33,784 bases of DNA from positions 1 to 33,784 of the forward strand of contig JAEUKJ010000156.1 in the NCBI GenBank assembly GCA_016792665.1. The letters run 5' to 3'. Positions 1 to 33,784 of the stretch are shown piece after piece. Numbering within the stretch: position 1 is the stretch's first letter; each line of letters starts with the position of its first letter. The notes below the pieces were generated by a model. That model did no database searches, was not told where the DNA came from, and saw only the letters and a list, made by a program, of their open reading frames with translations. Origin of the DNA: Deltaproteobacteria bacterium. GTDB taxonomy: Bacteria; Myxococcota_A; UBA9042; PHBI01. The translations under genes and the position numbers were made by a program.

Positions 1-1448
1 CCGTCCCAGCCGGTCATGTCGCCGTGGCCGAAGCCCGAGTTGTTCCAGCCCGCGAACGAGAACGGCTCACGCGGCACCGGCACGCCGATGTTGATGCCGC
101 ACATGCCGGCCTGGAAGCGCTCGATCGCGTAGCGCGCGGCGCCGCCGTCGCTCGTGAAGATGGCCGCCGCGTTGCCGTACGGGTTCCGGTTCTCGATGCG
201 GAGCGCGTCGTCCAGGGTGTCGGCGCGGATGATCGACAGGGTGGGCCCGAAGATCTCTTCGCAGCCGGCCGGCATCTCGGGCGTGACGTAGTCCATGATG
301 GTCGGGCCGACCCAGTTGCCGCCGCCCGGGCCGCGCTGCCCGCGCCCATCGACGAGGATCTTGGCGCCCATCTGCTCGGCCTGCGTGATCATGCGCTCGA
401 TGCGCTCCACCGCGGCGGGATCGATGACCGGTCCCACGTCCTTGCCCAGGACCAGGCCCTTGGTGATCTCCACGATGCGATCGACGAAGCGCTGCGTGTC
501 ACCGACCGCGATGAGGGTCGAGGCGGCCATGCAGCGCTGACCCGCACACCCGAAGGCCGAGGCCGGGATGTTCGAGGTCGCCAGATCGAAGTCCGCGTCG
601 TTCAAGAGCACGAGGTGGTTCTTCGCGCCGCCGAGCGCCAGCACGCGCTTGCCGCTGGCCGCGCCGCGCTCGTAGACGAGCTTGGCGATCTTGGTCGAAC
701 CGACGAAGCCGATGGCCTTGATGTCGGGGTGGTCGCAGATCGCCTCGACCGTGGGCTTGCCACCGTTGACGATGTTGAAGACGCCATCGGGCAGGCCCGC
801 GGCCTTCAGCATGTGGGCCAGCTTGAAGGCGCCGTAGGGGACCTTCTCGGACGGCTTCAGCACGAAGGCGTTACCCGCGACGAGCGCCTGCGGCATCATC
901 CAGAGCGGCACCATCGTCGGGAAGTTGAACGGCACGATGCCAGCCACGACGCCCAGCGGCTCGTAGCTCACCTGGCAGCTCACGCCGCGCGAGACGTCCA
1001 TCGTCTGGCCGGGCAGGTTCGCGCACGCGATGCCGTACTCGATGCACTCGATGCCCTTTTCGACCTCGGCCTTGGCCTCGGGGAAGATCTTGCCGTTCTC
1101 GTGCGAGACGAGCCACGACAGCTCCTCGATGTTGTCCTCCATGATGCGCTTCAGGCGGAAGAGGACCTGCACGCGCTCTTTGATCGGCGTCTGGCGCCAC
1201 GCGGGGAAGGCCGCCTTGGCCGCCGCCACCGCCGCCGCGACGTCCTCGTGCCCGGAGTCCGGCGCCGTGCCGATGACCTGCCCGTGGCGCGGGTTGTCGA
1301 TCGGGAAGGTCGCGCCCGACTGCGCCCCGACCCACTCGCCGCCGATCCAGTTCTTCGTGTCCACGTAGGACGCGTGCTCGTAGCCCTTCGCCTCGAAGCG
1401 CGGGCCGGTCTGGGAAACGGTCGATGAGAGTGCGGGGGTCACGGACAT
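1..1448 (-). CDS. mmsA: CoA-acylating methylmalonate-semialdehyde dehydrogenase, 3' end outside window
   Basis: This NAD-dependent cytoplasmic enzyme oxidises and decarboxylates methylmalonate semialdehyde to propionyl-CoA (malonate semialdehyde to acetyl-CoA) in valine, thymine or myo-inositol breakdown. About 482 codons are visible and the frame stays open to the left edge; the family is near 500 residues, so only a short C-terminal piece is missing. The N-terminal block KNWIGGEWV, the block VPFNFPTMVPLW, the cofactor loop GFVGSTKIAK and the active-site block FGCAGQRCMA (nucleophile Cys306) follow one another as in the MmsA/IolA branch. The CoA-type branch lacks the general-base Glu of hydrolytic aldehyde dehydrogenases; I did not map that residue here. 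The start at 1448 is preceded by GGAGG at good spacing; an in-frame ATG at 1460 is possible but lies on the Shine-Dalgarno side. A sigma70-like promoter sits at 1511-1539. The gene is divergent from the ECF sigma gene and no other inositol or valine genes are visible beside it. Confidence 0.93.
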   Translation of the reverse strand, partial: MSVTPALSSTVSQTGPRFEAKGYEHASYVDTKNWIGGEWVGAQSGATFPIDNPRHGQVIGTAPDSGHEDVAAAVAAAKAAFPAWRQTPIKERVQVLFRLKRIMEDNIEELSWLVSHENGKIFPEAKAEVEKGIECIEYGIACANLPGQTMDVSRGVSCQVSYEPLGVVAGIVPFNFPTMVPLWMMPQALVAGNAFVLKPSEKVPYGAFKLAHMLKAAGLPDGVFNIVNGGKPTVEAICDHPDIKAIGFVGSTKIAKLVYERGAASGKRVLALGGAKNHLVLLNDADFDLATSNIPASAFGCAGQRCMAASTLIAVGDTQRFVDRIVEITKGLVLGKDVGPVIDPAAVERIERMITQAEQMGAKILVDGRGQRGPGGGNWVGPTIMDYVTPEMPAGCEEIFGPTLSIIRADTLDDALRIENRNPYGNAAAIFTSDGGAARYAIERFQAGMCGINIGVPVPREPFSFAGWNNSGFGHGDMTGWD

Positions 1449-1510
1449 GGGAACCTCCATAAGGGTCGGTCGGAGCCGCGCGAAACGAGCGCTGCGTCAC
1501 GAGGCGCGCG

Positions 1511-1539
1511 GGTGTAACGCCGCGTCGAATCGAAGTCAA
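1511..1539 (-). promoter_or_regulatory. Sigma70-like promoter for mmsA
   Basis: Read on the minus strand, TTGACT (1539-1534) and TACACC (1516-1511) are separated by 17 bases and lie about 60 bases upstream of the mmsA start. The -35 matches consensus at 5 of 6 positions and the -10 at 3 of 6, which is usual for weak promoters in GC-rich genomes. Position and spacing fit, but there is no experimental support. Confidence 0.4.
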
Positions 1540-1637
1540 AGGACGGGCAAGGATCGCGACCGGGGCGCGGCGACCCGCGTCGGGACCGCCTGGCGCGCGG
1601 CCATGCGCCCGATCGTGCAAGGGTTTCGCGATCGGAT

Positions 1638-1664
1638 TGAACCAACGGCGGGGGCGGCGGCGTT
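1638..1664 (+). promoter_or_regulatory. Possible ECF-type autoregulatory promoter
   Basis: TGAACC (1638-1643) is followed after 17 bases by CGTT (1661-1664). This resembles the -35 AAC motif and the -10 CGT motif of many ECF promoters and lies about 100 bases upstream of the TTG start of the sigma gene. ECF factors often drive their own operon. The match is short and could be chance. Confidence 0.25.
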
Positions 1665-1763
1665 CAGGTCGCCGAGACGACGCAGATCCGGTATCCTCTC
1701 GGGTCTGCGCGCCCTCGCCGGGCGCAACACCTGGCGCGACATCCCTCCTCTCGGGAGAACCTC

Positions 1764-2345
1764 TTGGGCTGGTTCGGGCTCCGAACGAAGCGAGACGCCG
1801 AGCGCGACTTCATGGAGCGCGTCTTCGTCCACTGGGACGGGATGTACCGCTATGCCCTGCGGCTCACCGGCAGCGAGTCCGAAGCGCACGACCTCGTGCA
1901 GGAAGCGATGACCAAGGCCCTCCAACACTTCGACCGCGTCCGCCCCGAGACCAACTATCGGGCGTGGGTCTACACGATCGTCCGCAACACGTTCGTGTCG
2001 CGGGTGCGCAAGGGGGACCGCATCTCGCTGGTCGAGGACATCGACCTCCACGCGGCCGAGCCCGAGGCCCCGACCGGCTCGGTGATGGAGGTCCTCGGCC
2101 AGGACCGATTCAAGGAAGGGTTCGAGGACGAGGTCCTCGCGGCCCTGCAACAGCTCCCCGAGGTCCAGCGGACGGCGGTCGTCCTCTGCGACATCGAGGG
2201 GCTCGACTACGAGGCCATCGCACACGTGCTCGACTGCCCGGTCGGCACGGTGCGAAGCCGCATCCATCACGCGCGCAAGCGGTTGAAGCAGGTGCTCGCA
2301 GGCTACGCACAGCGCCGGGGATACAGCCATGTCGAAAACCAGTGA
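1764..2345 (+). CDS. ECF-type RNA polymerase sigma factor
   Basis: This 193-residue extracytoplasmic-function sigma factor directs RNA polymerase to a specific promoter set in the cytoplasm. Region 2 is visible at about residues 17-85 (RYALRLTGSESEAHDLVQEA, then NYRAWVYTIVRNTFVSRVRK). Region 4 at about 125-180 contains the helix-turn-helix (LDYEAIAHVLDCPVGTVRSR). Regions 1 and 3 are absent, as in the ECF class. The start is a TTG at 1764, chosen because GGGAG lies just upstream and because the N-terminus before region 2 is then of normal length. The next gene begins inside the last 17 bases, so the two are probably translated together, the usual arrangement for a sigma factor and its membrane anti-sigma. 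The signal sensed cannot be told from the sequence. Confidence 0.92.
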   Translation: MGWFGLRTKRDAERDFMERVFVHWDGMYRYALRLTGSESEAHDLVQEAMTKALQHFDRVRPETNYRAWVYTIVRNTFVSRVRKGDRISLVEDIDLHAAEPEAPTGSVMEVLGQDRFKEGFEDEVLAALQQLPEVQRTAVVLCDIEGLDYEAIAHVLDCPVGTVRSRIHHARKRLKQVLAGYAQRRGYSHVENQ

Positions 2346-3135
2346 CGACGGCCTGAGGCCACACCTCTCGGCGCTCGTCGACGGCGAGCTCGAGCCGTTG
2401 GAGGCCATCGCGCTCCAGCAGCGGGTTCGCCAGTCTCCGGGCCTCGATTCCGAGTATCGCGAGATCGAGCGGCTGAAGCTCGCGGTCCACCTCGCTGGCA
2501 CGCGCGACCGCCCGCCGGTCGGCCTGGGCGAGGTCCTGGAAGCGCGATGCCGTGCGCACTTCACCACCGCCAGCGAGCGCGGCGGGTGGCGCTGGATGTT
2601 GCCGGCCGGGGCGATGGCGGCGGTGGCGCTGGGCGCGACCCTGTTGATCGTCCAGACCGGTCAGAACGATCCGACCGGCGCGTCGGGCGAGACGCACCTC
2701 GAGGCGGCCGCGCGTGGGGTCGGCGTCGAGGCCGTCGCCATGAGCGCGCGCGACACCAGCGACCGCGTGCTCGGGCGCCTCGTCGACTTCCACCGCGAGA
2801 GCAGCTCGCCGATGGTGCTGGCCGACCTCACCAGCAGCGGGGCCCTGGTCGCCGTCGAGCGCGTGCCGGACAGCTTCATCGCCCCCGAAGGGCAGCGCCC
2901 GCAGCTCATGCAGGTCAGCTACATGGGGTGCAACGAGCGCGTGGGAGGCTCGACCCTGGCCGTGTTGCGGGCCGATCGCGTGGACCTCCCGCAGCGCATC
3001 GACAACGCCCTGGACGCGAGCGGCGTCTACGTCGACACGATCGGCGGCGTGCAGATCCGCGTCTCCGTGAGCGGCGACAAGATCTTCATCCTGCTCTCTG
3101 GCGAGGGGCAGTCCCGCTCCGTCAGCCCGATCTGA
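2329..3135 (+). CDS. Membrane anti-sigma factor-like protein
   Basis: This 268-residue protein most likely holds the preceding ECF sigma factor inactive at the inner membrane. Residues 1-80 form a helical cytoplasmic head that begins like other anti-sigma domains (LSALVDGELEPLEAIALQQR). One transmembrane helix follows at about 89-108 (MLPAGAMAAVALGATLLIV), and a periplasmic domain of about 155 residues has no family I recognise. The His-x3-Cys-x2-Cys zinc motif of the ZAS anti-sigma class is absent, so this would be a zinc-free variant. The start overlaps the sigma gene by 17 bases, and it ends three bases from the convergent LysR gene. Position and topology carry the assignment; the sequence itself is weakly conserved. 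Confidence 0.75.
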   Translation: MSKTSDDGLRPHLSALVDGELEPLEAIALQQRVRQSPGLDSEYREIERLKLAVHLAGTRDRPPVGLGEVLEARCRAHFTTASERGGWRWMLPAGAMAAVALGATLLIVQTGQNDPTGASGETHLEAAARGVGVEAVAMSARDTSDRVLGRLVDFHRESSSPMVLADLTSSGALVAVERVPDSFIAPEGQRPQLMQVSYMGCNERVGGSTLAVLRADRVDLPQRIDNALDASGVYVDTIGGVQIRVSVSGDKIFILLSGEGQSRSVSPI

Positions 3136-3138
3136 GGC

Positions 3139-4044
3139 TCAGGGACGCCGCAGCAAATCGGCCAGCGTGGCCGCGATGCGGCGCTCGACCAGCCCGTCCC
3201 AGAGCGGACCGAAGGCGATGTGGAGCTGACAGTCCGGGTCGTGTGCGACCTGGGCCGTGACGAGTCGCGCGCGCTCGGCGGGCGTGAGCATGAAGTCGAG
3301 CAGCGCCCCGACCCCGAAGCCCGCCAGCACCAAGGCCTTCACCGAGGCCAGGCTCGACGCGATCGCGAAGGTGCCGGCCCCCGATGGGCGTGAGCTCTGG
3401 TGCGGGCTCGCGCTGTGCTCTTTGTCGACGAGCGTCGGCTGGCCGCGGTGGCTCTCGAGCTGGATGAGAGGAAAGGCGTGGAGCGCGGCCTCGTCGGTGA
3501 CCTCGGCCAGGGTCGGGAAGCGCTCGGCGAGGCCATGGAAGACCAGCTCGTAGCGCCCGATGGGGAGTGTCCTCTCGACCGGCGGCTCCCCCGAAAAGGC
3601 AACGATCGCCAGGTCCAAGAGGCCATCGCCGAGCCGTCGCAAGAGCTCAGCGGTGCGGGCCGAGTAGAGCTTCACCTCGAGCTCGGGGTAGCGATCGCGC
3701 AGGCCCGCCAGCGCGTTCGGCAAGAGGAAGGTCGCGACCGAGTCGACGGTCCCGATGCGCACGTCGTGGTAGCGGCGCTGCCCGACCTTCACGAGGTCGC
3801 GACGCAGCGCCACGGCCTCGTCGATCATCGCGCGCGCCCTCGGCACCAGCGCGCGCCCGGTCGCATTCAGCGCCACGGCGCGGCCCGAGCGGTCGAAGAG
3901 GGAGACCCCGAGCGAGTCCTCGAGCAGCTTCAAGGTGCGCGAGACCGCGGGCTGGGTCATGTGGAGCGCTTTGGCCGCGGCGGTGACCGTGCCGTGATCG
4001 GCCACCGCGAGGAACGCTTCGACGTGATCGAGGTCGAGGTACAT
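3139..4044 (-). CDS. LysR-family transcriptional regulator
   Basis: This 301-residue DNA-binding regulator has an N-terminal winged helix-turn-helix at about residues 4-64 (GTVTAAAKALHMTQPAVSRT, then LFDRSGRAVALNATG). An effector-binding, periplasmic-binding-protein-like domain follows at about 90-300 (VRIGTVDSVATFLLP). LysR proteins act as tetramers, bind a small ligand and often control the divergent neighbour. I chose the ATG at 4044 because the protein then starts MYLDLDHVEAFLAV, the usual register for the family. A GTG at 4101 would add 19 residues and leave almost no space to the divergent gene. The ligand cannot be predicted. The divergent gene is a GGDEF-EAL protein 65 bases away, with a dyad in the gap. 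Confidence 0.92.
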   Translation of the reverse strand: MYLDLDHVEAFLAVADHGTVTAAAKALHMTQPAVSRTLKLLEDSLGVSLFDRSGRAVALNATGRALVPRARAMIDEAVALRRDLVKVGQRRYHDVRIGTVDSVATFLLPNALAGLRDRYPELEVKLYSARTAELLRRLGDGLLDLAIVAFSGEPPVERTLPIGRYELVFHGLAERFPTLAEVTDEAALHAFPLIQLESHRGQPTLVDKEHSASPHQSSRPSGAGTFAIASSLASVKALVLAGFGVGALLDFMLTPAERARLVTAQVAHDPDCQLHIAFGPLWDGLVERRIAATLADLLRRP

Positions 4045-4051
4045 GGTTGGC

Positions 4052-4080
4052 CAATCGATCGCACGCCCGTCGCGCGATTG
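4052..4080. promoter_or_regulatory. Possible LysR operator dyad
   Basis: CAATCG (4052-4057) and CGATTG (4075-4080) form a perfect 6-base inverted repeat with a 17-base spacer. It sits inside the 65-base gap between the divergent LysR and GGDEF-EAL genes. LysR proteins commonly bind interrupted dyads in such gaps. The spacing differs from the classical T-N11-A box, so this is tentative. Confidence 0.3.
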
Positions 4081-4109
4081 CATCTCATACGTTAGGCTCA
4101 CGCGACGCC

Positions 4110-6251
4110 ATGCGCACGCCCATCAACGAGCACCCTTCCGGCTCACCATCGAACACGCCCGCCGAGTCGGCGCGCGTGACGACAGCTTCGGCCGAACGCA
4201 TCGCCCCGACCGATGAGGCCGCCGTGCACGCGCACCTGCGTCGCCTGTACAGCTCGGGCTGGTTCATCGGTCCCCTGGGAAACCTGGCCGCGGCCCTGAC
4301 CTTCTGGCTCACCAGCCAGCGCTTCTCGCAGGCGGCGACGCGTGGGCGCTTCGTGGGGTGGTTCGTCCTCGTCGGGCTCGCCGCAGTGATCGAGACCGCT
4401 GCCTTCGTCACCTCGCGTCGTGACCGACCGGGGGCCCGGGCGATCCCGCTGCTGGCGGTCATCGGGTACTTCACGGCTGGCGTTGGCTGGGGCGTCCTGC
4501 TCTGGCTCGACCTCGAGGCCGCGGCCGAGGGTCCTTATCTCTGGCTCTCGCTTGCCTTCCTCTTCGCGCTCACCGCGGGCGTCACCGGTGGCCTCATCGG
4601 CATCACCGAGCTCGGGTTGGCGGCGCTGGTGCCGATGTGGGGGCTGTCTTTCGGCGCGCTCCTGTTCATCGAGGAGTGGCTCGTCGCCGGCGCGGTCATC
4701 GTCTTCGTCGTCCTCGTGATCCCTCACCTCCTGCACACCAACAAGCTCGTCCTCGAGCTCGTCCAGCTCCGCGCGCGCACCGCCCGCCGCACCGCCGCGC
4801 TGGCTTGGGAGGCGCATCACGACGGCCTCACCGGGCTCAGCAACCGCAGCGCCTTGATGACCCGCATCGACGCACGCATCGACGCGGAAGAGGCCTCGGC
4901 CTGCCAGACCCTGACCGGCCTCTACGTCGATCTCGACCTCTTCAAAGAGGTCAACGACCGCCTCGGACACAAGGTCGGCGACGCCGTCCTGGTCGAGGTC
5001 GCCGATCGCCTGCGCCGCTCCTTCCCGAGCGACCTGGTCGCGCGTCTGGGCGGCGACGAGTTCTTCGTCCTCCTCGCCTCGAGCCCGTCGGCGACCGAGC
5101 TCGACGCGCTCGCGCGCCGCGCCATCAGCGCGATGGAAGAACCGATGACCATCGGCGCCGAGAACGTCCGCGTCTCGGCCAGCATCGGGGTGACCTCGCT
5201 CGCACGTGAGCACGCCACGGCCGAGATCCTCCTCGACCAGGCGGACTCGGCCCTCTACGAAGCCAAGCGCGCCGGCGGCGCCCACGCCGTCCGCTTCGAT
5301 CCGCACGTCCACGAGCACACCATGAGCGAGGTCGCGCTGGCCCGGACGCTCAGGCACGCGATCGCCGGTGGGCAGATCCGGGTCGAGGCCCAGCCGATCG
5401 TCGACCTCGCGGACGGTCGCACCGAGGGCTTCGAGCTGCTCGCCCGCTGGCGCCTCGACGATGGCACCGATGTGCCGCCGGCCGTCTTCCTGCCGCTGGC
5501 GGAGTCGCTCGGACTCGCCGCGGAGATCGACCGCCAGGTCCTGCGCACTGCCGCGACCACCCTGGCGCGCTGGGGCCGTGAGCCCGATCTCGCGGCCCTG
5601 TCCATCACCGTCAACATCGCGCCGACGGTGCGCGGCGAGAACGCGGAACACGTCCTCGCCGAGGTCCGCGCCTCCTTCGCCGACCTCGCCTTCGACCTTC
5701 GTCGCCTCACCCTCGACCTCGGCCGCGGTGACGCCCTGAGCCAGTCGCGCCACGCCTGCGAGGCGCTGCGCGGGCTCGGGGTCGACCTCGCCATCGACGA
5801 CTTCGGCGGTGGTGGCCCGTCACTGGTCCAGCTCGCCGAGCTCCCGGTGACCACGGTGAAGCTCGACCGCGCCATCATCGCGCCGCTCGGGTCCGATGCG
5901 CGTGCGGACAAGGCACTGGTCGCGCTGCGTGACATCGCCTCGGCCTTCTCGCTGCGGGTGATCGCCGAGGGCGTCGAGACCGAGGCCCAGCGGGCCCGCC
6001 TGCTCGCGCTCGGGATCCGTCGCGGTCAGGGCAACCTCTTGTGTCCGCCCCTGCCGATCGCCGAGGCCGAGAGATGGCTACGCGATCCGCAGAACGTCGT
6101 GCGGAACCGGGCCGCCGACGGACCCGACCAGGACCGAGAGGCACGTGAGGGAGCCGGCCGCCTTGGCGAGCTCGCTCATGCCCAGGACGACGGGCTCGAA
6201 GCCGGCGGCGGCAACCCGCGCAAGGGTCTCGGGATAGCCGCCGGACAGTAG
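4110..6251 (+). CDS. Membrane GGDEF-EAL protein (cyclic di-GMP turnover)
   Basis: This 713-residue inner-membrane protein joins a diguanylate cyclase and a c-di-GMP phosphodiesterase domain. About six transmembrane helices span residues 45-215. The GGDEF domain at about 230-395 carries an intact GGDEF motif (residues 314-318), so cyclase activity is plausible. The EAL domain at about 410-665 keeps ELLARW (Glu442), the Asn in ITVNIAP, DDFG (Asp563-Asp564), VKLDR and AEGVET (Glu620). The Glu of the usual LEIT motif reads Asp in LTLDLGRG, and the loop is Gly-rich (DDFGGGGPSL), so hydrolysis may be weak or lost. The start at 4110 is chosen over upstream starts that would overlap the LysR promoter. 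The last ~50 residues, from 6096 on, do not look like EAL and lie antisense to the 3' end of ddaH. Confidence 0.93.
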   Translation: MRTPINEHPSGSPSNTPAESARVTTASAERIAPTDEAAVHAHLRRLYSSGWFIGPLGNLAAALTFWLTSQRFSQAATRGRFVGWFVLVGLAAVIETAAFVTSRRDRPGARAIPLLAVIGYFTAGVGWGVLLWLDLEAAAEGPYLWLSLAFLFALTAGVTGGLIGITELGLAALVPMWGLSFGALLFIEEWLVAGAVIVFVVLVIPHLLHTNKLVLELVQLRARTARRTAALAWEAHHDGLTGLSNRSALMTRIDARIDAEEASACQTLTGLYVDLDLFKEVNDRLGHKVGDAVLVEVADRLRRSFPSDLVARLGGDEFFVLLASSPSATELDALARRAISAMEEPMTIGAENVRVSASIGVTSLAREHATAEILLDQADSALYEAKRAGGAHAVRFDPHVHEHTMSEVALARTLRHAIAGGQIRVEAQPIVDLADGRTEGFELLARWRLDDGTDVPPAVFLPLAESLGLAAEIDRQVLRTAATTLARWGREPDLAALSITVNIAPTVRGENAEHVLAEVRASFADLAFDLRRLTLDLGRGDALSQSRHACEALRGLGVDLAIDDFGGGGPSLVQLAELPVTTVKLDRAIIAPLGSDARADKALVALRDIASAFSLRVIAEGVETEAQRARLLALGIRRGQGNLLCPPLPIAEAERWLRDPQNVVRNRAADGPDQDREAREGAGRLGELAHAQDDGLEAGGGNPRKGLGIAAGQ

Positions 6252-6941
6252 CACGCGAGTGCCGATCGCGACGGCGTTGGCGGCGTAGGCCTCGGCGCGC
6301 GGGATGGCGATCGTGCGCGCGGCGAGCCCGGGCAGCGTGAGGCCTTCGACGATGAGGACGGTCTCGGGGTCCAACGCCGAGGCGTGACACTTCAGATGGA
6401 GCACCTCGGGCGAGAGCGGCACCTCGACGACGCGGCCCCCTCGCGCGCGGACGAACGCGTCGAGGGCCGCGATGCCCTGGACGTTGGTGCGGTCGGAGCG
6501 CCCCACGTAGAAGGTCGCGCCGATGCGCAGGACGTCGCCCCCGTCGAGGGTCGCCAGCGGCGCCGATGTGGGCGACATGTGGACCAGCTCCAGGCCGAGC
6601 GCGCCGAGCGCATGCGCGACGGCGTCGACCTCGGCGCGACGTGACGGCGCACCGGGGAGCGTGATGAGGGCCGAGCCGTCGAAGACGACCGCGGTGTCTT
6701 CGACGAAGCAGGCGTCGGGCAGGTGCGGCTCGGGCGCGAGGGCGTGGACGGTGACCCCGGCATCGGCCAGCGCCGCGACATAGGCGGCGTGCTGCGCGAG
6801 GGTCAGCGCGAGGTCGATGGGCGGCACTCCGTCGACCTGCCCGAGCGCGCCGACGTAGGCCTCGGACGGGGGTCGCACGATGGCGAAGCGCGGCACGGCA
6901 GCGTCGGTCGGGGCGTGATTCGCAGCAGGAAGGGTGGGCAT
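6078..6941 (-). CDS. ddaH: Dimethylarginine dimethylaminohydrolase
   Basis: This 287-residue cytoplasmic enzyme of the amidinotransferase/arginine deiminase superfamily hydrolyses methylated arginines to citrulline and (di)methylamine. Family landmarks appear in order: PDACFVEDTAVV, LDGGDVLRIG, YVGRSDRTN, the catalytic-His block LHLKCHAS (His182) and the C-terminal nucleophile block GSLTCLSVLV (Cys267). The related arginine deiminases are about 400 residues long, which favours the shorter DDAH group. The ATG at 6941 has GAGG upstream at normal spacing. It begins 10 bases after the preceding gene ends, so it is probably the last gene of the tamA-tamB unit. Its last 174 bases overlap the tail of the convergent GGDEF-EAL gene. 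An arginine or agmatine deiminase-like specificity is a less likely alternative. Confidence 0.88.
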   Translation of the reverse strand: MPTLPAANHAPTDAAVPRFAIVRPPSEAYVGALGQVDGVPPIDLALTLAQHAAYVAALADAGVTVHALAPEPHLPDACFVEDTAVVFDGSALITLPGAPSRRAEVDAVAHALGALGLELVHMSPTSAPLATLDGGDVLRIGATFYVGRSDRTNVQGIAALDAFVRARGGRVVEVPLSPEVLHLKCHASALDPETVLIVEGLTLPGLAARTIAIPRAEAYAANAVAIGTRVLLSGGYPETLARVAAAGFEPVVLGMSELAKAAGSLTCLSVLVGSVGGPVPHDVLRIA

Positions 6942-6951
6942 GGTCGACGCC

Positions 6952-7512
6952 TCAAAAGAGGACGGAGAAGCCGAGCTCGGGATAGAAGCTGCCGCAGTCG
7001 ACCTCGCACGCGCTCACGATGTGCTCGTAGACGGCGCCGATGGCGATGAAGGTGATGCCGTCGCGGATGATGAGCCCCATGCGCGCGCCCAGGGTGTCCT
7101 GATCCTCGAAGCCGCCGGTGAAGAACCAGTGGCGATAGAAGACTCCGACGAAGGGATGGATCTCGGAGGACACCGGGAAGAGGACGCGGAAGGTCGGCCC
7201 GAGCTGGGCCGCGAAGGGGTCACGACCGAACTGCACCGCGCCGTCGACCCCGACCTCGACGTTGTCGGCGACGAAGTAGCCGTACTGGATCGCGATGGAC
7301 AGGTTCCAGCGATCGACCGTGGACCCGAAGAGCCCGCCGCCGAGGCCGATGCGCGAGCGCCCCTGCGCGTACGGGCTCTCCTCGGCGAGCTGGCCCTCGG
7401 GCAGGAACTCGGAGGCGCGCGCGCTGGGTGTGACGGCGACGAGGACCAGGGCGACGAGCGGGGCGAGCCACGCGCGCAGCGATCGGTGCAGGGTCTCTTG
7501 GAGGTGGAGCAT
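6952..7512 (-). CDS. Small secreted outer-membrane barrel-like protein, unknown function
   Basis: The product has 186 residues. An N-terminal signal peptide (hydrophobic LAPLVALVLVAV, then TPSARAS with a likely cut after ARA at about residue 33) sends it through Sec. The mature part alternates glycine- and aromatic-rich strands (SRIGLGGGLFGS, WNLSIAIQYGYFVADNVEVG, HPFVGVFYRHWFF) and ends in an aromatic C-terminus (FSVLF). This is the style of an 8-strand outer-membrane barrel whose terminal Phe is read by the assembly machinery. One Cys pair (ACEVDCG) may form a disulfide. It lies 25 bases after tamB and 10 bases before ddaH, so it is likely co-transcribed and could be a client of the upstream assembly factors. 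I do not recognise a named family. Confidence 0.75.
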   Translation of the reverse strand: MLHLQETLHRSLRAWLAPLVALVLVAVTPSARASEFLPEGQLAEESPYAQGRSRIGLGGGLFGSTVDRWNLSIAIQYGYFVADNVEVGVDGAVQFGRDPFAAQLGPTFRVLFPVSSEIHPFVGVFYRHWFFTGGFEDQDTLGARMGLIIRDGITFIAIGAVYEHIVSACEVDCGSFYPELGFSVLF

Positions 7513-7537
7513 CGAAGTTCTCTTCGGGTCGCGAGGC

Positions 7538-10500
7538 TCAGTTCTCGGAGGCCCAATCGAAGGTCAGCGCGAGGCCGGCCTTGAGGTCGAGGCCGAGGTG
7601 CGGGCCGAAGCCCAACATGCTTCGCGGTCCCTTGTGAAGGAGCCAGTCGTAGCCGAGCTCCATGCGGTTCTGGCCGATGGTAACCGGCTGCGCCTCGAGC
7701 CAGATGCGGCTGCCCGGGAGGAAGCGCTGCATGTCGAAGAACTGGATCTTGCCGTAGTCCTCGGGGCGCTCCATCGACTCGGACCAGCCGTTCGCGCGGT
7801 CCATGAAGATGAGGTTGCGGAGGTTGGTCTGGATGAAGGTCAAGACCAGGCCTTGATCGACGTTGCCGAAGCGGACCGTCTCCGACGCGGGCACGTCGGG
7901 CAGGCCCCAGATGCGCGCGCGGCCGGTGTTGAGGAAGGTCGCCATGTCGAGGAGGTAGGGGCCGGAGACGCCGCCGAAGACCGTCTTCAGGCCCGCTTGC
8001 GGCGTGAAGTTGACGGAGATGGTGGCCAGCGGATCGCGATGCCCGACCGCGATGTCGCGCAGCGCGAGGTCGGAGGGCAGGACCGCGAACTCGAGCGCGG
8101 CCTTGGCCGTCTCGAGCCCGCCGTCGGCGGTGATGGCACCCTTCTTCAGGCGGAACTCGCGACCCATCGCACCCAGCAGCCCCTCGAGGACATCGATGCG
8201 CCCGTGCAGGTTCACCTGCTTGCCGACAATGGCGACATCCATGTCGCCTTTCAGCTTGATGTCGATCGGGATGTTGCCGGCCGAGACGCGAATAGGCTCG
8301 GGGATGTGCAGGTGGACGTCGAAGCCCGTCACAGGCGCCGGCGGCAGCGTCAGATCGGGCGCGGGGGGCAGCGCGTGGTCGGTCGGCGGGAGCATCGGCG
8401 CCTTGCCCGGCGGCAGGACGCCCGAGGGTCGATCGCGGTCGACGTAGACGACGTCGTCATAGGCCGGGAACTGCGGGTAGTGGGCGCGGATGAAGCGCTC
8501 GGGCGAGTCGAGGTCCATCGACTTCACGGTGACGTCGACCTGCTTGATGGGGTCGCCGAGCTTGGTGACGGCGACGTCCAGATCGAGGTCGAGCTCGGCC
8601 TCGGGCGTGTCGAAGCCGAGGCCCAGGACGAGCCAGTCCTTCAGCATGACGCGCAGCGCGGCGTCGGTCGGCTTGAGGTCGGTCCAGGCGACCTTGCCGC
8701 TCACATCGACCGTGCGGTCCTTGCGCTGCGGGTCTTCCTCGCGGAGGTGGATGGCCTTCAGCTCGAGGCCGGTCGGCGTGCTCTGGAGGACGACCTTGCC
8801 GTCTCGCAGGTGGCGATCGGTGTCGGGGACGTTGATGTCGAGGTCGCGAATCACGAGGTCACCCGTGACCGCGCTGCCCGGCAGGAGCCCGGGCTTGGCG
8901 GGGTCGCGTGAGCTGACGACGCGACCGTCCATCTTCCAGTCGAGGGTGCCCTTGAGCTCGAGGGGGCGGCCCGCGGTGAGCAGGGCCGGCATCACCCGCA
9001 GGAGGTCGACGGCATCGGCGCGCATGGCGAGGTCGATCGGCAGCGGCGCCGGCGTGGCGTTCGGGTCCTTCGGCTTGGCCAGGTCTTGGCGGGCGACCCC
9101 ACCGCGGATCGTGATCTCACGCGCGGCTCCGAGCGCCAGCCCCCCCTCGGCGCGCTCGGCGGTGGCATCGACCTCGAAGGCGACGCGGCCCGGCGTGCCC
9201 GCCACCGTGTCGAAGCCATCCCAGGCGAAGGCGCCCTTGGCCGTCGGCGTGGCGATCGTGCCGCCCAGCACCAGCGCACCGCCGGTCTTGCCAGGCAGCT
9301 CGGGCAGCTTGGCGACGCTGGACAGCGCCGTGCGCAGCTCGGAGAGCGCGTGCTCGACGAGGCGGACCTCGCCGGAGAGAGGCGTCGCCATGAGGCGCGC
9401 GCGGTCCTTGGCGAGGCGCCGGAGCCCCTTGCCGGGCAGCGCCAGGCGCGCGTCGACGGCGAGCACGTCCAGGCCGGCGACGGCGACGTTCTGGGTGAGG
9501 CGGGTGTCGGCGTCGGTGATCGTTAGATGGCCATCGAACTTTGCCGGCGGAGCCGTGCCGACCACGAGGTCGTTGCCGGTGAGATCGATCTGGCCGCGCA
9601 CGTCGTCGCCCTGGCCGGCGAGGGCCAGGTCGAACCCGAGCTTGCCGGCGAGCGCCTTCGATGCGAGCCCGAGGCCGTTGATGGCGGCGAGATCGATGCC
9701 GTTCGGTACGCGCATGGCCAGGGTCCAGGGCTTCGCGAGCGGATTCGGGAGGAGCGGCGAGCGGTCGAACGAGGCGGTCGTCTCGTGCTCGAGGAAGGGG
9801 CGCGCAGCCGAGTCGAGCCACAGCGACAGGGTCGAGGCGAGCGCGGTCGACCTGCCGTCGGGACGAAGCGACCCCTGGACCGTCACCTTCTGACGGGCGG
9901 GTGCCTGCTCGTAGCCCTTTCGGCGCAGGAAGCCGCCGTCGAGGCTCAGGTTCCAGGCGCCGGTCGGGCGCGCGGTCGAGCCGTGGATGTCGAGGTCGAA
10001 GGCGACCTTGCCGTCGGGGTCGACGATGGGCGGAGCCGGGTTGGGCGAGAGGGCGAGGAGGCGCCCGAGCGTGGTCTCGGGCAGGTTTGCCTTGATCGAG
10101 ACGCGGCCACCGGGGGCGAGGCCGGCTTTGTCGCCGGGGTGGTCGGGCAGGTGGATCGGGGCCATGAGGTCGAAGGTCAAGAGCGGCTTCTTGGCGCCGC
10201 GATCGGTGAGGCCGAGACGCAGGTCGAGGTTCTTGTCGCGCAGGTTCATGTCGACCTTGGCGGTGAACGGGGCGCCCTGCTTCATGCGACCGCGCAGGGT
10301 CAGGAGGGTCTCGACGGTCGGGTTCTGGGGCGTGCCCTGGACGTGCAGGGTGCCACCGAGCTTGCCAGAGAGGCCACGCGTCGAGCGCTTGGCGAGGGCG
10401 GCGAGGCGACCGAGGTCCAGGTTGTCGACGTCGAGGACGAGGTTGATGACGTCGAGCTTGTTGGCGCCGGGGTTGGCTTCGTCCTTCGAGAGCTGGGCCT

Positions 10501-12904
10501 GGAGGCCGAGGCCCAGGGTGCCGCCGACGAGGTTGAGCGTCATCGAGGGCAGGTGGATCTGCTGCTGCCCGGAGGGCTTGCCGTCGGCGCCCAGCGGCTG
10601 GTCGATGCCGATCGTGACCGGGTCCTTCAGCGAGGTCTGGAAGGACCCGCGCTTGGCGTCGAGCTTCGAGACGGTCACGTCGACGTGGCGCTTCTCGAGG
10701 TCGAGGACGCTCTTGGTGTGGAGGTCGACGGCGAGGTCCTGGGCGGCATCGCGGACCTTCAGGTCGAAGTCCTGCACGAGGCCGTCGAGCAGCACGCTGA
10801 GGTCGACCGAGTCGATCTTCATGGTGCCGGTGTCGATCTGCCCGAGCTGGGCCCGGACGGTGCCCTTGGGCTGTGGATTCGGCCCCTCGGGGAGGGTCAG
10901 GTCGAGGTCGATGTCCATCTTGCCGACGTCGCGACCCGCGGCCTTGATGTCCTTGCCCTTGATGTGGCCGGTGAGCTTCGCGGTCTCGAGCGGGACCCGC
11001 GAGAGGTCGAGGCGTCCGTTGACGAGCAGGCTCGGCGCGGAGGCGGGGACGGGCTCGACCCCGGCGGGGGCCTCGGCCCCGGGGGCGGGAGGCGGCTTCA
11101 GGCGGCCGCTGACCCCGAGGTCGACGTCGATGTCGCCGGAGACCGGGGGCAGCGCGGCGAGCAGCACGCCGGCATCGCGCGCCTTCTGGATGGCGTCGCC
11201 GATGGCGGAGGTCATGCGCACGGTGGCGGCGAACTCGCGCGTGCCGCGGTCGAAGTTGCCATAGACGGTGGCGGTCTGACCGAAGGCCTCGAGGACCAGG
11301 CCGTCGAGGGTGACGAGGTTGCCCTCGGTCGAGGCGTCGATGGTCACGCTGTCGAGGGAGCGGCCCTTGACCGTAGTCTTGCCGACCTCGACGTGAAGCT
11401 TGGCCTTGTGCGCAGGCGGGAGGCCGACGAGGTCGAGGACCGCCTTGAAGCCCGTCTGGAGGTCGGGCCGGGTCGGGCTCGCGAGGAGCAGCGTCGTGTC
11501 GATCTTGTCGCCGGTGAGCTCGAGGTGGATGACCGGCTTCAGCAGGTCGCTCACGTCGGCCGTGCCGCTCAAGCCGAGGTTGCCACCCGCGGTCGCGACC
11601 TGGCCCGCGATGACCATGCGCTCGGCCGGGCCCTTCACGCTGGCGTCGAAGGCGACGTCGGAGGCGAGGACCTCTTTGCCGAGGAGGGTGTTGATGCCGG
11701 CCTTGTCGAGCTTGGCACCGACGAGCTCGAGGAGGTGCTCGCCCGGGCCGACCTTGATCTCGCCCGCGGGCGGGAGGTGCCCCTCGGCGTGCACCTTCGC
11801 GAGCGACAAGGGTCCGGCCGCGAGCCCGGCGAAGTCCATCGTCGCGAACTGGGTCTTCGGGTCGAGGTGGGCGACGAGCTTGCCGATGGCGACCGGGACC
11901 TGGGTCGCGCGGCCCTTGAGAGTGAGTGAGGCCTCGGTCGCGGCGGGCTCGAGCGCGACGTCGACGGTGCCGTTGTCGACCTTCGCCGTGAGCGTCGCCG
12001 AGAGCGGCAGCACGAGGTGAAGGGCCTCGCCGCGCGTGAGGTCGAGGGTGGCGCCGAGCTTGGTGAGGGCCACGTCGACCTTGCCTGCGGGCTGGTCCAT
12101 GGCGAGTCGGCCGGCGACCACCACGTCGGTGAGCGCCAGGACGCTGCCGTCGGGGCGCTCGATGCGGACCTTCACGTCGTGGACGTCGAGGGCCTGGACG
12201 ACGATCTGCTCGGGGAGCTTGGTCGGCTCCTTCTGCATGCGCCGGAGGTTGTTCGTGCCGTCGGGGAAGGCGACGAGGTCGAGGGCCAGGCCTTCGACGA
12301 GCAGCTTCTCGATGGTCAGCGGCTTCGAGAGGAGGCTGCCCCAGTCGAGGTCGACGAGCGCGTGTGACAGATGCAGGACGGTCTTGCCGCCCTTCTCTTT
12401 GATGTCGAGATCGAAGAGCTCGACGTCGCCGCCGAGCGCGTAGTCGATCCGGCCGAGGGTCACCTCGCCATCGTACTTCTTGGCGAGGGCACCCTCGACG
12501 ATGCCGCGTGCGACGCTCTTGCCGGGACCGGTGTGGAAGAAGCCGATCGCCAGGCCGACGAGCAGGAGCAAGATCCCGAAGGTCCAGAGGACGCCCTTCA
12601 GGATGCGGCGCGGCAAGGACTTCCTGGGCTTGGTCGGCTTGCCCTCGGGCGGGGGCGAGAGGTCGTCCAGGACGATCTCGGACTCCGACTTCTCGAGGTA
12701 GGGGGCGGTCTTCTTCCTCCGCTTGGTCACCGGTCCGATGACCGCGTTCGGCTCCGACGGCTCCGACACGCCGCTGTCGGCGCGACCGCCACCGAGGACG
12801 TCGTCACTCATCGCGGGGACGGTGGTGGTCTTCGCGTCCTGCGCGACCACGCTCATGCCCGGCTCGGTCGCCTTCTTGATGTTCTTCGGGTCTTCAGTGG
12901 CCAT
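7538..12904 (-). CDS. tamB: TamB-family translocation and assembly module protein
   Basis: This 1788-residue AsmA/TamB-type protein is anchored in the inner membrane and spans the periplasm as a long beta-taco. Family members work with TamA-type barrels in outer-membrane protein insertion and/or lipid transport. One transmembrane helix lies at about residues 108-127 (GVLWTFGILLLLVGLAIGFF). It is followed by well over a thousand residues of repeating beta strands (LDLDIHGS, VDLDWGSL), and a C-terminal DUF490-like domain in which GLKTVFGGVSGPYLLDMATF and a final strand (LALTFDWASEN) can be picked out. E. coli TamB has about 1260 residues, so this is a long version. It has an unusual ~105-residue hydrophilic, probably cytoplasmic, N-terminal extension rich in Lys, Asp and Ser. 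Its ATG shares one base with the tamA stop (TGATG), indicating coupled translation. Confidence 0.9.
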   Translation of the reverse strand: MATEDPKNIKKATEPGMSVVAQDAKTTTVPAMSDDVLGGGRADSGVSEPSEPNAVIGPVTKRRKKTAPYLEKSESEIVLDDLSPPPEGKPTKPRKSLPRRILKGVLWTFGILLLLVGLAIGFFHTGPGKSVARGIVEGALAKKYDGEVTLGRIDYALGGDVELFDLDIKEKGGKTVLHLSHALVDLDWGSLLSKPLTIEKLLVEGLALDLVAFPDGTNNLRRMQKEPTKLPEQIVVQALDVHDVKVRIERPDGSVLALTDVVVAGRLAMDQPAGKVDVALTKLGATLDLTRGEALHLVLPLSATLTAKVDNGTVDVALEPAATEASLTLKGRATQVPVAIGKLVAHLDPKTQFATMDFAGLAAGPLSLAKVHAEGHLPPAGEIKVGPGEHLLELVGAKLDKAGINTLLGKEVLASDVAFDASVKGPAERMVIAGQVATAGGNLGLSGTADVSDLLKPVIHLELTGDKIDTTLLLASPTRPDLQTGFKAVLDLVGLPPAHKAKLHVEVGKTTVKGRSLDSVTIDASTEGNLVTLDGLVLEAFGQTATVYGNFDRGTREFAATVRMTSAIGDAIQKARDAGVLLAALPPVSGDIDVDLGVSGRLKPPPAPGAEAPAGVEPVPASAPSLLVNGRLDLSRVPLETAKLTGHIKGKDIKAAGRDVGKMDIDLDLTLPEGPNPQPKGTVRAQLGQIDTGTMKIDSVDLSVLLDGLVQDFDLKVRDAAQDLAVDLHTKSVLDLEKRHVDVTVSKLDAKRGSFQTSLKDPVTIGIDQPLGADGKPSGQQQIHLPSMTLNLVGGTLGLGLQAQLSKDEANPGANKLDVINLVLDVDNLDLGRLAALAKRSTRGLSGKLGGTLHVQGTPQNPTVETLLTLRGRMKQGAPFTAKVDMNLRDKNLDLRLGLTDRGAKKPLLTFDLMAPIHLPDHPGDKAGLAPGGRVSIKANLPETTLGRLLALSPNPAPPIVDPDGKVAFDLDIHGSTARPTGAWNLSLDGGFLRRKGYEQAPARQKVTVQGSLRPDGRSTALASTLSLWLDSAARPFLEHETTASFDRSPLLPNPLAKPWTLAMRVPNGIDLAAINGLGLASKALAGKLGFDLALAGQGDDVRGQIDLTGNDLVVGTAPPAKFDGHLTITDADTRLTQNVAVAGLDVLAVDARLALPGKGLRRLAKDRARLMATPLSGEVRLVEHALSELRTALSSVAKLPELPGKTGGALVLGGTIATPTAKGAFAWDGFDTVAGTPGRVAFEVDATAERAEGGLALGAAREITIRGGVARQDLAKPKDPNATPAPLPIDLAMRADAVDLLRVMPALLTAGRPLELKGTLDWKMDGRVVSSRDPAKPGLLPGSAVTGDLVIRDLDINVPDTDRHLRDGKVVLQSTPTGLELKAIHLREEDPQRKDRTVDVSGKVAWTDLKPTDAALRVMLKDWLVLGLGFDTPEAELDLDLDVAVTKLGDPIKQVDVTVKSMDLDSPERFIRAHYPQFPAYDDVVYVDRDRPSGVLPPGKAPMLPPTDHALPPAPDLTLPPAPVTGFDVHLHIPEPIRVSAGNIPIDIKLKGDMDVAIVGKQVNLHGRIDVLEGLLGAMGREFRLKKGAITADGGLETAKAALEFAVLPSDLALRDIAVGHRDPLATISVNFTPQAGLKTVFGGVSGPYLLDMATFLNTGRARIWGLPDVPASETVRFGNVDQGLVLTFIQTNLRNLIFMDRANGWSESMERPEDYGKIQFFDMQRFLPGSRIWLEAQPVTIGQNRMELGYDWLLHKGPRSMLGFGPHLGLDLKAGLALTFDWASEN

Positions 12905-14940
12905 CAGAATGCCTCCCCGATCCGAAGGAAGACCAGGGCCTGGTCGAGGTCGTCGTTGCCCGAGACCATCGCGTCGTCGGTGACGCGATAGGCGACATCC
13001 AGCGCGATCGGGATGTGCCAGAGGCGCACGCGCAGGCCGAGCCCGAAGGCCGCCTCGACCGCATCACCAAAGGGGTTCGCCCCCTGCCCCACCCCGCCGA
13101 CGTCCGCGAAAGCGACCACACCGAACTGCTTGCGGAAGGGCAGCCACCGGAAGTCGATGCCGCCCTCGAAGAGGCTGCTCGCGCCGATGGGCAGCGAGCG
13201 ACAGCGCGGGTTGCCGGCGGCGTCGTCGCCCGCGGCTCCACCACACCCGACCCCGTAGAGCGAGAGGCGCTGGGTCCCGAAGCCCCGCATGCCCCAGGCA
13301 CCGCCGCCGAAGAGACGCAGCCCGACGGGCACGCCGCCGGCGGCACCATCGCGGAGGCCCTTCACCCAGCCGGCCTGGGCGCGGAGGCCGATGCCCATGT
13401 CGGCGTTCAGCTTCAGGAAGAAGCGGAGGTCGAGCTCGCCCTTGAACCAGGTGTGATCGCCCACGGGCGCAAGCGCCGCGCGCAGGGCGACGAGGTGGCC
13501 GTCGATGGCCTCGACCCCGTCGTTGCGCGTGTCCCAGACGAGCGACGCGCGCGCCTCGCCGGCGAGCGAGCCCTTGCCGGGATCGGCAGGCTCGGCCACG
13601 TCGTCGAAGGCGGTCGCCAGGGCCCCGAGCCCGACGCCCGCGTCCCAGCGGAGGCGCGGCTCGAGGTCGAAGAAGAGACCCGTGTCGATGAGGGTGCGGA
13701 GCCCGAGGCCGACCGAGGCGGTGCGCCAGTGGAAGCCGGGGAAGAGCTGCTCGTCGAAGGCCAGGGCCAGGCGGAGGTCGCCGGTGCGGCCGATGGTGCC
13801 GGGGCGCAGCCACTCGAGGCGGGCCGAGCCGTAGACTCCGAGCGGCTCGTCGACGTCGCCGCGCCAGCGGATGCCGTAGCCGGCCTGCCCCTCGAAGGCG
13901 AGGTGGTTCAGCTCGCCGAGCGCGTTGCGGAAGAGGAGGCGGGTGCCGACGTAGGGGTCGAAGCGCTCGGGGTCGAGGTTCGCGCCGAGCTTCAGGCGGA
14001 CCTGGGTCGAGGGGGCTTCGGCGACCTCGATGCGCATGGCGAGGTCGGACGAGAGCGTGCGCGGCACGAGCTGTCCCTGCGCGTCGACCTGGGCCTGGGT
14101 GAGGACGCCGCCGGTGTCGGGGGGGATCCAGGTCTCGTAGGGCACGGCGCCCGCCTCGAACTCGGTGCCGACGCTGGGGAAGATGCGCGCGATGGCGAAG
14201 GCGCCGAGGTCCATCAGGTCGAGCTCGCGCTTGCGCAGGGTGTGGAGGTCGACCGGGTCTCCGACCTCGAAGCCGGCGCGGTCGAGGATGGCCTCTTTCG
14301 AGACGGCGTGGTTGCCGAAGACCTCGATCGAGCCGACCCGGGTCGCGGGCCCGTAGTCGACGAAGTAGACCCAGTCGACCTGCTTCGCGTCGCGGTCGAC
14401 GAAGGCGCGACTGTAGACCTCGGCCCGGAGGAAGCCGGCGTCACGCAGGTGGTCGGCCAGGAAGTGACGCTGCACGCGATAGGTCTGGAGGTCCACGCCG
14501 TCGCCGACATGGAACGGCAGGAGGTGGGTGAGCGCGGCTTCGTGACCGGGCGGCGCGTTCTTGATGGCGATCGAGCGGACCTTGTAGCGCGGCCCCTCGG
14601 TGAGCTTCCAGGTGATGGTGGCGCTCTGGTCGGGCTCGTCGAAGGTGACCTCGGCCTTCTGGACCGACACGTCGAAGTAACCGAAGTTCTTCCAGAAAGC
14701 GTCGATGCGGCGGCGGTCTTCGGCCTGGCGCCAGGGGTTGTAGGGCTGGCCCGGGATGAGGAAGGCGTCGGCGCGCACCGAGAGCAGCTGCATGAGCGGC
14801 TTGGGTGACAGCGTGATGTCGTCGGGGAAGACGACCTTCTTGACCGAGTACTTCGACTCGCCCGGGAGCTCCGGCTTGACGAAGGGCGAGCAAGCCGAAA
14901 GGGCCACGCTCGCGGCGAGGATCAGGGTGCGTAGGGTCAT
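12904..14940 (-). CDS. tamA: TamA-like Omp85 outer-membrane protein with lipoprotein signal
   Basis: This 678-residue Omp85-family protein helps insert proteins into the outer membrane together with TamB. After the signal, three POTRA-like modules can be read at about residues 30-110, 111-190 and 192-265 (RYKVRSIAIKN, ATRVGSIEVFGNHAVSKEAI). A barrel at about 330-678 contains the family L6 motif MRGF (in GGAWGMRGFGTQRL) and ends in Phe (LRIGEAF). The N-terminus is MTLRTLILAASVALSACSP, a perfect lipobox (LSAC, Cys17). Classical TamA has an ordinary signal peptide, so a lipidated TamL-like form is suggested. TamA proper has about 577 residues. The gene directly precedes tamB. A BamA assignment is less likely because only three POTRA modules are seen and tamB follows. 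Confidence 0.88.
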   Translation of the reverse strand: MTLRTLILAASVALSACSPFVKPELPGESKYSVKKVVFPDDITLSPKPLMQLLSVRADAFLIPGQPYNPWRQAEDRRRIDAFWKNFGYFDVSVQKAEVTFDEPDQSATITWKLTEGPRYKVRSIAIKNAPPGHEAALTHLLPFHVGDGVDLQTYRVQRHFLADHLRDAGFLRAEVYSRAFVDRDAKQVDWVYFVDYGPATRVGSIEVFGNHAVSKEAILDRAGFEVGDPVDLHTLRKRELDLMDLGAFAIARIFPSVGTEFEAGAVPYETWIPPDTGGVLTQAQVDAQGQLVPRTLSSDLAMRIEVAEAPSTQVRLKLGANLDPERFDPYVGTRLLFRNALGELNHLAFEGQAGYGIRWRGDVDEPLGVYGSARLEWLRPGTIGRTGDLRLALAFDEQLFPGFHWRTASVGLGLRTLIDTGLFFDLEPRLRWDAGVGLGALATAFDDVAEPADPGKGSLAGEARASLVWDTRNDGVEAIDGHLVALRAALAPVGDHTWFKGELDLRFFLKLNADMGIGLRAQAGWVKGLRDGAAGGVPVGLRLFGGGAWGMRGFGTQRLSLYGVGCGGAAGDDAAGNPRCRSLPIGASSLFEGGIDFRWLPFRKQFGVVAFADVGGVGQGANPFGDAVEAAFGLGLRVRLWHIPIALDVAYRVTDDAMVSGNDDLDQALVFLRIGEAF

Positions 14941-14991
14941 TCGCCGGTCTCGGAAGGGCTCGGAAGTGCGCTCGGGGCGATGGTGCGCTAC

Positions 14992-15020
14992 ATTGTGCGC
15001 CCGGACGCGCCGAGTGTCGA
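14992..15020 (-). promoter_or_regulatory. Sigma70-like promoter for the tamA-tamB operon
   Basis: On the minus strand TCGACA (15020-15015) and CACAAT (14997-14992) are separated by exactly 17 bases. They match the -35 consensus at 5 of 6 and the -10 at 4 of 6 positions. The expected leader before the tamA ATG at 14940 is about 45 bases. This is the best sigma70-like match I noticed in the window. Confidence 0.5.
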
Positions 15021-15044
15021 GCGGTCCATGACAGAGGAGAGCAT

Positions 15045-15392
15045 GTGCAAGACGAGTCGACGAAGCCTACGGCGGAGGCCTCGCCCTACAGGGCCGAGGA
15101 TCGCGAGCGTTGGCGGAGGCTCCTCCTCGCCAAGGGACAGGAGATCGCGAAGAAGTTGGAGGACGTGCTGGCCGGCAAGGACGTGAGGTTGGAGGACCTC
15201 GGCCTGCAGATGACCGACAAAGAGAAGGAGCCGAAGGACAAGAAGCTGAGGCGCTTCCTGGACTTGCTGATGGCGCGCCTGAAGTTGGTCGACGACCCGA
15301 GCTTCGGCTGGGACGCCGAGCGTGGTGCCTTCCTGCCCGTTGCCGCCCTGGATGAGATGCCGTGGATCGACCTCGAGCCGAGAGCGGGATGA
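15045..15392 (+). CDS. Small Lys/Glu-rich protein, unknown function
   Basis: The product has 115 residues, is hydrophilic, and shows no signal peptide, membrane segment or cysteine. Residues 20-85 look almost wholly helical and charged (ERWRRLLLAKGQEIAKKLED, then TDKEKEPKDKKLRRFLDLLM). The C-terminal piece has aromatic and acidic residues (FGWDAERG, EMPWIDLEP). The start is a GTG at 15045 with GAGGAG upstream at good spacing; an out-of-frame ATG two bases earlier soon hits a stop. The stop overlaps the ATG of the next gene in an ATGA junction, so the two products are likely made together and may interact. I do not recognise the family; by size and charge it could be an adaptor or a nucleic-acid-associated protein, but nothing proves that. 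Confidence 0.8.
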   Translation: MQDESTKPTAEASPYRAEDRERWRRLLLAKGQEIAKKLEDVLAGKDVRLEDLGLQMTDKEKEPKDKKLRRFLDLLMARLKLVDDPSFGWDAERGAFLPVAALDEMPWIDLEPRAG

Positions 15393-16519
15393 AGCGGTCC
15401 GCGGACGGCGTGCCGTGGGTGCCATGGTTGCACGGCGCGCTGTTCGCGGCGCTCTTGTCGGGTGGGACCGCGTGCGGGTCGAGCGCGCCCGAGACCCGGA
15501 CGGACGAGGTGGTGCCGGCGAGCGAGGAGGCCGTGGCCTGGTTCGGAGTGCGCGGCACAAAGTGTGACGCTGTGTTGCCGGCCCTGGGGCTGGCGGCGGC
15601 GCTGCGTGAGGGGGCTGTGTCGCCCTGGCGGGTCGCGGATGAGACGACGTGGTGCACGGTCGGGCCGACCGAGGCGGGGGCCAACCTGCGCATCGACTCG
15701 GTGGCGCAGCGCGTGAGCGCGTCGCTCGAGCGCGCGGCGATTGCCTTTTATGTCGCGCGCGGGGCGTGGAGCTACACGGTGTTCGAGGGAGGAGAGCCGG
15801 TCTTGAGCCTGGAGTCGCACCTCGGGCGGCCGCTCTTGTCGGGCGACGCGGTGCGGGGGGCGGCGATCCTCGGGGTCGAGCTGGCGGTCGTGAGTGGCAC
15901 GGCCGAGGCGGGGCAGGACCTGACGAAGCTCGGGCCGTTCGTGAAGCGGATCGGGGTGGCCGATCCCGGGGCCGACGCGCGCCGGGTCGAGGCGCGCACG
16001 GCGGCGGTGGCGGAGACGACGCGCACGGTCGAGCGGACGTTGTCGCGGATCCCGGCAGGCAGCTGGGCCGCGCTGCCGCCGCTGGGCGTCGTGTTGGTGA
16101 AGGCCGTCGAGCTGCGCAAGAAGGACGAGGAGGAGGTCCCGACGTACGTCATCGTCGACGACATGACGACGCTGGTGTTGCCCGTCGCGCGGGCCGAGGC
16201 GATGGGCATGCGTCCGGTCGCGTCGGTCGAGACCGCGAACAAGGTCTTGAAGCTCATCGACGATGGGGTCGACATCGACGACGCGACCTACGACGCGGGG
16301 CGGATGAAGCGCTGGCTCGATGCGATGCGCATCGGTGAGCTCGAGCGCATCGCGCAGGTCTTCGCGGGGCTCTGCGAGATCCAGGACAAGCGCAAGCTCG
16401 TGCAGGTCGAGGCCGGTCTCATGGAGACGAGCCGCGAGTGGTTGGCCGAAGAGATCGCAGCGGCCAAGCAGGTGCCGCTCGATGGGATCGACGCGAAGCT
16501 GCGCGACCTCTGCGACTGA
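15389..16519 (+). CDS. Exported-looking protein with C-terminal CarD/CdnL-like domain
   Basis: The product has 376 residues. The N-terminus has two basic residues and a hydrophobic stretch (PWLHGALFAALLSGGTACGS), which looks like a Sec signal ending in a poor lipobox (Gly at -3). Residues 49-225 form a domain I cannot name (AWFGVRGTKCDAVLPALGLA). Residues 226-376 resemble the full CarD/CdnL unit. A beta part (LGVVLVKAVEL, TYVIVDDMTTLVLPVARAEA, MGMRPVASVETANKVLKLI) is like the RNA-polymerase-interacting domain, and a helical tail follows (LERIAQVFAGL, SREWLAEEIAAA). CarD proteins bind RNA polymerase beta and promoter DNA in the cytoplasm, which conflicts with export. The conserved CarD tryptophan is not at its expected place. 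The gene starts in a 4-base ATGA overlap with its upstream neighbour; codons 1-48 keep strongly G/C third positions, supporting the early start. Confidence 0.8.
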   Translation: MKRSADGVPWVPWLHGALFAALLSGGTACGSSAPETRTDEVVPASEEAVAWFGVRGTKCDAVLPALGLAAALREGAVSPWRVADETTWCTVGPTEAGANLRIDSVAQRVSASLERAAIAFYVARGAWSYTVFEGGEPVLSLESHLGRPLLSGDAVRGAAILGVELAVVSGTAEAGQDLTKLGPFVKRIGVADPGADARRVEARTAAVAETTRTVERTLSRIPAGSWAALPPLGVVLVKAVELRKKDEEEVPTYVIVDDMTTLVLPVARAEAMGMRPVASVETANKVLKLIDDGVDIDDATYDAGRMKRWLDAMRIGELERIAQVFAGLCEIQDKRKLVQVEAGLMETSREWLAEEIAAAKQVPLDGIDAKLRDLCD

Positions 16520-16634
16520 AGCGGGTGACCCTCTCGGCCCACGGAATCGCGGGCGCGGGTGAGCCGTTCGCGCGCCGCTCTCGGGCCAGTCTGCTGAATC
16601 ATCACGCGGGTCGGCGCAGGGGCGAGGGGACCTC

Positions 16635-18092
16635 ATGTCGAAGATCGTCATCCTGACGTTGACGCTGGTCGCGTGCGCGCCGCGCTCCGAGTCGAGCGAG
16701 GCCCGACGCGAGGAACCTCCGACCTACCCCGACGACCAGATCGTCGCGGCCGCGCTCCAGAGCACGCGCGCCCTGACCCTCGAGAAAGAGGTCGCGCTCG
16801 ATCCGCCCGAGGTCCGCGGTTGGCGGACGCTGGGCGACCTGGCGCGTGACGCGAAGTGGGAACTCGCGAGCTGCACGACCGATGAGTGCGCCGGATTGAC
16901 GACGCGCCTGAGCGTGCCCGTCGCCGCCAAGGACCCTCTGGAGCTCACGCCGCATCGTCCCTACGGGTCGCCGTTCGTCGAGGTGCGGCTGCTGTCGGTC
17001 GACCTCCCCAAGCGCTGCGATTGGGTGCTGGTGGCCCGATCGAAAGACGGGTGGTTTGGACCGCTCGAGCTCGGTTCGTCGGCTCATGGATGTACGCGTC
17101 CGGTCGACCTCGTGCTCGTCGACGAGCTCGCGCCGCTATGGTTTCCGATCGCCACCCAGGCGCTCGACGGTGGTCTGCGCCTGGAGGGTCAGGGGGCGAC
17201 CGAGGCGGGGTCGATGGACCTCGCGGGGTCGACGGGGCTCACGCGGGTGACGTACCTCTGTCGCGTCGGGGCGGCGGGACCGGACACGCTCGCGTGCGCG
17301 CGGGAAGAGGTCGTCGTGACGCCGGAGGTCACGTGGAAGTCGCTCGGCGAGGCTCGGCCCATCGCTCCGAGCTCGCCCTCGATGGCACCCGGCGACCTCG
17401 CGTCCGTCGGCGCGACGAAGGAAGCGTATTGGATCCTCGGCATGGCGCCGACCGAGGTCTTGCCGAGCTGGATGACCGCATCGGTGTGCCACGTGGAGAC
17501 GGCGCTGGATCGGGACGAGCCGGTCGTCGTGACCTCGCGAGCGACGGGCTACTCGGTCAACTCCATCCGCGCGGGCCGCGCCCGCAAGCGCCTCTCCGTC
17601 TATGCGGACTACGCCAACGAGACGCTGGCGGTGCGGCGGGTCGAGCGCGTCGGCGACAGCGTCGTCGTCGCGGCCGAGCGCGTCGTCCAGGGGCCGGCGC
17701 AGGTCACGACCCGATGGGTAGACATCGTGAGAGTGGACCGGCGCTTTCGGCTCGCGACCGGGGTCACGCTCGAGGTGGGCGGCGAGCGGGTCGGCGGGTG
17801 GGAACGCGAGGTGGTGGTCGAGCCGGACGGCGTGCGCTTGTCGTCACGCGACGGGGCGCTGGCGTGGTTTCGCGGCACCGGGCGCTTCACGTGGGCCGAG
17901 CTGGAGCGGCAGATCCCGCGCTGGCAGAAGGCCTTTGGACGCGCCTGGGAAGCGAGCTTGCGCGACCCCGCAACGCGCAGGAAGAAGGCCGGCGATCGCG
18001 AAGAGATCGGAACCACGGTCGCGCTGCGGATGGTGCCCGGATTCATCGAGCCACTCGACGACGCGGTCATCGACGACGTGGCCACCGACTGA
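16635..18092 (+). CDS. Lipoprotein of unknown function
   Basis: The product has 485 residues. It begins MSKIVILTLTLVACAP with a perfect lipobox (LVAC, Cys14), so it should be lipidated and membrane-anchored. The ATG at 16635 has GAGGGG upstream. The mature chain has scattered Cys residues that could form disulfides (Cys in SCTTDECAG, KRCDWVLV, AHGCTRP, TYLCRVG, LACAREE, ASVCHVE). The second half is rich in predicted beta strands (FRLATGVTLEVGGERVGGWE). I recognise no domain. It lies 115 bases after the CarD-like gene on the same strand and ends 18 bases from the convergent phhA, so it could be the last gene of that unit or stand alone. Confidence 0.8.
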   Translation: MSKIVILTLTLVACAPRSESSEARREEPPTYPDDQIVAAALQSTRALTLEKEVALDPPEVRGWRTLGDLARDAKWELASCTTDECAGLTTRLSVPVAAKDPLELTPHRPYGSPFVEVRLLSVDLPKRCDWVLVARSKDGWFGPLELGSSAHGCTRPVDLVLVDELAPLWFPIATQALDGGLRLEGQGATEAGSMDLAGSTGLTRVTYLCRVGAAGPDTLACAREEVVVTPEVTWKSLGEARPIAPSSPSMAPGDLASVGATKEAYWILGMAPTEVLPSWMTASVCHVETALDRDEPVVVTSRATGYSVNSIRAGRARKRLSVYADYANETLAVRRVERVGDSVVVAAERVVQGPAQVTTRWVDIVRVDRRFRLATGVTLEVGGERVGGWEREVVVEPDGVRLSSRDGALAWFRGTGRFTWAELERQIPRWQKAFGRAWEASLRDPATRRKKAGDREEIGTTVALRMVPGFIEPLDDAVIDDVATD

Positions 18093-18110
18093 GCCCCGTC
18101 ACTCGCCCAC

Positions 18111-19028
18111 TCAGGCCGCGACCTTGCGGACGCGACGCAGCTCGAGCAGCTTCTTCGCGTATCGGTTCATCGCGTCGGCGAGCTGCTCGAAGCTGTCGAG
18201 CACGTAGAGGATCGGCTGGTAGTGATGGATCTCGAACGCCGTGTCGCACACGCGCTCGAGGTCGAAGGGGCGCCGGTCGACCTCGGGCGAGACCAGCGCA
18301 TGATGCCCCTCGCCCTCGCTCGAGATGAGGCCCGAGCCGTAGAGCTTCAAGCGCCCGTCCTCGTGGATGAGACCGAACTCGACCGTGAACCAGAACAAGC
18401 GCGCGAGCCGCTCCGTGTGGACCGGGTCGTCGGTCGTGAGCGCGGCCTGCCCATAGATCTGGAGGAACTCTGCGAAGCTCGGGTCCGTGTGCAGCGGCAC
18501 GTGCCCAAAGACGTCGTGGATGATGTCGGGCTCGGGCAGATAGTCCATCTGCGACTTCGGCCGCACCGTGATGGTCGTCGGGAACTGACGCTTCGCGAGG
18601 AACGCGAAGAAACACCGCGCAGGGATATAGCCCGGCACGGCATGCGACGACCAACCGGTCATCGGCGTGAGCAGTGCGTTGACCTCACCCAGACGCGGCA
18701 CCTCGTCCCGCGACAGCGCGATGGCTTCGGCCCCGCGCAGGAACACGCGCGACCCCGAGTGCTCGAGCTGCGCCATCCGCTTGTCGAAGATGGTCCGCCA
18801 CACCTCGTGATCTTCGGCGGTGTAGCGATCCCAGTGCTGAGCGATCTTCATCGCGTCGATGTCGAGCCGCTCCGCCGGGTACTCGGCCTGGGCGTTGGCG
18901 GCCTCCAGCGCGCGACGCGCCTCGTCCGACGCGATGACCGCCGACTGCAAGGCCCCCGTCCCGCTCATCTCGGTAGAGCCCATCGCGGGGTGAGTGTCGC
19001 GTCGGTGGGATCCAGACTTCGGGTTCAT
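18111..19028 (-). CDS. phhA: Phenylalanine 4-monooxygenase
   Basis: This 305-residue iron- and tetrahydropterin-dependent hydroxylase converts phenylalanine to tyrosine in the cytoplasm. The two-His-one-Glu iron site is visible: His171 and His176 in DIIHDVFGHVPL and Glu217 in TVEFGLIHEDG. The pterin and substrate regions (TGWSSHAVPGYIPARCFF, LYGSGLISSEGE) also match the aromatic amino acid hydroxylase family. The length suits bacterial enzymes, which lack the regulatory ACT domain; about 45 N-terminal residues are variable. I chose the ATG at 19028 because GGAGAGGTGG precedes it. An earlier in-frame start at 19097 would add 23 unlikely residues. No pterin recycling gene (phhB) is visible nearby. 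The tryptophan hydroxylase branch is possible but less common in bacteria. Confidence 0.95.
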   Translation of the reverse strand: MNPKSGSHRRDTHPAMGSTEMSGTGALQSAVIASDEARRALEAANAQAEYPAERLDIDAMKIAQHWDRYTAEDHEVWRTIFDKRMAQLEHSGSRVFLRGAEAIALSRDEVPRLGEVNALLTPMTGWSSHAVPGYIPARCFFAFLAKRQFPTTITVRPKSQMDYLPEPDIIHDVFGHVPLHTDPSFAEFLQIYGQAALTTDDPVHTERLARLFWFTVEFGLIHEDGRLKLYGSGLISSEGEGHHALVSPEVDRRPFDLERVCDTAFEIHHYQPILYVLDSFEQLADAMNRYAKKLLELRRVRKVAA

Positions 19029-19050
19029 GGCCACCTCTCCATGGGGAGAC

Positions 19051-19079
19051 GCCCTAGCAACAGCGCGGCCCAATGTCAC
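19051..19079 (-). promoter_or_regulatory. Possible promoter for phhA
   Basis: On the minus strand GTGACA (19079-19074) and TAGGGC (19056-19051) stand 17 bases apart, about 25 bases upstream of the phhA start. The -35 matches at 5 of 6 positions. The -10 is poor by the E. coli standard, so the call is tentative. Confidence 0.28.
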
Positions 19080-19160
19080 GCGCAAGCAGGCCGCCAAACG
19101 GTACGCGCCAAGCCGCGTCGAGTCACCCGCGCAAACCGCCGCGTCCGATGACGCGCCGCG

Positions 19161-19883
19161 TCACGCGACCGCCGCCCGGATCTTGGCGCCGACCTCGGCC
19201 CCCTCGATCACCTGACCATGCGACACGATGAGGCGCGCCAGGCCCGGGGTCTCGGCCAGCCGCGCGAGGTGCGCCTTCAGCGCGCCAAGGTCCTTCACCC
19301 CGAAGAGACGCATGATCCGCGTCACCTTGAGCGCACCGGTCGAGCCGATGGCGCGCATGATGAAGCCCGAGAAGCCGGGCAAGTGGGGCTGGTTGAAGAG
19401 GGCGTCGTTCAAGAGCAGCGTCGCACGCGACCCGTGGCGGATGACGAACGCCATCTCGCCGATCTTGCACCCATCCAGCGGCTCACACGTGAGGGCCGGG
19501 TCCTTTGGCAAGAGCTCTGGCCCCCCGTCGATCGGCAGCGCAGCCTCGACCCCGCCCTTCGAACGCGGGTCGGCAATGACCACGAGGTCGGGATAGCGCT
19601 GCTTGAACGGCACCGCGTCCAGGCGATGAAAGTGGTTGGGCACGATGAGGAACGCCGGCTTGCCCCAGGCCTCGAGCGCGGCCATCGACGCGTCGTCCAG
19701 CGCGATGGCGTTGTGGATCACGAGGCGACCATCGGCGAGGCGAATGATCGTCATGCGCCGCCTGAGCGACATCTTGGGAAGGGCAGCCTCGACCGTACGC
19801 AGGTTGTCCTCCAGCGCGAGGACCGGATCATGAGGAAGGACCTTCCATCGAGTATGCCACTTGGGCTTCGGCGACTTCGACAC
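19161..19883 (-). CDS. DUF4336-like protein (degenerate metallo-beta-lactamase fold)
   Basis: The product has 240 residues and no signal peptide or membrane span. The chain follows the DUF4336 pattern: MTIIRLADGRLVIHNAIALD, then FLIVPNHFHRLD where active metallo-hydrolases have HxHxDH, then YPDLVVIADPRSK, IGEMAFVIRHGSRATLLLND and the late LIVSHGQVI. The metal-binding histidines are thus mostly lost and activity is uncertain. I prefer the GTG start at 19883, which has GGAG six bases upstream and leaves about 100 bases for two divergent promoters. The frame is open to an ATG at 19985, but that start would overlap the divergent kinase gene. It lies 132 bases upstream of phhA on the same strand, without a visible functional link. 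Confidence 0.68.
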   Translation of the reverse strand: MSKSPKPKWHTRWKVLPHDPVLALEDNLRTVEAALPKMSLRRRMTIIRLADGRLVIHNAIALDDASMAALEAWGKPAFLIVPNHFHRLDAVPFKQRYPDLVVIADPRSKGGVEAALPIDGGPELLPKDPALTCEPLDGCKIGEMAFVIRHGSRATLLLNDALFNQPHLPGFSGFIMRAIGSTGALKVTRIMRLFGVKDLGALKAHLARLAETPGLARLIVSHGQVIEGAEVGAKIRAAVA

Positions 19884-19983
19884 GCGTGGCTCCGGGATCG
19901 GTGGGAGCCGGTCGTCGTCTCCGCGGCCGGCGGCGCGACCGTAACCGTGGACCGAGACGGCGGACAAGTCGTAAGGTGCGCCC

Positions 19984-20940
19984 ATGGATGAGCGCCCACG
20001 CTTCTGCCCGAGCGGTCACGGGGTCTACGCGCCCGAGGCCGACCTGTGCGTCGACTGCGGCGCCCCCCTCGTGCTCGACCGCCGCGGCGAGGTCATCGGC
20101 GACGGCTGGTCGATCGACCGCCTCATCGGCCTCGGCGGCATGCGCTCGTCGGTGTGGCAGGCCTCCCGCAGCGAGGGCGACGAGGTCGAGGTCGCGGCCG
20201 TCAAGATCGCCGAGTGCGACCTCGAGGCCCCCGAGGCCCGCCGCCTCATCCACTCGGCCGCCATGGTCGAGGGCCTCCACCATCCCAACATCGTGCGGGT
20301 CTACTCCTACGGCGAGACCGAGGACAACGAGGCCTTCATGGTCATGGAGTTCCTCAAGGGGCGCACCCTGCTCCAGCTCCTCGAGCAGCGCGGCTCGCTC
20401 TCCCCGGGCCAGGCCGTCCACGTCGTGAGCGAGGTCCTGGTCGCCCTCCAGGCCATGCACGAGGCGGGCATCATCCATCGCGACATCAAGCCCGCCAACA
20501 TCCACCTCACCTCGCGCGGAGGCTCTCCCTGGGAGGTCCGCCTCATCGACCTCGGCATCGCCAAGGCCACCCGCGAGCGCGCCCCCGACCGCCTCGACTT
20601 CGCGCGCGAGAGCCCCGGCTCGCAGGGCCCCATCATCGGCACCCCGGAGTACATGGCCCCCGAACAGGTGCTTGGCGCCGCGCTCGATGGGCGCGCTGAC
20701 CTCTACGCGACAGGCATCGTCCTCTATCGACTCGTCACCGGCGAGCTCCCCTTCCAAGGACGCGACCGCGCCGACCTCTACGAACAACAGCTGCGCAAGC
20801 GACCGCCCCCGCCGCGCGCCCCAGACGGGTCGAGCGGCCTCCCAGTCGGCGTCGCGACCGCCGTCCTGACCGCTCTGGCCAAGCAGCCCATCGACCGCTT
20901 CCAGAGCGCCGAGAGCTTCCGGCTCGCCCTCGAGGAGTAG
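19984..20940 (+). CDS. Hanks-type Ser/Thr protein kinase with N-terminal zinc ribbon
   Basis: This 318-residue cytoplasmic kinase phosphorylates Ser/Thr on proteins that cannot be named from sequence. A small zinc-binding knuckle opens the protein (FCPSGH then CVDCGA; Cys8, His12, Cys22, Cys25). The kinase domain at about residues 38-315 has a glycine-rich loop (GLGGMRSSVWQA, third Gly missing), Lys74 in AVKI, HRDIKPANI (Asp167), DLG in place of DFG (Asp189) and MAPEQ. The activation segment is long and polar. The protein stops right after the catalytic domain: no transmembrane helix, PASTA or other sensor, unlike many myxobacterial kinases. The ATG has AAGGTG upstream. It diverges from the DUF4336-like gene. 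Confidence 0.92.
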   Translation: MDERPRFCPSGHGVYAPEADLCVDCGAPLVLDRRGEVIGDGWSIDRLIGLGGMRSSVWQASRSEGDEVEVAAVKIAECDLEAPEARRLIHSAAMVEGLHHPNIVRVYSYGETEDNEAFMVMEFLKGRTLLQLLEQRGSLSPGQAVHVVSEVLVALQAMHEAGIIHRDIKPANIHLTSRGGSPWEVRLIDLGIAKATRERAPDRLDFARESPGSQGPIIGTPEYMAPEQVLGAALDGRADLYATGIVLYRLVTGELPFQGRDRADLYEQQLRKRPPPPRAPDGSSGLPVGVATAVLTALAKQPIDRFQSAESFRLALEE

Positions 20941-21174
20941 TCCTCGCGGCGCGCGTGACGCTCGGCCGTAAAATTCGGCGGAACCTTTTCGTCCCCTCGC
21001 TGTCGGCAGGTCTCGGACGGTGAGGGAGCCGCGAACGCTCGGGCTGCGAGAGAGATCACGCACGCATCCCGCGGCGGCTCGCACCCTCACGACGACTCCT
21101 TCGAGCGAAGGATGGCAGGGCTGCGCGCGCGGTGCGCGCGGCTCGTGGCGTCATCATGCAATCAGGCGGACGCG
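20941..21174 (+). other. Intergenic region between kinase and AgmX-type gene
   Basis: In these 234 bases I see no gene and no strong hairpin. TAAAAT at about 20971 and GGAACC at about 20980 are the only promoter-like words, and neither has a partner at correct spacing. An in-frame ATG at 21112 could extend the next gene upstream, but those residues (ARCARLVASSCNQAD) do not look like a natural start for a membrane protein. Confidence 0.4.
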
Positions 21175-22923
21175 ATGAGAACAGGGCTCGTGGTGGCGAT
21201 GATCGGTGCGGTGCTCTTCATGGCGGGCGGTGTGGCCCTCCCGTGGCAGACCTTCGAGCTCGCCGAGGTGCAGGCCTCGGCACTCGCGCTCGGAGCCTTC
21301 GGCATGGCTTCCCTGGCCATCGCGGCTGGGGTCCTCGCGGTGGCCGCCTGGGGCCTCCAGACGGGGCATCGACGGCGCGCGGCCCGGCTCGCGGGCTACG
21401 GAGCACTCGCCCTCCTCGGGTGCGTGGCGCTCTCGGCGATGCACGCGACGATGGGGTTCGAGACCATGGCGCTCGAGACGGTGACCCGCGGATCGGGCTG
21501 GGCGATGGGCCTCTTCGGAGCGCTGGTCGCCCTGGGCGGCGCGGCGATGACGCGCCTCACGCTGCCGACCTGGGATGCCTCGACTCCACTCCTGAGGGTC
21601 ACGGTGCTCGGGCCGGATGGGGTGGGCGGACAGAGCCTGCTCGCCGATCGGATCCTCTACGAGGCGCAGACCGTGCACGTCCGCGACCTGTTGCCGAGCA
21701 CCGCGTCCACCCGCGCCACGGCGCGTGAGCTGCCGGTCATCGGCATCACCACCGAGGGCGACGCGAGCATCGTCGCCGGCGGCGCGGCGAAGGTGCGCGT
21801 GACGACAGCCGAGGCGGGCGAGAACGCGGTGGTCGAGGTGCGTGAGCGCGCATCCGGCGTGTCGCGGAAGGTCGCACTGCTCATCGGTGACCGCGCGGTG
21901 GTCGAGGTCGGAGACCTGTCGGTGGCCTGCGCGTGGGTGGCTCCGGCAGGCCTCGGCCGCGGCACCGAGACGCTGCAGCGCTCCGAGGTGTGGGCCTTCG
22001 GAGCGGCCAGCGCGGCGGGTCTCCTCATCTTGGCGGCGACCCCGGTGCTCGCGTGGAGTGAAGAGGCCAAGCGCGTGACCCCGTGCATGGAGGGACACTG
22101 CCCGGGCGTCGTCGCGGCGCAGAAGAAGGAAGAGAGCCTGACGACCATCGACCCGAGCGAGCCGACCCTCGACGACGCACCGCCCGAGACCTCCTCGAAG
22201 GCGGCCGGTGGCGAGGAGGGCAAGTTCGGTGACCCGACCATCACCGAGCCGCGCGAGACCCTCGTGCCGCGCGTCGATGGGCCGATGGTGAAGACGGTCG
22301 ACCCGCGCAAGATCGGGCTGAACCAGCTCCTCACCGAGAAGCTCTCCGACACGCGCGTCGTCGCCGAGGTGCTGCGTGGCGACATGGCGGCGACCACCAA
22401 CCGCATCGCCGCGGCGATGTCGGGCAGTGACGCGACCCTCGTGCTCGGCCCTGGCAATGGCGGGGTCGGCTTCCAAGGTGATGGCAAGGGCGGCCCGGGC
22501 GACGACGACGGCCGCATCCGCGGGCTGGGCCCGATCGACGACGGCGGCCCCGGCCCGAACGTGCGCGTCGCGCTTGGCCAGCCCCCGAAGCGCCGCGTCG
22601 GCACCATGGACATGGGCAAGCACAACGAGGTCGGCTACTGCAAGACGAGCAACATCCAGACGGTCGTGCGCCAGAAGGCCGGGGCCATCCGCGCCTGCTA
22701 CGAGAAGCGCCTCCAGGTCAAAGACAGCCTCGCCGGCAAGCTCACGGTCCGCTGGAGCATCGGCCTCGAGGGCAAGGTCGAGTCGGCCACCGCGATGACC
22801 GACGGCCTCGGCGATCCCGAGACGACGCGCTGCGTCCTCGACTCGGTCCGCCGCATGCGCTTCGACGCCCCCGAGGGCGGGATGTGCGTGGTCCAGTGGC
22901 CCTTCGTCTTCAACAAGGGGTAG
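21175..22923 (+). CDS. AgmX/PglI C-terminal domain envelope protein
   Basis: The product has 582 residues. Four transmembrane helices lie at about residues 3-120 (LVVAMIGAVLFMAGGVALPW, then three more). A soluble beta-rich domain at about 135-265 (LLRVTVLGPDGV, ALLIGDRAVVEVGDLSVA) is followed by a fifth helix near 278-298, an acidic Pro/Gly-rich linker, and an AgmX/PglI-type domain at about 490-582. That domain shows AIRACYEKRLQ, SLAGKLTVRWSIGLEGKVES, CVLDSVRRMRFDAPEGG and QWPFVF, the TonB-C-like fold common in Myxococcota. AgmX was named for adventurous gliding in Myxococcus, but the domain occurs in many energy-transducing or sensor proteins, so a motility role is only possible. The ATG at 21175 is chosen over an upstream one at 21112 because it puts the charged MRT directly before the first helix. 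Confidence 0.85.
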   Translation: MRTGLVVAMIGAVLFMAGGVALPWQTFELAEVQASALALGAFGMASLAIAAGVLAVAAWGLQTGHRRRAARLAGYGALALLGCVALSAMHATMGFETMALETVTRGSGWAMGLFGALVALGGAAMTRLTLPTWDASTPLLRVTVLGPDGVGGQSLLADRILYEAQTVHVRDLLPSTASTRATARELPVIGITTEGDASIVAGGAAKVRVTTAEAGENAVVEVRERASGVSRKVALLIGDRAVVEVGDLSVACAWVAPAGLGRGTETLQRSEVWAFGAASAAGLLILAATPVLAWSEEAKRVTPCMEGHCPGVVAAQKKEESLTTIDPSEPTLDDAPPETSSKAAGGEEGKFGDPTITEPRETLVPRVDGPMVKTVDPRKIGLNQLLTEKLSDTRVVAEVLRGDMAATTNRIAAAMSGSDATLVLGPGNGGVGFQGDGKGGPGDDDGRIRGLGPIDDGGPGPNVRVALGQPPKRRVGTMDMGKHNEVGYCKTSNIQTVVRQKAGAIRACYEKRLQVKDSLAGKLTVRWSIGLEGKVESATAMTDGLGDPETTRCVLDSVRRMRFDAPEGGMCVVQWPFVFNKG

Positions 22924-23137
22924 CGACCTGGCCGATGCGCGCCCATCTGCGGCGTCGCTCGTTCGGGCGCTTGTGCGGCGACCGTAGGGTCGCCTCCGCG
23001 CGCCCTTCACTCGCTCCTGGCATCTGGGCACGCCTCGGCCAGGTCGCCGGTGCTCCCCCGGCTACAGACTCGGTTGGATGACCCGGGCGAGCTTGCGGCC
23101 CGCCGCAGGAACGACCGAACGAGTGACGACGCAGACG
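22924..23137. repeat. Nested inverted-repeat element between convergent genes
   Basis: Arms at 22924-22945 and 23025-23046 are inverted copies with 20 of 22 matches. A perfect 7-base stem with a 4-base loop sits inside at 22977-22994 (GGCGACC-GTAG-GGTCGCC). A further inverted pair, 22944-22979 with 23102-23137, matches at about 29 of 36 bases, sharing CTCGTTCGG and TGCGGC. The element fills the gap between two convergent genes and starts directly at the stop codon of the AgmX-type gene. It could fold as a bidirectional terminator, or be a dispersed REP- or MITE-like repeat. There is no T tract and no transposase. Confidence 0.7.
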
Positions 23138-23157
23138 GGCCCTTTTCAGCGCGCTCG

Positions 23158-23829
23158 TCAGAGGGAGCAGATGCCGATGCGCCACTTCTTGAGGTTGTCG
23201 TCATACCTCAGCTCGCACGGGGTCGGCATGCCGCCTTCGCTATTGTTGTGGACGAAGATGCGGACGAGCTTCGGCGACTCTTCGAGGACGCGATCGACCT
23301 TGTAGTAGGGCTTGGTCGGGTCCTCGAAGAGGAAGAGCTTCACCTTGCGGCGGCTCGCCGGGTAGTTGAGCTGGCGGCGCGAGATGAGCGCGTTTTCGAT
23401 CTTCTGGTCCTCGTGCAGGAGCGACGCGAAGAGCTCCCAGCCCTTGGCCTCGTCAGGCTCCATCGACGCGACGAGCACCTGCTGGATGAGCCACTCGGGC
23501 GAGTCGGGCTTGGTCTCGCGGACGATCATGCCCGGGGTCATCGAGACCGCGGTGACCGGCGGATCGGGGATCGCCGGGATCGGCGCCGGGTCGCCCCCAG
23601 TGTCGCCGCTCGGCGCGGTGCCCGCATCGGCGACCGGGGCCTTGGCCGGCTCCGCAGGGGCCTTGGCCGGCTCCGCGGGGGCCTTCGTCTCGGGCTTCGG
23701 CTCCGGCTTGGCCTCGGGGGCCTTCGTCTCGGCGGCGGCCGGCTGGGGCGCGGGCTCGGCCTTCTTGTCGCAAGCGACCAGCGCGAAGGTCACGAGCAGC
23801 GGCAGGATCTTTGGGAAGACGTTGGCCAT
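23158..23829 (-). CDS. Lipoprotein with Pro/Ala linker, unknown function
   Basis: The product has 223 residues. It begins MANVFPKILPLLVTFALVAC with a perfect lipobox (Cys20). The next residue is Asp, which in E. coli would keep a lipoprotein in the inner membrane; whether that rule holds here is unknown. Residues 21-85 are a Pro/Ala/Lys/Glu linker containing two 7-residue repeats (APAEPAK) encoded by 21-base direct repeats near 23639-23682. The C-terminal ~130 residues form a compact domain (SPEWLIQQVLVASMEPDEAK, then KVKLFLFEDP and ELRYDDNLKKWRIGICSL) with a likely Cys pair. This domain resembles small folds that read out a dose or stress event, but I cannot name it. The ATG at 23829 has GGAG upstream; the ATG four codons earlier does not. 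Confidence 0.82.
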   Translation of the reverse strand: MANVFPKILPLLVTFALVACDKKAEPAPQPAAAETKAPEAKPEPKPETKAPAEPAKAPAEPAKAPVADAGTAPSGDTGGDPAPIPAIPDPPVTAVSMTPGMIVRETKPDSPEWLIQQVLVASMEPDEAKGWELFASLLHEDQKIENALISRRQLNYPASRRKVKLFLFEDPTKPYYKVDRVLEESPKLVRIFVHNNSEGGMPTPCELRYDDNLKKWRIGICSL

Positions 23830-24010
23830 CGGGGTCTCCAAGGGTCGTGCGACGCGCGAATCGTGACGCGGCGCGTGGGCATTCGCAGTGGGCCTCTCGA
23901 AGCGAAGCTGCCTGGCGGGCTGCGATTGCGTGCGTCTCCATGGTTACCACGGGTGCGGCGTGCTCGTCATCCCCACCGGGGCCGCCGCCGCCAGGGCGTC
24001 GATCGCGCGC

Positions 24011-24550
24011 TCAGGGGTGGGTCGAGACCGCGCGCCCCAGGGCCTCGAGGCCGCGGTCGAAGTCCTTGCCGATGAACTTCTCCATGTTGAAGACCAGGGA
24101 GAAGAGCTTGCCGACGAAGGTGTTCTTGCCGCGCATCGTCCAGGTCACGCGCGTGCCCGCGTGGTCCGCGTCGAGCGTGAACTCGGTCGTGTTGACGGCC
24201 TTGAAGGGCGCCGTGAACTCGAGCTGCAGCGTCAGCTTGTGGGCAGGCTCGAGCCCGGTGATGGTCATCTGACCGGCACCTGCCTTGCGGTTTCCCTTCC
24301 ATGCGTAGGTCGCACCCGGGCCGCGCGCGATCGGCCCATAGGTGCGCTGCAAGGCGGGGTCGAGGCCCTCCCAGGGGGACCAGCGCGTCCACCGCCGGAA
24401 GTCGTCGAGCTCGGCCATGATGGCCTCCGGCGTCGCGTCGAGGACGCGGCTCCGCCGATACTCGAAGGTGTCCGGCCGCAGCGCGGCGAGGATCACGACG
24501 ACAGCGATGAGCCCGAAGACGATGGCGACGATGATCATGATGACCATCAT
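24011..24550 (-). CDS. Membrane-anchored SRPBCC (START-like) protein
   Basis: The product has 179 residues. One N-terminal transmembrane helix (MIIVAIVFGLIAVVVILAAL, about residues 4-24) is followed by a SRPBCC/polyketide-cyclase-like hydrophobic-pocket domain. Its landmarks are RSRVLDATPEAIMAELDDF, RRWTRWSPWEGLDP, TYAWKGNRKAGAGQMTITGL, and late GTRVTWTMRGKNTFVGKLF and DFDRGLEALGRAV. Proteins of this type bind lipids or small hydrophobic ligands; the ligand is unknown. I chose the ATG at 24550 because GAGGG lies upstream and the helix then starts at once. The frame is open far upstream through the neighbouring gene, but that part is only a shadow of it. It lies 25 bases after the preceding gene, probably in one transcript. 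Confidence 0.85.
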   Translation of the reverse strand: MMVIMIIVAIVFGLIAVVVILAALRPDTFEYRRSRVLDATPEAIMAELDDFRRWTRWSPWEGLDPALQRTYGPIARGPGATYAWKGNRKAGAGQMTITGLEPAHKLTLQLEFTAPFKAVNTTEFTLDADHAGTRVTWTMRGKNTFVGKLFSLVFNMEKFIGKDFDRGLEALGRAVSTHP

Positions 24551-24575
24551 ATCATCGCCCTCGCGCCGTGTCTCG

Positions 24576-25124
24576 TCAGCCGTGCCCGGCCGCGAGCACG
24601 ATGACCGTCGTCGTGTTGCGCCCCGCGAGGCGCAGCGGATCGCCCAGGACGACCGGGCCATCGAAAGTGACCGTTCCCGAGAAGGGCTCGCGCGTCGCGG
24701 CCGAGGAGGGCCGGTACTGGAACGAGCGGGTGCCCGCCGCATCGGGCACGCCGAGCTCGATGACCGAGCCGGTCGCCGTGAGCGCCAGGGCGGCGACGTG
24801 CGCGGTCGGCTCGACCTGGCCGACGAGGTCCATGTGGCGCGCCAGGACCTCGACCCCGAAGGCGAGCATCGCCTGCACGAGCTCGCGCGCGCGCTTGTCC
24901 CAGAGGGCCCGCTGGGCGGGGCTGGCGTCGGCGTGGGTCGGCTCGACCTCGAGCTCTTGCGGGAAGCGGCGCTCGATGGCGGCCTGCTCCCCCGGCTGGA
25001 GGAGCCCATAGAAGGTGAGCGCCTCGTGCAGCGCGTGCTGCTCGGCAGGCGTCGCTCTCGCGAAGCGATCTTCGGCATCACGCATGTCGGAGAGACGAAC
25101 GGGAAACGGGAGCGCCTGAGTCAT
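24576..25124 (-). CDS. Hypothetical soluble protein
   Basis: The product has 182 residues without signal peptide or membrane span. The first ~100 residues look helical (DAEDRFARATPAEQHALHEA, RALWDKRARELVQAMLAFG). The rest looks like beta strands (HVAALALTATGSVIELGV, GTVTFDGPVVLGDPLRLAGR). I do not recognise the family and see no catalytic motif or cysteine. The ATG at 25124 is preceded by GAGG at 6-7 bases; earlier in-frame ATG codons at 25139 and 25163 lack a good ribosome site. It precedes the SRPBCC gene by 25 bases, so the two are probably one unit. Confidence 0.72.
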   Translation of the reverse strand: MTQALPFPVRLSDMRDAEDRFARATPAEQHALHEALTFYGLLQPGEQAAIERRFPQELEVEPTHADASPAQRALWDKRARELVQAMLAFGVEVLARHMDLVGQVEPTAHVAALALTATGSVIELGVPDAAGTRSFQYRPSSAATREPFSGTVTFDGPVVLGDPLRLAGRNTTTVIVLAAGHG

Positions 25125-25245
25125 CGGAGACCTCGACATTGAAGGGCGGTCGGACCTTGCCATGGAACCACCCGCGAGGCGATGGCACCTTCGCGGTCAC
25201 CGATGGTCCGTTTTTGGCCACACCCCGCAGAGCCGCGCCGCTGGC

Positions 25246-26850
25246 TCAGCGCGTGAGCTCGGCCCAGCCCACGCGCAGCCCGAAGGCGAGCCCCTCGGTC
25301 GGCCATGCCGCACTCGGTCGCGTCGGCGCGGCGACCCACGCGAGGTCGACGCCGACCAGCAGCCCCGAGGGCCACACGCCCTGCCACGCGAGCGTCAGCG
25401 GCGCGCCACGGATCGCCGGCTCACGCGAGGCGATATGCAGCGGCTGCATGCGCAGGGCCCATGCGAATGCATGGGGTTCATGCTCTCGGGCGCGCAGCTC
25501 GAAGACGGTCGACAGGGTCCGGTTCGCGACGAGCGCGTCGCGGCGGTCCTCGATCCCGAAGGCCACCACGAAGGTCGTCTCGGCGTCGATCGCGACCGCG
25601 ACGCCGAGGTCGAAGCGACCGAGCCACGTCGGCCCCTGCCCGTCCACCCCGAGCGCGACCGAAGCCCCGACCGCGAGATGATTGCGTCGCGCCCAGCGCG
25701 CCCCGAGCTCGACGGCCGCATAGGGCGCGGCCGACGCTCGCGGCGAGCGCTCGGGATGGGTCAGCGTCCCGGGCAGGGATGCCCCGAGCAGCAGGCTCGC
25801 GCTGCGGAGGAGCGACGACTCGACCGGGGCGTCCAAGGCCTTGCTGGCCGGTGGCGGGTGCAGCGTGCGGGCCTTGGCCAGGGCCTCGATGAGCGGCGTC
25901 ACCGCGTCGAGCCAGGTGCGTGGGTCGCGCTCGGGATCGACGGCGATGCGCAAATCGAGCAACGCGTCCGCGGTCTCGCGGCAGATCATGTACGACCGAT
26001 AGCGCCCCAGTCGCCGCCCGAGCACGCCCTGCCAGCCCGCGAGTGCCGGAAGGGTGGCCGGGTCCAGGGCGTCTGCCCGCCAGGGGCCGGCGAGCAGGGC
26101 GCGAAAGAGGCGCGGGCAGTCGGCGATCGTCGCGCGCGGATGACGACGCACGCTGACCTGTACCTCGGGATAGGCCGGGACCTCGCGCACGAGCGCGTCG
26201 AAGTCCCGCTCGGGGCGACGCTCGGCGACGTGCCAGCGTGCGCGCTCGTCGGGGCGGGTCAGCTCGAGCCCGACCGCCGGGAGGGAGATGGACTCGGGCA
26301 GAGGATCGTACGGAGGCGGCGGGCGGCGCCCGGACGGCACGAGGCGCCGTGAGGTGAGCGCCTCGGCGAGCGCTTCGAGCAGGGGCCGATGGGGATCGAG
26401 GGCATCGCGATCGAGCCCCGACGACAGCGACGTCGCGTCGATGCGCACGAGCAGTCGCGACTCGGGCAGGAGCAGGCAAAAGCGGTCGCGGCTCCGGATC
26501 CAGGTCGCCCCACCGATGACGACATCGAAGGGCTCCGGCATCGGGCAGTCGCGCGCGGTCCTGGCGCCGACCTGGACCTCGTAGCGCGTGTCACCGACGG
26601 TCACGCGGTCCCAGGCCATGGCCTCGGACCAGCTCGAGTCGACTTCGATCGATGCCGCGCCGAGCGCTTCCGGCACGCGCACCCGCAGCCCCGCGACGGG
26701 CAGATCGATCCACCGGTCGCCTTCCGCGATCACCGCCGGGCCGGCACTCGGTTCGGCCCGAGCGCGCGTGCCGACAAGCGCCAGGGCCAAGACCTGGAGG
26801 ACGAGGACCGCGAGGAGGCAGGTGCACGTAACCCTCGCAACCGGGTGCAC
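25246..26850 (-). CDS. Secreted protein of unknown function
   Basis: The product has about 534 residues. The N-terminus is a clear signal peptide (CLLAVLVLQVLALALVGTRA, cut probably after ARA). The mature part has a beta-rich front (GDRWIDLPVAGLRVRVPEAL), a middle part with paired cysteines (DCPMPEP, RFCLLLPES, DCPRLFR, MICRETA), and a C-terminal ~170 residues of alternating strands (YAAVELGARWARRNHLAVGA, TFVVAFGIEDRRDAL, LLVGVDLAWVAA) that could be a small outer-membrane barrel. The start is uncertain: I take the GTG at 26850 because the signal peptide begins there and AGGA lies just upstream (spacing short). The frame remains open upstream to 27141, which would run into the divergent LysM gene. 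It is followed 121 bases later by the next minus-strand gene. Confidence 0.75.
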   Translation of the reverse strand: MHPVARVTCTCLLAVLVLQVLALALVGTRARAEPSAGPAVIAEGDRWIDLPVAGLRVRVPEALGAASIEVDSSWSEAMAWDRVTVGDTRYEVQVGARTARDCPMPEPFDVVIGGATWIRSRDRFCLLLPESRLLVRIDATSLSSGLDRDALDPHRPLLEALAEALTSRRLVPSGRRPPPPYDPLPESISLPAVGLELTRPDERARWHVAERRPERDFDALVREVPAYPEVQVSVRRHPRATIADCPRLFRALLAGPWRADALDPATLPALAGWQGVLGRRLGRYRSYMICRETADALLDLRIAVDPERDPRTWLDAVTPLIEALAKARTLHPPPASKALDAPVESSLLRSASLLLGASLPGTLTHPERSPRASAAPYAAVELGARWARRNHLAVGASVALGVDGQGPTWLGRFDLGVAVAIDAETTFVVAFGIEDRRDALVANRTLSTVFELRAREHEPHAFAWALRMQPLHIASREPAIRGAPLTLAWQGVWPSGLLVGVDLAWVAAPTRPSAAWPTEGLAFGLRVGWAELTR

Positions 26851-27001
26851 TTCCTCAAATCGCGCGACCGGCGTATCACCCTGCCGGCTCGCGGCTGACC
26901 TCCAGGGGTGGCAGCCGAGGAGCACCTCGCCACGCGTTCGCACCTTCGCGGCCGCCCATCGCGGTACCGCTCGCGCGCACGAAAACCAGGAGTCCAAGAC
27001 C

Positions 27002-27601
27002 ATGTCGCTCTTCGATATCGTAAATCCCGTCGAAAAGGCCAAGGCCGCGCTCGCGGAAGCGCAGAAGGCGAAGGCCGACGAGTTCGCGCGGCAGGCCAAG
27101 GAGGCCATGGACAAGGCCATGGCGGCCGCGAAGTCGTCCATTGATCAGAAGGCCGCCGAAGAGGCCGCCAAGAAGGCCGCGACGGTGGCCAGGTGGAAGC
27201 AGCAGGAGGAGACGCTCGAGGAGGCCCTGGAGCACGTCGGCATCTCGGGCGTGGACGTGCAGATCGACGAGGCCGGCTTCGCGCGCCTCGTGGGCACGGT
27301 GAACAGCGCCGCCGACCGCGACACCGCCGTCGCCATGGTCGAGCAGATCCAGGTCTCGGGCCTCGACGTGCAGCTCGAGGTCGTGCCGCCCCCCGAGGTC
27401 CAGTCGGAGGCGCCCGCCCTCGATCTCGAGCAGCCGACCAAGTACAAGGTCAAGGCCGGCGAGTCGTGGTGGGGCATCGCGCATCGGGTCTACGGCGACG
27501 GGCAGCTCTGGAGCTCGCTCAAGGCGTTCAACAAGAACCCGAAGATGATCCACCCGGGCACCGAGATCCTCCTGCCCCCGAAGAACAAGCTCTCGAAGTG
27601 A
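27002..27601 (+). CDS. BON-LysM protein similar to YgaU/Kbp
   Basis: The product has 199 residues and no signal peptide. Residues 8-75 form a long Ala/Lys/Glu helix (EKAKAALAEAQKAKADEFAR). A BON domain covers about 76-130 (VDVQIDEAGFARLVGTVNSA, then DTAVAMVEQI). A LysM domain at about 148-195 closes the protein (YKVKAGESWWGIAHRVYGDG, then NKNPKMIHPGTEILLPP). E. coli YgaU/Kbp (149 residues), a cytoplasmic potassium-binding protein, has the same BON-LysM order, so a related role is possible. The long N-terminal helix is extra. Other LysM proteins bind peptidoglycan, but the lack of a signal argues against that here. The ATG has AGGAG upstream. A strong hairpin follows seven bases after the stop. 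Confidence 0.88.
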   Translation: MSLFDIVNPVEKAKAALAEAQKAKADEFARQAKEAMDKAMAAAKSSIDQKAAEEAAKKAATVARWKQQEETLEEALEHVGISGVDVQIDEAGFARLVGTVNSAADRDTAVAMVEQIQVSGLDVQLEVVPPPEVQSEAPALDLEQPTKYKVKAGESWWGIAHRVYGDGQLWSSLKAFNKNPKMIHPGTEILLPPKNKLSK

Positions 27602-27607
27602 CGCCGA

Positions 27608-27636
27608 CGATCGGCCGGTTTCGCGCCGGCCGATCG
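27608..27636 (+). terminator. Strong hairpin after the BON-LysM gene
   Basis: A perfect 11-base stem (CGATCGGCCGG paired with its complement) has a 7-base loop (TTTCGCG) and starts seven bases after the stop codon. No T tract follows, so it is not a classical intrinsic terminator. It may stop transcription with Rho or protect the 3' end of the mRNA. Confidence 0.6.
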
Positions 27637-27660
27637 CCCATCCGACGCACCTCACGACGC

Positions 27661-27711
27661 GCTTTCATCTCGACCGTGAAAGCGGGTAGAGTCCGGGGGT
27701 TACCACCCCGG
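27661..27711 (+). promoter_or_regulatory. Promoter and dyads upstream of the giant lipoprotein gene
   Basis: TAGAGT (27687-27692) could be a -10, with a weak -35 TTCATC (27664-27669) exactly 17 bases upstream. A perfect 7-base inverted repeat (GCTTTCA at 27661-27667, TGAAAGC at 27677-27683) covers the -35 and looks like an operator. A second hairpin (CCGGGG at 27693-27698 with CCCCGG at 27706-27711) ends nine bases before the ATG and touches the only Shine-Dalgarno-like bases (GGGTG). Expression may therefore be controlled at both levels; no regulator is known. Confidence 0.4.
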
Positions 27712-27719
27712 GTGTTCCG

Positions 27720-30700
27720 ATGCTCCGTCACAACTTCTTCGTATTCGCGACCCTCGTCGTCACGCTCTCGGCCTGCCCGGCCGACGACAAGCTCGCGGGC
27801 GACACGGTCGATCCGAACGACACCTCCGCCGAGGTTACCGACACCGCCGTGCCCGACTCGGTCGTCTTCGACACGGGCGGCGACTCGGTCGACACCGCGG
27901 CCCCGGACGCGAGCGACACCTCGGACGCCGCCGATGGCGAGGTCGTCACGAGCTGTCTCACGCCCGGCAGCTTCGGGTGCGCGTGCAGCGGCAACGACCA
28001 GTGTGTCGACGAGATGTGCATCGAAGGGGCCGACGGCGCCTTCTGCACCAAGGGGTGTATCACCGAGTGCCCGGCCGGCTTCGCGTGCTTGAACACGTCG
28101 CTTGGCGGCCCCGACCCGGTCTCGATCTGCGTGCCGCGGCATGCGCGCCTGTGCCGTCCGTGCATGGCGCAGAGCGACTGCCAGAGCCCGTTGGACCCGT
28201 CGCCCGCCGCCTGCATCGCGACCGGTGACGAGTCCGCCGGGAGCTACTGCGCGACCTCGTGCGCCCTCGACCCGTGCCCCGGCGGCTACGCCTGCGAGGA
28301 CGTCGCCATCGGCGACACCACGCAGAAGCTGTGCGTACCCGAGAGCGGCGAGTGCACCTGCCGTCCGAGCTGGGCCGGCCTCGGCTACACGACGGCGTGC
28401 TCCGAGGCGAATGAGACCGGTATGTGCCGCGGCTCGCGTACCTGCGGCGCGGCCGGCCTCACGGCGTGCTCGGCCCCGACGCCGAGCGAGGAGGTCTGTG
28501 ACAAGCTCGACAACGACTGCGACGGTGGCACCGACAATGTCGCCGAGGTCGCCTGCGATATCAGCAACGAATATGGCAAGTGCAGCGGGCGCTCGGGCTG
28601 CGACGAGAACGGGCAGCTCATCTGCGTTGGCAAGACACCGGCCCTCGAGCGCTGTAACGGCGAGGACGACGACTGCAACGGCTCGACCGATGAAGCCGAT
28701 GCGGGGTGGCCGGACTGCGCCCCGGCCGGGTGCCGCGCGACCGGCGACGTGTATATCGAGACGGGCTCGCCGAGCTGCGTGAGCGGTCACTGCGTCTACT
28801 CGGACCCGAAGCCCTGCGGGCTCTACACCTGCGCACTCGGCGGCGACTCCGGCAACACCTGCGCGAGCACGTGCACCGATGACACGACCTGCGCGGCGGC
28901 CGCGCACTGCGACGAGACGACCGGACTCTGCGTGCCGGATCTCGCCGACGGCGCGGCCTGCACCGACCAGAGCGACTGCGGCGGCGGGCACTGCCAGAAT
29001 GGCTATTGCTGCGCCACCGGCGACTGTTGCAAGCAGCCCGACGACTGCCCCGCGGCGTATCGGTCGGGGGCGGCGTGCGAGATGGCGAGCAACTGCCAGG
29101 GCACGCGCCGCGATGCGAAGTGCGTCCAGTCGATCTGCTCCATCAGCGAGCCGCTGGCCGACGACTCGGGCTGCTCGGCATCTGTGCTGGCGGTCGACTG
29201 CACGCCGTACCAGCCGCGCTACTGCACTGGCGCCCTCGACCAGGGCGCGCCGAGCTGCCCGAGCTCGTGCACCCGCGACTCGGATTGTGTCGAGGGCTTC
29301 CACTGCGATGGGACCTGTGTCGCGAATGTCGCCAATGGCGGCGCGTGCGACGAGGAGAGTGACTGCGCGAGCCTTCATTGCCAAAATGGCTTCTGCTGCG
29401 GCAGCGGCGACTGCTGCAGCGCACCGGTCGACTGCCCGGCGAGCTACCGCCGCGCGTCGGCGTGCTATGACGCGGCGGCCTGCCAGGGCGATCGCGTGGA
29501 CGCCCTGTGCGTCCAGAACCGCTGTGATTCAAATACGATTCAGGACGACGCCGGCTGCGACACCAACGTCGAGGCCAACGGCTGCGGGCCTTCGAAGTCG
29601 GTCTTCTGCAGCGGCGCCGGCGTGCAGAGCCCGCCCCAGTGTCAGTTCTTCTGCGCGCTGGACAGCGACTGCGACGCCGGCTTCCACTGCGACACGGTGT
29701 GCGTTCCGAATGTGCCAGATGGCAATTTCTGCGACGAGAACAGCGACTGCGTCTCGGCCCACTGCCAGGGCGGACTGTGCTGCCTGTCGGGGGATTGCTG
29801 CAATCTGGCGCGCGATTGCCCGGCGAGCTACACCGGCCCCGCGAACTGCGACTTCCCGACGAGCTGCCAGGGCACGCGCGACGCCGCGCAATGCAATAAC
29901 CACGTGTGTAAGACGGTGAGTGGCAGCGCCGACGACTCGGCCTGCACCAATGCCACCGTCGCCAACAACTGCGGGTCCTACCCGTCGGTGAGCTGCAACG
30001 GCCAGGCCGACCAACAGTCCCCGAGCTGTGCGACGCGCTGCGACTCGAACGGGCAGTGCGATGCCAACGCCTATTGTGACGCCAACGCGTGCAAGTCGAA
30101 GAAGGACGATGGCGTGCAGTGCACGGGCGATGCTCAGTGCACGAGCGGCCACTGCCAGAATGGGTTCTGCTGCGCGAGCGGCGATTGCTGCGCGCTGGCC
30201 GCCAACTGCAGTGCGGCGACCTACGGCACGACCAGCGTGTGCACGGACGCGGCGACCTGCCAGGGCGAGCGCAAAGACCCGGTCTGCCAGCAGTCGATGT
30301 GCAAGCTCGGGACGGCGGCGGTCGCCGACGACTCGGGGTGCGCGGGGCAGCTGAGTGACAGCTGCGGGTATTTCACGTCCGTCTTCTGCTCGGCCGCGGC
30401 GAACCAGAACAAGCCGCCGTGCGCGACGAGCTGCAGCGGAAACAGCGCCTGCGATGATGGGGCCTATTGCGACAACGGGACCTGCAAGCCCAATCAGGGC
30501 GTGGGGCAGCCGTGCACGACCAGCGCGCAGTGCGGCGGGCTCGCGTGCGTCGACAACGTGTGTTGCGCGTCGGCGTGCGGCGGGACCTGCAAGGCCTGCA
30601 ATGTGACGGGCAATCTCGGGAGCTGCCAGAACGTCCCCGACAATAGCGATCCCGACAACGAGTGCGGCGCGGTGAGCTGCACCGGGTACTACTGGGGCTT

Positions 30701-33329
30701 CGACGCCAAGACCTGCTATGCGCGGGCGAATGTCGCGGCAGCGGGCGCCTCCTGCAATGGTGCCGCGGCGTGCGATGGACCGGGCGACGTCTGCCCAGGC
30801 GCGGCCAAGGGCGCAGCGGGCCTCGTGTGCCACGACGTGTGTCAGGCGCCGACCGCCGGCAGCTGCCAGGGCACGACGCCCGGGAGCTGCACCAACATCA
30901 GCGGCGGCACGCAGACCTGCGGCGTCGGGCAGTGCGCGAGGACCGTCGACAAGTGCAGCAACGGCGCACCGCAGGCGTGCACGCCGGGCCAGCCCTCGGC
31001 CGAGGTGTGCGATGGGGTCGACAACGACTGCGACGGACTCACGGACGCGGCGGATCCGGACCTCGTGCTCGTCAACTGCGACAACCAGAAGGGCGTCTGT
31101 GCGGGCGCGAAGAAGCCGGCGAGCCTTTGCCAGGCGGGCACGTGGAAGGCCTGTACCGATGCGAATTATTCGGCCTATTCGGCGAATTATCAGGCCGGAC
31201 GCGAGACGAGCTGCGAGACGAGTGCGGTCGCGGGCGGGCTCGACAACGACTGCGACGGCTCGGTGGACGAGGACTTCTCGTACACGGGGCCCGACGGAAC
31301 CGCGGTGCAGGGGGCCGGCAAGGCCTGCGGCGTCGGGGTGTGCGCGGGCGGAACGACCATCTGCGGTGTCGGCAACACGCTGATCTGCACGGGCGATGTC
31401 CGCATCGCGACCGAGACCTGCGATGGGTCGGACAACGACTGCGATGGCAAGTCGGATTCGTTGGATCCGAGCCTGCAGTTGATCGCGTGCGACAACCAGA
31501 AGGGCGTGTGCTCGGGGTCGACCCGGCCCGCGAGTCTCTGTGCAGCGGGCACCGGGCAGAACTGCACGAGCGCGGTCTACACGGCGTTCTCGGCGAGCTA
31601 TCAGGCGAGTGAGACCTTGTGCGACGGCAAGGACAACGACTGCAGCGGCGCGGTCGACAATGGGCTCGTGGCCCCGAACAACTCGAACCAGAACGGGGCG
31701 TGCGCGGGGACCAAGAAGCTCTGCGCGGGCGCCACCGGTTGGGTCGACAACTATGGGAGTGTCGCGGGGTTCGGCTTGGCCGAGACGCCCAATGGCAATT
31801 TCGCCGACGAGAACTGCGACGGCATCGACGGCGATGTCAATCTCGGGTTGTTCGTCACGACGACGGGGTCCGCGACGAGCGCGTGCACCCAGGCCGAGCC
31901 GTGCACCATCGCGCGCGCGCTGGCGTTGGTGTCCGCGCAGAAGCCGCAGATCTACTTGCGGGCGGGGACTTACACGGGTCCCTTTGCGATTCCGCGGACG
32001 ATCGGGATTTATGGTGGGTACAACACCAACAACTGGTCGGTCCGCGCCTCGCGGACGACCGCAGGCTCGGTCGTCTATCTCGATGGTGGCAAGGTCGCGG
32101 CCGGTAGTCACACGGCGGTGATTACGGCGAGTGCGATCGGTTCTGCGGGAGATCCTGTCGTCATCGCCGACGTGAACCTGCGCGGTGCCAGCACCGCCGA
32201 TCGGCTGAACGGCTCGGGCACCTCGACCTACGGCGTCTTCTCGCGCAACTCCCATTTTCGCATGGAGCGCGTCGATGTGATTCCTGCGACGGCCGCGTCA
32301 GGTGGCGGTGGCAACTCCGGCGCGAGCGCGACCCAGAGTGCTGCGGTCGGCGGAGGCGGTGGAGAGACTGGCGAGCAGAGTGCGCAGGCCTGCGGGACGT
32401 ATCGCCCCCTTGGGGGCGCCGGTGTGTCGCAGGCCTGTCCGGACTCGACCTCCACGTCGAGCGGAGGGGGCGGCACCGGCGGCTCGAAAGACACGAGCTG
32501 CGGCTGGACGGGCATCTGCAGCAACTGCGACGCGACCAACGGTAATGCCGGCAATAACGCCAGCGTGACAAGTGGCGCGCTGGGTACAGGGGGTGGCGGC
32601 GGTGGGACCTGCACCGGCAGCCCTCCGGGAACCGGGAACTCCGGGCGGGTGGTTGACGGCAGTGCGGGCGCCGGCGCGAGCGGGACTTTCGGGTACCTCG
32701 ACGGGAGTGACTATTGGTTCGGCTTCGCTGGCGGTGGCGGTAGTCTTGGGTCCAACGGCGGTGGGGGTGGCGGCGGTGGTGGTGCCGGTGGCTGCGACGG
32801 GGGCAAGGATTCTCGCGGTGGCGGCGGCGGTGGCGGCGGCGCGGGCGGTTGCCGTGCGACCGGCTTCGGCACGGGAGGCTATAGCGGGGGTGGGTCCTTC
32901 GGCCTCTTCACCTACGGTGGCAGTTACGTGGTCGTGGGCCCAAGCACGCTCCTCCTCGGCAGCGGTGGTGTGGGTGGGACGGGCGGCGCGGGCGGGCTCG
33001 GACAACCGGGCGGAGCCGGTGGCGGCGGCGGTGCCGCGGCTGGAGGATCGGTCGCAGGTGGCGCAGGTGGTACCGGCGGTCGCGGCGGTCATGCTGGGGC
33101 AGGCGGCGGTGGCGCAGGCGGAGCGTCTTTCGCGGCGCTCATCGTAGGTGGCACCTGGTCGACCCAAGGGGTCATCACCTACAACCCGAACATCCCCGGC
33201 GGGGCCACGGGAGGCGCGGGCGGCACGACGGGCGTAAGCGGCGGGAGTGGAGTTGCCGGGCCCATCGGCAACGTGAGACAATGCACTATCACCAACGTCG
33301 GGGGCGTTCGGACCTTGAGCTGCCCGTAG
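27720..33329 (+). CDS. Giant modular Cys-rich lipoprotein with MopE-type motifs
   Basis: The product has 1869 residues. The lipobox LSAC (in MLRHNFFVFATLVVTLSACP) makes it a surface or periplasmic lipoprotein. A Thr/Asp/Val-rich linker follows. A Cys-rich front carries MopE-like Asp/Cys motifs (CDKLDNDCDG at ~28497, CNGEDDDCNG at ~28653). Four tandem Cys-rich units of about 130 residues span 28950-30512, each opening with a CQNGFCC-like motif followed by a GDCC motif. Five more MopE-like motifs lie between 31001 and 31830, with a duplicated ~65-residue block (CDNQKGVC). A short pectin-lyase-like beta-helix segment comes next (IYLRAGTYTGPFAIP, IGIYGGYNTNNW), then a glycine-rich region from ~32290. 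MopE-type motifs bind metal in related proteins; adhesion or metal capture at the surface is plausible. The start at 27720 is the first ATG giving the signal. Confidence 0.88.
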   Translation: MLRHNFFVFATLVVTLSACPADDKLAGDTVDPNDTSAEVTDTAVPDSVVFDTGGDSVDTAAPDASDTSDAADGEVVTSCLTPGSFGCACSGNDQCVDEMCIEGADGAFCTKGCITECPAGFACLNTSLGGPDPVSICVPRHARLCRPCMAQSDCQSPLDPSPAACIATGDESAGSYCATSCALDPCPGGYACEDVAIGDTTQKLCVPESGECTCRPSWAGLGYTTACSEANETGMCRGSRTCGAAGLTACSAPTPSEEVCDKLDNDCDGGTDNVAEVACDISNEYGKCSGRSGCDENGQLICVGKTPALERCNGEDDDCNGSTDEADAGWPDCAPAGCRATGDVYIETGSPSCVSGHCVYSDPKPCGLYTCALGGDSGNTCASTCTDDTTCAAAAHCDETTGLCVPDLADGAACTDQSDCGGGHCQNGYCCATGDCCKQPDDCPAAYRSGAACEMASNCQGTRRDAKCVQSICSISEPLADDSGCSASVLAVDCTPYQPRYCTGALDQGAPSCPSSCTRDSDCVEGFHCDGTCVANVANGGACDEESDCASLHCQNGFCCGSGDCCSAPVDCPASYRRASACYDAAACQGDRVDALCVQNRCDSNTIQDDAGCDTNVEANGCGPSKSVFCSGAGVQSPPQCQFFCALDSDCDAGFHCDTVCVPNVPDGNFCDENSDCVSAHCQGGLCCLSGDCCNLARDCPASYTGPANCDFPTSCQGTRDAAQCNNHVCKTVSGSADDSACTNATVANNCGSYPSVSCNGQADQQSPSCATRCDSNGQCDANAYCDANACKSKKDDGVQCTGDAQCTSGHCQNGFCCASGDCCALAANCSAATYGTTSVCTDAATCQGERKDPVCQQSMCKLGTAAVADDSGCAGQLSDSCGYFTSVFCSAAANQNKPPCATSCSGNSACDDGAYCDNGTCKPNQGVGQPCTTSAQCGGLACVDNVCCASACGGTCKACNVTGNLGSCQNVPDNSDPDNECGAVSCTGYYWGFDAKTCYARANVAAAGASCNGAAACDGPGDVCPGAAKGAAGLVCHDVCQAPTAGSCQGTTPGSCTNISGGTQTCGVGQCARTVDKCSNGAPQACTPGQPSAEVCDGVDNDCDGLTDAADPDLVLVNCDNQKGVCAGAKKPASLCQAGTWKACTDANYSAYSANYQAGRETSCETSAVAGGLDNDCDGSVDEDFSYTGPDGTAVQGAGKACGVGVCAGGTTICGVGNTLICTGDVRIATETCDGSDNDCDGKSDSLDPSLQLIACDNQKGVCSGSTRPASLCAAGTGQNCTSAVYTAFSASYQASETLCDGKDNDCSGAVDNGLVAPNNSNQNGACAGTKKLCAGATGWVDNYGSVAGFGLAETPNGNFADENCDGIDGDVNLGLFVTTTGSATSACTQAEPCTIARALALVSAQKPQIYLRAGTYTGPFAIPRTIGIYGGYNTNNWSVRASRTTAGSVVYLDGGKVAAGSHTAVITASAIGSAGDPVVIADVNLRGASTADRLNGSGTSTYGVFSRNSHFRMERVDVIPATAASGGGGNSGASATQSAAVGGGGGETGEQSAQACGTYRPLGGAGVSQACPDSTSTSSGGGGTGGSKDTSCGWTGICSNCDATNGNAGNNASVTSGALGTGGGGGGTCTGSPPGTGNSGRVVDGSAGAGASGTFGYLDGSDYWFGFAGGGGSLGSNGGGGGGGGGAGGCDGGKDSRGGGGGGGGAGGCRATGFGTGGYSGGGSFGLFTYGGSYVVVGPSTLLLGSGGVGGTGGAGGLGQPGGAGGGGGAAAGGSVAGGAGGTGGRGGHAGAGGGGAGGASFAALIVGGTWSTQGVITYNPNIPGGATGGAGGTTGVSGGSGVAGPIGNVRQCTITNVGGVRTLSCP
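28950..30512 (+). repeat. Four tandem ~390-base Cys-rich repeat units inside the giant lipoprotein
   Basis: The first conserved Cys codon of each unit is at 28959, 29346, 29730 and 30120, and the same position recurs at 30513, so units are 387, 384, 390 and 393 bases. Each unit has in order a C-x4-DC or C-x4-QC pair, an HCQNG-type motif (HCQGG in unit 3), CC then GDCC, a CQG motif, DDS/A-C, and a SPxC/APSC block with two later Cys pairs. The copies have diverged at the DNA level, so the duplication is old. Confidence 0.85.
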
Positions 33330-33338
33330 CCCCAGACG

Positions 33339-33387
33339 CGTTCGGGATCTTGGAGAATCGGGGGATCCTCCGGCATCCCGGCGAACG
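33339..33387 (+). terminator. Bulged hairpin between the two lipoprotein genes
   Basis: CGTTCGGGAT (33339-33348) pairs with ATCCCGGCGAACG (33375-33387) through GGGAT/ATCCC and CGTTCG/CGAACG with a small bulge; an inner GGAG/CTCC can extend it. It fills most of the 69-base gap between the two genes. No T tract follows, so it is a possible terminator or mRNA-stabilising stem. Confidence 0.4.
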
Positions 33388-33398
33388 ATGGGGACCTC

Positions 33399-33784
33399 AT
33401 GCAGAACGTCATCGCGCCTGTCACACCATGCCTCATCGCTGGTCTGCTCTTTGGGGGGTTGGGTTGTTTCCCTGACGCGCCCGCCAGGGACGCCACGGAC
33501 GAAACCAGCGGCTCGGACGACCATGACAGCGCAGAGCAGGATGCTTTGGATTCGGCGGACACGCAGGATCTGAGTGACACCGCTGCTTGCAGTCTGAGCG
33601 TGCCATGCAGGGCGTCTTCCCCCTGCATGATCGCGAACTGCGAACTAGGGACCTGCGTCGAGACCCCAAAGGAATGTCTGCCCCTCGACGATTGCCACGA
33701 TGCCGGAGTCTGCACAGCGGATGGCAATTGTACGAACCCGGTGAAAGCGGCGGGAGCAAGCTGCGACGACGGCGTCCGATGCAC
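33399..33784 (+). CDS. Cys-rich lipoprotein, 3' end outside window
   Basis: The first 128 codons are visible and the frame stays open to the right edge. The ATG at 33399 has GGGGA upstream. The N-terminus is a signal (PCLIAGLLFGGLGCFPD) with a possible but imperfect lipobox Cys at residue 23 (Gly at -3). An Asp/Thr/Ser-rich linker follows (DETSGSDDHDSAEQD), and then Cys-rich sequence (CSLSVPCRASSPCMIANCE, CLPLDDCHDAGVCTADG) of the same general kind as in the giant neighbour. The layout repeats signal, acidic linker and Cys modules, so it is probably a paralogous surface lipoprotein. Whether the MopE-like, beta-helix and Gly-rich parts follow cannot be seen. Confidence 0.8.
   Translation, partial: MQNVIAPVTPCLIAGLLFGGLGCFPDAPARDATDETSGSDDHDSAEQDALDSADTQDLSDTAACSLSVPCRASSPCMIANCELGTCVETPKECLPLDDCHDAGVCTADGNCTNPVKAAGASCDDGVRC

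Follow-up and report, generated by a model that had tools for sequence, protein, structure and literature searches.

The gene at 15389..16519 (+) of the window, the whole stretch of 33,784 nucleotides that was analysed, encodes a predicted lipoprotein of 376 residues, which by homology and by fold is a member of the CarD/CdnL (CarD_CdnL_TRCF) family. The sequence evidence described below suggests that a CdnL-type fold has been relocated to the periplasm, where a lipid anchor holds it, and that the protein is no longer an RNA polymerase factor. We assign this reading a probability of about 0.8. From N- to C-terminus the protein would comprise a Sec signal, the lipid-modified Cys29, an alpha/beta domain specific to the lineage (residues 48-190) and, after a short linker, the CdnL-type unit (residues 223-376).

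The gene and its orthologues

The ORF runs from an ATG at 15389 to position 16519. GC content at codon positions 1/2/3 is 71/51/93%, and GC3 stays at about 91-96% in each part of the protein: the codon-position bias claimed by the initial annotation is strong throughout 15389-16519. Genome search revealed two orthologues (39% and 33% identity), encoded in the same frame, one in each of two further genera of the family. These three genes are all that are known, and each comes from a draft or metagenome assembly. The three-way protein alignment has 83 invariant positions. The same-frame orthologues, the conserved positions and the codon bias show that the gene is real and mark the long antisense ORFs as shadows.

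The presence of these antisense ORFs and the fragmented state of the source genome (a draft of 789 contigs) could raise the suspicion that the architecture is an artefact of a wrong frame, a chimeric contig or chance resemblance. The orthologues already refute this explanation: three separate genomes, each from a different genus, share the architecture, the frame and the neighbours. In addition, the fold match to CarD is far above chance.

A complete CarD/CdnL unit at the C-terminus

The C-terminal part of the protein comprises a CarD RID-like beta module (residues 223-278, 16055..16222, +), identified by phmmer, Foldseek and HHalign, and a CarD_C helical domain (residues 280-376, 16226..16516, +), identified by Pfam, phmmer and Foldseek. 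Pfam CarD_C (PF21095) matched the window protein with E=1e-7 and 32.3 bits (cut-off 23.1), and all three CarD lipoproteins scored above the curated cut-off of this model. The Pfam RID model (PF02559) did not match the window protein; phmmer, Foldseek and HHalign do cover the RID. The closest PDB sequence found by phmmer was 2lwj, Myxococcus xanthus CdnL (E=5.7e-8, residues 223-373). When the three RID segments were compared by HHalign with 65 ordinary CarD proteins, the probability was 96.5 (E=8.7e-10); in 30 column shuffles it was at most 1.3. For the whole CarD unit the HHalign probability was 99.2.

A model of the protein was built with template-free AlphaFold2 from a three-row alignment (mean pLDDT 72; CarD unit mostly 70-94). 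Its best PDB matches in Foldseek were 4l5g (E=1.3e-9, TM 0.81), 8hvr (TM 0.84) and 6edt (TM 0.84), and the match to CarD structures spanned about 157 columns, i.e. both subdomains. The complete CarD/CdnL unit that had been proposed at residues ~226-376 was thus recovered, at 223-376, by Pfam, phmmer, the model with Foldseek, and HHalign. The fold match to CarD proposed as its structural check was obtained as well, with TM values of up to 0.84 and the RID probability given above.

Predicted export signal and start codon

The N-terminus of the window protein (MKRSADGVPWVPWLHGALFAALLSGGTAC) has K/R residues followed by a hydrophobic stretch and Cys29, and it fits the PROSITE lipoprotein pattern PS51257 together with its rules. 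The predicted Sec signal peptide comprises residues 1-28 (15389..15472, +), with equivalent signals in both orthologues, and the predicted lipid-modified residue is Cys29 (15473..15475, +), followed by Gly at +2. N-terminal charge, hydrophobic segment and lipobox Cys satisfied PS51257 in all three CarD lipoproteins, in the orthologues with VALLVGVLGGC and AMVAIMGVAGC. Shuffled versions of the same N-termini satisfied the pattern in 0.7-1.6% of trials (0.7% for the window protein). The Sec-like signal and weak lipobox of the initial annotation are therefore borne out by PS51257, with the qualification that the lipobox is weak, having G at -3, in the window protein only; the orthologue lipoboxes (LGGC, VAGC) are good.

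The residue at +2 is Gly, Ala and Gly in the three proteins, and Asp in none. By the Escherichia coli sorting rule, the non-Asp residues suggest that the proteins reach the outer membrane.

The start codon overlaps the stop codon of a small upstream gene (15045..15392, +; 115 aa) in the 4-bp sequence ATGA (15389..15392, +). The two orthologues have an in-frame GTG at this place, sharing bases with the stop codon of their copy of the small gene (GTGA), so that the motif RTGA is present in 3/3. The overlap pins the start codon to a site ahead of the signal, which is almost certainly translated, and the arrangement suggests translational coupling of the two genes. We also considered an internal start that would yield a cytoplasmic CarD protein; no in-frame start shortly before the CarD unit is common to the three orthologues. 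Aligning the orthologues, as had been proposed, showed that the signal is kept in 3/3, and no orthologue begins near residue 49.

These observations bear on the view that the N-terminal segment is no working signal, and that the protein is a divergent second CdnL acting on RNA polymerase in the cytoplasm or anchored at the inner face of the membrane. CarD-type proteins with long N-terminal extensions do exist in the phylum, but those extensions are basic tails without signals. Retention of the lipobox and the charged N-terminus in all three proteins, with better lipoboxes in the orthologues, also argues against a non-functional segment. Even an uncleaved segment would offer no escape: by the topology rules, an uncleaved N-in hydrophobic segment places the downstream part of the protein, here the CarD unit, in the periplasm.

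Residues lost, kept and gained

The three exported proteins were aligned with 64 ordinary CarD/CdnL proteins of the phylum. The wedge position (W88 of M. xanthus CdnL, W86 of Thermus CarD) is occupied by Trp throughout the ordinary set (64/64) and by Tyr in each of the exported three (Tyr301 in the window protein, 16289..16291, +). Three further positions that are invariant in the ordinary set are changed: N89 to D/D/H, R90 to A/E/E and S124 to V/Y/Y. F125, found in 60/64 ordinary proteins, is replaced by Q/S/A, R128 by A/A/D and K129 by G. R91 is kept, and R93 is kept as K/R/R. Among the polymerase contact positions P51 is kept, F36 is changed to T/T/C and M49 to V/R/S, two positions that vary even among the ordinary proteins (43/64 and 46/64, respectively). 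Residues of the fold are retained, including G8, G17, R61, G102, L123, E127 and E141, among others. In these alignments the CarD scaffold is preserved, and most of the predicted nucleic-acid face is gone.

The functional weight of these positions is known from other members of the family. The wedge residue W86 of Thermus CarD occupies the minor groove at the transcription bubble's edge, and its equivalent is conserved in >95% of CarD proteins (PMC4593161). In M. xanthus the basic patch R90/R91/R93 is required in vivo, and F36, M49 and P51 are polymerase contacts that were tested by mutation (PMC4182748). The wedge Trp is absent from the exported three, and the basic patch is incomplete, R90 being lost in 3/3. 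Judged by its defining functional residues, as predicted from the alignment, the window protein fails membership as an RNA polymerase factor. Some nucleic-acid binding is possible, since R91 and R93 are kept and a Tyr at the wedge position of Thermus CarD leaves partial activity (PMC4593161).

Four cysteines are invariant in the three orthologues. Cys59 (15563..15565, +) and Cys89 (15653..15655, +) lie in the middle domain; Cys329 (16373..16375, +), in the CarD_C domain, and Cys375 (16511..16513, +), at its end, are new relative to ordinary CarD proteins. These invariant pairs, if they form the putative disulfides, fit an oxidising compartment.

For a polymerase-bound, cytoplasmic protein speaks the presence of a whole CarD unit, including R91, R93 and P51. 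Against it, the wedge Trp, Arg90, Arg128, Lys129, Phe36 and Met49 are lost in 3/3, and together with the conserved signals this makes the cytoplasmic explanation quite improbable. The initial annotation had left two alternatives: either a CarD fold had been co-opted to serve in the envelope, or the N-terminal residues were not used as a signal. The invariant new cysteines and the loss of DNA-facing residues favour the former, and the latter is at odds with the signals kept in the orthologues; location and function are themselves what we infer.

The middle domain

Residues 48-190 (15530..15958, +) are predicted with confidence to form a small alpha/beta domain (pLDDT 81, pTM 0.80). Identity among the three proteins is about 34-38% in this region, with many invariant residues, e.g. 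G.W....F..G.PV...ESH. The domain had no match in Pfam or among PDB sequences, and a fold search of the PDB gave no match with E below 0.001. A profile search of 189 genomes of the phylum detected no convincing relative outside the three proteins; four weak matches were judged on inspection to resemble a shadow ORF or brief stretches aligned by chance.

A better match to the full protein, in genome G216, proved to be an ordinary CdnL encoded downstream of an ECF sigma/anti-sigma pair. Its extra score, about 7 bits, was due to a 29-residue likeness between the C-terminal end of the anti-sigma factor and the middle domain, a stretch too short to support a claim. In this locus (L127:607-2262) the CdnL gene lies directly downstream of the genes for the ECF sigma factor and a zf-HC2 anti-sigma factor, and it is the end of the latter (SYAVFRDGDLVYALVSDLPETALVGLA) that bears the faint likeness to the middle domain of the CarD lipoprotein.

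Conservation of the middle domain, with its many invariant residues, would suit a different explanation, in which the protein is an exported lipoprotein whose middle domain does the work, the CarD unit is a mere structural remnant, and the neighbouring genes described below are incidental. The fast evolution of the CarD unit points in the same direction. A remnant would not be expected, however, to keep its full length and both subdomains and to carry an invariant new Cys pair in three genera. We regard this explanation as unlikely, and prefer the one in which the CarD unit is a functional part of the exported protein.

Distribution and phylogeny

A profile of the whole CarD lipoprotein, run over 379 genomes of the phylum, found full-length members only in three genomes of one family. 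The phylum is taken to be Myxococcota, given the CdnL match and the occurrence of genomes larger than 13 Mb. In the GTDB species-genome collection (84,980 species), scanning by sequence pattern, which works best for close relatives, returned only the two orthologue contigs, one from a MAG named 'Deltaproteobacteria bacterium' and the other from a MAG of an uncultured bacterium. A plasmid search for the CarD lipoprotein gave no match.

Ordinary CarD proteins are present in 282/379 genomes of the phylum. A search for other exported CarD proteins among them (64 typical proteins and 23 low-scoring or extra-copy loci inspected) found a signal in none; these copies begin at or near the domain, or bear basic Lys/Ala-rich N-terminal tails. 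In four loci (L129, L131, L132 and L135) the CarD-type proteins have long, histone-H1-like tails rich in Lys, Ala and Pro, of up to ~380 residues before the CarD unit in stop-to-stop frames.

The window genome also encodes an ordinary CdnL of 211 aa (L002:21-656:-), which has both Pfam domains and lacks a signal, and a second, ordinary CdnL copy is present in the orthologue genome G002. In the other orthologue genome, G001 (~90% complete), no ordinary CdnL was found, the lipoprotein being the sole CarD_C match; perhaps this reflects the incompleteness of the assembly. In the phylogenetic tree the exported CarD proteins form one long-branched clade with 100/100 support. Such long branches are as expected after a change of function; the tree leaves the origin of the clade within the CarD family unplaced.

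Gene neighbourhood

Divergently from the small gene and the CarD lipoprotein gene lies a gene for a lipidated, TamA-like Omp85 protein with POTRA repeats (12904..14940, -; Pfam Omp85 and POTRA), followed by one for a TamB-like protein of 1788 aa (7538..12904, -; Pfam TamB). This arrangement, TamB - TamA / small gene - CarD lipoprotein, is conserved in 3/3 genera. In each of them the TamA-like protein starts with a lipobox signal: ILAASVALSAC in the window, and similar sequences in the L109 and L110 orthologues. TamL, a TamA-like Omp85 lipoprotein, has been reported almost exclusively from Bacteroidetes/Chlorobi (PMC4494059). The TamA-like protein of the window appears to be a TamL-like, lipidated TamA outside these phyla.

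Based on this conserved gene block, the machinery of the translocation and assembly module of the outer membrane (TAM; lipidated TamA plus TamB) is the likeliest candidate for the partner of the CarD lipoprotein, a possible association with the odds somewhat against it. The 115-aa family of the small gene has no Pfam match and occurs in several families of the phylum, more widely than the CarD lipoprotein; in the loci read elsewhere it lies away from TAM, and so by itself it is no pointer to TAM. In several other genomes it adjoins a gene that, going by sequence alone, is Clp ATPase-like (MLSLELEIAIQVA...). For these reasons the upstream gene was discarded as a functional clue.

Beyond the block, the genes shared are those for a phenylalanine hydroxylase and one other protein, and they are shared with only one of the two orthologue genomes. 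The former is a biopterin-dependent aromatic amino acid hydroxylase of the phenylalanine hydroxylase type (18111-19097, -), which is beside the CarD lipoprotein in G002 too (73% identity). Directly downstream of the CarD lipoprotein gene lies that of a second putative lipoprotein of 485 aa (MSKIVILTLTLVAC; 16635-18092, +), which has no Pfam match and was not found beside the CarD lipoprotein orthologues. The window also encodes a GGDEF-EAL protein of c-di-GMP turnover (4047-6251, +) and a 1869-aa protein with two stretches of MopE-type metal-binding motifs (PF11617; 27720-33329, +).

Discussion

To our knowledge, every characterised CarD-type protein acts on RNA polymerase inside the cell. A search of the open-access literature (CarD/CdnL with lipoprotein, signal peptide or periplasm) found no exported CarD; the one passing match was a proteomics list.

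The closest known relative, M. xanthus CdnL (2lwj), shares the two-domain fold over residues 223-373, the same helical CarD_C domain, and the equivalents of P51, R91 and R93. It is, however, a cytoplasmic protein of ~165 aa that lacks a signal and has W88, R90, F125, R128, K129, F36 and M49, whereas the window protein is a predicted exported lipoprotein with an extra domain and without those residues. The CarD proteins of M. tuberculosis and Thermus (6edt_M, 4l5g) resemble the window protein in fold (TM 0.81-0.84 by target length). They differ in using a Trp wedge in the minor groove to stabilise the open promoter complex (PMC4593161), where the window protein has Tyr and has lost most of the surrounding patch. 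M. xanthus CarD also belongs to the family and likewise has an accessory region next to the RID; its N-terminal domain binds RNA polymerase and CarG, and another part binds DNA (PMC4374960). The window protein differs from it in having a signal and a helical domain of the CdnL type.

We propose that the family ancestor acquired this architecture by fusion, a duplicated CdnL-type gene being placed downstream of an exported domain, and that the fused copy subsequently lost its function in transcription. The fold and the RID scaffold would have been retained, most DNA-contacting residues and two of the three polymerase contact positions lost, and the cysteine pairs gained, the cytoplasmic role of CdnL being supplied by the separate ordinary gene. 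After Sec export and lipid anchoring at Cys29, the middle domain and the CarD unit would be displayed in the periplasm. There the CarD unit would most likely serve as a protein-binding module, its RID edge strand gripping a partner as ordinary CarD grips the beta lobe of the polymerase, and the helical domain would act as a scaffold held by a Cys329-Cys375 disulfide. More tentatively still, and with real doubt, the CarD fold may be a lipid-anchored, disulfide-locked periplasmic TAM subunit, whose RID reads an edge strand of a POTRA or TamB repeat in the way it once read the beta lobe of the polymerase.

The TamL/TamB pair of Bacteroidetes/Chlorobi resembles the divergent neighbours in the window, a lipidated TamA-like protein and TamB, but the parts of the source consulted mention no CarD-fold partner of TamL (PMC4494059). 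There is also an analogy of role. BAM, an Omp85 machine, is served by the small accessory lipoproteins BamB-E. The CarD lipoprotein might play a comparable part; we found no sequence or fold relation to BamB-E and do not claim membership.

If the proposed reading is true, the protein clearly exemplifies how a transcription-factor fold can be put to new use in the envelope, and the exported family would allow a direct test of which region of the CarD scaffold works as a general module for binding. A practical caution is that the label 'CarD family transcriptional regulator' would mislead when given to such proteins on a Pfam match alone. Should the link to TAM be true too, the CarD lipoprotein would be a new component of an outer-membrane assembly machine.

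Follow-up and report, generated by a model that had tools for sequence, protein, structure and literature searches.

A tandem array of 20-cysteine units in a predicted lipoprotein of a Deltaproteobacteria bacterium: an unnamed core between joints that resemble described cysteine-rich families

The lipoprotein gene and its layout

The window considered here, by which we mean the whole stretch of DNA that was analysed, covers 33,784 nucleotides (positions 1-33,784) of contig JAEUKJ010000156.1 from a Deltaproteobacteria bacterium (assembly GCA_016792665.1), whose genome of 7.25 Mb is distributed over 789 contigs and is 85.6% complete. The last large gene of the window (27720..33329, + strand) encodes a protein of 1869 residues that contains 183 Cys. 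Its N-terminus (27720..27776, +) was read by eye as a signal peptide that ends at Cys19 of the motif LSAC (residues 16-19), which we take to be a lipobox under the usual consensus, and on these features the protein is predicted to be a bacterial lipoprotein. A linker without Cys (residues 36-78) leads into an N-terminal Cys-rich region (27954..28415, +; residues 79-232, 22 Cys), followed by two MopE-type metal-binding motifs, DNDCDGGTD and DDCNGSTD (28509..28691, +), the array of repeated units that is the subject of this work, a further Cys-rich region, four more MopE-type motifs (31020..31658, +), and a Gly-rich C-terminal region of 344 residues, 39% of them Gly (32295..33326, +).

Pfam recognizes the MopE motif (PF11617) in six stretches of the whole protein (58.4 bits, above the cut-off of 27) and in two stretches of its N-terminal 410 residues (30.0 bits), all six lying outside the repeated units. 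At E<=1, Pfam names nothing else in the 1869 residues and has no match in the Gly-rich C-terminus, and NCBIfam finds nothing above chance, its weak matches to MetX and LuxS being attributed to chance. Elsewhere in the window, the frame at 26588-27598, upstream of the lipoprotein gene, matches LysM (22.1 bits, cut-off 20.9) and, under threshold, BON (22.3 against 27 bits), and the minus strand at 18114-19097 encodes an aromatic amino acid hydroxylase of the biopterin-dependent type (PF00351, 183.6 bits).

A four-unit array

Residues 411-928, with 80 Cys, form four tandem units, all on the + strand and each carrying 20 Cys: unit 1 (28950..29336; residues 411-539, 129 aa), unit 2 (29337..29720; residues 540-667, 128 aa), unit 3 (29721..30110; residues 668-797, 130 aa) and unit 4 (30111..30503; residues 798-928, 131 aa). 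An earlier, sequence-only reading had placed four tandem Cys-rich units of nearly constant length (128-131 residues) at 28950-30512; the four full units and their lengths stand, but the array ends at 30503 and is flanked by two half-units. MAFFT alignment with the units identifies the stretch before unit 1 (28857..28949, +; about residues 380-410) as the C-terminal micro-module of a unit, and that after unit 4 (about residues 929-949) as the N-terminal part of one. The array thus consists of one half, four full and one half unit, and the presence of half-units at both flanks makes the register in which the units are cut arbitrary.

The repeat itself is real: unit-versus-unit alignments score 281-376, with a top score of 99 among shuffled sequences (six pairs, 200 shuffles each). 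Pairwise identity among the four units amounts to 38-52% at the protein level and to 51-61% in codon-aligned DNA, in agreement with the earlier view that the unit DNA has diverged. Recent amplification of the array is ruled out by this level of protein identity, and by the tree, in which the closest neighbours of every unit belong to other proteins. The motif pattern that had been described as recurring throughout does so in part: GDCC and CQG are present in all four units, but HCQNG and DDSxC occur in three each, unit 3 having HCQGG and unit 2 DDAGC, as read from the sequence.

The cysteine frame

That the unit is an old, selected module, as had been proposed, is borne out by the retention of its Cys. 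All 20 are kept in every one of 24 units picked by hand from full-length units above 90 bits, and in 131 of the 141 units of a wider alignment that joins the window's four to 137 of 145 units from relatives; the eight units omitted by hand (L078, L085, L088, L089, two of L092, L094, L096) are mostly long and divergent, so that conservation in this alignment is flattered. Among the 141 units, 12 Cys positions are invariant, seven are each absent in a single unit and C122 is absent in six, several of these absences being trimmed ends. Exactly 20 Cys are found in 119 units, 22 in 13 and 19 in six, again with a contribution from trimming. Twenty is an even number, as full pairing of the Cys would require.

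Losses of Cys were also counted over the complete set of stretches that score more than 15 bits (217 distinct ones), with no exclusion by hand. C4 and C15 are lost jointly in four of four stretches, which come from related proteins and probably represent one event, and C91 and C106 are lost jointly in two; losses without a partner affect C43 in four stretches and C112 in three of four. Co-loss thus gives a weak hint of a C4-C15 disulfide, and none of any other pair.

A core without a named domain, and joints that resemble named families

The two ends of a unit are alike by hhalign (probability 75.6), and the central part resembles neither of them (0.9 and 8.1). Joined across a unit boundary, the ends make up a double Cys micro-module, and the unit therefore divides into a core of approximately 72 residues and the joints between successive units. 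The unit-pair alignment comprised 90 pairs minus one (L092); the joint and core sets held 30 of 92 joints and 32 of 141 cores.

When these 30 joints were each scanned alone against Pfam at E<=10, 22 matched DUF7107, 15 EB and 10 Dickkopf_N, with best E-values of 4.1e-6, 2.7e-4 and 2.2e-6, respectively. Cys spacing alone was ruled out as the source of these matches by a control in which the Cys of the same 30 joints were held fixed and all other residues shuffled: DUF7107 was then matched twice and EB and Dickkopf_N not at all, the best E-value being 0.33. One such shuffle matched Dumpy_DPY, at E 0.046. In the window, the joint between units 1 and 2 (29253..29435, +) matches EB at 8.8 bits (cut-off 24.3), that between units 2 and 3 (29637..29819, +) DUF7107 at 15.5 bits (cut-off 24.6), and that between units 3 and 4 (30024..30209, +) both DUF7107 (18.4 bits) and Dickkopf_N (16.7 bits, cut-off 25), while the joint of unit 4 with the post-array region, which includes the half-unit at residues 929-949 (30417..30617, +), reaches 20.2 bits with DUF7107. 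None of the window's five joints passes any of the three cut-offs, and one has no match. Dickkopf_N (PF04706) peaks in the window at the 16.7 bits given above and is missing from the whole window protein at E<=1, DUF7107 (PF23416) attains at best 20.2 bits in the window and 23.8 in a paralogue from the same genome, and EB (PF01683) reaches 14.8 bits at best over the five window and five paralogue joints. The paralogue's joint after its unit 4 does exceed a cut-off, with 31.4 bits for Dickkopf_N (29.1 in the genome search), and two relatives, of three and four units, stay under that threshold at 20.6 and 19.4 bits. The match is confined to the joint, which rules out that the whole unit is a single Dickkopf_N domain.

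The core presents a different picture. That of unit 2 (29430..29645, +; 72 residues, 9 Cys) is an example for which Pfam and PDB searches gave no name. Over the 32 cores scanned, Pfam returned three scattered matches, each to a single member (best E 0.04); DUF7107 is matched by one of the 32, at E 2; a core profile found no chain among PDB sequences, and in its own genome the core occurs only in the eight known places. No entry of Pfam, NCBIfam or the PDB covers the whole unit, whose profile had one match among PDB sequences, at E 1.7. Matches of the joint profile to PDB sequences (NAB2 zinc fingers at E 0.024, DKK1 at E 5.8-9.4) were taken as chance or Cys bias. A literature search produced no title on a 20-Cys module, and DUF7107 likewise appeared in none of the papers searched. 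The earlier statement that the unit matches no named domain consequently holds for the core of about 72 residues but not for the joints, and the unit appears, from sequence comparison, to be built of such a core and of double micro-module joints like those of EB, Dickkopf_N and DUF7107.

Predicted structure

Structure prediction of one unit, which the sequence-only reading had suggested as a check, gave a confident model: AF2 modelled unit 2 alone with a mean pLDDT of 97.5 and a pTM of 0.80, and units 1-2 together with 97.7 and 0.77. The model contains strands at residues 39-45, 50-59 and 62-69, plus further short ones, and any helix is shorter than four residues; the core, with its nine Cys, includes a three-stranded stretch. 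For the pair, a pTM well under the pLDDT makes the angle between units uncertain, and a flexible string of units is possible.

Foldseek searches gave best E-values of 2.0 and 2.9 against the PDB, with no stalk-like structure, and 2.6 against BFVD; the absence of a structural match in these two collections does not prove a new fold. VIA-align gave two weak matches: 3fju_B, a carboxypeptidase inhibitor of Ascaris (Z 3.7, rmsd 3.5, 51 aligned residues), and, over the unit joint, the spider peptide 5fzv, a knottin (Z 2.3, rmsd 1.1, 31 aligned). These two, together with a Pfam match to CarbpepA_inh in one of 24 units (E 0.0042), would fit a knottin-type protease inhibitor or toxin-like array, a possibility that we regard as very improbable, given that Z values of 2.3-3.7 are common by chance and that the single-unit model has no VIA-align match at Z>=2. 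The position of 5fzv over the joint would also fit the micro-module reading of the joints, at a level far below what could be trusted.

Relatives and copy number

The genome carries a paralogue on another contig (C91), whose four units are 53% identical to the window's over the array. Its frame (L032, G000:C91:1-12500) runs for 3378 residues and is open at the end of the contig; reading by eye shows many motifs of the MopE type, and its Gly-rich C-terminus is similar to that of the window protein. A third place, on contig C221, matches only at E 2.3e-4. Among 36 genomes searched for relatives, 18, including the source genome, match at E<=0.001; a same-family genome (G001) and two of the same order (G003 and G004) have no match at that threshold, another of the nearest genomes (G002) has only a weak one (3.4e-6), and none of the ten f7-group genomes matches. 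A search of genomes with a profile of the units, likewise proposed at the outset, did uncover a family: in a sample of the phylum, a profile of 141 units matches 42 of 377 genomes at E<=1e-5, and 31 of the 235 better ones, with 11 candidates scored per genome, so that the numbers of matches within a genome are minima. The distribution within this sample is patchy.

A scan for the pattern HCQNG[FY]CC, with one genome for each of 84,980 species, identified 54 loci that encode relatives; the pattern allows no deviation from the motif, so that divergent members escape it, and the profile search was that of the phylum sample. Titles of these loci name Deltaproteobacteria, Proteobacteria, Myxococcota, Myxococcales, Polyangia, Sandaracinaceae, Nannocystaceae, Kofleriaceae, Polyangiaceae, Anaeromyxobacter, unresolved bacteria and one Oligoflexales (L082), a label that may be loose, since the L082 frame has the same length (2921 residues) as the match in a genome of the window's class (G017). 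Viral contigs gave 27 pattern matches and no relatives, and nothing among plasmid and phage records matched at E<=0.001.

The number of units per protein ranges from 1 to 12, three being commonest. Of 39 closed frames, 21 hold exactly three full units and the others 0, 1, 2, 4, 5, 8 or 12, where 'full' is set by a profile threshold and 0 denotes divergent or partial units; the 21 include L048, a piece that an in-frame stop cuts short, and L080, which contains masked bases. Units mostly recur every 127-138 residues from start to start, and every 165-171 in a group of proteins of approximately 3000 residues. A lipobox was detected by our own pattern in 22 of the 39 closed frames and by eye in 11 of 16 pattern misses that were read, the others being a non-lipoprotein signal (L084) and four ambiguous cases. 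At L034/L048 (G012:C15), one in-frame stop, which lies between the L048 frames 6893-11383 and 11387-12823 and may be an error, a pseudogene or read-through, splits an array into eight and three full units. Near 4161-6155 of G018:C177, units of the family lie in a frame that stays open for 9562 residues, which predicts a very large protein.

Beside relatives in the group of approximately 3000 residues, Pfam confirmed an ABC transporter in L086 and a glycosyltransferase in L082. The former, at L086:3-2517, lies directly upstream of a relative with LTD and P-domains, and the latter was seen 3' of the relatives in L078, L079, L082 and L091, with Pfam applied to L082 only. The other neighbourhood clusters obtained by blastp were for the most part artefacts of GC-rich DNA, with frames that were antisense or out of phase.

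Unit order

A tree was built from 84 units of the window and 20 selected loci. It points to an order within the arrays, although its bootstrap is unsettled and support is low at many inner forks (of 81 inner branches, 31 are starred and 18 drawn open). Fourteen of the 15 rows of one clade (support 97/83) are last units, from the window (unit 4), the paralogue and 12 other loci; last units account for 22 of the 84 rows and eight lie outside this clade, a few 'last' labels being doubtful because a contig end or a stop truncates the array (L046, L049, L048). The label changes nine times on the tree, against 16-22 times in 300 within-array shuffles. Since most last units cluster across lineages, the order of the units is old. 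Unit 3 of the window groups with units 3, 6 and 9 of the 12-unit array of L052 (support 99/83), in which classes recur as units 1, 4 and 10, units 2, 5 and 8, units 3, 6 and 9, and units 7 and 12, while unit 11 has no class, a pattern suggestive of partial duplication of three-unit blocks.

This positional identity evokes the possibility that the array is a ligand-binding receptor, with positions A-B-C-D each recognizing something different, such as a metal complex, vitamin or glycan to be passed on to the cell. The MopE-type motifs that surround the array would suit such a role, as would a frame of the ABC_tran cluster located upstream on the same strand in members of the group of about 3000 residues (L069, L078, L079, L082, L086, L088, L089 and L092); Peripla_BP_2, FecCD and ABC_tran were identified by Pfam in L086 only, the other loci being joined to it by blastp clustering. 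That neighbourhood, however, belongs to the architecture with LTD and P-domains rather than to that of the window protein, its synteny may be plain ancestry among related members, and the same blastp cluster also takes in frames of L052 and L070 and is thus non-specific. In addition, the best-conserved positions of the unit, which are the Cys together with a small number of Gly, Asp and Gln residues, are those that a scaffold would have, and we consider a receptor unlikely. Hardly less doubtful is a bolder proposal, in which the core would be a new disulfide-rich fold and the array an ordered series of A-B-C modules with a capping D, conserved across Myxococcota families, partly expanded in triplets (L052), and acting as a multivalent surface receptor.

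A putative spacer

We hold it somewhat probable that the array serves as a disulfide-locked, rigid spacer in a lipid-anchored envelope protein. The 1869-residue protein would be exported and lipidated at Cys19, and the Cys of its units would be oxidised outside the cytoplasm; the genome has two VKOR and nine DsbA-like matches above cut-off. If the Cys of the units are paired and the array is stiff and rod-like, this would keep the MopE-type motifs and the Gly-rich C-terminus, presumably the displayed parts, away from the membrane, possibly at the cell surface. Duplication of units would change the length of the array, and the last unit would retain its own identity, perhaps as a cap that contacts the region after it.

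Several observations speak against a plain spacer. Lipoproteins may face the periplasm instead of the surface, and position-specific units could mean ligand binding. The pTM of the unit pair is compatible with a flexible string, and Foldseek found no stalk-like structure. The losses of C43 and C112 without a partner, the existence of units with 22 or 19 Cys, the longer units of the group of approximately 3000 residues, and the patchy spread of the family also sit uneasily with the spacer reading.

Comparison with known systems

To our knowledge, few of the very large, Cys-rich surface proteins of Myxococcota have an assigned role. In animals, modular stalks made of EGF, LDL-receptor A or thrombospondin repeats string disulfide-bonded modules in tandem, to act as spacers or to bind. 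The principle is alike, without kinship to the present units: Ldl_recept_a matched one of 30 joints at E 3, which is chance.

The nearest described parallel is the stalk of the Myxococcus protein TraA, by analogy and not by kinship. According to PMC3325183, the Cys-rich tandem repeats of this cell-surface protein are proposed to form a rigid stalk, each repeat having three invariant and two marginally conserved Cys, as compared to 20 in a window unit, and TraA bears a MYXO-CTERM tag where the window protein has a lipobox. Recognition of another cell or of a partner copy through the unit surface, as in TraA, could also be envisaged for the window protein: large Cys-rich predicted lipoproteins occur in Myxococcota-type genomes, and a Cys-rich repeat protein with a role in recognition is described there (PMC3325183, PMC3820747). 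However, Pfam and NCBIfam searches at E<=1 detected neither a PA14 domain nor a MYXO-CTERM tag in the window protein, and such an adhesive role seems improbable. For TIGR04201, the model of the TraA-type Cys-rich repeat, NCBIfam gave no match to the protein (E<=1) or to 24 units (E<=10), in a release that may lack this entry.

The family also meets described domains at two points. MopE motifs (PF11617) occur in the window protein, outside the four units, and in larger number, by eye, in its paralogue; and Dickkopf_N, DUF7107 and EB resemble the joints of the window family, with the difference that the core of about 72 residues lies outside these families. 'Dickkopf_N' calls in such proteins can accordingly be joints of a larger repeat, as the present comparison suggests. 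What appears to be new is the unnamed module of about 130 residues and 20 Cys, whose joints are of kinds that already have names: uncovered by the Pfam and NCBIfam releases scanned, it now has an alignment, a model of high confidence and an initial estimate of its phylogenetic range, and offers a defined, expressible and testable building block for one class of large Cys-rich surface proteins of Myxococcota.
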